Source: Mesorhizobium sp. M2D.F.Ca.ET.226.01.1.1 (GTDB lineage Bacteria; Pseudomonadota; Alphaproteobacteria; Rhizobiales; Rhizobiaceae). Taken from it: DNA of 64,000 bases. The stretch is from assembly GCF_004022705.2 (NCBI RefSeq), contig NZ_RZOY02000001.1:626956-690955 (forward strand), in the 5' to 3' direction. The position numbers were made by a program, and so were the translations under genes. The notes beneath the pieces were generated by a model. It was not told the DNA's origin and ran no database searches. It saw nothing but the letters and a program-made list of their open reading frames with translations. Below are positions 1 through 64,000 of this stretch, piece after piece (the first letter of the stretch is position 1; each line of letters starts with the position of its first letter).

Positions 1-137
1 CCTTGTGGGAGAAGGTGGATCGGCGCGAAGCGCCGAGACGGATGAGGGGTGCTCCAGCGGAGCGGGACGCTGGCATTCCCTGGAACACCCCTCATCCGTC
101 GCCTTCGGCGACACCTTCTCCCACAAGGGGAGAAGGG
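1..137. repeat. Palindromic intergenic repeat, rhizobial type
   Basis: Two long arms are near-complementary: about 1-51 and about 86-128. The outer ends read ccttgtgggagaaggtg and cacc-ttctcccacaagg, and cacccctcatccg faces cggatgaggggtg. Repeats of this make-up are common between genes of Mesorhizobium and relatives (recalled, not searched). The left arm begins at the window edge, so the element may extend further. The right arm runs into the 3' end of the uracil-DNA glycosylase gene and supplies its stop codon. Confidence 0.8.
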
Positions 138-1060
138 GAAGTCGCCAACCCCCTCAACTTCGCCTTCACCTCGAGAAAATCCCGCCACGCAAGCTTCTTG
201 TGCGCCGGCGTCCGCAAGAGATAAGCCGGGTGCAGCGTCGGCATCGCCGGAATCGCGATCCCTGATGCCGTCGTATGCGTCCGCCAGTTACCCCGCAGGC
301 GCAGGATGCCTTCGGTGGTGTTGAGCAAGGTCTTGGCCGACGGTCCGCCGAGATTGACCAGCACCTTCGGGTTGACCAGCTCGATCTGCCTTTCGATGAA
401 CGGCCGGCAGATCTCGGTCTCGTGCGGCGTCGGCGTGCGGTTGCCCGGCGGCCGCCACGGGATGACGTTCGCAATATAGGCCGAGTTGCGGTCGAGGCCG
501 ATCGCGGCGAGCATGCGGTCGAGCAGCCGGCCGGAGCGGCCGACAAAGGGCAGGCCCTCCAGGTCCTCGTCGCGGCCGGGCGCCTCGCCGACCAGCATCA
601 GGTCTGCGTTGGGGTTGCCGTCGGCGAAGACCAGGTTCTTGGCGGTGAATTTGAGATTGCAGCCGTCGAAGGCGGCCATGTGCTGGCGCAGCTCATCGAG
701 CGTCGTCGCGCGCGCCGCAAGCTGCCGCGCCGCAACCGCCTGGGCTTCGTCGGGAACAGCGGCGGCCGCCGGCACCCGCGCCGGCGCGTCGGGAACATGG
801 CTCGCGTCAAGGCCGGACAATGGTGCGGCTCGATCCGCTGAAGCGGGCGGTTGAATGCCGGGTCCCTTCGCCGGCTGCTCGCGAGGCTTGCTTTCAGCGA
901 CTGAGGCGGCCGGGGCACGTGGGCGTTCGACCTGTTTCGGCCTGGCCTCCGCGAAGCGGTTGATCGGCGCGTCCTCGAGCGCGTCGTCGACGCCGGCGCT
1001 GGCATAGAAGGCGAGCAGCTCGGCGATCTCGGCAGGTGTGCTGGGGGAGGCGGCAGTCAT
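92..1060 (-). CDS. Uracil-DNA glycosylase, family 4-like
   Basis: This 322-aa protein should remove uracil from DNA in base-excision repair. The C-terminal domain has the family signature GEAPGRDEDLEGLPFVGRSG, then NVIPWRPPGNRTPTP and the HPAYLLRTP motif. The first ~120 residues are a low-complexity Ala/Pro-rich extension. The start is the ATG at 1060, because the next upstream start would only add residues before MTAASPS. Family 4 enzymes usually hold a 4Fe-4S cluster with four cysteines. Here only the equivalents in DGCNLK and EICRPF are seen; the other two positions appear to be Lys and Trp. The last ~15 residues are encoded by the palindromic repeat. The family is clear; whether it carries a cluster is not. 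Confidence 0.85.
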   Translation of the reverse strand: MTAASPSTPAEIAELLAFYASAGVDDALEDAPINRFAEARPKQVERPRAPAASVAESKPREQPAKGPGIQPPASADRAAPLSGLDASHVPDAPARVPAAAAVPDEAQAVAARQLAARATTLDELRQHMAAFDGCNLKFTAKNLVFADGNPNADLMLVGEAPGRDEDLEGLPFVGRSGRLLDRMLAAIGLDRNSAYIANVIPWRPPGNRTPTPHETEICRPFIERQIELVNPKVLVNLGGPSAKTLLNTTEGILRLRGNWRTHTTASGIAIPAMPTLHPAYLLRTPAHKKLAWRDFLEVKAKLRGLATSPSPLVGEGVAEGDG

Positions 1061-1106
1061 GGCGCCACCATTGTCCGCGCGGCGAGGTTTTGCAACCACG
1101 ATGAGA

Positions 1107-1763
1107 TCAGCCTGTCGGAATCCTGGGATCCTGCACGATGTAGAACGTCCAGCGCGGCGTGTAGTCGGTGACCAGGAAATCGAAGGTCACCGTCTTCAGC
1201 GGGTCGACCTTGCCGTTCTTGAAGAGCAACTGGTCGTAAGGTTCGAACTTGCGATCGAAATCGGCGAAGTTGCTCGACCAGATGTTGTCGGGCGTCTTGT
1301 TGCGCTGGTCGAAGGACAGGCCATCGCCGAACACGCTCGGCTGGTCGAGGATCTCCTGCAGCTCGAACTGGAACTCCACCCAGGGCAGCGCGCTGTTGTT
1401 GAGCACGTCGATGCGCATATACATGACGCCGTTGGCAACCTCGCCGGCCTTGCCGAAGGGCTCGATCGGCTTGGTTGCGCGAATGGTCAGCGTCACCGGC
1501 GTCGCCGTGTTGAGCTCTTCCTTGATGACCAGCGGATCTTCCTTGGTGCCGATGCCGGACACGCCGGTGATGCGGAAGCCGCCCAGCTCGTCGGAGAACG
1601 AATAGGCGCCGGTCGCCCAGACCTTCACCGGGTCGGCCCGGACTGGCGAGGTCAAAAAGGCCGGCAGGGTCAAAAAGAGGAGCGGAAGAACCGCGCGCCA
1701 GACAGCGCCGGGCGTGAAGAGTAAGCGCTTCGGTGGAAAGCCGGACGGCCCTGGACTGCGCAT
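1107..1763 (-). CDS. Conserved secreted protein of unknown function
   Basis: A 218-aa protein. A basic N-terminus (RSPGPSGFPPKR) is followed by a hydrophobic stretch at ~25-42 that ends in VRADPVK, typical of a Sec signal peptide cut after Ala. The mature part looks like an all-beta periplasmic domain (VKVWATGAYSFSDELGGF near its start, repeated valine/threonine strands later). No catalytic motif is visible. It lies 46 bp downstream of the glycosylase start on the same strand but has its own upstream region. I do not recognise the family with certainty. Confidence 0.7.
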   Translation of the reverse strand: MRSPGPSGFPPKRLLFTPGAVWRAVLPLLFLTLPAFLTSPVRADPVKVWATGAYSFSDELGGFRITGVSGIGTKEDPLVIKEELNTATPVTLTIRATKPIEPFGKAGEVANGVMYMRIDVLNNSALPWVEFQFELQEILDQPSVFGDGLSFDQRNKTPDNIWSSNFADFDRKFEPYDQLLFKNGKVDPLKTVTFDFLVTDYTPRWTFYIVQDPRIPTG

Positions 1764-2014
1764 GGTGTGAAGTATTGCCGATAACCAAGCCGTCGAACAA
1801 TTAAAAACACGCGGCCGCGGGCTGGGCCGCCAACTGATTGCCTCTGGCCTATGCTTGGCTCAAACCGTGCCATCACCCGTTTCGCATGCAAAACCGCGAC
1901 TTTTTGTCGAAATCGGCGTTGTCACGTCAGCGCCGGTTTCGCGTCGCGAATTGATGCGCTATGCAGCGCGGGAGCCAGCAGAATGCGAGAACATGGCGAG
2001 CCAGTGAGGGGCCG

Positions 2015-3694
2015 ATGAGCGAAATCGAACGCGAGAGCATGGAATTCGACGTGGTGATCGTCGGCGCGGGTCCCGCCGGCCTTGCCGCCGCGATCCGTCT
2101 GAAGCAGCTCAACCCCGAGCTCTCCGTCGTGGTGCTGGAAAAGGGCGGCGAGGTCGGCGCGCACATCCTGTCCGGCGCCGTCGTCGACCCGATCGGCATC
2201 GATCGTCTCCTGCCCGGCTGGCGCGAGGAGAGCGATCATCCGTTCAAGACGCCGGTGACGGACGATCATTTCCTGGTGCTCGGCCCGGCCGGTTCGTTCC
2301 GCCTGCCGAACTTCCTCATGCCGCCGCTGATGAACAATCACGGCAATTACATCGTCTCGCTCGGCAATGTCTGCCGCTGGCTGGCGACCAAGGCCGAGGC
2401 GCTGGGGGTCGAGATCTATCCGGGTTTCGCCGCGGTAAGCCTGGTCTACAACGACGCCGGCGCCGTCACCGGGGTCATCACCGGCGACATGGGCGTCGAG
2501 AAGGACGGCACGCATGGCCCGGCCTACGCGCCCGGCATGGCGCTGATGGGCAAATATGTGCTGATCGGCGAGGGCGCGCGCGGCTCCCTGGCCAAGCAGC
2601 TGATCGCCAAGTACCAGCTTGCCGACGGCCGCGAGCCGGGCAAGTTCGGCATCGGCCTCAAGGAACTGTGGCAGGTCAAGCCCGAGAACCATAAGCCGGG
2701 CCTCGTCCAGCATTCCTTCGGCTGGCCGCTCGACATGAAGACCGGCGGCGGCTCGTTCCTCTACCATCTCGAGGACAATCAGGTGGCGGTCGGCTTCGTC
2801 GTCCACCTGAACTACAAGAATCCCTGGCTGTCGCCCTTCGAGGAATTCCAGCGGTTCAAGACGCATCCGGCAATCAAAGGCACCTTCGAGGGCGCCAAGC
2901 GCATCGGCTACGGCGCGCGCGCCATCACCGAGGGCGGCTGGCAGTCGGTGCCGAAGCTGTCTTTCCCGGGCGGCGTGTTGATGGGCTGCGCGGCCGGCTT
3001 CGTCAACGTGCCGCGCATCAAGGGCTCGCACAATGCGGTGCTGTCGGGAATGCTGGCGGCGGAAAAAGTCGCGGACGCCATCGCGGCGGGTCGGGCCAAT
3101 GATGAGCTCGCTTCCTATGAGCAAGCCTGGCGCGGCAGCGATATCGGCAAGGACCTGAAGAAGGTGCGCAACGTCAAGCCGCTGTGGTCGCGCTTCGGCA
3201 CCATAGCCGGGGTCGCCATCGGCGGTCTCGACATGTGGCTGAACACGCTGTTCGTCTTCTCGCCCTTCGGCACGCTGAAGCACGGCAAGGCGGATTACGC
3301 CACGCTCGAGCCCGCGTCCAAGCATCAGAAGATCGCCTATCCGAAGCCGGATGGCGTCCTGACCTTCGACCGGCTCTCCTCGGTGTTCCTCTCGAACACC
3401 AACCATGAGGAAAACGAACCGACCCACCTGATCGTCGGCGATCTGGCGTTGCAGCAGCGCTCCGAGCACGACGTCTTCGCCGGTCCCTCGACCCGCTATT
3501 GCCCGGCCGGCGTTTATGAATGGGTGGACAAGGACGGCAACGCCGCCGCCGATCCGGCGGCCAAGGATGTGCGCTTCGTCATCAACGCGCAGAATTGCGT
3601 CCACTGCAAGACCTGCGACATCAAGGATCCGAACCAGAACATCAACTGGGTGCCGCCACAAGGCGGCGAAGGCCCGGTCTATCAAGGCATGTGA
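2015..3694 (+). CDS. Electron transfer flavoprotein-ubiquinone oxidoreductase (ETF-QO)
   Basis: This 559-aa enzyme passes electrons from reduced electron-transfer flavoprotein to ubiquinone at the inner membrane, linking acyl-CoA dehydrogenases such as isovaleryl-CoA dehydrogenase (also in this window) to respiration. The FAD Rossmann motif VVIVGAGPAGLAAA is at ~13-26. The C-terminus carries the 4Fe-4S ferredoxin-type ligands in RYCPAGVY and NCVHCKTCDIKDP, followed by the conserved NWVPPQGGEGPVYQGM end. The start at 2015 is chosen because gaggggccg precedes it; an upstream in-frame start at 1961 would add non-conserved residues. A diverged copy of the last ~12 codons lies 79 bp downstream. 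Confidence 0.95.
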   Translation: MSEIERESMEFDVVIVGAGPAGLAAAIRLKQLNPELSVVVLEKGGEVGAHILSGAVVDPIGIDRLLPGWREESDHPFKTPVTDDHFLVLGPAGSFRLPNFLMPPLMNNHGNYIVSLGNVCRWLATKAEALGVEIYPGFAAVSLVYNDAGAVTGVITGDMGVEKDGTHGPAYAPGMALMGKYVLIGEGARGSLAKQLIAKYQLADGREPGKFGIGLKELWQVKPENHKPGLVQHSFGWPLDMKTGGGSFLYHLEDNQVAVGFVVHLNYKNPWLSPFEEFQRFKTHPAIKGTFEGAKRIGYGARAITEGGWQSVPKLSFPGGVLMGCAAGFVNVPRIKGSHNAVLSGMLAAEKVADAIAAGRANDELASYEQAWRGSDIGKDLKKVRNVKPLWSRFGTIAGVAIGGLDMWLNTLFVFSPFGTLKHGKADYATLEPASKHQKIAYPKPDGVLTFDRLSSVFLSNTNHEENEPTHLIVGDLALQQRSEHDVFAGPSTRYCPAGVYEWVDKDGNAAADPAAKDVRFVINAQNCVHCKTCDIKDPNQNINWVPPQGGEGPVYQGM

Positions 3695-3743
3695 ACCGCG
3701 CCTGCCAGCCGGGCCGTCTCGACCGACGACAATACCCAAAGCC

Positions 3744-3773
3744 GGTGAGGGGCCGGTTTACCAGGGCATGTGA
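3744..3773 (+). repeat. Duplicated 3' end of the ETF-QO gene
   Basis: These 30 bases translate as GEGPVYQGM plus stop, the same as the true C-terminus at 3665-3694. The DNA differs at synonymous positions. The copy is 79 bp downstream, in a different frame from the gene, and the preceding codons (PKA against PQG) also match. It looks like a decayed remnant of a 3'-end duplication or replacement. Confidence 0.75.
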
Positions 3774-3881
3774 GCGGCGCCGGTCAGGCCGCAAGACTTC
3801 TATAGACGTATGCGGTCCGACCAATATTGTTGAAACGGAACCGTGGCTGTGGTTCCCTCTCCGTTGATAGGGAGAAGGACA

Positions 3882-4472
3882 ATGCGGCTGAAGGCTCTGA
3901 CTTGTCTCGTAGCCGTCGGCGCATTGTGTGCGCCTGCCTCGGCCGGCAGCAGGATCCAGGTCGAGACCCGCACTTACGACGTCAGCGGCGTTTCCGGCGC
4001 GGCGCTGATCGTGGCCATCAACCGCAAGGGCCCGAAGCGCGGCTTCATGACTCATGCCATCGCCCAGACGTCCTACACCGCCAATTGGGACATGGTCGTG
4101 CTCCAGAACAACGGTTCTTGCCGGGTACGGCAGGCGAGCGGCACGATGAACCTGGTCTACACCTTTCCCCGCGTCGTTTCGCCGATGACGCCCGTGCTGA
4201 GACAGCGCTGGAGCCGGTTCTTCGCCGGCGTGCGGGCGCATGAGGAAACCCATGGCCGCATCGCCAGGCAAATGATGCGCGAAGCCGAGCGGTCGGTCGC
4301 CGGCCTCGAGATCGCCAACGACTCCTCCTGCAACAAGGCGCGAAGCGAAGCACGGCGCCGCATCGAGGCCGTCTACGCGCAATATGAGGCGAAGCAGAAC
4401 GCGTTCGATGTGAGCGAGCATCGCGAAGGCGGCCATGTCGAGCATCTGGTCATGGCCTTGATCAAGCCTTGA
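3882..4472 (+). CDS. Secreted zinc-dependent protease-like protein (DUF922)
   Basis: A 196-aa protein with a signal peptide (MRLKALTCLVAVGALCAPASA, cut near residue 21). The zinc-protease motif HEETH is at ~128-132 in VRAHEETHGRIARQMM, and a tryptophan-containing YTANWDM segment lies before it. This fits the DUF922 family of predicted secreted Zn peptidases. The start follows ggagaagg by a good distance. The substrate is unknown, and the protein probably acts in the periplasm. Confidence 0.8.
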   Translation: MRLKALTCLVAVGALCAPASAGSRIQVETRTYDVSGVSGAALIVAINRKGPKRGFMTHAIAQTSYTANWDMVVLQNNGSCRVRQASGTMNLVYTFPRVVSPMTPVLRQRWSRFFAGVRAHEETHGRIARQMMREAERSVAGLEIANDSSCNKARSEARRRIEAVYAQYEAKQNAFDVSEHREGGHVEHLVMALIKP

Positions 4473-4528
4473 TTGGGCGATCCGTGCGCTCGGCTGCGCT
4501 TCCCCTCCGGGATGACAGCGCGGGCGTG

Positions 4529-5560
4529 TCAGCCGCGTGGCTCGGCAGACCAGCTATTCGCCGCCAGCGCCGATTTATGCTCGTCCTCGGGCGCGTCGGG
4601 CCGCAGCGTGAAATCGACCAAAACAGGCAGATGGTCGGAGCCGGTATCCTCCAGCCGGGCCGACGACAGGATCGTCACCCCGCCCTTGCTGAACACCTGG
4701 TCGATCGGCAGGCCGGCGTAGCGGCGCAGGAAGTCCGGCAGCTTGCGATGGATCCAGGTCGGGCCGGCTGACGGCATCATCGTCATGCCACTGAGCCGCG
4801 CCACCCGCCGCACCGCGGCACTCCACGGAACGGCGTTGCAGTCGCCGGCCATGATGGCGGTTTCGCCGAGCGCGGCCAGCGACTCCGACAGTTCACCAAT
4901 CTGCCAGTACTGCTCCTTCGGCCATGGCCAGCTCAGGTGGATAGCAGCGACATTGACGGGAACGCCGTTGAAATCGATCATTGCGGTCGCCATCGCGCCG
5001 CGCGGCTCGCAACGTGGCGCGGTGCCGGCGGCGAAGGGGCGGCGCGACAGCAGCGCGACGCCGAATATGCCGTTGGGATAGTCGCACAGGATGCGATAGG
5101 GGTAGGCGCTGGCGATATAGCCAAGCTCGGTCGCCCACATCGCCGACACTTCGTCGAGCGTGATGACGTCCGGATTGGTCCGTCCGATCAGCGACAGAAC
5201 CTTCTTCGGCGTCGGGTTGTTGAAGCGCAAATTCATCTGCAGCAGGCTGTAGACGATCCGGTCGGCCGGCTTCGCGACCGCCTGTTGCGTCGACAGTCTG
5301 GGCAGCGCGCTCATCGTCGTGGCGAAGCTGGCCATGGCGAACACCAGCGCCGCCACCGCCTGCAGCCGGTAGGAAGTGGCAAGCAGCGACAGCGCCAGCA
5401 ACGCCGTCAGCGCGCTCAGATGCATGCGGAAATGCGAGAAGGAATCGAAGGCCGGATGCATCGCGCCGAAGAACCCGGCCAAGAGCGCGGCCGAGCATGC
5501 CATCACCGCCAGGAATGTCAGCTGAGCTATCATGCTCAAGCGCGCATCGCCCCTTGTCAT
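4529..5560 (-). CDS. Membrane-anchored endonuclease/exonuclease/phosphatase family protein
   Basis: A 343-aa protein. The first ~90 residues hold about three hydrophobic segments (LTFLAVMACSAALLAGFFG, LSALTALLALSLLA, AVAALVFAMASFA). The rest is an EEP fold with LQMNLRFNN, DVITLDEV, AGDCNAVPW, IDQVF and the terminal GSDHLPVLVDF, which are the metal-binding and catalytic Asp, Glu, Asn and His positions. EEP proteins hydrolyse phosphodiesters in nucleic acids, lipids or nucleotides; the substrate cannot be read here. The topology suggests the domain faces the periplasm. The start at 5560 has a cggag upstream; Met10 is an alternative. Confidence 0.8.
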   Translation of the reverse strand: MTRGDARLSMIAQLTFLAVMACSAALLAGFFGAMHPAFDSFSHFRMHLSALTALLALSLLATSYRLQAVAALVFAMASFATTMSALPRLSTQQAVAKPADRIVYSLLQMNLRFNNPTPKKVLSLIGRTNPDVITLDEVSAMWATELGYIASAYPYRILCDYPNGIFGVALLSRRPFAAGTAPRCEPRGAMATAMIDFNGVPVNVAAIHLSWPWPKEQYWQIGELSESLAALGETAIMAGDCNAVPWSAAVRRVARLSGMTMMPSAGPTWIHRKLPDFLRRYAGLPIDQVFSKGGVTILSSARLEDTGSDHLPVLVDFTLRPDAPEDEHKSALAANSWSAEPRG

Positions 5561-5661
5561 CTGCTCCGACCGCCTAAGGCATCCGTTTGGACCGCTTATC
5601 GGTCAAATTGCGGCTTAGGCAAGACGACGAATTGCCTCGCGGGTCAAAAATTAGCGATCGA

Positions 5662-7161
5662 TTACTGGAACGCCGTCTCGGAAAAACTTCTGAGCTTGCG
5701 CGAATGCAGCCGCTCCATTGGCATTTCGGCAAGCTTCTCCATCGCCCTGATGCCGATGGTGAGATGCTGCGCCACCTGCCGTTTGTAGAACTCGGTCGCC
5801 ATGCCGGGTAGCTTCAATTCGCCATGCAACGGCTTGTCGGAGACGCACAGCAGCGTTCCGTAAGGCACGCGGAAGCGGAAGCCGTTGGCGGCGATAGTGG
5901 CCGATTCCATGTCGAGCGCGATGGCGCGCGACTGCGACAGGCGCTGCACCGGTCCGCGCTGGTCGCGCAGTTCCCAGTTGCGGTTGTCGATCGTGGCGAC
6001 GGTGCCGGTGCGCATGATGCGCTTCAGATCGTAGCCGGAGAGGCCGGTGATTTCGGCGACCGCTTCCTGCAGCGCCACCTGGATTTCGGCCAGCGGCGGG
6101 ATCGGCACCCAGACCGGCAGGTCGTCGTCCAGCACATGGTCCTCGCGCACATAGGCATGTGCCAGCACATAGTCGCCCAGCGCCTGCGTGTTGCGCAGGC
6201 CGGCGCAATGGCCGAGCATCACCCAGGCGTGCGGCCGAAGCACCGCGATATGGTCGGTGATGGTCTTGGCGTTGGACGGGCCGACGCCGATATTGACCAT
6301 GGTGATGCCGCCATGGCCGGGCTTCTTCAAATGATAGGCCGGCATCTGCGGCAGGCGCTCCGGCGGCGTGCCTTCAGAGGCCGCCGCCCCGTTCCTGGTC
6401 ACGACATTGCCCGGTTCGACGAACTCGACATAGCCGCTGTCGCCATTGGCCATCAGCTCGCGGGCGCGCGCCACGAACTCGTCGATATAGAACTGGTAGT
6501 TGGTGAACAGCACGAAGTTCTGGAAATGATGGGGGCTGGTTGCAGTGTAATGCGTCATGCGGTGCAGCGAATAGTCGATGCGCTGCGCGGTGAACGGGGC
6601 GAGCGGCCGCGGCTCGCCGAACGCCACCTCGAAGGTACCGTTGGCGATCTGGTCGTCGGTGCCGTCGAGATCCGGCACATCGAAAAGGTCGCGGATCGGC
6701 CGCTTGATGCGCTCGGCGGCGGCGCCGTCGACATAAGTGCCTTCCAGGAAGGCGAAATGCAGCGGGATCGGCGTCGTCGATTCCGACACCGTCACCGTCA
6801 CCCCGTGATTGCGCATGATCAGCCGAAGCTGCTCGATGAGATAATTCTCGAAGAGTTGCGGCTGCGTGATGGTGGTGGCGAAATGCCCGGGCGTCGGCAT
6901 ATGGCCATAGGCCTGGCGCGAGTCGACCTGGCTGAATGAGGTCGTGGTGACGCCGATCTGCGGATAGAATGCCCGGTAGCGCTTGCTCTCGTCGCCGCCG
7001 GCGGCAAGGGCCGAGAAGGAGTCGCGCAGGAATTTGGTGTTGCGGTCGTAGAGCGCCTGCAGCGCCGCGACGGCCTTTTTGGCGTCGTGGAACTCCTGCT
7101 TGCCGAAGGGCTCCGGCATGACGACCGATTCGATGGCTTGGGGGTAGATTCGCTTTTCCAT
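5662..7161 (-). CDS. amn: AMP nucleosidase
   Basis: A 499-aa enzyme of AMP nucleosidase length (EC 3.2.2.4). It hydrolyses AMP to adenine and ribose 5-phosphate and so tunes the adenylate pool. The N-terminal AMP-nucleosidase domain (ESVVMPEPFGKQEFHDAKKA onward) is followed by the C-terminal nucleoside-phosphorylase-like domain with INIGVGPSNAKTITDHIAVLRP-type segments, GHCAGLRNTQALGDYVLAHAY and the purine-binding ALDMESATIAANGFRFRVPYGTLLCVSDKP region. It appears monocistronic. Confidence 0.93.
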   Translation of the reverse strand: MEKRIYPQAIESVVMPEPFGKQEFHDAKKAVAALQALYDRNTKFLRDSFSALAAGGDESKRYRAFYPQIGVTTTSFSQVDSRQAYGHMPTPGHFATTITQPQLFENYLIEQLRLIMRNHGVTVTVSESTTPIPLHFAFLEGTYVDGAAAERIKRPIRDLFDVPDLDGTDDQIANGTFEVAFGEPRPLAPFTAQRIDYSLHRMTHYTATSPHHFQNFVLFTNYQFYIDEFVARARELMANGDSGYVEFVEPGNVVTRNGAAASEGTPPERLPQMPAYHLKKPGHGGITMVNIGVGPSNAKTITDHIAVLRPHAWVMLGHCAGLRNTQALGDYVLAHAYVREDHVLDDDLPVWVPIPPLAEIQVALQEAVAEITGLSGYDLKRIMRTGTVATIDNRNWELRDQRGPVQRLSQSRAIALDMESATIAANGFRFRVPYGTLLCVSDKPLHGELKLPGMATEFYKRQVAQHLTIGIRAMEKLAEMPMERLHSRKLRSFSETAFQ

Positions 7162-7288
7162 GGCTCAATATAGGGATTTGGAAGAGCGGTTGGGAGGGGA
7201 AAGCGGGGCCGCGAGAGCCGACAGCGTCGATTTTCTTCGGATGTGTTTAAGGCGCGCTGGCTACGAGCCATTCGCGCCGCCCGACACT

Positions 7289-7492
7289 CTATAGAGCTTG
7301 CCCGCGCTGCAGGCTGACCAGCAGCACAAAGCCGACGCTCCTGTTCTTATTCGCCGGCGCTTCGATCCGGTGGCCGGTGTCGGCGCGCATCATCGGCACA
7401 GCCAGCACCGGGGCGGCGAGCAGCATGAGGATGAGCGTCGCCCGCGGCAGCAGCCTCAGTATCTTCGTTGGGGTGGCAGCGATGCGGTTCAT
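7289..7492 (-). CDS. Small putative exported or membrane protein
   Basis: A 67-aa open frame. Residues ~12-33 (LRLLPRATLILMLLAAPVLAVP) form a signal-like or transmembrane stretch, followed by a short polar tail. No clear ribosome binding site precedes the ATG at 7492. It lies downstream, on the same strand, of the better supported 44-aa gene at 7558-7692. Function unknown, and the gene itself is only moderately likely. Confidence 0.35.
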   Translation of the reverse strand: MNRIAATPTKILRLLPRATLILMLLAAPVLAVPMMRADTGHRIEAPANKNRSVGFVLLVSLQRGQAL

Positions 7493-7557
7493 TTTGGTGG
7501 TGTCCGGTTTTCAACGTGGTCGATTTTCAACTTTGTCGTTTTAGCGCGTCACTTGGT

Positions 7558-7692
7558 TCACGGAGCCGAGAACCCAGCCACGGGCCGTTCCCACAAGCGG
7601 ACCGAGTGGCCGCCCTCGGCCACCAGGATGGCGAAGAACATGCCGAACAGGCTCATCAGCAAACAGACGATGGTGAAGCGACGGGCAAGCAT
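7558..7692 (-). CDS. 44-aa single-pass membrane protein
   Basis: A short frame with a strong ribosome binding site, AAGGAG, about seven bases before ATG at 7692. The product starts MLARRFTIVCLLMSLFGMFF and continues AILVAEGGHS. That is a positively charged start, one transmembrane helix at ~7-25, then a short polar tail ending VAGFSAP. It resembles the small inner-membrane proteins common in rhizobia. No function can be assigned. Confidence 0.6.
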   Translation of the reverse strand: MLARRFTIVCLLMSLFGMFFAILVAEGGHSVRLWERPVAGFSAP

Positions 7693-7844
7693 TTCTCTCT
7701 CCTTCAATGCGGGAGAAAATGCCGGAATGCCTCTGAACCGGTTCTGAGACCGGCATTCATCTGCGGTTCAAATTGATTGACGGGCTCTTGAAGAGTTGCC
7801 GGCGGGCCTGGACCTGGTCAGGCAGAGCGCGGCCGCTGCAAAAG

Positions 7845-7869
7845 AAACGGGGCCGCTTGGGCCCCGTTT
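7845..7869 (-). terminator. Terminator of the DUF2147-like gene
   Basis: A perfect 10-bp stem (aaacggggcc facing ggccccgttt) with a 5-base loop. On the minus strand it is followed by a T-rich run. It lies 21 bp downstream of the stop at 7890. Confidence 0.8.
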
Positions 7870-7889
7870 GGACGATCTGGGATTGGTGA

Positions 7890-8231
7890 TCAGAGCTTGT
7901 GCCAGGTCTGGCTCTTGCAGATCAGGCCGCCGAGCACACAGCCGCTCATCTTCAGCGAGGTGCCCGAGAGCGTCGCCTTGCCGGAATAGGTCTTGTCGTT
8001 CGCCGGGTCGGTGATGCTGCCGGCATATTTGTTGTCACCAGTCGCCTTCAGCGAACCGATCGTCTTGCCGGCATATTTGCCGGTCGTGAGTGTGATGGAG
8101 AAGGAGCCACTGCCGCCGATCGCCGCGGTGTCGCCGGCTTGTGTCTTCCAGTTGCCTTCGATCGGGTCTGCCAGCGCAGCGCCGGCCATGATCATGGTGG
8201 CCGCGAGGGCCAGGCTCATCTTTCGAAACAT
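7890..8231 (-). CDS. Secreted DUF2147-type protein
   Basis: A 113-aa protein with a signal peptide (MFRKMSLALAATMIMAGAALA) cut before DPIEGNW. The mature part has the DUF2147 hallmarks DPIEGNWKT at the start, GKYAGKTIG in the middle and YSGKATL...LKMSGCVLGGLICKSQTWHKL at the end. These small periplasmic proteins are widespread in proteobacteria, with poorly defined roles. A ribosome binding site (GAGGAGGA region) precedes the ATG at 8231. It is monocistronic with its own terminator. Confidence 0.8.
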   Translation of the reverse strand: MFRKMSLALAATMIMAGAALADPIEGNWKTQAGDTAAIGGSGSFSITLTTGKYAGKTIGSLKATGDNKYAGSITDPANDKTYSGKATLSGTSLKMSGCVLGGLICKSQTWHKL

Positions 8232-8668
8232 CTTGTCCTCCTCTCAATAGGCATGCGGCGGGCTCCGGTCCGCCTTCCAGTCCCTTACGCAAAGGTAAAG
8301 CTAGTCCAGCTACCGCCAAAACAAAAGCGGTGCCGCGGCGGAAGGCTGTAAGGATTTTCGCCGCGCGGATGGCGGAAAATAAACGCGGCGCGAAAAACGC
8401 TTCGGTTTCCGTGGTTAGCGAAGTCTTGATTCCGCTCCCGTCAATTTTCATCGAATTTGACGCAAAATGGCTGAAACGCTGGATTCCCATGCTTAATGAA
8501 TTTCCGCGTTTACGTCTTGTTTTAGCTTTGTTTTCCTCAAATTAAGCAAGCCATTTAACGACGGATTCAAGCCCAGCCGTCATTCTCGAAAGCATCGAAA
8601 GAGCGGCCCGCCCCGAGGGACACCAAGGGAAAAGGAGGCAGCTCTCGGGAGCCAGACAGGGGATTGAA
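8232..8668. other. Intergenic region without a recognisable gene
   Basis: 437 bp between two divergent genes. It holds the upstream region of the minus-strand DUF2147 gene and, near 8625-8668, the leader of the Sel1-like gene. Several short frames cross it but none has a ribosome binding site or a recognisable product. Bases 8390-8560 are AT-richer than the surroundings, as expected for promoter DNA. Confidence 0.5.
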
Positions 8669-8935
8669 ATGGCACGTTTTGAAATGCTTGAAGACGGCTT
8701 CGGCGCCATGGGGGCAACTGCCCAGGCCGACATTCTTTTCGAACTGGGCATGATGTATGCGACCGGCCGTGATTGCGACACCGACGTCGTCGCCGCCCAC
8801 AAATGGTTCAACATCGCCGCAATCAAGGGCTCGACCCGCGCCGCCGAGCTGCGCTCGGAGCTGTCGGCCACTATGTCGAAGATCGAGATCGCCAAGGCGC
8901 TGCGCGAAGCGCGCGAATGGATGACGATGCACTGA
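8669..8935 (+). CDS. Small Sel1-like repeat protein
   Basis: An 88-aa cytoplasmic protein. The stretch ADILFELGMMYATGRDCDTD, followed by VVAAHKWFNIAAIKGS, matches one Sel1-type helical repeat (A..LG.MY..G......A..W...AA..G). The C-terminal helix ends EWMTMH. Such single-repeat proteins are conserved in rhizobia, with no known specific role. The spacing between the preceding gggga and the ATG is good. Confidence 0.7.
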   Translation: MARFEMLEDGFGAMGATAQADILFELGMMYATGRDCDTDVVAAHKWFNIAAIKGSTRAAELRSELSATMSKIEIAKALREAREWMTMH

Positions 8936-9097
8936 TCGTCCCGGCCTCAGGCCTGGAAGTCCACAGAGGATAAGGTCGCGACAAGACGGCCGGTTTCCAA
9001 GAGCAAGAACGCAACGGGCCAAACCGGGCCAAGTTGCGCGAAATAACAGGGAAGCGAGCGGGTTTTCAGGCGCGGGGGCGTCTGGGGAGCTCGACTG

Positions 9098-9139
9098 CAA
9101 AAGCCGTGACCGACCGAAACAAGGTCGGCGCGGCTTTTT
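9098..9139. terminator. Bidirectional hairpin terminator
   Basis: A long stem (aaaagccgtgaccgacc facing ggtcggcgcggctttt) with one mismatched step and a short loop, flanked by A-run and T-run. It lies 163 bp after the Sel1-like gene and 166 bp before the binding-protein gene. The distance from the nearest stop leaves room for an untranslated tail or a small RNA. Confidence 0.75.
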
Positions 9140-9305
9140 GCATTACGCTTGGTAATCACGCGCTTGGCCCAAGAAATCCTCGCCGGAATGAACCAAAACC
9201 GGCCTCGCTGTCCTCTCGACAGTTTCGGCGAAGGGTGAAATTGTCCCGGCTCTGTGGAAGAGGCGCGGCCAAGCCGCCGCGCATAAGTGGAGGAGTTCTA
9301 TAGCC

Positions 9306-10427
9306 ATGAAAAAATTGGGTATTTTGAGCGCGGCCGCATTTGGCCTGATGATGAGCGCACCGGTTGCCTTCGCCGACGACATCACCATTTCGGTGGTTGG
9401 CCCGATGACCGGTCAGCTCGCCACCATCGGTGACCAGTTCAAGCAGGGCGCGCAGGCCGCTGCCGCCGCCATCAACGCGGCCGGCGGTGTCAACGGCTCC
9501 CAGATCAAGCTCGACATCGAGGACGACCAGTGCGATCCGAAGCAGGCGGTTTCGGTCGCCAACCGCATCGTCGCCAACGGCGTCAAGTTCGTCGACGGCC
9601 ATGCCTGCTCGGGTTCCAGCATTCCGGCCTCGGCCGTCTATGCCGAAGCCGGCACGCTGATGATGAGCCCGGCCTCGTCCAACCCGGTGCTGACCGACGC
9701 CGCCGCCAAGTCCGGCTGGCCGACCATCATGCGCCTCTACACGCGTGACGACGCCCAGGGCGCCTTCATCGGCCCGTGGATCGCCAAGAAATACGCCGGC
9801 AAGAATGTCGTCGTGCTGCACGACAAGAGCGCCTACGGCCAGGGCGTGGCCGATGCGGTGAAGGCGACGATGAATGCCGGCGGCCTCAAGGAAGTCGACT
9901 ACGAAGGCATCAATGCCGGCGAAAAGGACTATTCGGCCCTCGTCACCAAGCTGAAGGAGCTCAAGGCCGACGTCGTCTATTTCGGCGGCTATCACCCGGA
10001 GGCGGGCTTGATCCTGCGCCAGGCGGCCGAGCAGAACGTCAAGTTCCAGCTGATCATGCCGGACTCGATCGCCTCGCCGGAATTCTGGCAGGTCGCCGGC
10101 CCGGCCGGTGAAGGCACCATGTTCGTCTTCCCGTCGGACCCGCAGTCGAAGCCCGAAGCCAAGGACGCTGTGGCCAAGATCAAGGCCGGCGGCTTCACGC
10201 CGGAAGGCTTCACGCTGTTCTCCTACGCCGTGATCCAGGCCGTCGCCGAAGGCGTCAAGCGCGCCGGCACCGACGATCCGGCCAAGGTCGCCGAGGCGCT
10301 CAAGAATGGCAAGCCGATCAGCACCGTCGTCGGCGACGTCATCTTCGACGAGAAGGGCGACCTGAAGAACGCCAGCTATGACATCAACCAGTGGCATGAC
10401 GGCAAATACGCGCCGATCCAGCCGTAA
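9306..10427 (+). CDS. livJ: Branched-chain amino acid ABC transporter substrate-binding protein
   Basis: A 373-aa periplasmic binding protein of the LivJ/LivK type. The signal peptide is MKKLGILSAAAFGLMMSAPVAFA, cut before DDITISVVGPMTG. The two cysteines that form the family disulfide are in EDDQCDPKQ and DGHACSGSS. Typical segments FKQGAQAAAAAINAAGGVNG and DKSAYGQGVADAVK are present. A strong ggaggag precedes the ATG. It presumably feeds a Liv permease encoded elsewhere. The prophage attL begins 17 bp after the stop, inside what was this gene's terminator. Confidence 0.93.
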   Translation: MKKLGILSAAAFGLMMSAPVAFADDITISVVGPMTGQLATIGDQFKQGAQAAAAAINAAGGVNGSQIKLDIEDDQCDPKQAVSVANRIVANGVKFVDGHACSGSSIPASAVYAEAGTLMMSPASSNPVLTDAAAKSGWPTIMRLYTRDDAQGAFIGPWIAKKYAGKNVVVLHDKSAYGQGVADAVKATMNAGGLKEVDYEGINAGEKDYSALVTKLKELKADVVYFGGYHPEAGLILRQAAEQNVKFQLIMPDSIASPEFWQVAGPAGEGTMFVFPSDPQSKPEAKDAVAKIKAGGFTPEGFTLFSYAVIQAVAEGVKRAGTDDPAKVAEALKNGKPISTVVGDVIFDEKGDLKNASYDINQWHDGKYAPIQP

Positions 10428-10444
10428 TTCGGTTCTGCAATCGA

Positions 10445-10470
10445 GGAAATGGCCGGGCTCGTCCCGGCCA
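10445..10470. repeat. attL (left attachment core)
   Basis: The 26-bp core begins ggaaatggccgggctc and ends gtcccggcca; it is identical to 49109-49134. It contains the stem tggccggg/cccggcca. At this end the T-tract that would follow the hairpin is replaced by phage DNA starting agcggacg. Confidence 0.92.
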
Positions 10471-10504
10471 AGCGGACGTTTTTGACGAAAACTCGGCAAA
10501 AATC

Positions 10505-10594
10505 GCTTGTTTCTTGCCACAATAGCCGTATTTACGCAGATATCGTTATGATAACGGTTGTGGCAAAGAGCATCCAAAGTGGCAAGAAACAAGC
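10505..10594. promoter_or_regulatory. Inverted repeats flanking the integrase start
   Basis: A perfect 16-bp inverted repeat: gcttgtttcttgccac at 10505-10520 faces its complement at 10579-10594, and the right arm contains the GTG start codon of the integrase. Between the arms lies the palindrome cgttatgataacg (10544-10556). These could be integrase arm sites, an AlpA or repressor operator, or an RNA hairpin that sequesters the start. Confidence 0.6.
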
Positions 10595-11745
10595 TATCCG
10601 AGAGCAAACTTAAAGGCCTCACCGATCCCGGTCTATATGGTGACGGCGACGGCTTGTGGATTCGCGTCCAAAAAGGCGGATCGAAAAATTGGCTATTTAT
10701 ATACCGGCGCGGCGTCAAGCGTGAGGAGCTTGGTCTCGGCGGCTACGGACGTGGTACGGCACCAGTCAGCCTGGCGTTGGCACGGGAGAAGGCGGAAACA
10801 ATACGGCAGCAACTAGCCCGCGGCGAGGATCCTCGGGCTGCCCGCACTCACAAACCGAAAACCTTCATCCAAGTCGCCAATGCGCTAATCGACGCAAAGC
10901 GTCCTGAATGGACAGGAGGAAAGACCGCTCGTGAGTGGGAGGTGAGCCTCCGAGAGCAGGCCACACATCTCCACAACATGCCGGTTGGCGAAATCGTTTT
11001 GGGCGACGTCAAGGAATGCCTGCTGGCGCTGTGGACGACGCAGCCAGAAACCGCCAGTAGGCTGCGTGCTCGCGTGGAGAGCGTCTTTGACTACGCAAGC
11101 GCCCATGGCTGGCGCACGGCTGGCAATCCGGCGCGTTGGACCGGCCTGCTGGACAAGGTGCTTCCACGGCCTGCCGCATCCGGAAAGCATCACGCGGCCC
11201 TGCCCTACAAACAAATTCCGGCGCTGATGAAGGCGCTGCGCGAGGCCAACACTGCCGCCGCTCGCGTTGTAGAACTTATCGCACTAACCGCTGTCCGCGC
11301 GGGCGAGGCTCGCGGTGCGGTTTGGGACGAGTTCGACCTTGCCGAACGAACATGGACGATTCCGAAGGCTCGCATGAAGGCAAAGCGCGATCATGTTATC
11401 CCGCTGAGCGAGCGCGCCATGACGATTCTGCAGACACAGAAGCAAGTTGCCACGAATCAATTCGTGTTCGCGAGCCGCAAGGCCGAGACCCATATTTCCG
11501 AAATGATCGTCGTCAAGGCAATGCGCGAGGCATCGCCAGGCAAAGCGGCCACCTTACATGGGCTGCGAAGCTCGTTTCGCGATTGGTGCGGTGACTGTAC
11601 TGACCATCCGCGCGAGGTCGCCGAGGCGGCCCTGGCGCACGTCATCAAGGACAAGACCGAGGCCGCCTACCGCCGCGGGACGGCGCTGGATAAACGGCGC
11701 GAGATGATGACGGACTGGGCAGAGTACTGCGCAAAAGCGCAATAG
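10579..11745 (+). CDS. P4-type tyrosine integrase (DUF4102 N-terminal domain)
   Basis: A 388-aa site-specific recombinase. The N-terminal domain starts ARNKLSESKLKGL with the YGDGDGLWIRV and FIYRR segments typical of P4-family integrases. The catalytic region has ALTAVRAGEARG (first Arg), LHGLRSSFRDW (H-x-x-R) and an AYRRGT tyrosine. The GTG at 10579 is preferred as start; a TTG at 10558 is also in frame. It sits 108 bp inside attL and points inward. It is the likely enzyme for the 26-bp att site, though a second integrase lies at the other end. Confidence 0.88.
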   Translation: MARNKLSESKLKGLTDPGLYGDGDGLWIRVQKGGSKNWLFIYRRGVKREELGLGGYGRGTAPVSLALAREKAETIRQQLARGEDPRAARTHKPKTFIQVANALIDAKRPEWTGGKTAREWEVSLREQATHLHNMPVGEIVLGDVKECLLALWTTQPETASRLRARVESVFDYASAHGWRTAGNPARWTGLLDKVLPRPAASGKHHAALPYKQIPALMKALREANTAAARVVELIALTAVRAGEARGAVWDEFDLAERTWTIPKARMKAKRDHVIPLSERAMTILQTQKQVATNQFVFASRKAETHISEMIVVKAMREASPGKAATLHGLRSSFRDWCGDCTDHPREVAEAALAHVIKDKTEAAYRRGTALDKRREMMTDWAEYCAKAQ

Positions 11746-11760
11746 ACCGCATTTTCCATA

Positions 11761-11783
11761 TTGACTTTAATATGGTAAAGCGG
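11761..11783 (+). promoter_or_regulatory. Dispersed TTGAC motif, copy A
   Basis: Copy A of a 23-bp element (ttgactttaatatggtaaag + cgg) found four times in the prophage, always on the plus strand. It lies 15 bp after the integrase stop and ~100 bp before alpA. It may be a promoter or a binding site for a phage regulator. Confidence 0.5.
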
Positions 11784-11885
11784 TAGCTGTCACGATTGCG
11801 TAAACGCTTTGCGCAAATAATAATCAAGCAGTCAATCTTTATAATCCTATTTCGAATTCCGTGTCAACCCAATCAGGAGAAAAAA

Positions 11886-12095
11886 GTGCACCCTGCCGCG
11901 AATGACAACGCACCGCGATTAATGGCGCCGAAGGATGCGGCCATCGCCACGAGCCTTTCCCGTCCGCTTCTGACGCTTATGGCGGAAGCTGGAGAATTTC
12001 CAAAGCCTGTGCGTCTTGGTGAAAGGCGCATCGCATATGTCCGATCCGAGGTCGAGGCGTGGATCGATCAGCGCATCGCAGCCCGCGCAGCCTAA
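11886..12095 (+). CDS. AlpA-family regulator / excisionase
   Basis: A 69-aa DNA-binding protein of the MerR-like AlpA fold. It contains the recognisable segment GEFPKPVRLGERRIAYVRSEVEAWI followed by RIAARAA. AlpA proteins activate integrase or excision genes in P4-like elements and phages. The start is the GTG at 11886, which follows aggagaaaaa; the longer frame upstream adds unrelated residues. Confidence 0.8.
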   Translation: MHPAANDNAPRLMAPKDAAIATSLSRPLLTLMAEAGEFPKPVRLGERRIAYVRSEVEAWIDQRIAARAA

Positions 12096-12159
12096 GTACC
12101 AAACCATCACCCAAATCCCAGAACAGCCACACACCCGCACCCTGCGGGAGGAGAACACC

Positions 12160-12600
12160 TTGCAAAAGCCCACCTTCAATTTCGCCGCCCACCGTGTGCG
12201 GGGTGTCGATGTCAGTTCGCATCGCCTGGACGGCGTTTTTTTCTTTCGTGTTGCCGTCTCGTCCATTCGAGACCCAGAAACTGTCACCACACTGAATTTT
12301 ATCACTGACCTAGGCGGCCAGGGTCGGCGCTACGCGAGCTTTGCACGGGCGCTGGGCGTGCACATGGTATTGGACATTGACGCGTTTCCAGGGCGCGTTT
12401 TTGCGATGAAAAATAACGGCATTTCCCCGGACGATTTCGCCTCATTGGAATTTGCATCGGCCTGCCTCGACGCGGATCGCAAGGCATTCGCTGCAGCCAG
12501 TGCATACGCCGCCGAGCAAGCTGAGGGAGAGGAGGCAGACGCCGCGATGGATATGTACCTTCGCACAGGCATCGAAGCATTCTCACCCCGCGCAGCATAG
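12160..12600 (+). CDS. Phage protein of unknown function
   Basis: A 146-aa protein in the early operon between alpA and the primase. The TTG at 12160 is the likely start because gggaggagaa lies just before it. Visible features are an N-terminal half rich in beta-prone residues (VSSHRLDGVFFFRVAVSS), a central ASFARALGVHMVLDIDAF helix, and an acidic alanine-rich C-terminus (EEADAAMDMY). No family is recognised. Its position suggests a role in replication or its control. Confidence 0.65.
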   Translation: MQKPTFNFAAHRVRGVDVSSHRLDGVFFFRVAVSSIRDPETVTTLNFITDLGGQGRRYASFARALGVHMVLDIDAFPGRVFAMKNNGISPDDFASLEFASACLDADRKAFAAASAYAAEQAEGEEADAAMDMYLRTGIEAFSPRAA

Positions 12601-12672
12601 GGCCGACGAAGATGGGCGACGGAGGCAATCTGTCGCCCACACGCAGTGCTATAGGCATACTGGAGTGACTGA

Positions 12673-14922
12673 ATGAATGAGCAACCCGCCGCACTTGACC
12701 TAGCGCTGCATTATCAAAGCCTCGGAATCCCGATTTTTCCATGCCGACCCGCCGACGAGGATTCATTCGACCCTTCGACCGGGGAGATAACGACAAGGCC
12801 CGAGAAGTCGCCGCTTACTCACGATGGCCTGAAGGGCGCCACGAAGAATGATCACATTATCCGAACCTGGTTCGGCGAGCGCTACCCGAATGCCCTGATC
12901 GGCGTGCCGACCGGCGAGAAACTTGGCGCTTGGGTGTTAGATGTTGACGTTAAACACCTCCCTGACGGGACGATCGTAAATGGCTTCGAGACGCTGAGGG
13001 CGCTCGAGGAAATCCACGGCGAATTGCCTGTAACGGCCATGGTGTCCACTGCCAACGGCGGTAGGCATTATTTTTGGAAACACGTTGAAGGCGTCCGCAA
13101 CCGTGGCGGGCTGGGCGCGGCTCTCGATTGCCGGGGCGACGGCGGCTACGTCATCGGGCCGGGTAGCGTCATGGCGGACGGTCGCAGCTATGAATGGGTT
13201 GACCACGATGGCGAGGGGTTACCCGAGTTCGCTAACGCTCCGGAATGGCTCTTGTCCTTGGTCCTTCCCAAGCCATTCGAGAAGTCGTCCGCTGAGTGGT
13301 CAGGCCGGCTGGTAGCGGCAGGCGACAACCCCGCTTGGGTTGCGGCCGCGGTAAACGACGAGCTCGAAATGCTAGCCCGAAAGCAAGCGCCTGGTCGCGG
13401 CGAACTAGTGAACCGGACAGCCTTCAAACTCGGCCAATTTATAGCGGGCGGAGCTCTCGATCGCGGACAGGCTGAGGCTGACCTATATAGCGCTGCTGTC
13501 GCCAATGGCGTCTTGGCCAAAGACGGCGAAAAGGAAATCCGCGCGAAGATCCGGCGCGGTATCGAGGCTGGTTTGCGCCTTCCTCGCCAGGTGCCGGAAC
13601 GCAGCGCTGATAGCAACTTACCTAACCCTGTGGGCGTGGCACGGTTGGTAGCGAACCACGCTGCGAAGCAGCGGGCCGAAGAACCTTTGTCCGAAAATGG
13701 CGCACAAACTTTGGACAGCATACATAAAACGGAGATATCCGACGCGACACCGGAAAAGCGGATCCTCGTTGCATCGCCGTTTGTCTATCGCGACCCGTCG
13801 CTCATTCCGCGGCGCGAATTCCTGTACGGGCGTCACTATGTCCGCAAATACCTGACGGCCACATTCGGCGCCGGCGGTGGCGGCAAATCGGCGCTTGCCG
13901 TAAGTGAAGCCTTGAGCATGTGCACCGGCCGACCGCTACTTGGCGGTGCACCGCAGGCACCGCTCCGGGTTTGGTACATCAACGCCGAGGATGACCCAGT
14001 CGAAATCGAGCGACGCTTTGCCGGTGCAATCAAGCACTACAACATTCGGCCCGACCAGATTGGCGAGAGGCTGTTTACCGACAGTGGGCGCCAGCAAAGC
14101 TTCGTCGTCATGACTGAGGACGGCAAGAAAACGCGAGTTTGCGTCCCAACCGTCGACGCCTTCAAGGAAGAGGTTCGCCGCAACCGGATTGACGTTGCGA
14201 TCGTGGACCCGTTCGTCTCGACGCATGAAGTGGAGGAAAACGACAATAGCAAGATTCAGCGCGTCGCAACTCAATGGGTACTGATAGCAGAGCAAGCCGG
14301 TTGCGCGATTGAACTGATACACCATGTCACAAAGAACAACATGGAAATTACAGCAGACAGTGGGCGCGGCGCCGGCGCACTGAAGGACAAGTGCCGATCG
14401 GTGCGCACCATCAACCAGATGACAGACGCAGAGGCCACTGAGGCTGCCGTGCCGCAGCATGACAGGATGGGCTATTTCCGCGTTGATTTCGGAAAGGCCA
14501 ACCTGGCAAAACGCACCGGCAAGTCCGACTGGCGCCGTTTCCAGTCGGTAAAGCTAGGCAATGGCAAAGGCAACCTGGCGTTCATCAACGGTGACGAAAT
14601 CGGCGTTGTTGTCCCGTGGGACTGGCCGTCAAGCGAGAAGATTGCTGAGGGTTTGTCACCGGAACAACTGAGGAGCCTTAAGGTGACGCTCGACAGCGGA
14701 AGCTACAAGGCTGCGCCGAATTCTCGGGAGTGGGCCGGGCTTGCCGTGGCTTATGTCATGGGCGCCGACGCAAGCGACAAAGCTAACCGCAAGCAAGCCG
14801 GCGCAATTTTGAAAGCGCTTCTTAAGGAGGGCGTCCTTGAGCAGGTCAACGAAAAAGACCCAGTCACCCGCATGTCCGCCACCTTTGTTCGGAGCGCCGC
14901 TGACGTTGCAGATGCAGCCTAG
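12673..14922 (+). CDS. Primase-polymerase fused to a RecA-like replicative helicase
   Basis: A 749-aa replication protein. Residues ~5-200 are a prim-pol domain (LDLALHYQSLGIPIFPCRP, metal-binding Asp pair in LDVDVK, STANGGRHYFW, GGYVIGPGS). Residues ~380-640 are a RecA/AAA-type ATPase with Walker A GAGGGGKSA at ~398 and Walker B VAIVDPF at ~507. The C-terminal ~100 residues resemble a small DNA-binding region. The protein is expected to open and prime the phage origin. The iteron-like array begins 39 bp after its stop. Confidence 0.85.
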   Translation: MNEQPAALDLALHYQSLGIPIFPCRPADEDSFDPSTGEITTRPEKSPLTHDGLKGATKNDHIIRTWFGERYPNALIGVPTGEKLGAWVLDVDVKHLPDGTIVNGFETLRALEEIHGELPVTAMVSTANGGRHYFWKHVEGVRNRGGLGAALDCRGDGGYVIGPGSVMADGRSYEWVDHDGEGLPEFANAPEWLLSLVLPKPFEKSSAEWSGRLVAAGDNPAWVAAAVNDELEMLARKQAPGRGELVNRTAFKLGQFIAGGALDRGQAEADLYSAAVANGVLAKDGEKEIRAKIRRGIEAGLRLPRQVPERSADSNLPNPVGVARLVANHAAKQRAEEPLSENGAQTLDSIHKTEISDATPEKRILVASPFVYRDPSLIPRREFLYGRHYVRKYLTATFGAGGGGKSALAVSEALSMCTGRPLLGGAPQAPLRVWYINAEDDPVEIERRFAGAIKHYNIRPDQIGERLFTDSGRQQSFVVMTEDGKKTRVCVPTVDAFKEEVRRNRIDVAIVDPFVSTHEVEENDNSKIQRVATQWVLIAEQAGCAIELIHHVTKNNMEITADSGRGAGALKDKCRSVRTINQMTDAEATEAAVPQHDRMGYFRVDFGKANLAKRTGKSDWRRFQSVKLGNGKGNLAFINGDEIGVVVPWDWPSSEKIAEGLSPEQLRSLKVTLDSGSYKAAPNSREWAGLAVAYVMGADASDKANRKQAGAILKALLKEGVLEQVNEKDPVTRMSATFVRSAADVADAA

Positions 14923-14960
14923 CGATACAACCTGCGCATATGCCCACAACCTGTGATACT

Positions 14961-15101
14961 GCAAAAGTAAGTGCAAAAGTAGCGCAAAAGTGGCGCAAAA
15001 GTAAAATCCGCAAAACAGTGCAAAAGTGCAAAAGTGCCTATAGGACTTTTGCACACTTTTGCAGCGCCAAAGTGAACCACTTCGAGCTTTTGCACTTTTG
15101 C
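14961..15101. repeat. Iteron-like array, candidate replication origin
   Basis: Six exact copies of gcaaaagt (14961, 14973, 14984, 14995, 15020, 15028) are followed by three exact copies of its complement acttttgc (15045, 15055, 15094), with degenerate copies at 15010, 15066 and 15086. Spacing is mostly 8-12 bp, near one helical turn. The centre is a perfect 10-bp inverted repeat, gtgcaaaagt (15026) facing acttttgcac (15045). There is no gene within it. Confidence 0.8.
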
Positions 15102-15261
15102 AAGTAATTTAGCGAATTCTCATACAACCTGCTAAGCGATCGGGGCCGCCACCGGCCATCGCGTATTTCTTTTTCGCGGTTCCCTTACCGACATCGCCTA
15201 GGTCCTTTTTTATGTAGTGGGACCAATGCAATGCCAATCGTACATTTTCGGGGACACAGAA

Positions 15262-15534
15262 ATGCAGACCAAACGGTGCGCAAGAACAGAAAGCCAAAGC
15301 CAGGTCCAGACATGGAGCCACTCGCAACTGCGGGTGACGAAAAACCAGGCCGACTTTCTCCGGCGAGGCTTTTCGCAACACTGGTCGGCCGCCCTGACTG
15401 ATCGCACTCGGCGCAGCCTCGAACAACGCAAAATGTTGTCGTGGCAACCAATCGGTGACGGCACTTTCAAATTGGCGGCCAACCTCAAAGGCAAAGCAGC
15501 ACTCGATCATTTTTACGGCAGGAGCAGACATTGA
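15262..15534 (+). CDS. Small phage protein, winged-helix-like
   Basis: A 90-aa protein. The order LRVTKNQADFLRRGF, then RRSLEQRKMLSWQPIGDGTFKLA and GKAAL, follows the pattern of short phage winged-helix proteins (helix, recognition helix, wing, helix). The ATG at 15262 follows cgggga. Its stop overlaps the TTG start of the next gene (attga), so the two are translationally coupled. It lies immediately right of the iteron array, so a role there is possible but unproven. Confidence 0.55.
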   Translation: MQTKRCARTESQSQVQTWSHSQLRVTKNQADFLRRGFSQHWSAALTDRTRRSLEQRKMLSWQPIGDGTFKLAANLKGKAALDHFYGRSRH

Positions 15535-16535
15535 AAAAAGGATCTTTGGCCGATCAGCTTTCAGCGCTGCTGGCTTATCGCAACCGTACCGACATCGATG
15601 CACCAGTTGAGACTGCCCGCACCAACTGGACGATCGTTCCCGCCAACGACAACGCCAATCCAGAGGAAATCGCAAACACGCACGTGGAGAGGCGATTGGC
15701 GATCAGACCAACGATCTCAAAGATTTTGCGCGAGTCCGCGGAAGTCGACTGTCGTCCAGTTCCAGTCGCTGACGTGAGCAAGGCCAAGGGAAAGCATGAG
15801 TGCGAGCTATACCCGTGTGGCCGCGATGTGGAGTACGGTTTCGCTACAGACGATAACGGAAAGCGGCATCGGGTCGTGGTCCGCATCGGAAGGCTGCGCT
15901 TCAGCGACGGTACGCAAACCGAGAAAGGTTTTGCAAAAGGGCTGGACGGCAAGTTGGTCATCAAAGATTTAGAAATGCCCGTTGGCGCCATGCTGCGCAC
16001 GGAGGAACAGCAAGAGCGCATGCTCGGCGGTAATGGCGTCAGCAACGCCTACATTGAGCAGAGCAATCTGTATTTCGCCCAAATGCTCGGCGCAATCGAA
16101 CCACGGTACGTCAAGGGAACCGGGCGCCGCTACGGGCGCTCGTATTCGGCCGCGGAAGCCCGCACAATGCTTGCGGAGGCCTACGCTAACACGCCAGTGC
16201 TGCCGCCTGTGAAGCGCTATCGGAAGGGCTTGCCATGCGGCAGCCAGCGAGTAGCCGAAAGCTTCCTTGGCATGCAGAAGGGCAAGCAAGGCGAAAGCGG
16301 GTCGGTGGCCTGGCAGGACGTATCTGCGCATATCGCAAACCGAGAGGTCTGGGAGGCGACAATAGCCATGCTTTCTGACGCGGATACCAAGGTGTTGGAT
16401 GGGGCGCTTACAGCCAGGAGTCTGGCCGATCTTGGCGATGGCGGTCATAGGCGCACGCGTGAAAGGCAAGGGCGCCGTAAGCTGCAGGCGGCGAATGATA
16501 ATTTGGTTGCCGCACTTAAAAAATCCGCTGCCTAG
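15531..16535 (+). CDS. Phage early protein of unknown function
   Basis: A 334-aa protein starting at TTG 15531, overlapping the previous stop by four bases. It is basic and rich in polar residues. A central part (KGKHECELYPCGRDVEYGFATDD) has two cysteines, and a later segment (MPVGAMLRTEEQQERMLGG) is helical. The C-terminal tail is Arg/Lys-rich (RRTRERQGRRKLQAANDN). No family is recognised. It stands where phages often encode replication accessory or regulatory proteins. Confidence 0.65.
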   Translation: MKKGSLADQLSALLAYRNRTDIDAPVETARTNWTIVPANDNANPEEIANTHVERRLAIRPTISKILRESAEVDCRPVPVADVSKAKGKHECELYPCGRDVEYGFATDDNGKRHRVVVRIGRLRFSDGTQTEKGFAKGLDGKLVIKDLEMPVGAMLRTEEQQERMLGGNGVSNAYIEQSNLYFAQMLGAIEPRYVKGTGRRYGRSYSAAEARTMLAEAYANTPVLPPVKRYRKGLPCGSQRVAESFLGMQKGKQGESGSVAWQDVSAHIANREVWEATIAMLSDADTKVLDGALTARSLADLGDGGHRRTRERQGRRKLQAANDNLVAALKKSAA

Positions 16536-16971
16536 TGCCGCTTTTTCCGATCCTGTGGTGTGGACAAGTGAAGGGATGTTTTTGACATCCCCACACCTTC
16601 CGCATGCAACATAGCATCGGGCGCTTGGTCATGCGGCAGTTCGGTGCCGCCTCTGAACCGGGCGTAACTATTGCAGCACCACGCTGGCGTAATAGCTCTG
16701 TGGATAGCCAAAGGCCCACCGTATGGGAGCCGGCTGCAACGACTACGGCACGGGCGATGGGCCAATGGTAAGTTACCCATGCGTGTCGTCCCATCGCCAC
16801 TCCGCGCGTCCTCCTCCCGCAGCGTTGTGGCGTTTCTGCCTCGCTCCTGTTGCTGGTCGCCTAGCGTCTGGCCGTGGTTGAGCGAGGCACCAATTCAGTT
16901 TCTGCGGTCGTATCGACGCACCGCCGAATAGAATCAACCAAGCGTCGATTATTCCTTGGAGTTAGAACCCA
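16536..16971. other. Non-coding region with nested hairpins
   Basis: 436 bp with no supported gene. It contains a 7-bp hairpin gggatgt/acatccc at 16573-16591. It also has a larger structure at 16753-16798: outer arms ggcgatggg and cccatcgcc enclose an inner stem around atggtaa/ttacccat. The structure could be a phage regulatory RNA or a DNA site. Short frames crossing the region lack ribosome binding sites. Confidence 0.45.
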
Positions 16972-17121
16972 ATGAGCGAAACGAAGAAGTATGTCGAAGG
17001 CATGATTGCAAAGGCTGGCAAGTCGGAGAAGTCGGAGGATGCGATGCGCTTCTCCCAAGCCGCCTGTAATGCTGCTAATGCCATGGCGACGCTTGATCAC
17101 ATACCGCGCAAAAGCGCCTAA
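16972..17121 (+). CDS. 49-aa phage protein
   Basis: A short frame starting ATGAGCGAAACG with ttggag upstream. The product begins MSETKKYVEGMIAKAGKSEK and is predicted helical and lysine-rich, with alanine-rich FSQAACNAANAMATL in the second half. Function unknown. Confidence 0.55.
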   Translation: MSETKKYVEGMIAKAGKSEKSEDAMRFSQAACNAANAMATLDHIPRKSA

Positions 17122-17224
17122 AAGCGCAATCTAATACCCGTGGGCGACGCCCCGATAGGTTGGCACCGGACCAGCGCGTTGCGCGAAGCGTGGTGCAAGT
17201 TTTATTGGAGCGCATATTTTGATT

Positions 17225-17794
17225 ATGAAGACCTGCAAGGCTTGCTTGGAGGAAAAGCCGTTGGAGCTTTTCTGCAAAGATAGCAAGACAAAATCAGGAT
17301 ACGGTTCTCGCTGCCAATCGTGCGAGAATGAACGCAAAGCGAGATATAGACGCGAAAATCCAGATAAGTTTCTTGGCGCCGTTTACGCGTGGAGGATGAA
17401 TAATAAGGATATGCATCTTCAGCAAATGAAGAGGGCAAATCAAAAGAGGACAAGCACCGCAAAGGGACGTCTTGAGCACAACATAAGGCGGGCTGTTAAC
17501 GGTACAATATCAAGGGATATGAAAGGCGGGAAAAGGGTTTTTGACCTGCTTGATTACACCATTGATGAACTTAAAGACCATCTGGAAGCAAAGTTTGCGG
17601 ATGGAATGAATTGGAATAACTATGGCGAGTGGCATGTGGATCATAAGATTCCGCTAGCCGCTTTTGACTATGAAACGCCAAATGACGTCGACTTTAAGCG
17701 CGCATGGTCTCTATCAAATCTTCAGCCGCTGTGGGCGATAGATAATATAAAGAAGGGCGCCATGATAAGCGCCCATTTTGCCGCTGTAGCGTAA
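17225..17794 (+). CDS. HNH homing-type endonuclease with N-terminal zinc finger
   Basis: A 189-aa protein. The N-terminus has two CxxC pairs (CKACLEEKPLELFCKD and CQSCENERKA) forming a treble-clef-like zinc finger. The C-terminus has the HNH core EWHVDHKIPLAAFDY, then SLSNLQPLWAIDNIKKG. Free-standing phage enzymes of this type act as homing endonucleases. Codon use is AT-richer than in neighbours, a sign of separate origin. The last five codons and the stop (17780-17794) lie inside the 5' acceptor and D-arm of the tRNA gene. The ATG at 17225 is preferred over the TTG at 17219. Confidence 0.85.
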   Translation: MKTCKACLEEKPLELFCKDSKTKSGYGSRCQSCENERKARYRRENPDKFLGAVYAWRMNNKDMHLQQMKRANQKRTSTAKGRLEHNIRRAVNGTISRDMKGGKRVFDLLDYTIDELKDHLEAKFADGMNWNNYGEWHVDHKIPLAAFDYETPNDVDFKRAWSLSNLQPLWAIDNIKKGAMISAHFAAVA

Positions 17795-17854
17795 CGGTAA
17801 CGCGGACGCGTTGTAAGCGACCAGATATGGGTTCAAATCCTGTCGGCGGCTCCA
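17780..17854 (+). tRNA. Phage tRNA-Thr (anticodon UGU)
   Basis: 75 nt with a 7-bp acceptor stem (gccgctg facing cggcggc, one G-U), a 4-bp D stem (gcgt/acgc), an anticodon loop GTTGTAA with anticodon TGT, a T loop TTCAAAT and an encoded CCA end. The anticodon stem has one A-A mismatch. Its 5' 15 nt also encode the end of the HNH gene. It reads ACA codons. Confidence 0.88.
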
Positions 17855-17877
17855 GCTTGACTAAAGAGGAGAATACA

Positions 17878-18132
17878 ATGGCCGACATGGTCGCAAAAGT
17901 TCGCATCACCAATATCACCGGTTGCCCAACCGCCGGCCCTGCAACGCAGGAATCGCTGACGTTCCACTTCCCATCCAAGGACGGCGCTTACCCGGACGAC
18001 GGCAGCGACGAGGATCAACAGTTCGCGCGGTTTAGTCCAATGGGCGCGCTGTCACTGACGATCGCCAATCCCGCTCTTCTCGGCAAGTTCAAGGTTGGCG
18101 ACACGTTCTACCTCGACTTCACCAAGATCTAA
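17878..18132 (+). CDS. Small phage protein of unknown function
   Basis: An 84-aa protein with aagaggag before its ATG. It starts MADMVAKVRITNITGCPTAG, and the later part SPMGALSLTIANPALLGKF + KVGDTFYLDFTKI looks like an all-beta fold with a repeated strand. Similar small proteins occur in siphoviruses near HNH and terminase genes, with no known function. Confidence 0.65.
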   Translation: MADMVAKVRITNITGCPTAGPATQESLTFHFPSKDGAYPDDGSDEDQQFARFSPMGALSLTIANPALLGKFKVGDTFYLDFTKI

Positions 18133-18155
18133 GCCGTCACATTAGGAGGATACAC

Positions 18156-18374
18156 ATGAACGCATCTAGCCCTTGGTTTAATGCTACGCCCATCCCCGAG
18201 ACCGATGACGCATTCGAGGTTGGCGATATCGTCAACCTTATCGTTGGTGGCCCAGACATGGTTGTTACCGGTGTCTGCGATGAGTGCGGCGACATAACGG
18301 TGCACTGGATCAAGATCGACGGCGACGTGATGAGCGACGTGTTTCCAGAGGAAGCGCTAGCCTATGCTGCCTGA
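18156..18374 (+). CDS. DUF2158-like small protein
   Basis: A 72-aa protein with aggagg before the ATG. FEVGDIVNLIVGGPDMVVTG, then VHWIKIDGDV and the closing F-E-E-A-L region, match the YodC/DUF2158 pattern (G-D-V..L..GGP.M.V.G.....W......F....L). DUF2158 proteins are small SH3-like folds found in phages and bacteria; their function is not established. Confidence 0.65.
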   Translation: MNASSPWFNATPIPETDDAFEVGDIVNLIVGGPDMVVTGVCDECGDITVHWIKIDGDVMSDVFPEEALAYAA

Positions 18375-18489
18375 TCGGATCGGGAGGCTCCTCGACAAGG
18401 TTCGGCAGTGGTTTGATGACTGGGTGATGCGTGCGTGGGTTTGGTATCACCTCAATGCCTACGACGCACGACGCATTGCGGCGCGATAG
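18364..18489 (+). CDS. 41-aa phage protein
   Basis: A short frame overlapping the previous gene by 11 bases and the next HNH gene by 35. The product starts MLPDRIGRLLDKVRQWFDDW and ends YDARRIAAR, an amphipathic helical peptide rich in Trp and Arg. The overlaps are typical of phage gene packing. No function known. Confidence 0.4.
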   Translation: MLPDRIGRLLDKVRQWFDDWVMRAWVWYHLNAYDARRIAAR

Positions 18490-18787
18490 CCGATCGGCTG
18501 AGGCCACCGAATACAGGAAGCTTTATTCAACGGCCAGATGGAAACGCCTTCGTGAGGTCAAGCTCGCACAGCAGCCGCTGTGCGAGTGGTGCCTAGAGCA
18601 GGAGATAGTTGAGCCGGCGACCGAGGTGCACCACGCAGACGGCGGTCACAAAGGCGACGTCGTTAAGTTCTTTGCCGGTCCATTCGTTTCAACCTGCAAG
18701 CCGTGCCATTCGAGCCGCGGGCAGATGGAGGACCACGGCAAGACCGTGGTCACCTACGGCGTCGATGGCTATCCCATTGAGCGATGA
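18455..18787 (+). CDS. HNH endonuclease adjacent to terminase
   Basis: A 110-aa protein with YRKLYSTARWKRLREVKLAQ, CEWCLEQ, VHHADGG and CKPCHSSRGQ. These are the two zinc CxxC pairs and the HH-N nuclease core. In HK97-like phages a short HNH protein next to TerS and TerL assists DNA cleavage during packaging, and this gene occupies exactly that place. The ATG at 18455 is preferred over a GTG at 18431. Confidence 0.82.
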   Translation: MPTTHDALRRDSRSAEATEYRKLYSTARWKRLREVKLAQQPLCEWCLEQEIVEPATEVHHADGGHKGDVVKFFAGPFVSTCKPCHSSRGQMEDHGKTVVTYGVDGYPIER

Positions 18788-18795
18788 TGTACAAA

Positions 18796-18845
18796 ACATC
18801 AATATTGATGTGCTAGACATCAATCATGATGCATCAGACATCACT
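18796..18845. promoter_or_regulatory. Operator-like repeat array upstream of the late operon
   Basis: A perfect 16-bp palindrome, acatcaatattgatgt (18796-18811), is followed by acatcaat at 18817 and acatcact at 18838. The three acatca starts are exactly 21 bp apart, two helical turns. It lies in the 154-bp gap between HNH and TerS. This suggests a cooperative binding site controlling packaging and structural genes. Confidence 0.55.
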
Positions 18846-18941
18846 GGCAGGGGGTATGCGCGCCTTTGGGGCGATTCTGCCGCCTACCGGCGTGCCCCGC
18901 TAGCGTTAGTGCTAATACAGGTTTTTCCATAGGGTAGTGGC

Positions 18942-19406
18942 ATGGCGAAGCGCAAAGCGCGAATTGATAGCGCGGCTGAGGCTGTGCGCGTTATGGGCAA
19001 GGCTGCTTCGAAGGTAAAGCCGCCTGCAAACGTTCCGCTAGACGCGGAAGACATGCCATTTTTCTACAACGTGATCGCCGAGTACGCAAGGTCGGAGTGG
19101 TCGGCGCACCAGCTTGAAATTGCAGCGATGCTGGCCAGGACAATGGCCGACCTGACGCGCGAACAAAAGCTCCTGCGCGACGAAGGTGGCGTGGCGCACT
19201 CCGAGAAGGGCACGCCGGTAGCCAACCCGCGCAAGTCGATCGTACAAATGCACGCGAGCTCGATCCTGTCGTTCCGTAGATCGCTGTCGCTTCACGCGCG
19301 CGCGCAAGCGGGCGAGGCTAGAGACGTCGCCAAGCGGCGCGCAGCCACGAAGGAAATCGAGGGCAACAACCCTCTAGAGGACGATCTTCTGGCGCGGCCA
19401 GAATAG
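18942..19406 (+). CDS. Terminase small subunit
   Basis: A 154-aa protein directly before TerL. It has an N-terminal basic segment, FFYNVIAEYARSEWSAHQLEIAAMLARTMADL helices, and the EGGVAHSEKGTPVANPRKSI segment seen in P27-like and related TerS proteins, followed by LSLHARAQAGEARD. TerS recognises the pac or cos site and regulates TerL ATPase activity. The assignment rests on these segments and gene order. Confidence 0.8.
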   Translation: MAKRKARIDSAAEAVRVMGKAASKVKPPANVPLDAEDMPFFYNVIAEYARSEWSAHQLEIAAMLARTMADLTREQKLLRDEGGVAHSEKGTPVANPRKSIVQMHASSILSFRRSLSLHARAQAGEARDVAKRRAATKEIEGNNPLEDDLLARPE

Positions 19407-19418
19407 CATCGAAAGCGC

Positions 19419-21014
19419 ATGGCCAAGAATCCAAAGAAGGGCAAAGCGCTAACGCGCGGCGAGCGGGTTATTGCCTTCATTCAGCGATTCTGCCTCGTGC
19501 CAGAGGGAACGCTACTCGGCAAGCCGGTCAACCTGCTTCCGTTCCAGCGCAAGTTCATTCTGGACGTCTACGACAATCCGCACGGCACGTCTCGCGCCTA
19601 CCTGTCAATCGCCAGAAAGAACGGCAAAACTGGCTTGATTGCCTGCCTTCTCCTGGCACATATCGTGGGGCCTGAGGCTTACCAGAACGGTCGCATTGTT
19701 TCCGGCGCACGGTCGCGCAAACAGGCGGCTGAAGTTTTCAACTACGCTGCAAAAATGATCATAATGTCGCCCGAGCTTTCGAAGCTCGCGCGCATCGTTC
19801 CGTCCAGCAAGATGATTGTAGGACTGGCGCGGAACGTCGAATACCAAGCTAGTTCGGCAGAGGCGAAGAGCGCGCACGGCGGCTCGCCAATCTTGGCAAT
19901 TCTGGACGAAGTTGGTCAGATCAAAGGGCCGACCGACGATTTCGTTGAGGCGATTGAAACGTCGCAGGGTGCCTACGAAGGCCGCGCGATGTTGTTTGCG
20001 ATTTCGACGCAGGCGGCAACGGACAACGACCTTTTCAGCCGATGGATTGACGACGCGGCGACGTCGAAGGATCCGCGAATTGTCTCGCACATCTACACGG
20101 CGCCGGCGGACTGCGAACTTACGGATCGTGAAGCGTGGGCCGCGGCCAATCCCGCGTTGGGCGTGTTCCGCTCAGTCAAGGATGTCGAGGACTTTTCGCT
20201 CCTCGCGTCCCGCATGCCGACGAAGGAAGCTAGCTTTCGTTGGCTATTCCTGAATCAGCGCATTGATGCCTCTGCGCCGTTTGTGACGCCAGCTATTTGG
20301 CGCGCATGCGATTCTCCGGTTGTTGACGACTTCAAAGGCTTGCCGGTGTTTGGCGGGCTGGACTTGTCGGAAGTGTCGGACTTGACGGCGCTGGTGCTGA
20401 TGGCTCCACATGACGGCATTTGGCACGTGAAGCCGACATTTTGGCTGCCGAGCGATAGCCTGCGTGAGCGCGCCAAGGCCGATCGAGTGCCGTACGACGT
20501 TTGGCAGGGCGAGTTTCTCGAGGCGACGCCAGGCCCTACCGTCGACTATGAGTTCGTGGCTGCGCATCTCCGCGACCTGTTCGATGCACTGGACGTCCGC
20601 AAGATTGCCTTCGACCGCTGGAACTGGCGGCACCTAAAGCCTTGGCTCTTGGCTGCTGGCTTTGCGGAAGAGCATCTTGAGGGCGACAACGCGGTTTTTG
20701 AACCGTTCGGCCAGGGCTATGCGTCGATGTCGCCGGCCTTGCGCGATCTTGAGAGCATTTTGCTCAACAGGAAGATGGCACACGGCGGGCATCCGGTTCT
20801 GACAATGTGCATGATGAATGCGACTGTGCGCCCGGATCCTTCCGGCAATAGAAAACTCGACAAACAGAAGTCTCGAGGCCGCATTGACGGCGCTGTGGCG
20901 CTCGCGATGGCGACCGCCATGGCTGGCACGCACGTCGAAGCCGATAGCGGTCCGTCGTTCTGGGAGACTTTGGATCCTAACGTCGACTACGCGGCCGAAC
21001 CGCCACCAATCTAA
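19419..21014 (+). CDS. Terminase large subunit
   Basis: A 531-aa packaging motor and headful/cos nuclease of the Terminase_1/HK97 group. Walker A is SIARKNGKTGL at ~63-72, Walker B is LAILDEVGQ at ~157-165, and coupling residues follow (ISTQA). The RNase H-like nuclease shows GGLDLSEVSDLTALVL and the terminal GRIDGAVALAMA. It follows TerS by 12 bp. Confidence 0.93.
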   Translation: MAKNPKKGKALTRGERVIAFIQRFCLVPEGTLLGKPVNLLPFQRKFILDVYDNPHGTSRAYLSIARKNGKTGLIACLLLAHIVGPEAYQNGRIVSGARSRKQAAEVFNYAAKMIIMSPELSKLARIVPSSKMIVGLARNVEYQASSAEAKSAHGGSPILAILDEVGQIKGPTDDFVEAIETSQGAYEGRAMLFAISTQAATDNDLFSRWIDDAATSKDPRIVSHIYTAPADCELTDREAWAAANPALGVFRSVKDVEDFSLLASRMPTKEASFRWLFLNQRIDASAPFVTPAIWRACDSPVVDDFKGLPVFGGLDLSEVSDLTALVLMAPHDGIWHVKPTFWLPSDSLRERAKADRVPYDVWQGEFLEATPGPTVDYEFVAAHLRDLFDALDVRKIAFDRWNWRHLKPWLLAAGFAEEHLEGDNAVFEPFGQGYASMSPALRDLESILLNRKMAHGGHPVLTMCMMNATVRPDPSGNRKLDKQKSRGRIDGAVALAMATAMAGTHVEADSGPSFWETLDPNVDYAAEPPPI

Positions 21015-21055
21015 GCCGATACCGCGGCGATTTTCTTAGAAGCGAGAATTGCCGC

Positions 21056-22294
21056 ATGGGCATTTGGGCTAGGCTTTTCGGTCGAGAGGCCAAGAAGGTG
21101 TCATATTCTGAGGAATTTGATACCTGGTTTGCGAGCAGAGTTTCCAAAGCCGGCACTACGGTAAATTGGGACACTGCTTTAGACGTTACGACCGTGCTTG
21201 CGTGCGTCCGTGCGGTATCTGACGGTATCGCGCAGGTGCCGTTGCACGTTATGCGCCAGACAAATGACGGCAACGGTAGCGTTGCAGCGCCTGATCATCC
21301 GCTTTACCAGGTACTTTTCCGTAAGCCGAACGACTGGCAGACAAGTTTTGGCATGCGTGAGACGATGATTTTTCATCTCATGCTGACCGGCAATGCTTTT
21401 TTCTTCAAGATCCTAGTCCGCGGCAAGGTAAAAGGGCTTATCCCCCTTGAGCCGGGAAACGTCTCGATCGTCAGAAATGGCGATTACTCGCTGACTTACA
21501 CGATTACGGGCGCGAACGGTCAGACAATGACCGTTCCGCAACAGCTTGTGTGGCATGTTCGCGGCCCGTCGTGGAATACGTGGCTCGGAATGGATGCCAC
21601 AAAGCGTGCCCGTGAGGCGATTGGCCTTGCGATGGCGACCGAGAGCACGCAGGGCGAACTTCACGCCAACGGCATGCAAATGTCGGGAGTTCTCTCCAGC
21701 GATCAGAAGATTGATCCAGAGAAATACAAGCAGCTTCAGGCGTGGATTGCCGCACAAGTAGGCGGAGCCAACAAGCACAAGCCGCTCGTCATCGATTCCG
21801 GCCTTGAGTGGTCGCCGCGGTCAATGACCGGCGTCGATGCGCAGCATCTTGAGACGCGAAAGTTCCAAATCGAAGAGATTTGCCGCGCGTTCAAGGTGTT
21901 TCCGCAGATGGTCGGATACTCTGACAAAACGGCGACGTTCGCGAGCGCCGAAGCGTTCTTCGATGCGCACATAAAGCATACGCTTTTGCCGTGGTGCGAG
22001 AGAATTGAGGCGTCCATCGACTGCGATTTGCTCGGCGACGACACCCAGGAAGGCTACTGCGCCAAATTCGACCTGTGGGCGCTCGAGCGCGGAGCAACAA
22101 AGGACCGCTCTGAGTACTTCACTAAGGCCCTTGGTGCTGGCGGAACGCCAGCATGGATGACGCAAGACGAAGTGCGCGCCAAGGAGGGATTAAACCCCAA
22201 GGGCGGTGATGCGGCAAACCTGCCGAAGCCAACCAATGTGGCGCCCGTAGGTGGCGACAATGGCGGGAAGCCGACGAAGGACAACAATCAATGA
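21056..22294 (+). CDS. HK97-family portal protein
   Basis: A 412-aa protein with the portal hallmarks VLACVRAVSDGIAQVPLHV, PLYQVLFRKPNDWQTSFGMRE, GNAFFFKILVRGKVKGLIPL and KFQIEEICRAFKVFPQMVG. It forms the dodecameric DNA-entry ring at one capsid vertex. It overlaps the protease start by four bases, so the two are translationally coupled. The C-terminal tail is glycine- and lysine-rich. Confidence 0.93.
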   Translation: MGIWARLFGREAKKVSYSEEFDTWFASRVSKAGTTVNWDTALDVTTVLACVRAVSDGIAQVPLHVMRQTNDGNGSVAAPDHPLYQVLFRKPNDWQTSFGMRETMIFHLMLTGNAFFFKILVRGKVKGLIPLEPGNVSIVRNGDYSLTYTITGANGQTMTVPQQLVWHVRGPSWNTWLGMDATKRAREAIGLAMATESTQGELHANGMQMSGVLSSDQKIDPEKYKQLQAWIAAQVGGANKHKPLVIDSGLEWSPRSMTGVDAQHLETRKFQIEEICRAFKVFPQMVGYSDKTATFASAEAFFDAHIKHTLLPWCERIEASIDCDLLGDDTQEGYCAKFDLWALERGATKDRSEYFTKALGAGGTPAWMTQDEVRAKEGLNPKGGDAANLPKPTNVAPVGGDNGGKPTKDNNQ

Positions 22295-23013
22295 TGATTG
22301 AACACATGGCTGTGTCGCTAGGCGAGGTTAAACTCGATGGCGCCGATGGCGATATGACTTTTTCCGGCTACGGAGCGGTGTTTGGCAATGTCGACTCTTA
22401 CGGCGACGTGATTGCTAAGGGCGCGTTCAAAAAGACGCTTGCCGACGCAAAAAAGAGCAGCGTTTGGCCTGCGATGCTGTCGCAGCACGGCGGCATGTTT
22501 GGCGAGGACGCAACTCCTATAGGCGTCTGGACTGAGATGCGCGAGGACGACATCGGCCTCTACGTCGAAGGCAAGCTTGCCAACACGGAAAGGGGCAAGG
22601 AGGCATACCAACTCCTCAAGATGACGCCGCGGCCAGCTTATAGCGGCCTGTCGATCGGCTTTCGCGCCACCGAATGGACGATGCGCAGCAAGCCGGAAGA
22701 ACCGCGCCGCACGCTGACCGCTGTCGACTTGCTAGAGGTTAGCCTGGTGACATTCCCGGCCAACAGCAAGGCGCGCGTTATGAGCGTCAAGAATGAATTC
22801 AACCCGCGAGCTATCGAAGACGGTCTGCGAGAGGCAGGCTTGTCGCGGGCCGACAGTGTGAGGGCTGTTGCGGTCTTCAAAAGCATGCTGCTTCGCGACG
22901 AAGTAGAGCCGAATTCGGATCATCGGGACGATGAAGCCGCGGCCGAAGTGCGGACAGAGAGGGCGCTGAGCGACCTCGCCGCAAAACTCCGCGCGATGGC
23001 TAAGGCCGTCTAG
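22291..23013 (+). CDS. HK97-family prohead protease
   Basis: A 240-aa serine protease that matures the capsid. The FSGYGAVFGNVDSYGDVIAKGAF start, the catalytic His in MLSQHGG (~66) and the Ser in AYSGLSIGF (~117) are present, as is the terminal VDLLEVSLVTFPANSKA. The last ~70 residues form a charged tail, probably removed or scaffolding. It is translationally coupled to the portal. Confidence 0.92.
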   Translation: MMIEHMAVSLGEVKLDGADGDMTFSGYGAVFGNVDSYGDVIAKGAFKKTLADAKKSSVWPAMLSQHGGMFGEDATPIGVWTEMREDDIGLYVEGKLANTERGKEAYQLLKMTPRPAYSGLSIGFRATEWTMRSKPEEPRRTLTAVDLLEVSLVTFPANSKARVMSVKNEFNPRAIEDGLREAGLSRADSVRAVAVFKSMLLRDEVEPNSDHRDDEAAAEVRTERALSDLAAKLRAMAKAV

Positions 23014-23040
23014 CTAAATATCCCGAAAAGGAATGCAAAC

Positions 23041-24324
23041 ATGACCAAACCCGCTGCAGAGCAGGTGATGGAGGCTTTTGAGGAATTCAAGGCCGCCAAC
23101 GACAATATCCAGGCTGAGATCAAGAAGCTTGGAACGGCCGACGTCGTTCTGACCGACAAACTGGACCGCATTAACGCCGCCCTCGACAAGTTCGAAGGCG
23201 AAAACCAGAAGGCGACCGCCGCTCTTCTGGAGGCCAAGAAGGCAGCCGACAACGAAAAGAAGCACGTTGACGAGATCGAAGAGAAGCTCGCCAAACTTGA
23301 GCTTCGTGGTGGTGCCTCGGTCGACAAGGTCGCTGAGATGAAGAAGCGCCACGAGTCGTGGGCGCGCGGCGTTGTGTTCGCTCACACGCAGGGTGTTTCC
23401 TTGACCGCCGAGCAGCAGAAGCTGTTCAGGGAGGTGGAGGCCGAATACAAGGCGCTGTCGGTCGGTAACGATACGACCGGCGGCTATCTGGCCCCGATGG
23501 AGTACGTTCGCGAGATCATCAAGAGTGTGACGGAAATCAGCCCGGTTCGCTCGCTGGTCCGTGTGCGCTCGACCGCTGCCAAAGCCATCCAGATCCCGAA
23601 GCGCACTGGTCAGTTCTCCGCCGTATGGGTTGCGGAGCAGGGTGGCCGATCTGAAACGGACGGCCTGCGCTATGGCATGTGGGAAATCCCGACCCATGAG
23701 ATGTATGCCCTGATCGATATCAGTGAGCAGAACCTCGAGGATTCGGCGTTCAGCATGGAAGCCGAAATCAGCTCCGAAGCGACCGAGCAGTTTGCGGTTG
23801 CTGAGGGCGCCGCGGTTGTTTCGGGCAGCAGCATTGGCAAGCCGGAAGGCTGGATGACCGCTGCGGGCGTTGCTGAAACCAACTCTGGTACCGCCGCGAC
23901 GATCGCTGATGCTGATGGCCAGGCCAACGGCCTGCTGTCGCTCAAGTTTGGCGTCAAGACCGCTTACACCCGCAACGCGACATGGGCTCTGAACCGCAAT
24001 ACGCTCGGCTCAGTTCGCCGCTTGAAGGATGGTCAGAAAAACTACATCTGGATGCCTGGTATTGCGCTCGGAAAGCCGAACACCATCGACGGCGACCCTT
24101 ACGTTGAGGTGCCGGACATGCCGTCCGAAGGCGCGGGCCTTTACCCGGTTGCCTATGGCGACTTCTCCAAGGCGTACACGCTGGTTGACCGTATCCAGAT
24201 GTCGATGCTCCGCGACCCGTACACGCAGGCAACTGGCGGCAACGTCCGCTTCATCTTCCGCAAGCGTATTGGCGGCCAGGTCACTCTGGCGGAAGCCATC
24301 CGCAAGCTGAAGTGCTCGGTCTAA
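23041..24324 (+). CDS. HK97-family major capsid protein
   Basis: A 427-aa protein. Residues 1-~100 form a charged coiled-coil delta domain that acts as internal scaffold. The mature fold starts near ALSVGNDTTGGYLAP at ~136, the likely protease cleavage region. Typical E-loop and core elements follow (VTEISPVRSLVRVRSTAAKA, VWVAEQGGRSETDG, AVVSGSSIGKPEGWM, YTLVDRIQMSMLRDPY). Codon use is GC-rich and unusually regular, as expected for the most abundant virion protein. Confidence 0.93.
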   Translation: MTKPAAEQVMEAFEEFKAANDNIQAEIKKLGTADVVLTDKLDRINAALDKFEGENQKATAALLEAKKAADNEKKHVDEIEEKLAKLELRGGASVDKVAEMKKRHESWARGVVFAHTQGVSLTAEQQKLFREVEAEYKALSVGNDTTGGYLAPMEYVREIIKSVTEISPVRSLVRVRSTAAKAIQIPKRTGQFSAVWVAEQGGRSETDGLRYGMWEIPTHEMYALIDISEQNLEDSAFSMEAEISSEATEQFAVAEGAAVVSGSSIGKPEGWMTAAGVAETNSGTAATIADADGQANGLLSLKFGVKTAYTRNATWALNRNTLGSVRRLKDGQKNYIWMPGIALGKPNTIDGDPYVEVPDMPSEGAGLYPVAYGDFSKAYTLVDRIQMSMLRDPYTQATGGNVRFIFRKRIGGQVTLAEAIRKLKCSV

Positions 24325-24338
24325 CCTTGGCCATTGGC

Positions 24339-24360
24339 GGGCGGTCCTTTGTGGCCGCCC
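24339..24360 (+). terminator. Hairpin after the capsid gene
   Basis: gggcgg and ccgccc form a stem, extended by cc/gg around a single T, with loop tttgt. There is no strong T-tract. It begins 14 bp after the capsid stop and may attenuate transcription or protect the capsid mRNA end. Confidence 0.5.
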
Positions 24361-24389
24361 ATCCCCATTCTGAAAAGGAGTATGCCTAA

Positions 24390-24824
24390 ATGGCTACGAA
24401 AGACCTTCACAATAACATTGCGCCGAAGCGTGGCATTTCGCCCGTCGCGGCTGCGCAGACTGACAACACTGCGATTGTTTCGCAGATCGTCGACACCGCT
24501 GGCTACGGTTCGGTTGAGTTTCTTATCCTGACCGGTTCGCTCGCTGATGCTGACGCTACCTTCACAGTTCTGGTTGAAGACGGCGACGCGGCCAACCTTT
24601 CCGACGCTGCGGCTGTTGCCGATACTTCCCTGCTCGGCACAGAGGCCCTTGCCAGCTTCACTTTCGCTGACGACGACAAGGTGTTCAAGATCGGGTATGT
24701 CGGCAGCAAGCGGTACGTCCGCGTGACGATCACTCCGGCCAACAATACCGGCAACGCGTGTGTCGCTGGCGTTTGGCTGCTTGGCAATGCGCGCAGCAAG
24801 CCTTCGGCTAATCCGCCCGCGTAA
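24390..24824 (+). CDS. Putative capsid-associated protein
   Basis: A 144-aa protein starting ATKDLHNNIAPKRGISPVAA. The body looks all-beta (YGSVEFLILTGSLADADATF, VEDGDAANLSDAA, KRYVRVTITPANNTG). Proteins with this N-terminus commonly follow the major capsid gene in siphoviruses of alphaproteobacteria and are presumed head decoration or structural proteins. The role is inferred from position. Confidence 0.6.
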   Translation: MATKDLHNNIAPKRGISPVAAAQTDNTAIVSQIVDTAGYGSVEFLILTGSLADADATFTVLVEDGDAANLSDAAAVADTSLLGTEALASFTFADDDKVFKIGYVGSKRYVRVTITPANNTGNACVAGVWLLGNARSKPSANPPA

Positions 24825-25051
24825 TGGCATATAAAGTGGTTCGGCCGTTCGCCTATGGGGCGGACGGCATCCACGCCGTTGATCTGGTTATCGGCGACGA
24901 GCGTGAGGATTTTGGCTCGTCCACTGCTGGGCTTGTCCTCGAAAAGTACATCGAATTGGTAGACGGCGATGCTGTTGAGCGATGGCATGAAGGCGACGCT
25001 AACGTGGCAACTCCGGAAGATATCCCCGAGCCGCGCAGGCGCAGGAAGTAG
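24824..25051 (+). CDS. Small head-module protein of unknown function
   Basis: A 75-aa protein whose ATG shares one base with the previous stop. It has an SH3-like look (KVVRPFAYGADGIHAVDLVIGD), an acidic middle and a basic C-terminal tail PEPRRRRK. Small proteins of this kind between capsid and connector genes are common in HK97-like phages; function unknown. Confidence 0.6.
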   Translation: MAYKVVRPFAYGADGIHAVDLVIGDEREDFGSSTAGLVLEKYIELVDGDAVERWHEGDANVATPEDIPEPRRRRK

Positions 25052-25057
25052 GAATGA

Positions 25058-25645
25058 ATGGCGCTTAAGCTGATCACTGATGCTTCGGGGCCACTCGTCA
25101 CGGCTGCCGAGATAAAGCGGCACATTCGAGCAGTCGACTTCAGCGATGACGACGACTATTTGCAGGCGCTGGCTGGCGTTGCCGCAAACCATGTTGACGG
25201 CCCTGAGCCTGCTTGGCTTGGCAGAAGCTTGGCTGAGCGGCAATGGCAACTCATTTTAGATGGATTCCCGGCCGACAAGTGCAGCCGCATTGCTCTGCCG
25301 TTGCCGCCTCTGCGTTCCGTCGACACGGTTGAGTATGTCGACATAGACGGAACCGCGCAGACCATCGCTGACTTCCGAGAATTTGGTGTCCAATCGACCA
25401 ATTCTACGGGTTTTTTGCTTCCTGCATTCGGTTCGACATGGCCCGACACGCGAAGCGAACCTGAAGCGGTGAAAATCACGTTCACGGCAGGTTTTGCAAG
25501 CGTTCCGCCCGCGGTCAAGCACGCGATTCTGCTGCTTGTTGGCCAATGGTATGAAAACCGAGAAAATGCGTCAGAGATCGCGCTGACCGAGATACCAAAT
25601 GGCGTTTCTGCGCTGCTAACGCCGCTGAAAATTTGGCCGAGCTGA
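25058..25645 (+). CDS. Head-tail connector protein, gp6/gp8-like
   Basis: A 195-aa helical protein. It has AAEIKRHIRAVDFSDDDDYLQALAGVAANHVD (early helices), ERQWQLILDGFP, LPLPPLRSVDTVEYVDIDG, KITFTAGFASVPPAVKHAILLLVGQWYENRE, and the terminal ALLTPLKIW. This is the pattern of the phage gp6-like head-tail connector (phiE125 gp8 group) that sits below the portal. Confidence 0.82.
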   Translation: MALKLITDASGPLVTAAEIKRHIRAVDFSDDDDYLQALAGVAANHVDGPEPAWLGRSLAERQWQLILDGFPADKCSRIALPLPPLRSVDTVEYVDIDGTAQTIADFREFGVQSTNSTGFLLPAFGSTWPDTRSEPEAVKITFTAGFASVPPAVKHAILLLVGQWYENRENASEIALTEIPNGVSALLTPLKIWPS

Positions 25646-25660
25646 CGGCTGGGGACAATA

Positions 25661-25924
25661 ATGGCAACTCAAATTCTCTCGACCGCCTCTACGGCGGCCG
25701 ACTCGAACGATGTAACCGTTGTTGCGGGTACACCTCTCGCAGTAAATCTCAAGGGCGTAACGGACGGCAACGCACTTGTTATTATCAAGCTGAAGGACGA
25801 CGCGAGCGACTATAACGTTGTGGGCTCGCTGACATCGACCGCGCCATCTACGCTTATTTCCGCTCCTGGCACATATCGATTCTCTCGCGTATCTGGCAGC
25901 GCTTGTGGGGTGTTCAGTGCCTAG
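25661..25924 (+). CDS. Small structural-module protein of unknown function
   Basis: An 87-aa protein starting ATQILSTASTAADSNDVTVV. The second half (LVIIKLKDDASDYNVVGSLT, PGTYRFSRVSGSACGVFSA) suggests a compact beta domain. The ATG is preceded by ggggac. It may be a minor head or decoration protein. Confidence 0.6.
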   Translation: MATQILSTASTAADSNDVTVVAGTPLAVNLKGVTDGNALVIIKLKDDASDYNVVGSLTSTAPSTLISAPGTYRFSRVSGSACGVFSA

Positions 25925-26075
25925 GTTTGGTAGCTCGCCCTTTACATCGTTGTTTAGCCGCCCGCTTGAGAAGCTTTTGGCTGGAACAAGTCGGAGCATC
26001 AGCCTCAACCAGCCCTCCACCATGGATTTTTCCAAGGCAGCAAACAGCCAATACCTAGCCGCTCTAGCGGCATAA
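25917..26075 (+). CDS. 52-aa protein ending in the shared YLAALAA tail
   Basis: A GTG start overlaps the previous stop by eight bases. The product starts PRFGSSPFTSLFSRPLEKLL after the initiator and ends ANSQYLAALAA. That end is identical in sequence to the last 11 residues of the 627-aa tail-tip protein at 37516, and the DNA around both ends is duplicated. Real expression is likely from position and conservation of the end; function unknown. Confidence 0.55.
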   Translation: MPRFGSSPFTSLFSRPLEKLLAGTSRSISLNQPSTMDFSKAANSQYLAALAA

Positions 26076-26112
26076 AACGCGCATCATAAAAAGGAGGCCG
26101 CATTGGCCGATT
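26040..26112 (+). repeat. Duplicated stop/RBS cassette, copy 1
   Basis: About 72 bp shared with 37481-37550. Identical blocks are aacagccaatacctagccgc and cataaaaaggaggcc, with gcggcataaa between. It covers the codons for ANSQYLAALAA, the stop, the intergenic space, a strong ribosome binding site and the start region of the next gene. Confidence 0.8.
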
Positions 26113-26516
26113 TGACCATCACCGCCAGTTCAGTTCTGGCCGGGAATACCGCCACTATTGCTCGCGGCATCGCGGGCGCCACCATCACTGCCGGCCAGGT
26201 TGTCTATCTGGATCCAACCACGGGCAAGTATGGCCTTGCTGACGTGAACAGCGCCACCGCCGCAGTTCGCAACGCAGTTGGCATTGCGCTCAACAGCGCA
26301 TCGGCAAATCAGCCGATTGCGGTCTGTACAAAAGGCCCGATTACGATCGGCGCGACCATTTTGACCGGCGTCGCCTATTACGCGAGCGGTACGCCTGGCG
26401 GCATTCGCCCCGTGGCGGACAATGTCAGCGGCGATTACACGCTGCTGCTCGGCATTGGCGCCAGCACGACGGTGCTCAACCTCGATATCGAATATCCTGG
26501 CGTCCCGCTGGCGTAA
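26103..26516 (+). CDS. Putative capsid cement/decoration protein
   Basis: A 137-aa protein starting at TTG 26103 after a strong aaaaggagg. The sequence ADLTITASSVLAGNTATIAR, then TAGQVVYLDPTTGKYGLADV, AVGIALNSASANQPIAVCTK and TGVAYYASGTPGGIRPVAD matches a widespread family of small all-beta phage proteins thought to decorate capsids. The function is by analogy. Confidence 0.6.
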   Translation: MADLTITASSVLAGNTATIARGIAGATITAGQVVYLDPTTGKYGLADVNSATAAVRNAVGIALNSASANQPIAVCTKGPITIGATILTGVAYYASGTPGGIRPVADNVSGDYTLLLGIGASTTVLNLDIEYPGVPLA

Positions 26517-26866
26517 TGGCTGGAGGCGCTGGGAAGTTAGATCAGCGCCTTTCCTTCTATAGGCGCGTCGACGTCGATGACCGCCACGGGAATACCGTGG
26601 CCGACTGGCAGTTTCAGTTTTCGCAGGCAGGCAATCATCAGTGGATTCTGCGTGGCGCCGGCGAGTCCGTGATGGCTGGCCGGCTCACGGGGCACAAGTA
26701 CGTGACATTCATGATCCGGAAGAGCGAACAGGCTAAGCAGATCGCTAGTGACTGGCGCGTCGTCAATGAACGCGATGGACAGGAATTCGCCATCCGCGAA
26801 GTTCCGCGCCTGAGCGACAATCGCAGCTATCTCGAGTTCCTTTGCGAAAGCGGCGTCGCGGCTTAG
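26516..26866 (+). CDS. Head-tail adaptor / head closure protein
   Basis: A 116-aa protein with GKLDQRLSFYRRVDVDDRHG at the start, AGRLTGHKYVTFMIRKSEQA in the middle and DWRVVNERDGQEFAIREVPRL near the end, matching the SPP1 gp16-like head-tail joining family (Phage_H_T_join). It overlaps the previous stop by one base. Confidence 0.82.
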   Translation: MAGGAGKLDQRLSFYRRVDVDDRHGNTVADWQFQFSQAGNHQWILRGAGESVMAGRLTGHKYVTFMIRKSEQAKQIASDWRVVNERDGQEFAIREVPRLSDNRSYLEFLCESGVAA

Positions 26867-26875
26867 GAGTGCGCA

Positions 26876-27337
26876 TTGGCCAACAACAACATTACACAAG
26901 GCCTCGCCAACCTAAACCGCAAGCTTACCAAGGCGATTCCGGAAAAGGTCTACAATCAAGTGCGTGCGGTGTTAGCGGCGCAAGCCGACAAGATCGTTGC
27001 GCAGATGAAGCGCCATGCGCCGGTAGACAGTGGCGACCTGCAGATGAGCATCGGTTGGTGTTGGGGAAATGCGCCAAAGGGGACAATGACCTTAGGCACG
27101 GTCGGTACGGGCAAAGGCGGAAGAACGTTCAAGCAGGGCAAGGACAAAAACGGCCTTCGCATCTCCATCTATGCTGGCGGCGGCGATGCCGTTCATGCCT
27201 GGTTCGTTGAATTCGGCACGCAGCACATGGCGGCTGAGCCATTCTTCTTTCCGATCTGGCGAGCCAACAAGCGTAGCGCCAAGTCTGCCGTTACGCGAGC
27301 CATTACCAAGGGCGTTAAGGATGGGGCTGGGGCATGA
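26876..27337 (+). CDS. HK97 gp10-family tail/joining protein
   Basis: A 153-aa protein starting at TTG 26876 after taggagt. AVLAAQADKIVAQMKRHAPVDSGDLQMSI and HAWFVEFGTQHMAAEPFFFP are the hallmark segments of HK97-gp10-like proteins (KR.AP..TG.L..S...; EFGT..M.A.PF..P). It participates in head-tail joining. It overlaps the next start by four bases. Confidence 0.88.
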   Translation: MANNNITQGLANLNRKLTKAIPEKVYNQVRAVLAAQADKIVAQMKRHAPVDSGDLQMSIGWCWGNAPKGTMTLGTVGTGKGGRTFKQGKDKNGLRISIYAGGGDAVHAWFVEFGTQHMAAEPFFFPIWRANKRSAKSAVTRAITKGVKDGAGA

Positions 27338-27753
27338 GTGCTGCGCTAGACCTTCAAGACCTTATCCTAAACACGCTTACGGCAGACGCCGCGCTCATGA
27401 CGATGATTAACGGCGTGTGGGACCAGCCACCGGCAGCCGCAACGTCCTTTGCAGATCCCAAGGCGGCTTACATCAGCTTCGGCCCGCACGACTACGCCGA
27501 GGATGACGACGAGGGCATCGTGTCGGGAATTCACACATTCCAACTGGATGTCTGGAGTAGGACGGTAGGTTTCCCTGCATGCAAGCAGATTGGCGATAGG
27601 GCAAAGGCTATCTTGCACGAAGCCAATCTAAGCCTGTCAACTGAGAATGCACTGGTCGAAATTCGCGTACCGTCTGTGCGGTATATGCGAGATCCAGACG
27701 GGACCACATCGCACGGGATCATCACGGTTACGGCGCTAATCGAGGAGCCGTAA
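27334..27753 (+). CDS. DUF3168 tail completion protein
   Basis: A 139-aa protein with LDLQDLILNTLTADAALMTM, YISFGPHDYAEDDDEGIVSG, HTFQLDVWSRTVGFPACKQI and HGIITVTALIEEP. This is the standard DUF3168 (gp17-like) pattern of siphovirus tail completion proteins placed just before the tail tube. Confidence 0.88.
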   Translation: MSAALDLQDLILNTLTADAALMTMINGVWDQPPAAATSFADPKAAYISFGPHDYAEDDDEGIVSGIHTFQLDVWSRTVGFPACKQIGDRAKAILHEANLSLSTENALVEIRVPSVRYMRDPDGTTSHGIITVTALIEEP

Positions 27754-27960
27754 ATGGCGTGGGCAATCTTTGCCGAGCGCTTCCACTACGACAGACGCCC
27801 GCGGCAAGCCATAGCATTTGTGGTTGAGGCTAGTCCGGACCCGCAGAACCGTCCCCGCGATCTTGTCAATGCCGCTGTAGCAGCCGGTAAGGCGCGAGAA
27901 ACGAAGCCGCCGGGCAGGCGGCCCAAAACCACCGAAACGAAGTCAAATGGCCGCCAGTGA
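27754..27960 (+). CDS. 68-aa phage protein of unknown function
   Basis: Begins directly after the previous stop. WAIFAERFHYDRRPRQAIAF is followed by a Pro/Arg/Lys-rich tail (KPPGRRPKTTETKSNGRQ). Proteins with this F-YDRR start often lie between DUF3168 and tail tube genes. Its stop lies inside a terminator hairpin. Confidence 0.6.
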   Translation: MAWAIFAERFHYDRRPRQAIAFVVEASPDPQNRPRDLVNAAVAAGKARETKPPGRRPKTTETKSNGRQ

Positions 27961-27974
27961 GCGGCCTTTCTTTT
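27949..27974 (+). terminator. Terminator before the tail tube gene
   Basis: ggccgc and gcggcc form a 6-bp stem with loop cagtga, followed by tttctttt. The stop codon of the 68-aa protein lies in the loop. It may separate head and tail transcription levels. Confidence 0.7.
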
Positions 27975-27991
27975 GAGCGAAAGGCAAGCAC

Positions 27992-28438
27992 ATGGCTGCT
28001 GCGCAGACTGAAAAATACGAAGAAATGATTCTGGATGTCGAGCTCGTTGCGGGTTCTGGCATCTATACCCCCATCTGCGGCATGACGGACGTGACGATCA
28101 CCCGACAGGCCACCGTCGACAGTTCCGAGATCCCCGACTGCGACGACGAGTCGCTGCCGCTTTCCATCGAGAAGCAGGTGCGGTCCATTGAGGTCTCCGT
28201 CTCGGCTACCGGCGTGTGGGCAAAGACCAGCCAGGATGCACTCAAGCAGTGGTTCTACAGCGCCGTAACCAAGAACGTCCGTCTGCGCGACACCGCTGCG
28301 GCTTCTGGCGACATCGAGACCGAATCCGGCCCAGCGCTGCTTTCCAAGCTCGACAACACCAGGACCAAGGGCAAGAAGGTCACGTCAAACATTGAATTGG
28401 TGTTCGACGGTAGCCCGGCCCGCACTGACAAGCCGTAA
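27992..28438 (+). CDS. Major tail tube protein
   Basis: A 148-aa protein of the TP901-1 tail tube type. It has TYTPICGMTD-like VTITRQATVDSSEIPDCDDE, RSIEVSVSATGVWAKTSQDA, and KGKKVTSNIELVFDGSPARTD. GC-rich codon use fits an abundant virion protein. It is followed by the tail chaperone genes, the canonical order. Confidence 0.88.
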   Translation: MAAAQTEKYEEMILDVELVAGSGIYTPICGMTDVTITRQATVDSSEIPDCDDESLPLSIEKQVRSIEVSVSATGVWAKTSQDALKQWFYSAVTKNVRLRDTAAASGDIETESGPALLSKLDNTRTKGKKVTSNIELVFDGSPARTDKP

Positions 28439-28451
28439 TAGGGAGCCGTAA

Positions 28452-28799
28452 ATGGCGAGAGGGGTGGACGTAACGTGGGCAGGAGGGGAGTCGACCTTCC
28501 TGCTCACGATCGATCTTTTGCGAGCTCTACAGGATCGCTGTGACGCGGGTCCGGCGTTCATTCTTGAAAGGCTCACGAACGGCGAATGGCGAGTGGATGA
28601 CATCATTTCCACCATCCGGCTCGCGCTCGAGGGTGGCGGGATGGAAAAGGAAGATGCTCGAAAACTTGTCCGTCGCCATATCGAGGAAGATTTCGGTGTA
28701 AAGCATGTTCTTCTGGCGCGCGCCATCCTTTCCCATACGCTCTTCAGTGACGAGGGGGAGAGTGACGCGGGGGAACGGAAGGCGGCAGCGGAGGACTAA
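28452..28799 (+). CDS. Tail assembly chaperone, GTA gp10-like
   Basis: A 115-aa protein. DVTWAGGESTFLLTIDLLRAL, DRCDAGPAFILERLTNGEWR, VDDIISTIRLALEGGG and DARKLVRRHIEEDFG match the gene transfer agent gp10/TAC family. Tail chaperones coat the tape measure during assembly and usually make a second, frameshifted product. Here a 76-codon frame continues in the -1 frame. Confidence 0.85.
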   Translation: MARGVDVTWAGGESTFLLTIDLLRALQDRCDAGPAFILERLTNGEWRVDDIISTIRLALEGGGMEKEDARKLVRRHIEEDFGVKHVLLARAILSHTLFSDEGESDAGERKAAAED

Positions 28800-28996
28800 A
28801 GCCGCTGCCGCGGGGCAAACTTAGATGGTCGGAAATTTACAAATGGGCCGGTGTTCTTCACCAGCCCATCGGCGCAATGACGCTGCTTGAGTTCGTTGAT
28901 GCCACGCGCGGTTACGCCGAGGCCAATGGCGCCAAACCGAAAGGCGGCACGATCGCTGAAGGCAGGCTCGAGGAAATGGGTATCGTTGGGTTTTAG
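28766..28996 (+). CDS. Tail chaperone extension reached by -1 frameshift
   Basis: Open in the -1 frame relative to the chaperone gene, from 28766 (just after a TGA at 28763) to the TAG at 28994. The product has a chaperone-like second domain: LRWSEIYKWAGVLHQPIGAM, then TLLEFVDATRGYAEANGAKP. No ATG, GTG or TTG precedes the conserved part; the first ATG (28877) would remove it. The overlap holds the run GCG GGG GAA (28766-28774), a possible slip site. The fusion product is inferred. Confidence 0.6.
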   Translation, partial: RGGTEGGSGGLKPLPRGKLRWSEIYKWAGVLHQPIGAMTLLEFVDATRGYAEANGAKPKGGTIAEGRLEEMGIVGF

Positions 28997-29195
28997 GTCC
29001 GTAAATCTGCCCAACGCGTGAGCCTCCAAGGCCTTGTCTCCAAGGCGTTGTCTCAAAGGATCGGCGTGCCGCTGTTGGTAGTCCCAACAACCTTTCCGGC
29101 AAAAGCCAGGCAACCAATTCAAAACCCCGCGGTGCGCGTATCCACAACGATGCTCCCCGTTGAGTTTCCGCCTTACATAATACGGATGCGCATAA

Positions 29196-32100
29196 ATGGC
29201 GACGGATCTGGAGCGCCTTGTCGTGGCGCTGGAAGCTAGAACGACCCAATTCAATAACGCGCTTACAAAAGCCAATGCCACGGCCAAAAAGCAACTTACG
29301 GATATCCAGACGAAATTCGTAGAGACGAACAAGAAGCTTGATCAGGGATTATCCTTTGGCGGCTTTTCGGTTGGCGGCTTACAGGGTGGAATTGACAGCC
29401 TGAAGGCCGGCGCCGCGGGATTTGCTGGCGCCTTCGCCGTCGATAAGATCAAGGATTACGCGGACGCGTGGACTGAGGCTGGCAACAAGATTGCTGCCTC
29501 TGCCGTTGTCAGCGGCCGGTCGGCCCGTTCGCTTGATGATCTGAACAAGATTGCGACCGACACGCGCTCGGGCCTGACCGAGACGGTTGACCTTTATGCG
29601 AAGCTCCTGCGCGCCACGGCTGGCGTTGCCAAAAATGAGCAGCAAGTCGCTGACGCAACCGAGATTGTCAATAAGGCATTCAAGGCGGGCGGCGCAGAAG
29701 CTAGCGAGCAGGCGGCTGGCATTCTGCAGCTTAGCCAGGCACTATCGAGCGGCATCTTACAGGGCGACGAGTTGCGGTCGATCCGCGAGAACGCGCCGAT
29801 TATCGCGCAGGCCATCGCGAACGAATTCAAGACTACCATTGGCGGACTGAAGCAGCTTGGCGCAGACGGCAAGTTGACTGTCGATCGCGTATTCAAGGCG
29901 ATCCTTGATTCGAAGCCGCTTATCGACAAAGCCTTCAACGCTACGCAGTCGACAATTGGCGACAACGTCGGCCTTGTCGGCAATGCGCTTGAGGCGTTTG
30001 TTGGTAAGCTGTCCGATGTGACCGGCGCCGGCGGGGCGGTTAAGGATTTCCTCGGCAAGGATCTTGTCGGCGCAATTAACGGCCTGTCCACGGCTCTTGA
30101 CCAGATCGCGAATAGTCAGGGCGTTAAGTCGCTTGAGGCAATTGTCGAGCACCTGCAAAAGATTGGCGACTTGTTGCCCAACGGTGGCCACGCGGCTGGA
30201 CGCGCTGCCTTCAATGCGAACGTCGATCCGAACCTGCTCCTCGGCTTTCCTGACACGTTCGGCAAGATGACCCGTGACATGGAGGATCAGTTCGCTCCTG
30301 CCCACAAGGAGATCGCTGCGCTCAACGAGCAATTCGCGAATTTCAAGGAATGGGTGGTCGAACTGAAGCCGGCCGTCGCGTCAACGTTTGACGCTCTGCA
30401 AAAGCAACTGGACGACGGCACCATAAGCGCCAAGAAGGCCAAAGAAGCGCTTCACGACATGTTTGGCAGCGATCCGATGTACGGGGAGCTTCTCAAGACG
30501 TTCGACGCGCTTTTAGACAAGCTTCAGAAGGTCGAGGCGCTAGCCAAGGCATCGAAAGCCGGGGTTGATATTAGCGTTGGCGCGCCGGATCCGGAGAACG
30601 CCGGATGGGCCATGCAGCATCAAAACGATGCAACGCAGAAGTACTTCGATCAGCGCAACGCCAATGCTAGTCGCTCAGACCTGCAAAAAGAGATCGATGA
30701 ACGGGCAAAGGCCATCATTGCCGATGCCGCCAAGATCGATGAATCTACAGGCAAGGTTGCCATCGCGATAACCTCTGCTGCGGCCAAAATACAGGCGGCA
30801 AAAGAGATTGCGGCCGAAGAAATCGCCAAGTCGGCCAGCAAGTCGGTAGAGAATGCGGCCGATCTTATCAAAGGCTTTGAGCAATTTCGTGGAACGGCAT
30901 ATTGGGACGTTAACCACTACCGGGCTGGATATGGGTCGGACACAGTAACCCTTGCCGATGGCAGTGTTCAAGCCATCACGAAGGGTATGACGGTTTCCGT
31001 CGCAGACGCCAACCGCGACCTGATTAGTAGGATCGGCAAATTCCAAGAGGGCATCAAAAGCAAAATTGGCGCCGACACCTTTGCCAGTTTCGATGAGAAG
31101 CAACAGTCGTCTCTGCTAAGTATTGCGTATAATTACGGAAGCCTGCCGGATCGCATTGTTGAGGCGATTAAGTCTGGCAACCAGGCGACCATTGTTAAGG
31201 CAATTCGCGGGTTAGGCACTGACAACGGCGGCATCAACAAAGACCGGCGCAATACGGAAGCGGATATCTTTCTTGGCGGCGCCCCATCGGGCGTTAAAAA
31301 GGCAGTTCAGAGCGATGACAGGTTCAACAGGAACCTGACCGAAACGCAGTCGCAAATCGACCTCCTGAACAAGGAGGCCGCGGCCCTCGGTTTGGTCAAC
31401 CCACTGATTAATGACTTCGGTTATGCTCAGTCCAAGGCAGAGATCAAGCAGAAGCTCCTGAACGATGCGGTGCAGGCTGGCGTGGAAATTACGCCAGAAT
31501 ACTCCGCGAAAATTGATGCCCTGGCCGAGAAATACGCGCAGGCCGACGCGGCTCGCAACAAGATGCAGCACGGCGTCGAAGTCTTGAGCGAGAAGATGGC
31601 CGCGTCGTCCGAACTCGGCAAGAGCGTTCTTGGCGGGTTTATTCAGGATCTCCGGGACGGCAAGTCGGGTGCCGAGGCGCTGTCAAACGCGCTCGGAAAA
31701 GTCGCGGACAAGCTGATTGAAATAGCGCTCAACAACTTGTTCGACGGCCCGATGGGCGGGAAGCCGGGCGGAGGCATTCTCGGCGGGCTGTTCAGCTTCC
31801 TGTTTGCGGATGGCGGCTATACCGGCGCAGGCGGCAAGAACGACCCCGCCGGCATCGTCCACAAGGGCGAGGTGGTCTGGAGCCAGGATGACGTCAAGCG
31901 ATGGGGCGGGCCTAGACGCGTTGATGCCATGCGCAAGCGAGGGTATGCGGATGGCGGTATAGTTGGCATGCCGCCCACGGTTGTTCCGCGGGCTGTGGGT
32001 GCCAGCATTGCTGGCTCGACGGGTAGAGGCAATACGCACATCACGGTTGGCGTCTCGGCGGACAACAACGGCAACCTTAAGCCGTTTATCGAGTCCGTCA

Positions 32101-32222
32101 CGCAGGACAACATCCGGCGCGCATCGCCTCAAATCGTGCAGGCGTCCGTGCAGCAGAGCCAAAAAGCCACGCAGCGAAACATGCCAGCCTACATCGCCAA
32201 CGCGCAGGCGCGGAATCTCTAG
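29196..32222 (+). CDS. Tape measure protein with internal lysozyme domain
   Basis: A 1008-aa tail-length protein. The N-terminal part has the tape-measure N domain (ERLVVALEARTTQFNNALTK, then DLNKIATDTRSGLTETVDLYAKLLRAT and GILQGDELRSIRENAPIIAQAIANE). At ~555-690 it carries a GH24-type lysozyme domain (LIKGFEQFRGTAYWDVNHYR with the catalytic Glu, GYGSDTVT, QQSSLLSIAYNYGSLPDRI). The C-terminal third is Gly-rich (GGGILGGLFSFLFADGGYTG) with the usual HKGEVVWS element. The lysozyme domain probably opens peptidoglycan during DNA injection. Confidence 0.92.
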   Translation: MATDLERLVVALEARTTQFNNALTKANATAKKQLTDIQTKFVETNKKLDQGLSFGGFSVGGLQGGIDSLKAGAAGFAGAFAVDKIKDYADAWTEAGNKIAASAVVSGRSARSLDDLNKIATDTRSGLTETVDLYAKLLRATAGVAKNEQQVADATEIVNKAFKAGGAEASEQAAGILQLSQALSSGILQGDELRSIRENAPIIAQAIANEFKTTIGGLKQLGADGKLTVDRVFKAILDSKPLIDKAFNATQSTIGDNVGLVGNALEAFVGKLSDVTGAGGAVKDFLGKDLVGAINGLSTALDQIANSQGVKSLEAIVEHLQKIGDLLPNGGHAAGRAAFNANVDPNLLLGFPDTFGKMTRDMEDQFAPAHKEIAALNEQFANFKEWVVELKPAVASTFDALQKQLDDGTISAKKAKEALHDMFGSDPMYGELLKTFDALLDKLQKVEALAKASKAGVDISVGAPDPENAGWAMQHQNDATQKYFDQRNANASRSDLQKEIDERAKAIIADAAKIDESTGKVAIAITSAAAKIQAAKEIAAEEIAKSASKSVENAADLIKGFEQFRGTAYWDVNHYRAGYGSDTVTLADGSVQAITKGMTVSVADANRDLISRIGKFQEGIKSKIGADTFASFDEKQQSSLLSIAYNYGSLPDRIVEAIKSGNQATIVKAIRGLGTDNGGINKDRRNTEADIFLGGAPSGVKKAVQSDDRFNRNLTETQSQIDLLNKEAAALGLVNPLINDFGYAQSKAEIKQKLLNDAVQAGVEITPEYSAKIDALAEKYAQADAARNKMQHGVEVLSEKMAASSELGKSVLGGFIQDLRDGKSGAEALSNALGKVADKLIEIALNNLFDGPMGGKPGGGILGGLFSFLFADGGYTGAGGKNDPAGIVHKGEVVWSQDDVKRWGGPRRVDAMRKRGYADGGIVGMPPTVVPRAVGASIAGSTGRGNTHITVGVSADNNGNLKPFIESVTQDNIRRASPQIVQASVQQSQKATQRNMPAYIANAQARNL

Positions 32223-32241
32223 TAAAGCCAAAGGAAGACGA

Positions 32242-32925
32242 ATGACCACCATCCGTTGGCCCGATGACGTTCTGCGAAGTCAGAACATTTCGTTCGATCT
32301 CGACAGCCGGTCCCTTGCGGGGCCGGCGTCTGTTAGCGGCGCGACCCAAGTAATTAGTTCAGATTCGGGATTATGGAAGGCGACGTTCGGCGGCGTGATC
32401 GTGAAGAGCCGGCAAGCCGTCCTAGCGCACCGCGCAATAGCGGCGCTACTCGAGGGTCGGCTGGGGTCTATCCTTATTCCGCTATGCCGCGGCTACGGGC
32501 CGTCGTCCGGTGCCGTGCTGTCGGAAGACGAGAAAGCTCTGTTTGCGCAGGTTCCGCACGGCGACCATTCGTTCTTTGACGACGGCACGGGATACGTCGG
32601 GTCGCTTACGAATGTGGTGCTGGCAGCGGATGCCGCAGTACGTGCAACAACGCTCCACGTCACTGTGAACTATGCCGCTGACGACATACAGCCCGGCATG
32701 CATTTCAGCCTTGGGGAGAGGCTTTACAGAATTCGTACATACGACGCGACGACTGGCGCCATGACGATCAGGCCGCCGTTGCGGGAAGCCGTCACGGCTG
32801 GCGACATCTTGAATTTTGATGACCCGTGCTGCCGTATGAGGCTGATGAATGATGACGGGATGGACCTGCAGCTTGCGTTGAGGCGCTTCGGGAACCCTAC
32901 AGTGCAGTTCATCGAGGACGTGTGA
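32242..32925 (+). CDS. Distal tail protein of unknown family
   Basis: A 227-aa protein right after the tape measure, where siphoviruses encode the distal tail protein. The ATG follows aaggaagacg. Features: IRWPDDVLRSQNISFDLDSR, LWKATFGGVIVKSRQAVLAH (helix), and a C-terminal beta domain MHFSLGERLYRIRTYDATTG...RMRLMNDDGMDLQLALRRF. I cannot name a family with confidence. Confidence 0.6.
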   Translation: MTTIRWPDDVLRSQNISFDLDSRSLAGPASVSGATQVISSDSGLWKATFGGVIVKSRQAVLAHRAIAALLEGRLGSILIPLCRGYGPSSGAVLSEDEKALFAQVPHGDHSFFDDGTGYVGSLTNVVLAADAAVRATTLHVTVNYAADDIQPGMHFSLGERLYRIRTYDATTGAMTIRPPLREAVTAGDILNFDDPCCRMRLMNDDGMDLQLALRRFGNPTVQFIEDV

Positions 32926-32928
32926 GCC

Positions 32929-32951
32929 TTGACACTAATTTGGTAAAGCGG
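32929..32951 (+). promoter_or_regulatory. Dispersed TTGACA motif, copy B
   Basis: ttgacactaatttggtaaag + cgg, three bases after the tail-gene stop and ~110 bp before the homing endonuclease. Its 15-bp core cactaatttggtaaa is identical to copy C at 47574. Confidence 0.55.
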
Positions 32952-33060
32952 CAAGGGTATTAATTGCTTGGCTAGGGTAGCTCCCGAAAAGCGCGCTCAC
33001 CACGTGCCTGCCAAGCGCCAAATCCCAATGGTGAACAAACGCAAGACTGGTGGCTTGCTT

Positions 33061-34044
33061 ATGGAATTTTACACTTACGTCTGGCGCGATAGCGCTGGTG
33101 TGCCTTTCTATATTGGCAAGGGTAAGGGGAAGCGTGCTTACGCAACCTACAATCGCCAGCCGGAATTCAAAGCCATTTACGCGCAAGGCGGCTGCACGGT
33201 CGAAATCGTGGATTATTTCATCCATGAATCGCAGGCTCACGCGCATGAGGTCGAGTTGATTGCGCAGTTTGGTAGGCGCGATGTCGGAACTGGAATTCTT
33301 GTTAACAAGACAGATGGCGGCGAAGGATTAAGCGGGTGGACGCCGTCCGCCGAAACTCTTGCTAAACGAAGCGCGTTAATGCGCGGCAAAAAGCGAAGTG
33401 CCGAATCTCGCGCAAATATGAGCGCCGCTAAGAGGGGTAAGCCCGGACCAAGGCACACTGCCGAAACCCGTGCAAAAATATCTGCTGCCCATATGGGCAA
33501 AAAGATGCCGCCGCGCAGCGATGACCATAGGGCTAAGATTAGCGAGCGCCTAACGGGAAGGCCAGTTAGTGCAGAAACGCGAGCCAAGATTGGCGCAAGA
33601 AGCATCGGCAACACATATGGACTGGGGCGCGTAAAAAGCCTGGAAGAAATTGAGCGAACCGCGTCTGCTAACCGAGGGCAGAAGAGATCTCCGGAGTCGC
33701 GCGCCAAAATGAGCGCTGCGCAACGCGGAAGAAAAACCAGCGATGAAACTCGCGCAAGGTTGAGCGAAGCCACGAAGGGCGTTCCGCACACACTTGAACA
33801 TACAGCCAATTCCGCCGCAGCCAAACGCCTATCTCCGCCGAAGTCCGGATTTAAGGGCGTGCGTGAAATCCGAGACGGCAAGTGGGTTGCAAGGTTTGCA
33901 TTGAACGGCACAAGAAAGCATCTCGGGGTATTTGATTCCGCCATAGATGCAGCCAAAGCATATGATCGCGCCGCTTTTGACGCTCTTGGTCTAGGTTGCT
34001 TTCTCAATTTTCCCAATGATATCGGCGACAAGATCGCCGCATAG
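33061..34044 (+). CDS. GIY-YIG homing endonuclease with NUMOD3 repeats and AP2 domain
   Basis: A 327-aa protein. Residues 1-~95 hold the GIY-YIG nuclease (FYTYVWRDSAGVPFYIGKGKG, then the Glu in HAHEVELIAQFGRRD). Residues ~100-255 contain five or more NUMOD3-like DNA-binding repeats with the pattern S.ET..K.S....G....E.R.K.S...G. Residues ~262-320 form an AP2/ERF-type domain (SGFKGVREIRDGKWVARF, KHLGVFDSAIDAAKAYDRAA). It interrupts the tail operon between two tail genes. The start at 33061 fits the domain, but earlier in-frame starts at 33028 or 32968 are possible. Confidence 0.88.
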   Translation: MEFYTYVWRDSAGVPFYIGKGKGKRAYATYNRQPEFKAIYAQGGCTVEIVDYFIHESQAHAHEVELIAQFGRRDVGTGILVNKTDGGEGLSGWTPSAETLAKRSALMRGKKRSAESRANMSAAKRGKPGPRHTAETRAKISAAHMGKKMPPRSDDHRAKISERLTGRPVSAETRAKIGARSIGNTYGLGRVKSLEEIERTASANRGQKRSPESRAKMSAAQRGRKTSDETRARLSEATKGVPHTLEHTANSAAAKRLSPPKSGFKGVREIRDGKWVARFALNGTRKHLGVFDSAIDAAKAYDRAAFDALGLGCFLNFPNDIGDKIAA

Positions 34045-34052
34045 GTGGTCTA

Positions 34053-34709
34053 TTGTCGGATTTCTTCACAACCGATCAGTTGGCGCTACTTGCGTCAAGC
34101 AGGGTATATGTAAGCCTATTGGTGGATTTTTCTTTCTCGTCAGGAATCGAGAGGGCGTGGAACGGCAATACGCCGCTGGTTGCAGGCGGCAACACATATC
34201 TGCCGATGCATGGTGCCGGTCAAATAGACGGCCTCGGGCTATCAGGGAACGGCGCCAGCGATAGCGTAACTATTTCTGTCGATGGGCTTCCCGATCAGGC
34301 TCTTGGTTTCCTGGCAAAGGCGCTCGCGAATACTCCGTCCGTCGATCAGCAGTTACTAACGGTTTATCTACAACTGTTCGACTCCGAGTGGCAAACGGTC
34401 GGTAATCCCATACCGATCTTTTGGGGCTTCATGCAGCCTCCCAAGGTTAGCCGCACCGAAATGCAGGGCACTGACGGAGCCGTTCAATCTATCGCCATCA
34501 CGGCGGAGAATGCATTCTTCAATCGGTCTAGGCCGCCTTATGGCCGCTACACAGACCGCGACCAGCAAGCGCGCTCGCCTGGCGACAAGTTCTTCGGGTT
34601 TGTAGCTTCGATCCTGGTTAAGACGGTGACTTACCCGGATTATGTTTTGCTAGCGACCGCCGGGTCGGCGGCGATGTTTGCTCTGCGAGCGATGGGGTTG
34701 ATTGCTTAA
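34053..34709 (+). CDS. Tail/baseplate protein
   Basis: A 218-aa protein starting at TTG 34053 after taggtgg. SRVYVSLLVDFSFSSGIERAW, IDGLGLSGNGASDSVTISVD and RSPGDKFFGFVAS are typical of a phage tail protein that follows the distal tail protein in alphaproteobacterial siphoviruses. The last ~20 residues (VLLATAGSAAMFALRAMGLIA) look like a non-homologous extension and end exactly at the HNH gene, suggesting HNH insertion changed the C-terminus. Confidence 0.7.
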   Translation: MSDFFTTDQLALLASSRVYVSLLVDFSFSSGIERAWNGNTPLVAGGNTYLPMHGAGQIDGLGLSGNGASDSVTISVDGLPDQALGFLAKALANTPSVDQQLLTVYLQLFDSEWQTVGNPIPIFWGFMQPPKVSRTEMQGTDGAVQSIAITAENAFFNRSRPPYGRYTDRDQQARSPGDKFFGFVASILVKTVTYPDYVLLATAGSAAMFALRAMGLIA

Positions 34710-35188
34710 TGCCGATGCCAAAAAGCAACCGGACACCGGAAGAATGGCGCGAATATCATACGCAGAGAATGGCCAAGTGGCGCGCAGCAAATCCAGAACG
34801 GTCAAGGGCAGCCGCGCGCAAAAGCGTGGGCAAATGGCGAAAGGCCAACCCAGAGAAGAATAGGGAGGCCAAGATCGTATCTTACGCCGCAAATCCCAAG
34901 ACCAGAATGTTGGCATCGGCAAAAGCGCGCGCAGCGAAGGCAGGCGTACCGTACAGTCTGACAAAGGACGATATTTTTATCCCAACGCATTGCCCAGTCT
35001 TTGGATTTGAGCTTAAAGATGGCGGTGACCGAAACAACTCCCCGTCACTCGACCGCATCAAGCCGGAACTCGGATATGTGCCTGGCAATATCCAAGTGAT
35101 AAGCACGCGCGCCAATCGCATTAAGAACGATGCGACGCCAGATGAATTGCGCCTGCTTGCTGATTACACGGCCAAGCTCGCCGCCTAG
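34709..35188 (+). CDS. HNH endonuclease inserted in the tail operon
   Basis: A 159-aa protein overlapping the previous stop by one base. A basic helical N-terminus (MAKWRAANPERSRAAARKSV) is followed by a compact nuclease domain: HCPVFGFELKDG, SPSLDRIKPELGYVPGNIQV and STRANRIKNDATPDELRLLA. The S-LDRI-P--GY---N--- pattern is typical of small phage HNH homing endonucleases. Its base composition is lower in GC than the tail genes. Confidence 0.8.
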   Translation: MPMPKSNRTPEEWREYHTQRMAKWRAANPERSRAAARKSVGKWRKANPEKNREAKIVSYAANPKTRMLASAKARAAKAGVPYSLTKDDIFIPTHCPVFGFELKDGGDRNNSPSLDRIKPELGYVPGNIQVISTRANRIKNDATPDELRLLADYTAKLAA

Positions 35189-35214
35189 TTCTCACAACAT
35201 CATAGCGAGGCGAC

Positions 35215-35622
35215 ATGACCGAAGCCGATCGTCTGGCCGCGGTGCGGGACTATATCGCCATTGAGATGGGGCGCCCTTACGAGAAGGGCGTCACCGACTG
35301 CGGCGGTACAATCGATCGCTGGGTCCAGAAGATGGCAGGCGTGTCGCCAGTGTCCGCATTTGGCAGACAACTTCGTAACGCGGAAGACGCATCCGAATGG
35401 ACGGTCGTGCCGCAGATGTTCGCCGTGCTGGTCAATCGTGCGGCCAGGGCCGGTGGCTTCAAGAAGACAGCCAACCCCATTCCTGGTGATGTCGGTCTGA
35501 TCATCAACGAAAAAGGCGTGATGGCTCCCGCCATTCACGCCGGCGATTGCTGGTTTTCGCGCCATGAGACTGGTGCGCTTGCCGTGCCAATCGACAAGTT
35601 TTGGAAGGCGTGGTCGGTATGA
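35215..35622 (+). CDS. NlpC/P60-like tail assembly protein (DUF6950-like)
   Basis: A 135-aa protein. The sequence VRDYIAIEMGRPYEKGVTDCGG, followed by a Trp, then PIPGDVGLI and HAGDCWFSRHETGALAV, is consistent with the circularised NlpC/P60-like fold of DUF6950, with Cys in TDCGG and a downstream His. In lambda-like and GTA clusters a related peptidase sits before the tail-tip gene, as here. Catalytic activity is not certain. Confidence 0.7.
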   Translation: MTEADRLAAVRDYIAIEMGRPYEKGVTDCGGTIDRWVQKMAGVSPVSAFGRQLRNAEDASEWTVVPQMFAVLVNRAARAGGFKKTANPIPGDVGLIINEKGVMAPAIHAGDCWFSRHETGALAVPIDKFWKAWSV

Positions 35623-35632
35623 GGCGGTCGGT

Positions 35633-37516
35633 ATGAGAACATCCTATATACCGAACACGCTAAACCAGGAGGATAGCAGGTCTATCTTTGCCCGTGCGAA
35701 GATGGGCCTTGAAAGCCTCGTCCTGCTTGCACTTACATCGATCGGCGCCAGCGGTGCCGCTCTTGGCATTCTCGTGCCAGCCATCGTTGGCGTAATTCAG
35801 ATCGGCATATCGGTTGGCCTTTCTTACTTGGCGAGCTCGTTGTTTCGTCCAGACGCGCCGAAGCCTCAGGACGTGCAGACCTCAGTCAAGAATCCGGTGG
35901 CGGCACGCATCAGGCACTATGGCCGCGTTAAGGCTTCTGGCCCGTGGGCATTTATCGAGAGCAAGAACGGCAACCTTTACAAGGTCATTGCGCTCGGCAC
36001 CGGGCAACTCGATGCAATCGAGGAATGCTGGATTGACGACAATCTGGCGACCGTCAATGGGAGTGGCGTTGTAACGTCCGCGCCTTACAATTCGAAGGCG
36101 GAAATTCGCACTCGAATCGGCCTCTCGACGGAGACATCGTACACCCAACTTACGGCACAGTTCCCGGAGTGGGACATTGCCCACCGCGGCGACGGCGTAT
36201 CCTCGCTTTTTGCGATTCAGAAGGCGGTTGGATCTGATAAGATCACGACTATCTTCCCTAACATCCTCAACACGCTCTATCGCGTGGTGGCGCGCGGATC
36301 GATCGTCTACAGCCTTGGGACGTCGACCAATATCTGGTCTGAGAACGCCGCTGATATCATCCGCGATTATATCACGCACGCGGATGGCATGCGCTTGCCA
36401 GCAAGCATCGTGAATACGCCGCTTGCGGCTGCTGGCTGGCTTGCCGCCTACAATCGCTGCAACGAGGCGGTCCCGGTCAAGGCTGGCGGTACCGAAAAGC
36501 GTTATCGCATTTGGGGATCCTATCAGCTTGACGAGCGGCCAGCCGATGTCCTGGCACGCATGACTGCGGCATGCGATGGGCGGCTTGTTCCGACATCCGA
36601 TGGTGGACTTACGCTGGACGTCGGTACGTGGACCGAGCCGACTGTAACGCTCGACGCCGATGCCATCACCGGGTTTTCGGAGGTGGCTCGAGGCCGAGAT
36701 GTCTTGACCACGGCAAACATCATTCGTGCGACCTATTTGTCGCCGTTCCACGATTACCAATCCACCGACGCAGATCAGTGGATTGACGATGATGACGTCG
36801 CTCTCCGCGGCGAAATTGCGTCCGACAAACAGTTCAATATGGCGCCGTCGCACGGTCAGGCGCGCAGGCTGATGAAGCTTGAGGCTTACCGCGCCAATCC
36901 TTCGTGGGTAGGGGTGTTTCAGTGCAATCTGCGCGCCATGGCTGTCTTCGGCAAGCGGTTCGTTCGCATCACCTATCCGCTGTTTAGCATCGACGAGGTG
37001 TTCGAAATTCAGGACTTCAAATTCGTCATTGGCGAAGGGGGAATCCTGACTGGCGTTTCGCTCCAAGTCCAATCCATGCCGTCTGACGCTTACAGTTGGA
37101 ATGCTGCTACCGAAGAGGGTACAGCGCCGATCTCTGAGCAGACGACGGTCGACCGCTCGATACCGGTTCCCACTGGGTTAGCGGTCACCATACAGCCGGT
37201 ATCGATCGGCGGTGTTACGGCATCGAGGGCGATGCTTGTTTTTGACCCTTCCCCGACAGACGCCTTGATTATCGAGGCTCGCGGCAGGGGGGTAGCAGAT
37301 ACCTCATGGGTGACTATCGCTGTTGATCATGGCGCAAGTTCAGCGACCGGATTCATCATCGACGATGTCGGTGAGTACGAATTCCAACTCCGCTACGTGA
37401 CGATGACCGGTCGCCAGGGCGCATGGCTGGCCCCTTCCATCCATGTGGTTGCAACCCTGTCCGCGGACTTCCGCTTCCAGGCCAACAGCCAATACCTAGC
37501 CGCGCTGGCGGCATAA
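35633..37516 (+). CDS. Tail tip / host-specificity protein
   Basis: A 627-aa protein. An N-terminal hydrophobic stretch (LVLLALTSIGASGAALGILV) is typical of J-type tail-tip proteins, followed by DAPKPQDVQTSVKNPVAARIRHYGRVKASG, which is common to this family in alphaproteobacterial phages. Later come PVKAGGTEKRYRIWGSYQLD and a fibronectin-like C-terminal part. It ends ANSQYLAALAA, shared with the 52-aa protein at 26075. The ATG at 35633 is the second copy of a 12-bp duplication at the gene junction. Confidence 0.85.
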   Translation: MRTSYIPNTLNQEDSRSIFARAKMGLESLVLLALTSIGASGAALGILVPAIVGVIQIGISVGLSYLASSLFRPDAPKPQDVQTSVKNPVAARIRHYGRVKASGPWAFIESKNGNLYKVIALGTGQLDAIEECWIDDNLATVNGSGVVTSAPYNSKAEIRTRIGLSTETSYTQLTAQFPEWDIAHRGDGVSSLFAIQKAVGSDKITTIFPNILNTLYRVVARGSIVYSLGTSTNIWSENAADIIRDYITHADGMRLPASIVNTPLAAAGWLAAYNRCNEAVPVKAGGTEKRYRIWGSYQLDERPADVLARMTAACDGRLVPTSDGGLTLDVGTWTEPTVTLDADAITGFSEVARGRDVLTTANIIRATYLSPFHDYQSTDADQWIDDDDVALRGEIASDKQFNMAPSHGQARRLMKLEAYRANPSWVGVFQCNLRAMAVFGKRFVRITYPLFSIDEVFEIQDFKFVIGEGGILTGVSLQVQSMPSDAYSWNAATEEGTAPISEQTTVDRSIPVPTGLAVTIQPVSIGGVTASRAMLVFDPSPTDALIIEARGRGVADTSWVTIAVDHGASSATGFIIDDVGEYEFQLRYVTMTGRQGAWLAPSIHVVATLSADFRFQANSQYLAALAA

Positions 37517-37550
37517 ACTACTTCCATAAAAAGGAGGCCTTATGGCCGAT
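37481..37550 (+). repeat. Duplicated stop/RBS cassette, copy 2
   Basis: The counterpart of 26040-26112. It covers the end of the tail-tip gene, its stop, a strong aaaaggagg and the start of the following gene. Confidence 0.8.
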
Positions 37551-38570
37551 AATATCAGCATCAAGGATAGTGCAGGCGCTACCGTTGTGCTCGCGTCGAA
37601 AGACGTTGGTGGGGTGCAATATCCAAGGCGCATCGCCGTGGATGGCACGGGCGCCGAGGTTGCTGTGGCGACGTCCGCGCTGCAGACATCAGCCAATACC
37701 AAGCTGGACACCGTACACACGGACCTTGCCGCTGAGGCGGTTCTTATTGGTGATGTTGCAGAGACGGCGCCAGCCTCGGATACGGCCTCTAGCGGCCTTA
37801 ACGGGCGCCTACAGCGCATTGCGCAGCGGCTTACTTCCCTTATTGCGCTAATCCCTGCCGCGCTTGGGCAGGGCACCATGGCGCAGTCACTGCGTGTCGT
37901 TCTGGCAAGTGACCAGTCGTCCGTTCCAGTCACTGCTGCCGGCAATGTTGCTTCGGGAGCGGCGGATAGTGGCAATCCGGTCAAGATCGGCGGCGTCTAT
38001 AATTCGACCTTACCGACGCTGACTACCGGGCAGCGTGGCGATGCTCAGCTTGATGTAAATAGCAATGTGCGCGCGCTCTCGGTTATGGCTGGAGGTGCGG
38101 GATCCGACGGCATTGCAAATAGCTCATTGTTGTTTCCGTTTGAGCGCGCCTCGAATTCTGTAACTGCCCGACTTCCTGCCGCGGCGGGCTTCTATTTCAA
38201 CGGCTCGACGTGGGACCGCCAGCGCATTCCGTCGTCCAGTTCGCGCATTGTGTCGAGCGCCAACACGACCAACGCCACAGTAGCCAAGGCCTCGGCTGGC
38301 TGGCTGTCCAGCATCGTGGGCCTGAACACGACCGGCTCGGCGATCTACCTGAAGCTCTACAACAAGGCGACATCGCCGACTGTCGGCACGGACACGCCAG
38401 TCCTGACGATCCCGATTCCGGCATCTGGCTTTTTCTCGATCAGCCTCAATACCGCTCCCTACTATTTCTCGACCGGCATCAGTTACGCGCTGACGGGCGC
38501 CGCAGCCGACGCGGACACAACCGCTGTAGCTGCTGGCGCGATCACCGGTCTCAACCTCCTCTATTCGTAA
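37542..38570 (+). CDS. Phage structural protein, probable tail fibre component
   Basis: A 342-aa protein starting ADNISIKDSAGATVVLASKD, then VGGVQYPRRIAVDG. It is rich in Ala, Ser and Thr with short beta repeats and a predicted globular C-terminus (FYFNGSTWDRQRIPSSSSRI, LYNKATSPTVGTDTPVLTIP). Proteins with this start follow tail-tip genes in many siphoviruses and are annotated only as hypothetical or fibre proteins. Confidence 0.65.
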   Translation: MADNISIKDSAGATVVLASKDVGGVQYPRRIAVDGTGAEVAVATSALQTSANTKLDTVHTDLAAEAVLIGDVAETAPASDTASSGLNGRLQRIAQRLTSLIALIPAALGQGTMAQSLRVVLASDQSSVPVTAAGNVASGAADSGNPVKIGGVYNSTLPTLTTGQRGDAQLDVNSNVRALSVMAGGAGSDGIANSSLLFPFERASNSVTARLPAAAGFYFNGSTWDRQRIPSSSSRIVSSANTTNATVAKASAGWLSSIVGLNTTGSAIYLKLYNKATSPTVGTDTPVLTIPIPASGFFSISLNTAPYYFSTGISYALTGAAADADTTAVAAGAITGLNLLYS

Positions 38571-38583
38571 GGACACCCCTCCC

Positions 38584-38769
38584 ATGGCACTTTGGATGAA
38601 CGATAACACTGGCGAGCAATGGGACGATGGCGAGAGGCTTAAGCCCGGTGATGACGGCTTCACGCGCGATCTGGCTGCGGCGCATTTCAAGGATGGCGCC
38701 TTCAGTTATGTCGGCACGCCGAACTGGGAACCGCCCGCCGCGGATGAAGTAGTTACTGAGGCCGATTAA
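38584..38769 (+). CDS. 61-aa phage protein of unknown function
   Basis: Begins ALWMNDNTGEQWDDGERLKP and ends in an acidic tail (PPAADEVVTEAD). It lies between two tail-fibre-type genes and may be a small fibre accessory protein. No family recognised. Confidence 0.55.
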   Translation: MALWMNDNTGEQWDDGERLKPGDDGFTRDLAAAHFKDGAFSYVGTPNWEPPAADEVVTEAD

Positions 38770-38833
38770 ATGATCGGTCTGCTGCACCACGCCACGCCGA
38801 TAGCACTGCAGAACTAATTTTGAGGATATCTTG

Positions 38834-41332
38834 ATGGTAGACCTGGCGAATACCGTATTCAGAGATTTCGTTACCGATGGCGTGCCGTCGTCCGGTGCAA
38901 ACAAGACGCGCAAGAGCGACGTCCGTCAATGGGGCGCCTATCTCGAATCCCTTGCCACGCTTTCCTACACCAATGGCAAGGTGTATCCGACCAAGGCGGC
39001 ATTGGACGCCGACCTTGCGCCTGCCGCCAATACGCCGGCATTGGTAATTGGCGACGGAGCCAACGACGGCCTTTATATGAAGGTCGGCGCCACCATGGCG
39101 GGTTCGTGGACCCGTCTTGTCGACTTCGTGCCAGGCACGCAGATTGTTCATGCTGTTGATGCCGGGGCTGGCACGCCGAATGCCATCATAGCTACGAGCT
39201 CCATCAGCCTGTCGCCATCCGGCTCGCAACTTGTACGCCTCGATGTCTTTGAGACGAATACTGGCCCGGTTTCGGTTGCCTTCAATGGCGCGACACCCAT
39301 GCCCATTAAGACGGCCTCAGGCAGTGATCCGGTGCCGGGCGGGCTGGTGCCTGGTGCTGTGCTGGGCACCATCTCTGGCGGCACGTTCAGGCTTTTGTCT
39401 GATCAGGCCAGCGCGGCGATTGTTGCTGCGGCTGAGGTTTGGGCCAATGCCGCTGACGCGAGCGCTACCGCTTCTGACGCCGCCGCGACTCGTTCGCAAG
39501 GCTACGCCGCCTTGGCCGGTGCCGCGCTGGCTCCGCTGACTTTTGCGACTGTTGCATCTTTGCTGGCGGATACGGTTCTCTCGTATACGGCCGGCGGTGG
39601 CCATGTGGTGGTTGGTTCGGGCGATATCATCCAGGCGCAGGGTTTCCGCTACCAGGTAGCGGCCTCGGGTGCCAGTGACCATAATCTGATCACTGCCGGC
39701 GGCGTGAAGCTGTATGCGATCATCCCCGTTGCGGGTCTTGACCCTCGTCAACTCGGCGCCCCTGCGAATGGCATAAATGATGACGCGCCCTTTGTCGAAG
39801 CGGCTTGGTTGCTCTCCAAGCACGTCAAACTTGGTGCCGGCGTCTCATATCTCTGGAAGAGCGTCATAGGCATCCCGAACCAGACGCTGTACGCACTCGA
39901 CCACTATGTACTCAGCGGTCAAGGCGCGACTGTCGTAATGGACGGCGTGGCCGCCGGTGCTGAGTTTCTGACCAGCGCGTCCGCAAAGGCCACTCCCAAC
40001 AGCACATCCGATTTGTACACAGCGAAAGTCCAGATTTCCGGCATTAACTGGAAACAAGTATCTTCCTCTGTGATCATAAACGGGGACCGCATATACAACG
40101 TGTCCTTCGTCGGGAACAACTGCGCTGGCATCACCAGCGTGATCAAGAGCTTTCGATCACGACTTGGCAACACCAATGGCTATCTGCAGTCAGTTTCGTT
40201 ATCTGACAATGATTTCGCTAACGTCACCAAGATCGTAGACGCAAAGCGCTGCTACAATTTTAGGTGGGTAAACAACCGGGCGGAAGCTTGCACTGCGGGT
40301 GTCTACGTCGATGGACCCGATGACGCCGCTGTAATCGGCTTCTCCATGATGGGTGGCAGTTTCGAGGGCGGCGGTCTATCCGTTAAACTTGGGAAGTCAT
40401 ACGGTGTTGGTATTCGAAACATGTACTTCGAATCGAACACGCTCGGAGACGTAGCCACCGAGAAATGCGAAATACTCGTAGGGGATACTACTCAGGCCAG
40501 TTCGGGTAGCGTGCTGGTCGATGGATGCAGTTTCGGTACGACTTCCGATCAGAGAGCCGACGTTAACTACGCTTGCATCAAGACACGTTCCACCGGTACC
40601 AATGCTAACATCGGTGCCCTCGAGGTTCGCAATTGCTGGACAAGCGGCGTGCGCCTGTGGGGATATGCGGCAGTCCTGGTGCAGTCTGGTAATACAATCG
40701 GAGCGGCCCTGACAGGTGGTCGCCAGTTCAGCCCGGCTCCAACATCTCCGGCAGCAATCCGACGCACTTATAATGCCTCGCTCGATCAGCGCCTCGTATC
40801 TGACAACAATGTTAGCGGTGTGTTCAGCATCGCAGATATCAAGGTACAGGACGTGCTCGATTATGCAGACAGAGCAACAGGCCGTCGTGATGCTAGCGGA
40901 ACCATCCTGGTTCGCATGGGAATGTTGACTGCGGTCGGTGGTGTCGAGTTCGGAGCGGCTTTGGCGGTGATCGATTTTGTCGCCATGAGCAGTTCCAACG
41001 GTGTGAACGACGCGCAGACGCCAACTGATGACTGCTACATTGCGTTCACTCTTCGGAGCTTCGTGCAAATCCCTGCAAGCTTGGCGATCGAAGCGGCGTT
41101 CGGCAGTTCAACCAAGGCGTTCTTCACCTCTCCTGCGCTCACCGTTTCCCGCACCGGCAACGTATACACGCTAAAACTGTCTGGATACGCAAACCAGACC
41201 ATCCCGAATTATGGTGCAGCGACGGTTATGTGTTCCTCGGTATCCATGGAGATCGACAGTGTGTCCCCGTATAGCGTTCGCGGCGTACCGGCCTCTCTGA
41301 TCGCCCCCGGCGGCGCGTCGGCTGTGAACTAA
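38834..41332 (+). CDS. Tailspike with beta-helix (pectate lyase-like) body
   Basis: An 832-aa protein. The N-terminal ~240 residues contain head-binding and Ala-rich connector segments (WANAADASATASDAAATRSQ). From ~290 (GLDPRQLGAPANGINDDAPF) a right-handed beta-helix follows, with repeated short strands and N/G turns (NGDRIYNVSFVGNNCAG, NNRAEACTAGVYVDGPDDAA, EVRNCWTSGVRLWG). The C-terminal ~170 residues form a separate beta domain. Such spikes bind and often cleave capsule or exopolysaccharide. GC is lower than in the tail core genes, which suggests module exchange. Confidence 0.82.
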   Translation: MVDLANTVFRDFVTDGVPSSGANKTRKSDVRQWGAYLESLATLSYTNGKVYPTKAALDADLAPAANTPALVIGDGANDGLYMKVGATMAGSWTRLVDFVPGTQIVHAVDAGAGTPNAIIATSSISLSPSGSQLVRLDVFETNTGPVSVAFNGATPMPIKTASGSDPVPGGLVPGAVLGTISGGTFRLLSDQASAAIVAAAEVWANAADASATASDAAATRSQGYAALAGAALAPLTFATVASLLADTVLSYTAGGGHVVVGSGDIIQAQGFRYQVAASGASDHNLITAGGVKLYAIIPVAGLDPRQLGAPANGINDDAPFVEAAWLLSKHVKLGAGVSYLWKSVIGIPNQTLYALDHYVLSGQGATVVMDGVAAGAEFLTSASAKATPNSTSDLYTAKVQISGINWKQVSSSVIINGDRIYNVSFVGNNCAGITSVIKSFRSRLGNTNGYLQSVSLSDNDFANVTKIVDAKRCYNFRWVNNRAEACTAGVYVDGPDDAAVIGFSMMGGSFEGGGLSVKLGKSYGVGIRNMYFESNTLGDVATEKCEILVGDTTQASSGSVLVDGCSFGTTSDQRADVNYACIKTRSTGTNANIGALEVRNCWTSGVRLWGYAAVLVQSGNTIGAALTGGRQFSPAPTSPAAIRRTYNASLDQRLVSDNNVSGVFSIADIKVQDVLDYADRATGRRDASGTILVRMGMLTAVGGVEFGAALAVIDFVAMSSSNGVNDAQTPTDDCYIAFTLRSFVQIPASLAIEAAFGSSTKAFFTSPALTVSRTGNVYTLKLSGYANQTIPNYGAATVMCSSVSMEIDSVSPYSVRGVPASLIAPGGASAVN

Positions 41333-41420
41333 GGTTCTTTATCGCGGCCTTTCCTTTCCCTGATGCGTGGCTCGACGCTTGGACGCGCACTACCGTGTGA
41401 CCGATCGCTTTGCTACACAT

Positions 41421-41443
41421 CCTCCCCGAGTCTCTCGGGGAGG
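41421..41443 (+). terminator. Strong hairpin after the tailspike
   Basis: A perfect 10-bp stem cctccccgag/ctcggggagg with loop tct. There is no T-run after it. It lies 12 bp before the next ATG, so it could attenuate or regulate the secreted protein gene. Confidence 0.55.
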
Positions 41444-41454
41444 CCGTTCTTGCG

Positions 41455-41799
41455 ATGTTCAAGTTTTGTCTTATTGCCTTGGCCTTGACGATGTTTGGTG
41501 TTCAGCCGACTTTCGCTCAGAACACCCCATGCAGTGGGGACAAGGGCGGAATTTCAAACTGCCAGGGCAGAACCTTCATTTGCAATGACGGCTCAGTCAG
41601 TGCCAGCAGAAAGAATTGCTCGGTCTACACGGGCGGGGCGTCGGACCCGCTTGGTCTCATGGATGGCTCTGCTGAGATGGCCCCAACCATTGAACGGGGC
41701 GAATGCAATTGCCGGGACGGCCACTACTGCACCGGTCCTCGCGGCGGACGCTTCTGCATCACAGATAGCGGCGGCAAGAGTTATCTCAACAAAAACTGA
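41455..41799 (+). CDS. Secreted cysteine-rich small protein
   Basis: A 114-aa protein with a signal peptide (MFKFCLIALALTMFGVQPTFA) cut before QNTPCSGDKGG. The mature part has eight cysteines in the segments PCSGDKGGISNCQG, FICNDGSVSASRKNCS and ECNCRDGHYCTGPRGGRFCI. Related secreted proteins occur on rhizobial chromosomes, so this may be a cargo gene (moron) used by the lysogen. The start is the ATG at 41455; upstream codons overlap the hairpin. Confidence 0.65.
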   Translation: MFKFCLIALALTMFGVQPTFAQNTPCSGDKGGISNCQGRTFICNDGSVSASRKNCSVYTGGASDPLGLMDGSAEMAPTIERGECNCRDGHYCTGPRGGRFCITDSGGKSYLNKN

Positions 41800-41949
41800 G
41801 ATAGCGCGACTTTTTCAAAGCCGATTTAAGATCGATCCCTGAATCAGAACAAGACTACTGATCGCCAGGGACAGAAATCCAGCGCACGTGCTGGACCAAA
41901 TCCCGGCGATCGCACAGTCGCGGGCAACTCCCCAACATTAGGAAAATCT

Positions 41950-42207
41950 ATGCGCCTCTTACCAGATTGGCGCCGCGCACTCGCGCGCGCCTGGTCGTGC
42001 GTCCGCGCGCGGCTCATCCCCGACGTTGAGCGGGTGCTTAAGCGCGCCTGGTCACTGCGGTTCATCGAACTCGCCGCGGCTGTAGACATCATCCTGAACA
42101 CCGTCCCGTCCATGGACTTCCTGCCGTGGTGGCTAACGCTGCTGTTGCTTGGCGGTGCGTGGACGGCACGCCTCATCTGGCAGCCCGATCCTGCCGAGAA
42201 GGATTAA
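41950..42207 (+). CDS. Small membrane protein, holin candidate
   Basis: An 85-aa protein with aggaaaatct before the ATG. A basic N-terminus (MRLLPDWRRALARAWSCVRA) is followed by two hydrophobic segments (FIELAAAVDIILNTVPS, LPWWLTLLLLGGAWTARLIW) and a charged tail. The position just before the endolysin suggests a holin or pinholin partner. Confidence 0.6.
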   Translation: MRLLPDWRRALARAWSCVRARLIPDVERVLKRAWSLRFIELAAAVDIILNTVPSMDFLPWWLTLLLLGGAWTARLIWQPDPAEKD

Positions 42208-42209
42208 CA

Positions 42210-42872
42210 ATGCCAATCAATAAGATCCTGCCGACGAGGCGGGCAAAGCAGGCTATTGCCGCTGTTGTTGTAGCGGCCGGCATCGGTGCTGGTGGTTGGG
42301 GCGGCTACAGCCACCAGCCAGCACCTGCACCTGCGGCTATCCACCGAACCGTCATTACGCCAGCGATGGAAATTCGCGCGGCGATTGACAAGGGCTACGT
42401 GCCGCCCGCGGTCAAGCTTGCCGTCGACTACCTTATCCGACCGTGGGAGGGCTTGCGCCTGACCGCATACCAGGACTCGGTCAAGGTTTGGACGATCTGC
42501 TACGGCGAGACGCTCGGCGTCCACAAGGGCATGCACGCCACCAAAGAGCAGTGCGAAGACAAGCTGATTCAGCGCGTGATCTTCGACTATTACCTCCCGC
42601 TGATCGACGGCGTTGATGGTTACATCGATGCGCCGATCTCGCTTCAGGCGTCGATGATCTCGGGCGCCTATAACTACGGCGTCCAGCGTCAAATCGATTC
42701 CACCACTGCAGACCGTGTGGGCGAGCGCCGCTACCACGACGCCTGCCTTGCCCAGACCGCATTCAACAAGGCAGGTGGCCGCGTACTGCCCGGTTTGGTG
42801 AAGCGTCGTGAGAACGGTGACATCGATCGTATCGGGGAGGCCGAGCTTTGCGTCTCGGGGTTGGTGAACTGA
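42210..42872 (+). CDS. SAR endolysin (GH24 lysozyme)
   Basis: A 220-aa muramidase. Residues ~14-33 (AIAAVVVAAGIGAGGWGGYS) form a weakly hydrophobic, Gly/Ala-rich signal-arrest-release segment. The catalytic triad follows the T4-lysozyme pattern E-8aa-D-5aa-T in PWEGLRLTAYQDSVKVWT (Glu ~81, Asp ~90, Thr ~96). The enzyme would be secreted by the host Sec system, tethered in the membrane and released when the membrane is depolarised. Confidence 0.88.
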   Translation: MPINKILPTRRAKQAIAAVVVAAGIGAGGWGGYSHQPAPAPAAIHRTVITPAMEIRAAIDKGYVPPAVKLAVDYLIRPWEGLRLTAYQDSVKVWTICYGETLGVHKGMHATKEQCEDKLIQRVIFDYYLPLIDGVDGYIDAPISLQASMISGAYNYGVQRQIDSTTADRVGERRYHDACLAQTAFNKAGGRVLPGLVKRRENGDIDRIGEAELCVSGLVN

Positions 42873-42973
42873 TGGACGGTCTTTCCAACGTCGTTGAGAA
42901 GCTAATCCGCAATTACGGCTATCCGTTCGCCATTGGTGCCGCCATCGGGTTCGCGCTGGGGCTCCTGCTATGA
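42872..42973 (+). CDS. 33-aa membrane peptide
   Basis: A short frame whose ATG shares one base with the endolysin stop and whose stop overlaps the next start. It begins DGLSNVVEKLIRNYGYPFAI and has one glycine-rich transmembrane helix (FAIGAAIGFALGLLL) at the C-terminus. The tight overlaps on both sides support it as a gene. It is a possible second holin-like component. Confidence 0.55.
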   Translation: MDGLSNVVEKLIRNYGYPFAIGAAIGFALGLLL

Positions 42974-43344
42974 ACTGGCTCGACACAGTGACGGGCGGGT
43001 ATGCCTCGCTCATTAAGTACGGCCTCATCGCCGCAGTGATCATCGGCGCCTTTGGCTACACCTATCACCTCGGCTCAGCCAACACCGCTGCCGTTTGGTC
43101 CGCCAAATACGAGCACCGGGAAGCCGAAATCGCCAAGGCGACCGCCGCCGAAATCTCGCGCATCGACCAGGCCAACGCGCAGGCCAAGGCCACAGAGGCC
43201 AAGCGCCTCGAGCAACTCGCGGCGGACAACGCCGCACTCGAACTACAAATCAAGGGACTATCAGATGAAGCGGACGCTGACCCTGATCGCGATCGGCCTG
43301 CTTTGTCTAACAGCAGCCGGATGCGTATCGACTCAGTCCATTAA
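42970..43344 (+). CDS. Inner-membrane spanin (Rz-like)
   Basis: A 124-aa protein with a single N-terminal transmembrane helix (YGLIAAVIIGAFGYTYHLG) and a long periplasmic coiled coil (REAEIAKATAAEISRIDQAN, then AQAKATEAKRLEQLAADNAA). This is the i-spanin layout. The o-spanin gene starts inside its 3' end in another frame. Confidence 0.8.
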   Translation: MNWLDTVTGGYASLIKYGLIAAVIIGAFGYTYHLGSANTAAVWSAKYEHREAEIAKATAAEISRIDQANAQAKATEAKRLEQLAADNAALELQIKGLSDEADADPDRDRPALSNSSRMRIDSVH

Positions 43345-43573
43345 GGTGGCTGTGCCGCCGCCTGTCCTGGCACAACCAGACAGCAAGTTGGCAGCGGCAT
43401 GCCCCCGTCCGGTGCGCCTGACGCCTGATGGCATCCTTACCCAGCGCACCGTCGAGCGGCTGTGGATTTCGGACCGTAAGGCGCTCATCGATTGCGGGAG
43501 CAGCAAGAAAGCGTTGCTCGACTTCTATCATGACCGTGACGCCGCCATCCTCGGCGGGAAGGCAAGCCAGTGA
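43265..43573 (+). CDS. Outer-membrane spanin lipoprotein (Rz1-like), overlapping
   Basis: A 102-aa lipoprotein with a signal MKRTLTLIAIGLLCLTAAGC; the lipobox is LTAAGC with Cys20. A Pro-rich VAVPPPVLAQP stretch follows, as in Rz1 proteins. It overlaps the i-spanin gene by 80 bases. The two subunits would span the periplasm and fuse inner and outer membranes at lysis. It is longer than the classical Rz1, with an extra C-terminal globular part. Confidence 0.8.
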   Translation: MKRTLTLIAIGLLCLTAAGCVSTQSIKVAVPPPVLAQPDSKLAAACPRPVRLTPDGILTQRTVERLWISDRKALIDCGSSKKALLDFYHDRDAAILGGKASQ

Positions 43574-43869
43574 CTGCCGATCAAATCATGGCAGCGGTTG
43601 CCTTTGGCATCACCGTGATTGGTGCCATCTTTGGCGCATTTTGGAAAATGTGGGGCTTGATCAAAGACGCCGGCGACAAAGGCCTCAAGGCGCAGCAGGA
43701 TCTCGCCGCGCACAAACTTCACGCTGCGGAAACATTCGCAACGAAGGCCGGCATGCAAGAGCAAACGGCGCAACTGCTTCGGGCCATTGAGGGCGTCGGC
43801 AACCGCATTGACGGCTTGCATGAGCGTCTCGATCGCGCATTCGAGCGGCCAACGCGCCGCGCCGGGTAG
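43570..43869 (+). CDS. Membrane protein with coiled coil, possible holin
   Basis: A 99-aa protein starting at GTG 43570 and overlapping the o-spanin stop by four bases. One transmembrane helix (MAAVAFGITVIGAIFGAFWK) is followed by an amphipathic helical tail (TAQLLRAIEGVGNRIDGLHE). The topology resembles single-pass phage holins, but two other small membrane proteins are present. Confidence 0.55.
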   Translation: MTADQIMAAVAFGITVIGAIFGAFWKMWGLIKDAGDKGLKAQQDLAAHKLHAAETFATKAGMQEQTAQLLRAIEGVGNRIDGLHERLDRAFERPTRRAG

Positions 43870-43938
43870 GGAGGAGATGTATTCAAAAATGCCCATTAGG
43901 GCCAAATTCATCGCTCTACGGGTAGTTTCACGAAAACG

Positions 43939-43967
43939 TTGAAACGGGTTGGGTTGCGCGCTATATC
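43939..43967 (+). promoter_or_regulatory. Promoter of the Doc module
   Basis: A sigma-70-like -35 ttgaaa (43939) and -10 tatatc (43962) separated by exactly 17 bp. The antitoxin ATG is 24 bp downstream of the -10. Confidence 0.5.
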
Positions 43968-43990
43968 GGGCGTTGGACGGGATCGCGAAC

Positions 43991-44152
43991 ATGCGTACTG
44001 GTAAGATCATCACGAAAAAGCCGGCTCCAAAGCGCCAGGAGCCCCGCACCGTGTTGGCTGCGCGTCCCCGCTCTGGCCCGACCGACTACACCGCTTTTAC
44101 GGGCCATGTGATCAAGCGCTTCCCTAAGGTAATCGCCGAACTTGCCAAATGA
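43991..44152 (+). CDS. Putative antitoxin of the Doc module
   Basis: A 53-aa basic protein: RTGKIITKKPAPKRQEPRTV, then SGPTDYTAFTGHVIKRFPKV and a short helix. It has no recognisable Phd DNA-binding domain. Its stop overlaps the toxin start region by 11 bases, the coupling expected for an antitoxin-toxin pair. The assignment rests on this position and on the C-terminal helix that could thread into the Doc groove. Confidence 0.6.
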   Translation: MRTGKIITKKPAPKRQEPRTVLAARPRSGPTDYTAFTGHVIKRFPKVIAELAK

Positions 44153-44543
44153 GCCGCGCTGGCTTGGTTACCAGGCTGTCCTAGACATCAATCGTGCGCA
44201 CGTTGAGGAGGCAGGGGAGAATCACGCTCTCCTGTTCCCCGAAAAGCTCGAGTCCGCAATTATTCGCCCTCAAAATCTTTTTTACTACGAGGGTGTATAC
44301 GACATCGTGACACTGTCGGTCTCCCTTATGTTTGGTATCGCGGAGGCTCACGCTTTCGAGCAGGGAAACAAGCGCACCGGCTTCACCTCCGGTCTGGCTT
44401 TTCTTTACGAAAACGGCTTCGACTATACAGCCGTTGACGACACTAAGATCGCCATCGACTTCAAGAAGGTCATAACTGGAGGGGCCACGGCCGGCGACTT
44501 TGAGGAAATGTTCGCCGAGTTTGTGGTGCCGCTAGAGGACTAG
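44142..44543 (+). CDS. doc: Death-on-curing (Doc/Fic) toxin
   Basis: A 133-aa protein of Doc length. The Fic/Doc motif is AHAFEQGNKRTGF; the helix before it starts IVTLSVSLMFGIAEA, and RPQNLFYYEG comes earlier. Doc phosphorylates EF-Tu and blocks translation. It starts at TTG 44142. As a prophage module it would favour maintenance of the lysogen or limit superinfection. It is followed by a strong terminator. Confidence 0.85.
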   Translation: MPNEPRWLGYQAVLDINRAHVEEAGENHALLFPEKLESAIIRPQNLFYYEGVYDIVTLSVSLMFGIAEAHAFEQGNKRTGFTSGLAFLYENGFDYTAVDDTKIAIDFKKVITGGATAGDFEEMFAEFVVPLED

Positions 44544-44585
44544 CGTCCGCCGCTCGCCAAACGCGCCGCGCCAGCTAAAAACACG

Positions 44586-44616
44586 ACCCGCCATCCGAAA
44601 GGTTGGCGGGTTTTTT
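44586..44616 (+). terminator. Terminator after doc
   Basis: acccgccatcc pairs with ggttggcgggt (one mismatch) around loop gaaa, followed by six T. It ends the rightward late/TA transcription before the minus-strand block. Confidence 0.85.
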
Positions 44617-44692
44617 GTTGGGCTGCGTCGATCAACAAGTGATTTGGCGCGATGAATAGGCGGGCCGGCGGCACCTTGAGCGCCAGCGCTTT

Positions 44693-45010
44693 TCAGTCAC
44701 CTTGGTGAAGCGAATCCTTGGTGCACTTATGCCATTTCATCTGGTAGCCAGCTTGGCCGCGCTTCCCATAACACCAGCCTGCAGCATACAGCCTCTGTTC
44801 AACAGCATTGCGATCATCGCACGCTTGCATCGTCTTTGGATCGTCTCCCGGACCGCCCCGACATAAGTCGTTCAGGGCCGTTTCGGACTTAAGCAAAATC
44901 CTGACGTTCGCTGGAAGAGAACTTCCGGCGTATGCGGCGGCAGCAGAGCCCAGGGTGGTGACGATGGATATGATGGCAGCAAGTTGCATGAGCCTCATGT
45001 CGGCGGTCAC
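44693..45010 (-). CDS. Secreted small protein, cargo candidate
   Basis: A 105-aa protein with a signal peptide (MQLAAIISIVTTLGSAAAAYA). The mature part contains LNDLCRGGPGDDPKTMQACD and AAGWCYGKRGQAGYQMKWHK + C, with four cysteines. The GTG at 45010 overlaps the stop of the upstream MucR gene (gtga); ATG at 44998 or 44989 are alternatives. It resembles rhizobial periplasmic proteins of unknown role. Confidence 0.6.
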   Translation of the reverse strand: MTADMRLMQLAAIISIVTTLGSAAAAYAGSSLPANVRILLKSETALNDLCRGGPGDDPKTMQACDDRNAVEQRLYAAGWCYGKRGQAGYQMKWHKCTKDSLHQGD

Positions 45011-45450
45011 CGATTTTTGCCAGCGATCCGCGCCGGCTTAGCCGCCGCCTTCCGCCCGAGCCCACTGGACTTCGCCAGTGCCGAGCGCGTCGCCGCATAG
45101 TTTGGCGCCGTCATCGGATAGTCGCGCGCCAGGCCCCATTTCTCGCGATACTCTTCTGGGGTTAGGCCGTAGTGCACGCTGAGGTGCCGCTTTAGCGATT
45201 TGAACTTCTTACCGTCCTCGATGCAGACGATATAGTCGGGAAACACTGACCGTTTCGGGTTGACCGCCGGTTCCTGTTTCGGCGCCTCTGCCGCGGTCGG
45301 TTGTCCCACACCTGACAACGACGAATGTATCGAGGCAATGAGGTCGGCCAATCCGGCGACAGGGAGGGGATTGTGGCTTACATAGGCGGAAACGATATCG
45401 GCGGTGAGTTCCACAAGGTCGATGTTTCCCGCCTCGTTGTGTTCGGTCAA
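45007..45450 (-). CDS. MucR/Ros-family zinc-finger regulator
   Basis: A 147-aa DNA-binding protein. The prokaryotic zinc finger is CIEDGKKFKSLKRHLSVHYG, with ligands Cys, Asp, His and His (C-x2-D-x9-H-x3-H), followed by LTPEEYREKWGL. The N-terminal part (VELTADIVSAYVSHNPLPVA, then LADLIASIHSSL) is the MucR oligomerisation region. The TTG at 45450 is the start, since AGGAGG lies seven bases before it. Chromosomal MucR proteins control exopolysaccharide, motility and symbiosis genes. A prophage copy could alter these in the lysogen or serve the phage itself. Confidence 0.85.
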   Translation of the reverse strand: MTEHNEAGNIDLVELTADIVSAYVSHNPLPVAGLADLIASIHSSLSGVGQPTAAEAPKQEPAVNPKRSVFPDYIVCIEDGKKFKSLKRHLSVHYGLTPEEYREKWGLARDYPMTAPNYAATRSALAKSSGLGRKAAAKPARIAGKNR

Positions 45451-45557
45451 TTTACTACCTCCTAAAATATCTCGTAAGCCCGCCACGCTACGCTTTGTAG
45501 TGCAAGTTTGCTGACTCGCCAACGGATTTAGATTATTGCCCCTACGTCAAGACACAC

Positions 45558-45995
45558 CTAAAGCACGCCGTATTGCTTGCACATGGATAGCGCGACGTAA
45601 GTTTCAGTATCAGTTCCGCCCATGGCGCTGACCATGAAGGTTCGAAGAACCTTGCCCTTGCCACCCGCAAGGTGCGTAAGCATTCCCATAAATGGCTTGT
45701 CGCCGGTATAGCCGCCAAAGCTATTTTTCGCATTGACAGTGCCGCAGACCCAAGAACTGTTTGCGTCTTCCTGTGCCGCGACCATGTTGCCGAACCTAGC
45801 GCTGTCGGGATCCTTCAAGCTTTCCCGAACGCCTTTCTGAATTACCGTAACCTCCTCGGCGGAAAGTTGTCTTTTGACTGTCTGCTTGACGGTTGGTTGA
45901 GCGCCTGCCTGGGTCGGGTGAATAGACGGTGGCGTCGTCTGACATCCCGCAAACGTGGCGCAAAGCGCAAGCGCGGAAACTGTTCTGAATTTCAT
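45558..45995 (-). CDS. Lipoprotein of unknown function
   Basis: A 145-aa protein with a lipobox FAGC (Cys18) after MKFRTVSALALCATFAGC. The mature part has a Thr/Pro-rich linker, then VTVIQKGVRESLKDPDSARF and SWVCGTVNAKNSFGGYTGDK. Proteins with the LKDPDSARF...CG.VN.KN..GGY.G pattern are common in proteobacteria. A gaggggg precedes the ATG. It is likely lysogen cargo with the adjacent MucR gene. Confidence 0.7.
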   Translation of the reverse strand: MKFRTVSALALCATFAGCQTTPPSIHPTQAGAQPTVKQTVKRQLSAEEVTVIQKGVRESLKDPDSARFGNMVAAQEDANSSWVCGTVNAKNSFGGYTGDKPFMGMLTHLAGGKGKVLRTFMVSAMGGTDTETYVALSMCKQYGVL

Positions 45996-46047
45996 TGATT
46001 TCCCCCTCAACCCAGTGGGCGATGCTGCGATCGAACAATCGTCACAG

Positions 46048-46167
46048 TCAACAGCCTGTTATCCGCGCTTTTCTCGTTGGAGCTATTTCATCTTCGATCA
46101 TTTTTCGCTGCCATTCCGGACAGACAAAGACGATGCCCGCGCCGAGGCAGTGAGGGCAGCCGGTCAT
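46048..46167 (-). CDS. 39-aa zinc-ribbon-like protein
   Basis: A short frame coupled to the preceding gene by an atga overlap. It begins TGCPHCLGAGIVFVCPEWQR, with CPHC and a further Cys, then a basic tail ending ARITGC. It may bind zinc. It is the last gene of an operon with the right integrase. Confidence 0.5.
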   Translation of the reverse strand: MTGCPHCLGAGIVFVCPEWQRKMIEDEIAPTRKARITGC

Positions 46168-46376
46168 CCCGTCTTCCCGCTTCGCTGCCAGGGGAGGAAG
46201 TGCTCGTCGTAGCCATCGCGCGAAAAGTAGTCGAGCACGCGCTGGCCTTCGGTTGTCTCGAACAGGCCACAGTCTGAGAGCAGAGCTCCAATGATCTGGT
46301 AGGCTTGCGCCAATTTCGCATCGAGGTTCTCGATGCGCTGCTCCATCTCGGCTTTGGTCTCCTTTTTGCGTGCCAT
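46164..46376 (-). CDS. 70-aa protein in the right integrase operon
   Basis: Starts one base after the integrase stop: ARKKETKAEMEQRIENLDAK and onward, a charged coiled coil, then GLFETTEGQRVLDYFSRDGY and DEHFLPW. A role as excisionase or regulator is possible from position. The family is not recognised. Confidence 0.55.
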   Translation of the reverse strand: MARKKETKAEMEQRIENLDAKLAQAYQIIGALLSDCGLFETTEGQRVLDYFSRDGYDEHFLPWQRSGKTG

Positions 46377-46377
46377 A

Positions 46378-47499
46378 TCAGGTTCTCGGGAGTAGATCCG
46401 TTCGCCTGCCGGTACCCTCAGCGAGCCTGCCAGCCCATCCCAGCGGGTTTTCCCACCACGGCAGCGCTCTGATAGCCGAGGGCACCGGCAACGTATTGAT
46501 GGCCGCAATAAGCGGCGCTTGCGGCACGTTGGTGTAGTGGCGGCTCATGCTGTCCGCAGCGTGCCCAAGGATCTGGTCCTTGATATACGGGTGCACCCCA
46601 TTGACCACGAGCTGGGTCGAAACAGAATAGCGCCCTGTGTACGGGCTGATGTCGTTGATGCCGGTCCGCCGGCGCGCGCCTTGGATTGCAGACTTCAAGC
46701 CGCCGCCACCGTCTGTCACCTCGCCGTATGGCTTGCCTCGGGGCGTGCGGAAGATGCGCCTGTCGATCGACAGGTTTTTGCGCTTAAGCAGCGACTCGAA
46801 CATTGGCACCAAGACATCGTGCATCGGCACACCGCGCGGTTCGCCAGTCTTACTGGTGCGAATGACCAACCAACGGCCAGGCCCGTCGACATCATCGGCG
46901 GCGAGCGCAAATGCCTCGATAGGTCGCAGGCCGGTATAGAACAGCGTCAGCATGAGCATTGCTGGCGCAGGGCTCATAGACGCCAGGAAGGTCGTTGCGC
47001 GGTCATAGGCCACTGGCTTGTTACCGCTGCGCTTGGATGCCCAGCGAGGAACATTCGTTCCTTTAGGATTTCGCGGACGAATCCACTGCTGCGCACTGGC
47101 CCACCGCAGCTTGCAGGCATGGTTCCACACAGCGATAAACGGCGTGTAAACTTGTCGGTTTCGAGTTTGTGGCAGGGCCTTCGGCAGCAATTCCTTGGCC
47201 AGGCTGTCTAGCTGAGGCTGATCTATCTCGCGAAGTTCAGTTGAACCGAATCGATGTCTCAACGGGCCTAAAAAGCGATCAGACCCACGCCAGTCGAGGT
47301 AAGCGTCCGCTGCTTCCCCAAAGGTGACAACGGCGGCGTGGCCGGAGATGCTTTCCTCTATCAGGCGACTTTTGACCGCCTTGATGATTCTCTGCGCACT
47401 AGCCTTGTCCGCAACCTTGGTGGACTCGTAAACGTGAATACCGCGCACCGTTCCTCGGATGTACCAAATCTTGCCGCGGCGAAAAAGTTTCAGGGCCAC
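46378..47499 (-). CDS. Second tyrosine integrase
   Basis: A 373-aa recombinase unlike the P4-type one at the left end. The N-terminal arm-binding part starts LKLFRRGKIWYIRGTVRGIH. The catalytic residues are in LTLFYTGLRPIEAFALA (Arg), ISPYTGRYSVSTQLVV in the place of the H-x-x-R box, then ILGHAADSMSRHYTNV (His and Tyr). The motif that usually reads H-x-L-R-H is here Y-T-G-R-Y, so one catalytic His is replaced. The GTG at 47499 is preferred because ggagg lies six bases before it. Confidence 0.85.
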   Translation of the reverse strand: MALKLFRRGKIWYIRGTVRGIHVYESTKVADKASAQRIIKAVKSRLIEESISGHAAVVTFGEAADAYLDWRGSDRFLGPLRHRFGSTELREIDQPQLDSLAKELLPKALPQTRNRQVYTPFIAVWNHACKLRWASAQQWIRPRNPKGTNVPRWASKRSGNKPVAYDRATTFLASMSPAPAMLMLTLFYTGLRPIEAFALAADDVDGPGRWLVIRTSKTGEPRGVPMHDVLVPMFESLLKRKNLSIDRRIFRTPRGKPYGEVTDGGGGLKSAIQGARRRTGINDISPYTGRYSVSTQLVVNGVHPYIKDQILGHAADSMSRHYTNVPQAPLIAAINTLPVPSAIRALPWWENPLGWAGRLAEGTGRRTDLLPRT

Positions 47500-47568
47500 G
47501 ATGCAGGCCTCCATCGTTCTTCGCGAGTATGGATTCCACAAGTGGGCCTGTCAAGCAACCCTTTGAGA

Positions 47569-47592
47569 TTGCTCACTAATTTGGTAAATTGG
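47569..47592 (+). promoter_or_regulatory. Dispersed TTGACA-type motif, copy C
   Basis: ttgctcactaatttggtaaa + ttgg, upstream of the right integrase but pointing away from it. The core cactaatttggtaaa is identical to copy B. Confidence 0.45.
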
Positions 47593-47622
47593 TAGGCGAA
47601 CGTACTTGTGGGCGTTGCCGCG

Positions 47623-47841
47623 TCACGTGCGCAGTTTGACGCCCGTGCCGTTGATGAATTCAACGCCAGCGGCTTCGAGGGCGGCGCGGATGGCGGCGAG
47701 ATTGTTGGTACCCGGCGTGCGGCGACCCTTCTCGAAATCAACAATGGTATTGCGTGACAGGTTTGCGGCTAGGGCAAGCACAGCCTGATCCATTTCGATG
47801 AGACCGCGAGCCGCTCTGCATTGCGCAGCTGTAATTGTCAT
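47623..47841 (-). CDS. XRE-family repressor
   Basis: A 72-aa helix-turn-helix protein: ITAAQCRAARGLIEMDQAVL, ALAANLSRNTIVDFEKGRR and NNLAAIRAALEAAGVEFING. It has the compact XRE/HTH_3 form common in rhizobial phages and is the probable lysogeny regulator. The ATG at 47841 lies in an operator-like region and is divergent from the small early genes. Confidence 0.85.
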   Translation of the reverse strand: MTITAAQCRAARGLIEMDQAVLALAANLSRNTIVDFEKGRRTPGTNNLAAIRAALEAAGVEFINGTGVKLRT

Positions 47842-47894
47842 GGTGCCCAACCTTGTGCATGGTGTTGACATGCCGCGCTACGTTGGGCATGGTG
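47839..47894. promoter_or_regulatory. Divergent operator region of the XRE repressor
   Basis: Three direct catggtg copies (47839, 47858, 47888) and an inverted pair tgcccaac (47844)/gttgggca (47882). It lies between the repressor and the plus-strand early gene, in the place of a phage immunity switch. Confidence 0.55.
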
Positions 47895-47942
47895 CGCAAG
47901 ACTTAGCACAGAGTCGAACAAACGCAACGAGGATCGCACCAC

Positions 47943-48203
47943 ATGCTTAACGCAGCCCAACGCACCTTCACGCCCGGCCAGGTCGTTCAGTACGGCGATG
48001 GATGGAAAGCATTCGTCCTGGCGCCGGCATGCGCAGCCGGATTTTTGCCGGTCGAAAACATCTATGATGACGATGGCCGGTTTGCGATAGTTGCCGAGAG
48101 GGATTTGGAGCCGGCGGAACTGGATGCCGACGAGCTCTATATGTGTGGGCTCGCTGGCGATCGGCCCGTCGGACTTGACATTAATTTGGTAGAGCGGTCC
48201 TAA
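47943..48203 (+). CDS. Early protein of unknown function
   Basis: An 86-aa protein divergent from the repressor, as cro-like or anti-repressor genes are. It shows AQRTFTPGQVVQYGDGWKAF, an acidic middle (NIYDDDGRFAIVAERDLEPA) and ends NLVERS. It looks like an SH3-like beta fold, not an HTH. Motif copy D overlaps its last codons. Confidence 0.6.
   Translation: MLNAAQRTFTPGQVVQYGDGWKAFVLAPACAAGFLPVENIYDDDGRFAIVAERDLEPAELDADELYMCGLAGDRPVGLDINLVERS
48175..48197 (+). promoter_or_regulatory. Dispersed TTGACA motif, copy D
   Basis: ttgacattaatttggtagag + cgg, inside the 3' end of the preceding gene and ~200 bp before the next plus-strand gene. Confidence 0.5.
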
Positions 48204-48212
48204 TAAAGTCCT

Positions 48213-48234
48213 GCGCCGGTCTTTGGACCGGTGC
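48213..48234 (+). terminator. Strong hairpin near the right end
   Basis: A 9-bp stem gcgccggtc/gaccggtgc (one G-U) with loop tttg. There is no T-tract. It may attenuate read-through from copy D or the preceding gene. Confidence 0.4.
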
Positions 48235-48394
48235 CTGGCTTGGCAATGTCTCGCACGCGCAGCCTTCGGGCCAGCCCATTTGAGCGAGACTTCACCTTAA
48301 AACGTATGCCCGCGAAGGCGGGGACGACTGATTGTGTCGGCTGCAATGGTGCGGCTGGCATCAACTCGCGCTTTGCGCATTGAGGAGTGAGCAT

Positions 48395-48691
48395 ATGACT
48401 GACGCTACCGGAATTGCACACGCTCTGGAAAAAAAGGCAGCTTGGCGACGGGAAAAAGCCAAGCGGCATCCAGAGGACGTTCGCAACATCAAGGCGGCCG
48501 AAATGCTTGAAAGCCTGGCCGCTCAGGCTGAAGCGGGTGACATTGACCCCGAACTTTCGGACCGGCTTACAGCGATGCAGAACGAAGGTGACGAAGCTGA
48601 CGAGAGGGCAGACGAGATCATGACTGCGATTGGGTTTAGTCAGAGGTACGAAAAGATTGACCAGTTCGTTCGAGACATTGTGACTGAATAA
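48395..48691 (+). CDS. 98-aa phage protein of unknown function
   Basis: The ATG follows gaggagtg. It is a helical acidic protein: LEKKAAWRREKAKRHPEDVR, NIKAAEMLESLAAQAEAGDI, DERADEIMTAIGFSQRYEKI. There is no DNA-binding or catalytic motif. Confidence 0.6.
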   Translation: MTDATGIAHALEKKAAWRREKAKRHPEDVRNIKAAEMLESLAAQAEAGDIDPELSDRLTAMQNEGDEADERADEIMTAIGFSQRYEKIDQFVRDIVTE

Positions 48692-48826
48692 GACAATTCA
48701 GCAGCACCATCCGGTTGCCGCGCGAGGCCCGCTTTCCGAAAGGGAGGCGGGCTTTTCTCTTTACCCGCGTCGCCAGGCCGGAGTAGCCTTGTCACGGCGG
48801 GAGGGCAGACGACGGGAGGAAGTCGC

Positions 48827-49018
48827 ATGCCCAAGTCATTGGACATCAATAAATTCATCGAGGCCGTGTTGCGACGTCAGCGGACGATCGCGTCGATGCA
48901 CACCATCGCGCCGCAGATACCGATATCAGCGGCCAGGCCGATCGTTCACATGAGGCCCAAGCCGCCAGCCAAGAACAGACCGGCTCCGCCGCAGTTCCGC
49001 GGCGCGTCCAACATGTGA
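48827..49018 (+). CDS. 63-aa phage protein near attR
   Basis: A cgggaggaag precedes the ATG. It begins PKSLDINKFIEAVLRRQRTI and continues with a Pro/Arg-rich tail (HMRPKPPAKNRPAPPQFRG). Function unknown; it is the last gene before attR. Confidence 0.55.
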   Translation: MPKSLDINKFIEAVLRRQRTIASMHTIAPQIPISAARPIVHMRPKPPAKNRPAPPQFRGASNM

Positions 49019-49021
49019 GGC

Positions 49022-49046
49022 AAACCCCGCTTCGGCGGGTTTTTGT
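49022..49046 (+). terminator. Terminator at the right end of the prophage
   Basis: aaaccccgc pairs with gcgggttt (one bulged C) around a ttc loop, followed by a T-run. Confidence 0.7.
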
Positions 49047-49048
49047 GT

Positions 49049-49063
49049 CGGTTATGATAACCG
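49049..49063. promoter_or_regulatory. Palindrome near attR
   Basis: cggttatgataaccg, a perfect palindrome around a central G. It shares the 11-bp core gttatgataac with 10545-10555 near attL. Confidence 0.6.
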
Positions 49064-49108
49064 GCCAAAAGATGCAAAAAAACCACAAAAAAAGCAATGT
49101 TTTCAAAC

Positions 49109-49134
49109 GGAAATGGCCGGGCTCGTCCCGGCCA
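49109..49134. repeat. attR (right attachment core)
   Basis: Identical to attL over 26 bp. On this side the hairpin keeps its T-rich tail (attttcg). That shows the host site was a terminator between livJ and mccA. Confidence 0.92.
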
Positions 49135-49222
49135 TTTTCGTCGCCGTGCTTGGCACAAGTTTAGCAGAGGGGCGCGCTGTCCCCTCGACATCGCTATTTT
49201 AGCCGTTCAGCAACTCGGCGCC

Positions 49223-51187
49223 TCAGCCCTGGCCATCTTCCGCGAACCGTACCAGCACCGTGCCGTCGCTGACTTGCGCGCCTTCGGCCGCGATCTCGGC
49301 GATCACGCTGTCATGCGGCGCGGCGATCACGTGCTCCATCTTCATCGCCTCGAGGATCAGGAGCGGCTGACCCTTGATCACGGCATCGCCCGCCGCTGCC
49401 CGCACCAGCTTGACCAGTCCCGGCATCGGCGCGCGCAGGCTGCCCGAGGCGGGTCCCGCCTCGTCGGCCTTGGCCAGCGGATCCGGAACCGTGAACGTAT
49501 AGCTGACCGCACCCTCGAAGACCGTGACGTGGCCGGGCCAGCGGGCCGTGTGTGGCATGGTCCTCAGATCATGCGTGTTCACCGCATCATGCGGCGCCTC
49601 CAGCACCACCTGGAAGCGGCCGTCCGGCCGTGCGGAAACCCTGGCCAGGATGTTCTCCTCGCCATGGCGCAGGCGAATGCGGCGCGCGAGCGGGTGGAAA
49701 TGCGCATAGCCTGAAAGCGTGGACCACGGATCGGCGGCCGCACCCGGCGCGCCGGCGTCGGTCGCGGCAAGTGCCGCCGCGGCGATCGTCTCGTCGCTCG
49801 GCGCGGGAATGGCGGTGAGCGCTCCCTGATGCCGGCCGATCAGCCCGGTATCGACATCGCCCGCCGCGAAATCGGCGTCAGCGGCGAGCGCCGCCAGGAA
49901 GGCGGTGTTGACGGTCGAGCCGGCCACTTCCGTCAGCGCCAGCGTCTCGCGCAGCGCGCCGAGCGCCGTGGCCCGGTCCTTGGCGTGCACCACCAGTTTG
50001 GCGATCATCGGATCGTAGAAGGGCGAGATCGCGTCGCCGGCGCGCACGCCGGTCTCGATGCGCATCGCAGCGCTTTGCGGCGCCGCGTCGGGGAATTTAA
50101 GATGATGCAGCGTACCGGTCGCCGGCAGGAACCCTTTCGCGGCGTCCTCGGCATAGAGGCGCGCCTCGAAGGCGTGGCCCGACAGAGCGATTTCAGCCTG
50201 CGGCTTCGGCAGTTTCTCGCCGGAAGCGACGCGAAGCTGCCATTCGACGAGGTCGACGCCAGTGACCATCTCGGTGACGGGATGCTCGACCTGCAGCCGC
50301 GTGTTCATCTCCATGAACCAGAAGCGGTCGGCCTTGAGTCCCTGCGAGGCATCGACGATGAACTCGATGGTGCCGGCGCCCGAATAGTTGATCGCCTTGG
50401 CGGCCTTCACCGCGGCTTCCGCCATCGCCTTGCGCAGCGCGGGCGTCATGCCGGGAGCAGGGGCCTCCTCGATCACCTTCTGGTGGCGGCGCTGCGCCGA
50501 GCAGTCGCGTTCGAAAAGATGCACCGCATCGCCGAAATTGTCGCCGAACACCTGCACTTCGATGTGGCGCGGCTTGTCGACATATTTTTCGACCAGCACG
50601 CGATCGTCTCCGAACGCGGCTTTCGCTTCGCGCCGCGCGCCTGACAGCGCTTCCGAGAAATCGTCGGGATGGTCGACGCGCCGCATGCCCTTGCCGCCGC
50701 CGCCGGCGCGCGCCTTGATCAGCACCGGATAGCCGATCTCGCGCGCCTTGGAAGCGAGCAGCACGATCTCCTGCGCCTCGCCGTGATAGCCGGGCACCAC
50801 CGGCACGCCAGCCGTTTCCATCAGCCGTTTGGCGGCGTCCTTCAGTCCCATGGCGCGGATCGAGCCGGCGGATGGGCCGATGAAGACCAGCCCTGCCGCC
50901 GTCACCTGGTCGACGAAGTCGGGGTTTTCCGACAGGAAGCCATAGCCGGGATGGATGGCTTCGGCGCCGGTGGCGAGCGCTGCCGCGACGATCCTTTCGC
51001 CGCGCAGATAGCTTTCGCCGACAGGCGAGGCGCCGATATGCACCGCCTCGTCCGCCATTTCGACATGCAGGGCGCGGGCATCCGCATCCGAATAGACGGC
51101 CACGGTGCGCACGCCGAGCTTGCGGGCGGTGCGGATGACGCGGCAGGCGATCTCGCCGCGATTGGCGATCAGGATCTTGCCGAACAT
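49223..51187 (-). CDS. mccA: 3-methylcrotonyl-CoA carboxylase biotin-carrying subunit
   Basis: A 654-aa protein with three parts. It starts with biotin carboxylase (FGKILIANRGEIACRVIRTA, Gly-rich ARAGGGGKGM, RDCSAQRRHQKVIEEAPAP, FMEMNTRLQVEHPVTEMVTG). A linker follows, then a biotinyl domain with EAMKMEH, whose Lys616 carries biotin. With MccB it carboxylates 3-methylcrotonyl-CoA in leucine degradation. The neighbours mccB and ivd settle the choice among acyl-CoA carboxylases. It ends 89 bp from attR. Confidence 0.92.
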   Translation of the reverse strand: MFGKILIANRGEIACRVIRTARKLGVRTVAVYSDADARALHVEMADEAVHIGASPVGESYLRGERIVAAALATGAEAIHPGYGFLSENPDFVDQVTAAGLVFIGPSAGSIRAMGLKDAAKRLMETAGVPVVPGYHGEAQEIVLLASKAREIGYPVLIKARAGGGGKGMRRVDHPDDFSEALSGARREAKAAFGDDRVLVEKYVDKPRHIEVQVFGDNFGDAVHLFERDCSAQRRHQKVIEEAPAPGMTPALRKAMAEAAVKAAKAINYSGAGTIEFIVDASQGLKADRFWFMEMNTRLQVEHPVTEMVTGVDLVEWQLRVASGEKLPKPQAEIALSGHAFEARLYAEDAAKGFLPATGTLHHLKFPDAAPQSAAMRIETGVRAGDAISPFYDPMIAKLVVHAKDRATALGALRETLALTEVAGSTVNTAFLAALAADADFAAGDVDTGLIGRHQGALTAIPAPSDETIAAAALAATDAGAPGAAADPWSTLSGYAHFHPLARRIRLRHGEENILARVSARPDGRFQVVLEAPHDAVNTHDLRTMPHTARWPGHVTVFEGAVSYTFTVPDPLAKADEAGPASGSLRAPMPGLVKLVRAAAGDAVIKGQPLLILEAMKMEHVIAAPHDSVIAEIAAEGAQVSDGTVLVRFAEDGQG

Positions 51188-51236
51188 GGAGCCTCCCGGA
51201 TGTGATGCGGGCGGCCCGGACTCGACGTTCGCCCGC

Positions 51237-51611
51237 CTACTTCGAAGCCGCGATCTGGCAGTAGCCGCCCGCTGCCACCTTGTAGTGCGCCTGAGCGGAC
51301 TGGCAGGATTTCATCGCCAGATCCTCGGCCGCCTTTTGCGACGGCGCGTTGTAGTGAGTGCCGCACAGGACGTAGCCGTCCCTGACCCGCACAAACGATG
51401 TCGTCGCGTATGCCGAATGGCCGCTTGCGGCGATATAAGCCTTGTAGGCCTTGGTGCACGGATCCGTGGCTCTGCCGGACAGCGTCGGCGAAAAGCGCTT
51501 GTCGCCCACACTGCCCGACAGCGATCCGGCTGCCTCGGCGGCTGATGCGACAAATATTAGGAACCCTGCAAGTATCGAAACAATCGGCTTCCGGTAATAT
51601 TTCAAGATCAT
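51237..51611 (-). CDS. Secreted protein of unknown function in the leucine operon
   Basis: A 124-aa protein with a signal peptide (ILKYYRKPIVSILAGFLIFV, then ASAAEA). The mature part has DPCTKAYKAYIAASGHSAYA, VLCGTHYNAPSQKAAEDLAM and KSCQSAQAHYKVAAGGYCQI, with four cysteines. The pattern resembles DUF4189-like secreted repeats but is not decisive. It lies between the macro-domain gene and mccA. Confidence 0.6.
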   Translation of the reverse strand: MILKYYRKPIVSILAGFLIFVASAAEAAGSLSGSVGDKRFSPTLSGRATDPCTKAYKAYIAASGHSAYATTSFVRVRDGYVLCGTHYNAPSQKAAEDLAMKSCQSAQAHYKVAAGGYCQIAASK

Positions 51612-51731
51612 TTTCACCCAACCCCATTCGCCCAATGCAAGACGAAGAATAGCGAATATTTTTCGCCAGCGCCAGCGGGCGCCTGGAGATTCGCACTTGC
51701 CTGTACTGGGGAATCGCTTGGTCCATAAAGT

Positions 51732-52262
51732 TCAGCCTTTCCCGGTGTCAGCAACGGTTTGCCGGTAAAGTTCCGCTGTCTGGTCGTCGAAGCAGCAGAA
51801 AGTAACGACCTCGGGCACCGTGTTTTGTCGCAGGAAGTCGGCAGCCGTGGCCACGGCGATGCTGGTCGCCTCGTCCTTGGGAAAGCGGTAGATGCCGGTC
51901 GAGATCGCCGGAAAGGCGATGGTGCGACAGTCATGGTCGCGGGCGATTTCGAGCGAACGCCTATAGCAGGAGGCGAGCAGCTCGGCTTCGCCTTTGCCGC
52001 CGCCCTGCCAGACCGGCCCGACCGTGTGGATGACATAGTGCGCCGGCAGCCTATAGCCCTTGGTCAGCTTGGAGTCGCCGGTCTTGCAGCCATTGAGCAT
52101 GCGGCATTCGGCGACCAGGTCAGGCCCCGCCGCGCGATGAATGGCGCCGTCGACGCCGCCGCCGCCCAGCAACGAGGTATTGGCGGCGTTGACGATGGCG
52201 TCGACCGCAAGCTTGGTGATGTCGCCGGTGTGGATGCGGATCCTGTCGCCGAGAACGCCCAT
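51732..52262 (-). CDS. Macro-domain protein (O-acetyl-ADP-ribose deacetylase-like)
   Basis: A 176-aa protein made of one macro domain: IHTGDITKLAVDAIVNAANT, SLLGGGGVDGAIHRAAG, HTVGPVW, ASCYRRSLEIA and FPAISTGIYRFP. It should hydrolyse O-acetyl-ADP-ribose or remove ADP-ribose from proteins. It starts two bases after mccB ends, so it is in the leucine-degradation operon. The product of sirtuin deacylation links it plausibly to acyl-protein metabolism. Confidence 0.9.
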   Translation of the reverse strand: MGVLGDRIRIHTGDITKLAVDAIVNAANTSLLGGGGVDGAIHRAAGPDLVAECRMLNGCKTGDSKLTKGYRLPAHYVIHTVGPVWQGGGKGEAELLASCYRRSLEIARDHDCRTIAFPAISTGIYRFPKDEATSIAVATAADFLRQNTVPEVVTFCCFDDQTAELYRQTVADTGKG

Positions 52263-52264
52263 CG

Positions 52265-53872
52265 TCACATCCTGAACACGCCGAATTTCGTTTCCTCGAT
52301 GCCGGCATTGAGCGCGGCGGAAAGGCTCAGCGCCAGCACGTCGCGGGTCTTGGCCGGATCGATGATGCCGTCGTCCCACAGCCGCGCCGAGGAGTAGAGC
52401 GGATGGCCCTCATGCTCATATTTCATCAGGATCGGCTTCCGGAACTTCGTTTCCTCCTCGGTGCTCCATTCGCCGCCCTTGCGTTCGATGCCTTCGCGCT
52501 TGACCATGGCAAGCACGGTCGCGGCCTGCTCGCCGCCCATCACCGAGATGCGCGCGTTCGGCCACATCCACAGGAAGCGGGGCGAATAGGCGCGGCCGCA
52601 CATGCCGTAATTGCCGGCGCCGAACGAGCCGCCGATGATGACGGTGAGCTTCGGCACCTTGGCGGTGGCGACGGCCATGACCAGCTTGGCGCCGTCCTTG
52701 GCGATGCCGCCGGCCTCGTATTTCCTGCCCACCATGAAGCCGGTGATGTTCTGCAGGAAGACCAGCGGAATGCCGCGCTGGCAGCAGAGCTCTATGAAAT
52801 GCGCGCCCTTCAGCGCGCTTTCGGAAAACAAGACACCATTGTTGCCGATGATGCCGACCGGCATGCCATGCAGATGCGCAAAGCCTGTAACCAAGGTCGT
52901 CCCGTAGTTCTGCTTGAATTCATCGAACTCCGAGCCGTCGACGAGCCGGGCGATGACCTCGCGCACGTCATAAGGCTGGCGCAGATCCGTCGGCACGACG
53001 CCATAGAGTTCATTCGGATCGTGAAGCGGTTGAATCGGTTCCCGCAGATTGAGGCTTACCGCCTTGTTCCGGTTGAGGTTCCTGATGATGCGCCGGCAAA
53101 TCGCCAGCGCATGCTCGTCGTCCATGGCATAGTGGTCCGCGACCCCGGAAAGCCTGGTGTGGACGTCGGCGCCGCCGAGCTCCTCGGCGCTGACATCCTC
53201 GCCGGTGGCCGCCTTCACCAGCGGCGGGCCGCCGAGGAAGATGGTCGCCTGGTTGCGCACCATGATGGTCTCGTCCGACATCGCCGGCACATAGGCGCCG
53301 CCCGCCGTGCAGGAACCCATCACGCAGGCGATCTGCGGGATGCCGGCCGCCGACATATTGGCCTGGTTGTAGAAGATGCGGCCGAAATGCTCGCGGTCGG
53401 GGAACACCTCGTCCTGGTTGGGTAGATTGGCGCCGCCGCTGTCGACCAGATAGACGCAAGGCAAATTGTTCTGCAGCGCGATCTCTTGTGCCCGGAGATG
53501 CTTCTTCACCGTCAGCGGATAATAGGTGCCGCCCTTCACCGTTGCGTCGTTGACGACGACCATCACTTGCGTGCCCTCAACGCGACCGATGCCGGTGATG
53601 ATGCCGGCGGCGGGAATATCCTCGCCATACATCGACCATGCCGCGAACTGCCCGACTTCGAGGAAGGGCGAGCCGGTATCGAGCAATTGCGCCAGACGCT
53701 CGCGCGGCAACAGCTTGCCGCGGCCTTGGTGGCGCTCACGCGCCTCGTCCGAGCCGCCCCGTTCGACGCTTGCCGCCTTCTCGGAAATGTCGGCGACCAG
53801 CGCCCGCATGCGCTCGGCATTGGCGCGGAAAGTCTCGGAGGAGGGGGAGATCTGCGAGGTCAAGGCGGGCAT
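52265..53872 (-). CDS. mccB: 3-methylcrotonyl-CoA carboxylase carboxyltransferase subunit
   Basis: A 535-aa carboxyltransferase. The N-half has [40 protein letters not shown] and the oxyanion-type [16 protein letters not shown]; the C-half has [20 protein letters not shown] and [20 protein letters not shown]. This is the MCC-beta pattern. The ATG at 53872 follows GAGG; a TTG at 53878 is also possible. Confidence 0.93.
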
Positions 53873-53975
53873 TGACAAACCTCAAATGATATCATATTTT
53901 AGTATCACTTCGGGCTCTCGCCCTAACCCCAGAGGATTTGACCACAAAGGTATTCGACTGGGGAAGGCGAAAGCC

Positions 53976-54230
53976 GTGAAAGCAGCGCACCGGCAGACAC
54001 TGGGCAAGATATTTGCGAACCCGGTCAGTGCCTCAATCAAATGGCGCGACGTCGAGGCATTGCTGATAGCACTTGGAGCGCAAGTGTCGGAAGGTCGTGG
54101 ATCGCGGGTGCGCTTCACTTTGAACGGGATGACGCTTCGAGTGCATCGACCGCATCCATCGCCAGATACGAAAGCATACGTGGTCCGCGAGATCAGGACT
54201 TTCCTGATAGATTCGGGTGTTGAGCTATGA
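53976..54230 (+). CDS. hicA: HicA-type mRNA interferase toxin
   Basis: An 84-aa protein starting at GTG 53976 after gggaagg. KWRDVEALLIALGAQVSEGR, GSRVRFTLNGMTLRVHRPHP and [17 protein letters not shown] match the HicA dsRBD-like fold with its catalytic His. It is opposite in direction to the mcc operon. It overlaps hicB by four bases. Confidence 0.85.
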   Translation: MKAAHRQTLGKIFANPVSASIKWRDVEALLIALGAQVSEGRGSRVRFTLNGMTLRVHRPHPSPDTKAYVVREIRTFLIDSGVEL

Positions 54231-54595
54231 AGCCCTACAAGGGATATCTGGGAACGATCGAGTTCGATGAAAACGACGTTGTGTTTCACGGTCGTATCAT
54301 AGGTATTCGCGACATCTTCACGTACGAAGCCGATTCGGCAGAAGAATTGCTCAAGGCTTTTCATGAATGCGTTGACGACTACCTCGAATTTTGCGCTGAG
54401 CAGAACAAAGAGCCGGAAAAGCCTTTTTCTGGCAAACTCGCTCTGCGCACCACGCCGGAGGTTCATCGTCTTGTCAGCCGGGCCGCTGCCAGTGACGGAA
54501 AGTCCATAAATCAATGGGTGTCGGACGCTCTCGCAGAAGCGGCGCGCAAGCGGATCGACGAAGGCTCGACGAAAGTGACGAGCCGGGGACATTAG
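54227..54595 (+). CDS. hicB: HicB-type antitoxin
   Basis: A 122-aa protein. An N-terminal partial RNase H-like HicB domain ([40 protein letters not shown]) is followed by a ribbon-helix-helix C-terminus ([36 protein letters not shown]). Its last bases overlap the end of ivd on the other strand. It neutralises HicA and probably represses the pair. Confidence 0.88.
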
Positions 54596-55755
54596 ACCCC
54601 ATCCGCCATGATCTCGCGGCCGATCAGCCAGCGGCGGATCTCGCTGGTGCCGGCGCCGATCTCGTAGAGCTTGGCATCGCGCAACAGCCGCCCGGTCGGA
54701 TAGTCATTGATATAGCCGTTGCCGCCGAGCAGCTGGATGGCGTCGAGCGCCATCTGCGTCGCCTTTTCGGCCGCGAAGAGCACGCAGCCGGCGGCATCCT
54801 TGCGCGTGGTCTCGCCGCGGTCGCAGGCGGCCGCCACCGCGTAGACATAGGCGCGAGCGGCATTCATCGTCGTGTACATGTCGGCCAGCTTGCCCTGCAC
54901 CAGCTGGAACGTACCGATCGGCTGGCCGAACTGCTTGCGCTCATGCACGTAAGGGACAGCGACGTCCAGGCAGGCGGCCATCAGCCCGATCGGCCCGCCT
55001 GAAAGCACCGCCCTCTCATAGTCGAGCCCCGACATCAGCACCTCGACCCCGCGCCCTTCCTCATGCAGCACGTTTTCGAACGGCACCTCGACATTCTCGA
55101 ACACCAGCTCGCCGGTGTTGGAGCCACGCATGCCGAGCTTGTCGAGCTTTTGCGCCACCGAAAATCCTGCCATCGTCCTTTCGACGATGAAAGCGGTGAT
55201 GCCGTGCGAATGGCGGTCCGGATCGGTCTTGGCATAGACCACCATCGTCCCGGCATCGGGACCGTTGGTGATCCACATTTTCGAGCCGTTGAGGACATAG
55301 CGGTCGTTGCGCTTTTCAGCGCGCAGGCGAAGCGACACCACGTCGGAGCCGGCGCCGGGCTCCGACATGGCCAGCGCGCCGACGGTTTCGCCCGAGCAGA
55401 GGGCGGGCAGGTACTTCTCCTTCTGCGCCTGGGTAGCCCAGCGGTTGATCTGGTTGACGCAGAGGTTGGAATGCGCGCCGTAGGAGAGGCCGACCGAGGC
55501 TGATGCGCGCGAAATCTCTTCCATCGCCACGACATGCGCGAGATAGCCCATGCCGCTGCCGCCGAAATCCGGATCGGCGGTGATGCCGAGCAGGCCAAGC
55601 GCGCCGAGCTCGCTCCACAGATGCGCGGGGAACTCGTTGCAACGGTCGATCTCCGCGGCAATCGGCGCGATGCGGTCCTGGGCGAAGCGCCGCACGGTGT
55701 CGCGCAGGGCCTCTATATCGCTATCAAGTCCAAAGTTCAGCGTATTCGTGTACAT
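54592..55755 (-). CDS. ivd: Isovaleryl-CoA dehydrogenase
   Basis: A 387-aa acyl-CoA dehydrogenase. It has [70 protein letters not shown] and the catalytic-Glu segment [17 protein letters not shown]. It oxidises isovaleryl-CoA, passing electrons via ETF to ETF-QO. The ATG at 55755 follows GGGAGGAA; the longer frame adds unconserved residues. The location before mccB/mccA supports the substrate. Confidence 0.92.
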
Positions 55756-55804
55756 GCCGTTCCTCCCTGCGCACGCCCCGGTCTTCGCGGAGATCATGCC
55801 CGTA

Positions 55805-56452
55805 TCAGAGTGCCACGGCGTCCCTGGCGCGCCCGGAGGGACGCGCGGTGCCATGGCTGATTGTCGCGCCGACCAGGCGCATTGTCATCGAAAGATATGA
55901 TGCCGTGACTTCGGCGACGGACAGCCGCTCGCCGGGCCGGAACCAGACGATGACGCCGGTCATCATCTGGATCAGCGCCATGGCGGTCAGCCCGGTGTCG
56001 TCGATCTCAAAGACGCCGGCCTCGGCGCCGTCGCGCAGGATCATGCGCAGCTCCTTCTCATAGGCCGTGCGCATCTTGAGGATTTGGGTCAGCCGCTCAT
56101 GCGAAAGGCTGCGCAATTCCATGTTGGAGACATGGGTGGCGTGGCGCCGCATGATGTGGAAAGCGATGTGGTTCTCGACATATGCGGCAAGCCGGGTGAC
56201 CGGATCGGCGCTCGCCGGCCGCGTCGCGTCCCAGGCCTTGAGCAGACCTTCCATATGCTCTCTCATCAAGGTGAAAAGCAGATCTTCCTTGGTCGGGAAG
56301 TAACGGTAGAGCGCCGCCGCCTGCACGCCGACCTCTGCCGCCAGCTGCCGCATCGACATCGCCTCGTAGCCGAGGCGCGCGACCAGGCTGACCGCCGCCT
56401 CGCGGACGGCCGCTTCGGTCTTTTCCCCGTCTGAACCGGTTGTGCGCGCCAT
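55805..56452 (-). CDS. TetR-family regulator of the leucine cluster
   Basis: A 215-aa protein with an N-terminal HTH ([40 protein letters not shown]) and a C-terminal ligand domain ([20 protein letters not shown]). It lies 49 bp upstream of ivd on the same strand. A role sensing an acyl-CoA of leucine breakdown is likely from context but not proven. A palindromic candidate operator lies upstream. Confidence 0.82.
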
Positions 56453-56475
56453 ATTCGCCTCTTGCCATAGTAATA

Positions 56476-56492
56476 AAACGAACGTTCAATTA
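56476..56492. promoter_or_regulatory. Candidate TetR operator
   Basis: Centre gaacgttc is a perfect 8-bp palindrome, within aaacgaacgttcaatta. It lies 24-40 bp before the TetR start, as in autoregulated TetR genes. Confidence 0.5.
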
Positions 56493-56531
56493 ATTCAAGA
56501 TGCACATGCTGGCCGCGGAGGCGAGATGAGG

Positions 56532-56813
56532 TTAGACGATGATCCTGAAATCCGCCGGCGCGTCGTCGGCCGCTTCCTCGATCTCGACCTTCGAGACGCG
56601 CGCGCCCCGCGGCCCTTGCCACAGGCGTTCGATCATCGCCGTGACAGCGGCATCGGCGCCAGCAATCAGTGCGGTGACCGAGCCGTCACGCTCATTGCGC
56701 ACCCAACCCGTCAATCCGAGACGCATGGCTTGGGCGCGCGTCCAGACACGGTAGCTCACGCCTTGCACCGTACCGGAAACACGCACCCGAACGGCTCTTT
56801 GCTCACCTTGCAT
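56532..56813 (-). CDS. acyP: Acylphosphatase
   Basis: A 93-aa protein of standard length. The catalytic Arg is in [18 protein letters not shown] and the Asn in [17 protein letters not shown], and the C-terminus contains VSKVEIEEA. It hydrolyses acyl phosphates. The ATG at 56813 follows a ggag; the longer frame adds ten residues. Confidence 0.9.
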
Positions 56814-56903
56814 CGCCCGCTCCAGAATCTTCCCCATCAATCTGGAGCACGAAAGGTCAAATGCAACCGGTTCGAAGGATAGGTGGCACGCTGGATTAAA
56901 TAA

Positions 56904-56916
56904 TTGACTCAGTCAA
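56904..56916. promoter_or_regulatory. Palindromic operator of the MarR gene
   Basis: ttgactcagtcaa: arms ttgac and gtcaa around tca. It is 44 bp before the ATG, overlaps the likely promoter, and so suits autorepression. Confidence 0.6.
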
Positions 56917-56960
56917 CTAATGAGGGGATTATCGGACGCAATGTCTCTAAGGAGGTCAGC

Positions 56961-57467
56961 ATGCAGCACGACGCCCTGGTCCATGAGACTCGTCGCTTCA
57001 ACCGATTCTATACCGGGCTTGTCGGGCTCCTCGACGAGACATTGATACAGAGCCCGTACACCCTGACGGAGGCACGTGTGCTGTTCGAGCTTGACCGCAA
57101 GCCTCGAACGGCAAGCGGCGAGGCTGGCTTTCTGGCGCGCATGTTTGATCTCGATCTCGCGCCTGTGGCGTCCGAACTTGCCGGTGAACTGGGCATCGTC
57201 CCGGCCCATGTCACGAGGGTCGTCCGCAAATTTGCCGCTATCGGATTGGTCGAAATGCGAAAAGGCCCGGTGAACAGCCAGCCTGTTCTTTCGCTGACTG
57301 TTCGGGGTAAGGCGGCGTTGGCCACCCTGGAGACCGGGACGAACCGTGATCTTGTCCGGCTGATCGCCAGGCTCGGCGACGAGGAAGCCCTGGAGCTCTC
57401 GGATCTGCTGAAACGCGTGACGCGGCTGCTGGAGAAATCCGGCCATGCCGGGTCATCCGCGGCCTAA
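56961..57467 (+). CDS. MarR-family regulator
   Basis: A 168-aa protein with a winged HTH: LLDETLIQSPYTLTEARVLF, ASELAGELGIVPAHVTRVVR, KFAAIGLVEMRKGPVNSQPV and SLTVRGKAAL. It is preceded by aggaggtcagc at ATG 56961. The target is unknown. Confidence 0.82.
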   Translation: MQHDALVHETRRFNRFYTGLVGLLDETLIQSPYTLTEARVLFELDRKPRTASGEAGFLARMFDLDLAPVASELAGELGIVPAHVTRVVRKFAAIGLVEMRKGPVNSQPVLSLTVRGKAALATLETGTNRDLVRLIARLGDEEALELSDLLKRVTRLLEKSGHAGSSAA

Positions 57468-57482
57468 GCCGCAACCGCCCGA

Positions 57483-58595
57483 TCAGTTCCCGCGTGCGGC
57501 CGCCAGCGCGCCCGGCAATTCCTCGGCGAAGATGTCGAGCTCATGGCTGAGGCCGACGCTGACCCGGACGCACCGGTCGAGCCGTGGCGCCATCGGCTTG
57601 CGGATGAACACGTCGCGCGACAGAAGATTCTGCATCACTTTCAGTGCGAAAGCGCCGTCGCGGCCGCAGTCGATGGTGACGAAATTGGTCGCCGACGGCA
57701 ACGGCTTGAGATCGTTCTGCCTGGCGATGGCTGAAATGCGATCGCGGCCCGCGGCCACGCGCGCCACCACGGACCGCAGATAATCCTGATCGGCAAGCGC
57801 CTCGAGGCCGGCAATTTGTGCCATGCGGCTGACGCCGTAATGGTTGCGGATCTTCTCGAAGTCGCGGATCACCTCGGTCTCGGCCACCGCGTAGCCGCAG
57901 CGTATGCCGGCCAGACCGTAAGCTTTGGAGAAGGTGCGCATGCGAATAACGTTCGGCCGCGCAACTTCGATCGCCGGGAGAGCTGAGGCCGGTCCCAGCT
58001 CACCGTAAGCTTCGTCGAGCACCAGCATGGTGGTTTCCGGCAGCGCCTCAATGAAGCGCATGACATCGGGCGCCTCCCACCAGCTTCCCATCGGATTGTC
58101 GGGATTGGAGAGATAGACCAGCGGCGCCTTTTCGCTGACGACTTTGCTCAGGAGCCCGTCCAGGTCCTCCTTGTCATTGGCATAGGGCACCGTCACCAGG
58201 CGGCCGCCGACGCCGGCGATATGGAAGTTGAAGGTGGGATAGGCGCCGAGCGAGGTCACCACGGCGTCGCCCGGCGCAACATACATGCGCGCCACCAGGC
58301 CGAGCAGGCCGTCAATGCCTTCGCCGACGACCACGTTCTCAGTGGCCACGCCATGATGCGCGGCCGCCGCCACCTTGAGATCGTAATTGTCGGGGTCGCA
58401 ATACATCCACTGGTCGCGCGCGACGCTCTCCATGCGCGCGATGACGCGCGGCGAGGGCCCAAAACTGCTTTCATTGGCGCCAATGCGGGCGCGAAACGGC
58501 CGCCCGCGCTCGCGCTCCTGCGCCTCCGGCCCGACGAACGGCACCGTGGTGGGAAGCGCGCCGATGATCGGCGTAAGGGGGGGGCGACGAAGCAT
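57483..58595 (-). CDS. Histidinol-phosphate aminotransferase-like PLP enzyme
   Basis: A 370-aa class I/II aminotransferase. It has IGANESSFGPSPRVIARMES near the start, YCDPDNYDLKVAAAAHHGVA, VVVGEGIDGLLGLVARMYVA, YLSNPDNPMGSWWEA, LVLDEAYGEL and the PLP lysine in TFSKAYGLAGIRCGYAVAE. It resembles HisC, but other aromatic or basic amino acids are possible, and no his operon is near. Confidence 0.85.
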   Translation of the reverse strand: MLRRPPLTPIIGALPTTVPFVGPEAQERERGRPFRARIGANESSFGPSPRVIARMESVARDQWMYCDPDNYDLKVAAAAHHGVATENVVVGEGIDGLLGLVARMYVAPGDAVVTSLGAYPTFNFHIAGVGGRLVTVPYANDKEDLDGLLSKVVSEKAPLVYLSNPDNPMGSWWEAPDVMRFIEALPETTMLVLDEAYGELGPASALPAIEVARPNVIRMRTFSKAYGLAGIRCGYAVAETEVIRDFEKIRNHYGVSRMAQIAGLEALADQDYLRSVVARVAAGRDRISAIARQNDLKPLPSATNFVTIDCGRDGAFALKVMQNLLSRDVFIRKPMAPRLDRCVRVSVGLSHELDIFAEELPGALAAARGN

Positions 58596-58777
58596 GGCAA
58601 AGGGCTCGCTTGAGAAAGGGTCTACTTGCTAGCGTGGGCGAGGGGTGGGTGCAAGTTGGATTGAAACTGTTGGCCGTGCTCTTGCCGGGTGAGCGAATGG
58701 CGCAAGCGAGACCGAAAGCATCGGTTGCGCGTCGAGGTTCGACTGGATTCCATCGGGACTTTTTGCTAGCAGACGTC

Positions 58778-60457
58778 ATGAACAATCGTTTGCCGCCTGC
58801 CTGGTCCAAGCACCTCAAGTCCGGCCCTACGCCGAAACCCAGATGGCCACAGGCAAGCCCGCCACAGCCGAGCCTCCAGAAAGCGAATTCGCTTGCCAGC
58901 GCGCGGGCCGACGACGCGTTGCTGATGAAAGCCTATGAGCATCAGCAAGCCAAACGACTCAGTGAAGCGCAGGACCTGTGCTTCCAGGTGCTGGCGCGAA
59001 CGCCAAACCATCCGCTGGCCCTTTACATCATGGGCACCGTTGGTCTCGGCTACGACGACGAGGCTGCCTTGCACTATTTCGGGCGAGCGATCGCTGAGGA
59101 GCCCAGGAACCCCTATTACCATCTTAGCCTTGGCGAGGCGTATGCGAAGCTCAGTGAATTTTCAGCTGCGATAAAGCACATCCAGTATGCTCTAGAAGTG
59201 CAGCCCGATCTCGTGGAGGCCCTTTGCGCCCTGGGGCGAGTTTACACCCAGTTCGACAAACCTGATCTGGCCTTGCCACTTTATGAAAAAGCGCTGAAGG
59301 TCAACCGCGATCATCCTAAGGCGCGGATCGGAATAGCGGCCGCGCTCACCGGCCTTGGGCGTATGGATGAGGCCGCTTCCTATCTCAAGGAGGCGATCGA
59401 AAGCCGCGTCGACGCGGCGACCGCCTACTACGACCTTGTGCAAACCCGAAAGTTCGCTGAAGAGCCTCCCGAATTGCAGTCGATCCTTCGCGAGCTGAAG
59501 AGTCCGGGACTTAAGCCGGAAGCCAAAGCGAGTCTCAACTACGCCGCCGGTAAAGTGGAGAACGACCTCAAGCGCTATGCGGAAGCCTTCGGCCACTTCA
59601 TGAATGCGAAGCAAGCGGAAGGTTACAAATTCGACATCGGCCAGTATCGTCGTTTCGTAGACCTGACGATTGAAACCTTCACGCCGGACTTGTTTGCCGC
59701 AAGGTCTGGCTATGGCAACCCTTCCGAAGCGCCTGTGTTCGTGGTGGGCATGCCGCGCTCTGGGACAACGCTTACCGAGCAGATATGCGCTAGTCATCCC
59801 GAGGTTCACGGGGCGGGAGAATTGAACAAACTGAGGCGGGTGGCGAATGCAATCGGCCTGCAGCCTTCCGCCTACGATTTCAACAAGCCGATCACGACGA
59901 TCACCGAAAGCTTGTCCAAGACGTTGGCCGAAGAGCATCTATCCTATCTGCGGGAGCGTGCTCCGATCGCGCAGCGCATCATCGACAAGATGCCGCATAA
60001 TTTCGAATTGATCGGCCTGCTTACGCTTCTTTTTCCAAATGCGCGCATCATTCATTGTCGCCGCGATGCCATCGACAATTGCGTGTCATGCTATGTCCTG
60101 CCATTCAGCTCGGCACACAGCTACAATACGGACCTGCAGGCGCTCGGCCTCTACTATCGCGAGTACGACCGCTTGATGCGTCACTGGAACGAGGTCTTTC
60201 CAGGCCGTATTTTCGAAAATCGCTATGAGACACTTGTGGAGGACCAGGAGGCACAGTCGCGCCGGCTCATCGACTATCTCGGGCTGCCGTGGGATGACGC
60301 CTGCCTGCGCTTCTTCGACAAGGAAGGGGCGGTCACCACACCCAGCCGTTGGCAGGTTCGTCAACCGATCTACAAATCCTCCGTGAAGCGTTGGAAGAAC
60401 TTTGAAGGTGAGATCAAACCCCTGATCGAAGCTTTGGGAGATCTGGCTGATATCTGA
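58778..60457 (+). CDS. TPR-sulfotransferase fusion
   Basis: A 559-aa protein. Residues ~45-215 hold tetratricopeptide repeats (ALYIMGTVGLGYDDEAALHY, PYYHLSLGEAYAKLSEFSAA, ALCALGRVYTQFDKPDLALP). From ~310 a sulfotransferase domain follows with the PAPS-binding loop VVGMPRSGTTLTEQI, then HGAGELNKLRRVA, DKMPHNFELIGLL and CRRDAIDNCVSCYV. The acceptor is unknown; TPR repeats may recognise it. The ATG at 58778 is preferred. Confidence 0.88.
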   Translation: MNNRLPPAWSKHLKSGPTPKPRWPQASPPQPSLQKANSLASARADDALLMKAYEHQQAKRLSEAQDLCFQVLARTPNHPLALYIMGTVGLGYDDEAALHYFGRAIAEEPRNPYYHLSLGEAYAKLSEFSAAIKHIQYALEVQPDLVEALCALGRVYTQFDKPDLALPLYEKALKVNRDHPKARIGIAAALTGLGRMDEAASYLKEAIESRVDAATAYYDLVQTRKFAEEPPELQSILRELKSPGLKPEAKASLNYAAGKVENDLKRYAEAFGHFMNAKQAEGYKFDIGQYRRFVDLTIETFTPDLFAARSGYGNPSEAPVFVVGMPRSGTTLTEQICASHPEVHGAGELNKLRRVANAIGLQPSAYDFNKPITTITESLSKTLAEEHLSYLRERAPIAQRIIDKMPHNFELIGLLTLLFPNARIIHCRRDAIDNCVSCYVLPFSSAHSYNTDLQALGLYYREYDRLMRHWNEVFPGRIFENRYETLVEDQEAQSRRLIDYLGLPWDDACLRFFDKEGAVTTPSRWQVRQPIYKSSVKRWKNFEGEIKPLIEALGDLADI

Positions 60458-60851
60458 TCTCGGGCGAAGTTGCATCAAGCGCAAGGCAGATGGGGCATCC
60501 ATGAAGCAACGACCTGAAGGCGTGCCGTTTAGAATGCTGCCATTCCAAGAAGCCGATTCGCAAGCGGCAATCGGCAGCGCCTAACCTAACTGATATCCAT
60601 CTCACAAAAAATCGTGCTCCAATCGAGCGCCGCAGCTGTCTGCGCCTGAATGGATACCCAGCGCTGTGCGGCAACTCTGCGATTTTTGAGGTCTACTTCA
60701 AAACTAGCAGACGGGGCTGCCAAGTTCAAAACTAGCAGACGGGGCTGCCAAGCGATTCTCGGGGGCGCGCGCAACAAAATCTCCGTCGACAGCTGTTCAA
60801 CGAAAAACCCGGCGGTTGCCCGCCGGGTTTTCGATTCAATCAGGCAGTGCC
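60458..60851. other. Intergenic region with a 28-bp tandem duplication
   Basis: 394 bp, no supported gene. Two perfect tandem copies of a 28-bp unit beginning ttcaaaactagcagacgggg lie at 60697-60724 and 60725-60752. The rest holds the leader/tail of flanking genes and the porin terminator at 60805-60830. Confidence 0.6.
60805..60830 (-). terminator. Porin terminator
   Basis: An 11-bp stem aaacccggcgg/ccgccgggttt with loop ttgc; followed on the minus strand by T-run. Confidence 0.88.
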
Positions 60852-62036
60852 TTAGAACGAGCGCTGGAAGCGGAGCAGACCGCCGACGCTGTTCTTCTTG
60901 TCGGCGCCGGTGAAGTTGACGGTCGAAGAGTGATCCGCGTTCCACTCGTCGAACTTGCCAAAGTGATCGTAGTCGACTTCGGCGGTGACCGTGAAGCCGG
61001 GAACGATGTCGTAAGCGACGTTTGCCGCCACGCCGTAGTTCTTGTCCTGATCACCCGACACCTGGAGGTTGAACGAGGTCTTCTCGTTGAACTTGTAGGT
61101 GCCGCCAGCCCAGAACGCCCAGTTTCCACCCCAGATTTTGTAGAAGCCGCGGCCATGAGCGTCGATAGTGTTGGTCGGGTCGTTGAGGTTATTGTCGCTG
61201 CCATAGCCGAATATGCCGAACAGCGACAGTTCGTTGGAAACGTTCACATCCAGGCGGACCTTGCCGGCGACTTCTTCGTAGTTGCTGTCGTAGGCAACCA
61301 CACCGGAGATCGCGCCCCAACCCTGCGTCCACTTCAAGCCGCCGACGACATGCGGAACGTAGCTGTCGATGGTGCCGACAGCGCCTTCGCCTTCTTCGAG
61401 AGAGACCACGGCCGAGAAGCCGTTGCCGGCGTCGAAGTAGTACTGGACGACATTGGTGTCGAAATCGCCGTAGGGAACGAGCGTGTCGTTGATGACGTTG
61501 CCGGCATAGCCGATGAACGTATCGAATGCCGATTCGTCCTTGCCGACGCGGAGGCCACCAAGCTGGATCCAGGCGAAGTTCAGCGAGACATTCTTGTTGC
61601 CGGCGGGATTGCCGATCGGGTCGCCGCCGGTGGTGAAGGCACCGTAGCCGTTGCGGTTGCCGAAGTTGAAGCGGGTCTCGGTGTAGGTCTTCAGGGTGCC
61701 GAGCTCGGTTTCCTGGCCGGTCCATGTCTTCAGCGTGAAGCGGGTGTTCTTGTAAAAGGTGCCCTGCTCCTTCAACGGGCTCTTCATGTGGTCGAAGGAC
61801 TTCGCGCCGTCGAACGAGCCGACGTCGCCGACGCCGATGTCGTAACGAACATAGCCACCGATGCGCAGGCAGGTCTCGGTGCCGGGGATGTAGAAGTAGC
61901 CCGAGCCGTACACGTCGCAGATCTTGACGTATTCAGCCGGTTCCGGCTCGGCGACGGTTACCGCGTCGGCGGCGCGGGCGCCGGAAACTGCGATCAGGGC
62001 CGCAGCTGAGCCGAGAAGAAGGCTCTTGATGTTCAT
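60852..62036 (-). CDS. Omp2/RopA-type porin
   Basis: A 394-aa outer membrane porin of the rhizobial Porin_2 family. The signal peptide is MNIKSLLLGSAAALIAVSGA + RA, cut before ADAVTVAEPEP. A cysteine pair in ICDVYGSGYFYIPGTETCLR is conserved, then beta strands alternate to the terminal GGLLRFQRSF, with Phe at the end for assembly by BAM. The ribosome binding site lies in a small hairpin loop before the ATG. A sister gene diverges at 63013. Confidence 0.92.
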   Translation of the reverse strand: MNIKSLLLGSAAALIAVSGARAADAVTVAEPEPAEYVKICDVYGSGYFYIPGTETCLRIGGYVRYDIGVGDVGSFDGAKSFDHMKSPLKEQGTFYKNTRFTLKTWTGQETELGTLKTYTETRFNFGNRNGYGAFTTGGDPIGNPAGNKNVSLNFAWIQLGGLRVGKDESAFDTFIGYAGNVINDTLVPYGDFDTNVVQYYFDAGNGFSAVVSLEEGEGAVGTIDSYVPHVVGGLKWTQGWGAISGVVAYDSNYEEVAGKVRLDVNVSNELSLFGIFGYGSDNNLNDPTNTIDAHGRGFYKIWGGNWAFWAGGTYKFNEKTSFNLQVSGDQDKNYGVAANVAYDIVPGFTVTAEVDYDHFGKFDEWNADHSSTVNFTGADKKNSVGGLLRFQRSF

Positions 62037-62134
62037 TTTCTGACCTCCAGTCAGAATCGAACGGAAGAGTCGAGGAGACACGGTCGAGTAGGCCGTTTTT
62101 CCCTATCATTTCAGATGGATAAATCCTGGATCAG

Positions 62135-62386
62135 TCAGCGAGGCTCTGTCCGCCAAAACCGCTTGCTGGCGAAGGCCTTGCCGGATCCGGTCTTGAAATA
62201 CTGCTCGAGTTGCCGCGCGTTGGCCTCGGTTTCGACCCCGACGTAAGCCTTCAAGGTGACAGGCAAATAGGCCTTGGTCGAGGTCACCTGTCCTGATTGA
62301 TGCGATTCGAAACGGCGTCGTAGATCGTTGGTCGATCCGACATAGACATCGCCGTTATGGAGCAGCAGAAAATAGACGTACCACAT
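62135..62386 (-). CDS. Small GIY-YIG domain protein
   Basis: An 83-aa protein comprising one GIY-YIG domain: WYVYFLLLHNGDVYVGSTND, LRRRFESHQSGQVTSTKAYL and ARQLEQYFKTGSGKAF. The Tyr, Arg and Glu positions are intact. Single-domain proteins like this are widespread; the function is unknown and it need not be mobile. Confidence 0.8.
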   Translation of the reverse strand: MWYVYFLLLHNGDVYVGSTNDLRRRFESHQSGQVTSTKAYLPVTLKAYVGVETEANARQLEQYFKTGSGKAFASKRFWRTEPR

Positions 62387-62480
62387 GGTCCCCCTACGCT
62401 ACTTCGTAGCTTCGGGCGACACTCCCACGCCCAAATGCGGTTCCGGGTGGCCTGCCACCCGAAGCCCGCAGGGCGTAGGG

Positions 62481-62571
62481 TGGCGGAGAGGATGGGATTC
62501 GAACCCACGAGAAGCTTTTGACCTCTACTCCCTTAGCAGGGGAGCGCCTTCGACCACTCGGCCACCTCTCC
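62481..62571 (-). tRNA. tRNA-Ser (anticodon GCU)
   Basis: 91 nt on the minus strand. Acceptor ggagagg faces cctctcc, the anticodon loop contains GCT, there is a long variable arm and an encoded CCA. Confidence 0.93.
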
Positions 62572-63012
62572 GTCGCGCCGCTGGATAAAGAAAAGCGCCG
62601 GCACAATCAACAAGCCGGCGCCAGAATCGCGGAAAATTTGCCATGGGCGGCAAGACGGATGACCTCATGCGGCGATTCCATGGCGATTCCCTGCCCGACG
62701 ACTGGCAGCTGGCGCCGCAATTTCGGCGGCCCATCGCCGGATTCGACCGGCCGCAAGGCCTTAATGGTTAATGAGAACTTTCGGAGTGAGGCCAAATCGT
62801 GTCATTTGTGCAACAACGTACGGGGATAGCGTCTGGATAGGGCTTTCGGCGATACGATCATGGTTGAACGCCGCCGCCGCCTGGGTAAAGGTCATGTTCG
62901 AAGGAGCGGCGCGGTGCGCATCTTTTTCGGTAGTGGGGATGGGGCAGGGAACGCTGTCCTTCAGCAAAAAATACCCAGACCCGTTTTTTAACTTTTGACT
63001 GGAGGTCAGAAA
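62572..63012. other. Intergenic region between tRNA-Ser and the second porin
   Basis: 441 bp with no supported gene. It contains a strong hairpin gcgccggc/gccggcgc (62595-62621), which on the minus strand is followed by a T-rich run. It also has an AT-rich stretch and the hairpin-embedded ribosome binding site tgactggaggtca (62996-63008) of the porin. Confidence 0.5.
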
Positions 63013-64000
63013 ATGAACATCAAGAGCCTTCTTCTCGGCTCAGCTGCGGCCCTGATCGCAGTTTCCGGTGCTCGCGCCGCCGACGCGGTGACCGTCGCCG
63101 AGCCGGAACCGGCTGAATACGTCAAGATCTGCGACGTGTACGGCGCTGGCTACTTCTACATCCCGGGCACCGAGACCTGCCTGCGCATCGGCGGCTATGT
63201 CCGTTACGACATCGGCGTCGGTGACGTCGGCTCGTTCGACGGTGCCCGCTCCGGTGACGTCAAGACCGGCAAGGACCAGGGTACCTTTCAAAAGCATGCC
63301 CGTCTCTCGCTGAAGACCTGGACCGGCCAGGAAACCGAGCTCGGCACGTTGAAGACCTACACCGAGACCCGCTTCAACTTCCAGAACCACAACGCCGACA
63401 CTGCGCCTTACGTCAATGCCGCCGGCAATAGTGGTGTTTCGCTGAACTTCGCCTGGATCCAGCTCGGTGGTCTCCGCGTCGGTAAGGACGAATCGGCCTT
63501 CGATACGTTCATCGGCTACGCCGGCAGCGTCATCCAGGACACGCTCGTCCCCTACGGCGGCTTCGACACCAACGTCGTGCAGTACACCTTCGATGCCGGC
63601 AACGGTTTCTCGGCCATAGTCTCGCTTGAAGAAGGCTCGGGCGGCAGCACCGTCAAGGATGGCACCCACTTTAACCCCGTTCTCAACAATGGCTCTTATT
63701 ACGGCGCTGGTACCATCGACTCCTATGTTCCGCACGTCGTCGGCGGCTTGAAGTGGACGCAAGGCTGGGGCGCCATCACCGGCGTCGTTGCTTACGACAG
63801 CAACTACCAGGAAGTTTCCGGCAAGATCCGCGCGGATGTGAACATCAACGAAGCGTTCTCGCTGTTCATCATGGGCGGCTGGGGCACCAAGAGCCACCTC
63901 GAGGATGTGAGCTTCGTCAGCTATGCAGGCGGTCGCGGCTTCTACAAGCCGTGGGGCGGCAGCTGGGCAGTGTGGGGCGGCGGCACCTACAAGTTCAACG
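63013..64000 (+). CDS. Omp2/RopA-type porin, partial at window edge
   Basis: Begins with the same signal peptide and first ~65 residues as the minus-strand porin, with one Ser-to-Ala change near position 43. It then differs in surface loops (SGDVKTGKDQGTFQKHARLS, and an insertion around KDGTHFNPVLNNGSYYGAG). 329 codons are visible, ending in GGGTYKFN; the stop is outside. The pair resembles the opposed omp2a/omp2b locus of Brucella. Confidence 0.9.
   Translation, partial: MNIKSLLLGSAAALIAVSGARAADAVTVAEPEPAEYVKICDVYGAGYFYIPGTETCLRIGGYVRYDIGVGDVGSFDGARSGDVKTGKDQGTFQKHARLSLKTWTGQETELGTLKTYTETRFNFQNHNADTAPYVNAAGNSGVSLNFAWIQLGGLRVGKDESAFDTFIGYAGSVIQDTLVPYGGFDTNVVQYTFDAGNGFSAIVSLEEGSGGSTVKDGTHFNPVLNNGSYYGAGTIDSYVPHVVGGLKWTQGWGAITGVVAYDSNYQEVSGKIRADVNINEAFSLFIMGGWGTKSHLEDVSFVSYAGGRGFYKPWGGSWAVWGGGTYKFN

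Follow-up and report, generated by a model that had tools for sequence, protein, structure and literature searches.

A free-standing HNH endonuclease gene (HNH1) carried by a prophage abuts the 5′ end of a tRNA-Thr gene, and the tRNA sequence supplies its four final codons together with the stop. We hold with moderate confidence that HNH1 came to this spot by insertion as a homing-type element and that its native 3′ end was lost. The sequence evidence consists of the overlap itself, a sibling phage without the HNH gene that has the same leader followed by a tRNA, the low GC content of HNH1, and a match to its protein family that ends at Phe185.

The window, i.e., the whole 64,000-nt stretch analysed here, comes from a genome of 6.87 Mb in 158 contigs and holds a prophage of about 38.7 kb that we assign to the Rhizobium phage 16-3 group. 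Its genes run from an integrase (10558-11745) through a primase, ORF334, the HNH-tRNA site, HNH2, terminase, portal, capsid, tape measure, tail fibre and lysis genes to a second integrase (46378-47541), and the features around the site are collected in Table 1. The two integrases, which lie at opposite ends of the prophage, are both tyrosine-type and both match phrog_1. A 26-bp direct repeat (10445-10470 and 49109-49134) has only these two exact copies in the genome, and the copies, about 38.7 kb apart, are probably the att ends of the prophage. After ORF334, a non-coding stretch (16500-16684) is 60-65% similar in more than 10 sibling loci and is possibly an RNA or regulatory region.

Table 1 Features of the HNH-tRNA site and its surroundings (positions in the window)
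Feature	Position	Strand	Basis or remark
Leader, common to window and L100	17134..17205	+	77.8% over 72 nt
HNH1, endonuclease-VII-like HNH gene, 189 aa	17225..17794	+	Open frame from ATG; phrog_1035; structure model
HNH1 part matched by relatives	17225..17779	+	Ends with codon Phe185 (17777-17779), adjacent to tRNA base 1; GC 45.4%
Hairpin GGGCGC-CATGATAA-GCGCCC then ATTTT, ending at tRNA base 1	17755..17774	+	Predicted fold
Shared stretch	17780..17794	+	HNH1 codons A A V A + stop = tRNA bases 1-15; sequence, ARAGORN, open frame
tRNA-Thr, anticodon UGU, CCA encoded	17780..17854	+	ARAGORN (tgt); Rfam 50.6 bits
orf84, right of tRNA in window and L100	17878..18132	+	74% to L100; phrog_6978
HNH2, conserved terminase-side HNH gene, outside mobile unit	18431..18787	+	phrog_2323
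TerS, terminase small subunit, anchor of sibling comparison	18942..19406	+	phrog_5601

Siblings of the prophage were compared at 95 TerS-anchored loci, 84 of which have at least 1.5 kb of upstream sequence; 71 of those are distinct there. At least one tRNA lies within 3 kb upstream of TerS in 48 of the 71 distinct siblings, so we regard the region as a standing tRNA site of this phage group, and the tRNA genes found at it include 40 tRNA-Met(cat), 13 tRNA-Thr(tgt) and 11 tRNA-Pro(tgg). TerS relatives occur in 15 Rhizobiales genome contigs at 70-88% identity and in viral contigs at 56-92% identity (own phage aside; L102 at 90%). Among the host's relatives, TerS was found in one of 146 genomes and the tRNA region in one of 61, in each case the window's own, while orf84 relatives are present in 6 of 397 genomes of the order, own included; among the five others, only one locus (L235) holds a tRNA-Glu anywhere within it. 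HNH2 was considered as a mobile gene and rejected, being present in 84 of the 95 terminase loci (most remaining loci are incomplete) and matching a terminase-side HNH family.

The HNH1-tRNA-Thr overlap

The preliminary description had an HNH frame ending inside a tRNA-Thr(UGU) with its last five codons and stop; the ending inside the tRNA stands, with 15 nt common to both genes, but the shared codons number four plus the stop. The 3′ end of HNH1 reads CAT TTT / GCC GCT GTA GCG TAA, where the stroke precedes tRNA base 1 and the TAA occupies 17792-17794 in the open reading frame list, and its last 15 nt coincide with the 5′ side of the acceptor stem, bases 8-9, the 5′ half of the D stem and the start of the D loop. 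At the other end, an alternative start (TTG at 17219, giving 191 aa) has a GGAG 7 nt upstream. When 331 distinct tRNA sequences, many of them related, were read from base 1 in all three frames, 299 of the 993 frames met a stop within 15 nt, compared with ~164 after mononucleotide shuffling, and a stop inside the tRNA is therefore to be expected once a frame enters without one of its own. The unusual feature is that HNH1 reaches tRNA base 1. A general tie of the HNH1 family to tRNAs was likewise rejected, since 79 of 80 viral loci with HNH1 relatives have no tRNA within 1 kb in the available flank (some flanks are incomplete and some loci are near-duplicates), and the sole tRNA-adjacent locus is the same phage as the window.

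All profile matches of HNH1 are to endonuclease VII/HNH families, with no GIY-YIG family among them, and the phrog_1035 match covers residues 1-182 (E 7.2e-24). The HNH motif columns are invariant, and the nuclease domain is intact and lies outside any intron or intein; Rfam gave the tRNA as its only match in 15000-22000, with no intron family, and a group I intron or intein around HNH1 was rejected on that basis. Pfam returned nothing for HNH1 up to E 0.1, the best match in a PDB sequence-profile search was a repeat protein with no single stretch passing alone, and Foldseek against the PDB gave nothing at E 0.001, its best match standing at 0.31 and those to I-HmuI and an HNH nickase only at E about 2-3. 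There is thus no convincing PDB counterpart for HNH1 among solved homing enzymes in either search, which, together with the general absence of tRNAs beside HNH1 relatives, counts against insertion as a homing-type element. The AlphaFold model is a confident HNH-type fold (mean pLDDT 94.5). The tRNA-encoded AAVA only extends its last helix, with confidence dropping there to a block mean of 71, and these residues may be tolerated by the protein.

The tRNA-Thr exceeds the cut-off of the Rfam model RF00005 (29 bits) but has the lowest score of the 48 tRNA matches in its genome. Read by eye, it is paired in the acceptor and D stems, with two G-U pairs in the T stem and one A-A mismatch in the anticodon stem. 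A tRNA-Thr(UGU) of the host's own was found among the 30 of 48 genomic tRNA loci examined. We call the tRNA-Thr weak because of this score, the mismatch and the host's own copy, and such a weak gene would leave room for poor processing or no use. Codon need was dropped as a reason for its presence, the difference being too weak: ten phage genes use ACA for 13.7% of their 306 Thr codons, vs 8.8% of 297 in a set of 20 long frames picked mechanically from the neighbourhood of host tRNAs. No sigma-70-type promoter was found in 16500-19000 (0 vs 1.3 in shuffles). The negative promoter scan and the weakness of the tRNA would fit a reading in which the HNH1 frame is an untranslated relic or the tRNA-Thr a dead copy, and the overlap without consequence at the RNA level. 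We consider this unlikely, given that the frame is open over its full length and keeps all 19 invariant columns of a 49-sequence alignment, that the tRNA lies far above the Rfam cut-off, and that most distinct siblings keep at least one tRNA at the site.

Sibling loci and the origin of the junction

The preliminary description had called for a comparison of phages with and without the HNH gene. In the contig of the closest sibling (L100), the leader runs directly into a tRNA-Met, followed by orf84, with no HNH gene between, while the order in the window is leader, HNH1, tRNA-Thr, orf84. The leader and orf84 thus correspond, but the tRNA is of another species, and the leader core occurs in only two IMG/VR contigs, those of the window's phage and L100. 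Insertion of HNH1 between leader and tRNA is the simplest reading of this comparison, against which it must be set that it depends on a single HNH-less contig with tRNA-Met instead of tRNA-Thr. Since the tRNA species differs, HNH1 and tRNA-Thr may also have arrived or been swapped in jointly. In its full form, this alternative has the two genes imported from another phage as a pre-formed cassette that took the place of an L100-like tRNA, which would make the overlap older than the phage, and it agrees with the variation in tRNA species among siblings. Base composition argues against it, as the tRNA-Thr is phage-like in GC (58.7%, with 57.5% in the left/leader region, 57.0% in the orf84-TerS stretch and 58.3% in the TerL-capsid stretch) while HNH1 (45.4%) is not. 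Furthermore, no other copy of the HNH1/tRNA-Thr junction was found in our pattern scans or in genomes of the host's relatives, and we judge a cassette to be quite improbable.

The end of the protein is consistent with insertion followed by loss of the native 3′ end. From 823 protein matches to HNH1, we compared the tails of the best 120, own included, all of which have an NLQPLW-type motif. An F[QNH]P tail is present in 80 of these 120, and in all 80 its F lies at offset 20 after the N of the NLQPLW motif. In the window the tail reads AMISAHF, with the F at the same offset, and the next base is base 1 of the tRNA. Because the family match stops at Phe185, the last codon before the tRNA, HNH1 has likely lost its native 3′ end, with the tRNA supplying a substitute end and stop. 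Counting against tail loss, 40 of the best 120 (the window's protein among them) have no F[QNH]P and 20 of the 120 end before the F position. Homologues ending well before the site, which the preliminary description had named as contrary evidence, are the minority here, as 95 of the other 119 extend past it. A frame change without any tail loss, extending HNH1 into the tRNA past stops that are now out of frame in the hairpin loop, would suit the TGATAA in that loop and the 20 early-ending proteins, but it leaves the F at its conserved offset unexplained and is very unlikely.

Other homing-type genes were sought at the sibling loci with seven representative nucleases as queries. Such a gene lies upstream of TerS in 8 of the 71 distinct siblings, own phage included, and between TerS and TerL in 10 of the 71. 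The tRNA site is thus a gathering place for homing-type genes too, in keeping with an insertion of HNH1 there. Those upstream of TerS are a GIY-YIG-like/NUMOD3 gene just after a tRNA-Thr (L085), HNH_5-type genes (L089, L092, L119, L150, L165) and another HNH gene (L129), with HNH1 itself found there only in the window's phage. In L085, a second tRNA-like Rfam match (6336-6398, 43.2 bits), with no ARAGORN call, lies left of the tRNA-Thr. A possible overlap of the reverse type occurs in L088, L090, L101 and L126, where the open HNH2 frame extends back into a tRNA-Met and has an ATG, as a candidate start, inside the tRNA.

Junctions of the same kind were searched for with four pattern scans combining an HNH motif and a tRNA T-arm at set distances, which cover certain codons, T-arm forms and spacings only. 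Among the 48 distinct loci retrieved, two are real HNH-tRNA junctions by translation and ARAGORN: the window's phage and an unrelated phage contig (L216). In the latter, a 247-aa HNH gene of the same type ends AAT AGA TTT TGA, and the GA of its stop forms bases 1-2 of a tRNA-Glu(ctc), an overlap of 2 nt in a stretch with 11 tRNA genes. Another open frame of this tRNA-rich stretch (2845-3540) has its beginning within a tRNA-Glu(ttc). Where an HNH gene lies between TerS and TerL, its stop falls inside the predicted TerL frame in L087 (9306-9357, and the same in L118) and in L128 (1304-1355), and the canonical in-frame TerL starts found upstream fall within the HNH gene. The nucleases of L087 and L128 look alike and may represent one event. 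A third candidate, L109, was dropped, as TerL could begin there at an ATG that closely follows the HNH stop; this, together with the L097- and L135-type loci, where the HNH stops short of TerL with no overlap, weighs against our preferred reading. As the TerL cases show a stop inside the next frame, overrun of the following gene also happens where that gene is no tRNA, and no function particular to tRNAs is needed to explain it. With the tRNA-Glu junction and two distinct siblings whose HNH gene ends inside the TerL frame, the HNH1-tRNA overlap is likely a by-product of insertion at the edge of a conserved gene.

A possible shared transcript

The conflict at the RNA level that had been claimed from the letters of the window would follow from the layout and from what is known of tRNA maturation, since a cut before 17780 would leave codon 185 on one fragment and the four remaining codons with the stop on the other. 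RNase P maturation of a shared transcript is thus predicted to leave the HNH1 message non-stop. We envisage that HNH1 inserted at the leader/tRNA junction, and that selection would have kept the tRNA intact and left the nuclease end free to change. If one transcript serves both genes, each copy matured by RNase P would yield a tRNA and a non-stop HNH1 message, and the nuclease would be made from uncut transcripts only. By analogy with SegB, HNH1 would then cut the same site in phages without the gene, and repair would carry HNH1 and the adjoining tRNA over together. Of the two roles that had been suggested for the overlap, limitation of HNH1 expression by tRNA maturation is a sound prediction with a published bacterial parallel in selB-tRNASec. 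A tie of HNH1 to tRNA spread is plausible by analogy with SegB, though just one further contig has the leader and HNH1 relatives do not as a rule adjoin tRNAs. We consider it unlikely that the tRNA acts as both cargo and throttle, with the RNase P cut stripping the stop and sending the ribosome to rescue, the nuclease made only while maturation lags, and nuclease and tRNA travelling as a unit.

The hairpin just upstream of the tRNA may be a weak terminator, or a leader hairpin only. A terminator scan called it on the - strand only and gave 3 terminator-like sites vs 2.6 in shuffles, and the leader folds no better than its shuffles (z 0.34 and 0.19).

Comparison with known systems

The closest functional likeness is to SegB, a homing endonuclease encoded by a free-standing gene in the tRNA region of phage T4, which is reported to be enriched near tRNAs and to amplify a tRNA gene under Septu defence (PMC13096335). 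Its gene sits between tRNA-Arg and tRNA-Ile and its target is the tRNA intergenic region; RNA structure keeps the expression of T4 homing genes low, and RNase E cleaves the transcripts of segB and segG (PMC2988022). HNH1 is likewise a free-standing nuclease gene at phage tRNAs, abutting a tRNA-Thr at a site where the sibling phages carry tRNAs. However, SegB is a GIY-YIG enzyme, which places HNH1 outside its class and limits the likeness to one of working, and homing is only predicted for HNH1. Unlike HNH1, a SegB frame ending inside a tRNA is not reported in the available text of either source.

Such an ending is instead described for selB and tRNASec in Alphaproteobacteria, where the frame enters a same-strand tRNA, some stops lie inside the tRNA, and a non-stop message after processing has been proposed (available text of PMC8124441). 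HNH1 similarly reads 15 nt into a same-strand tRNA. As far as that text goes, the selB-selC pair differs in that protein and tRNA cooperate, the overlap recurs across species and the whole tRNA is often nested, while here a mobile-type gene overlaps by 15 nt in one phage; the HNH1-tRNA overlap is not conserved among relatives, and of the 48 pattern-scan loci only this phage and the unrelated L216 have an HNH-tRNA junction. No description of a homing-type gene ending inside a tRNA was found among the titles and abstract openings listed by the literature searches, and the present case joins homing-type genes lodged at phage tRNAs with protein frames that end inside a tRNA, a pairing we did not find there. 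If the RNA conflict holds, it would offer a small test system for tRNA maturation limiting a mobile nuclease.

By profile, HNH1 belongs with the phrog_1035 endonuclease-VII-like HNH proteins, which include p100 of phage 16-3 and P0003 of Sinorhizobium phage NV1.1.1 (43% identity to P0003). Unlike HNH1, both of those genes lie among protein genes, and the tail of P0003 is PFQPSL. No tRNA was found in 50000-60195 of phage 16-3. tRNA-Met and tRNA-fMet genes in 16-3-like prophages are mentioned in PMC10460002. The MobE-like p108 of 16-3 shares the pre-cos region with HNH1 but is of a different HNH family (phrog_655). Nuclease genes at boundaries of phage exchange are the subject of PMC10448857. 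Like the T4 mob genes and p108, HNH1 is an intergenic HNH gene beside conserved phage genes, and our comparisons suggest a habit in which such genes can end within the first bases of the adjoining conserved gene, be it tRNA or terminase, which, if true, would make clean loss of the HNH gene costly.
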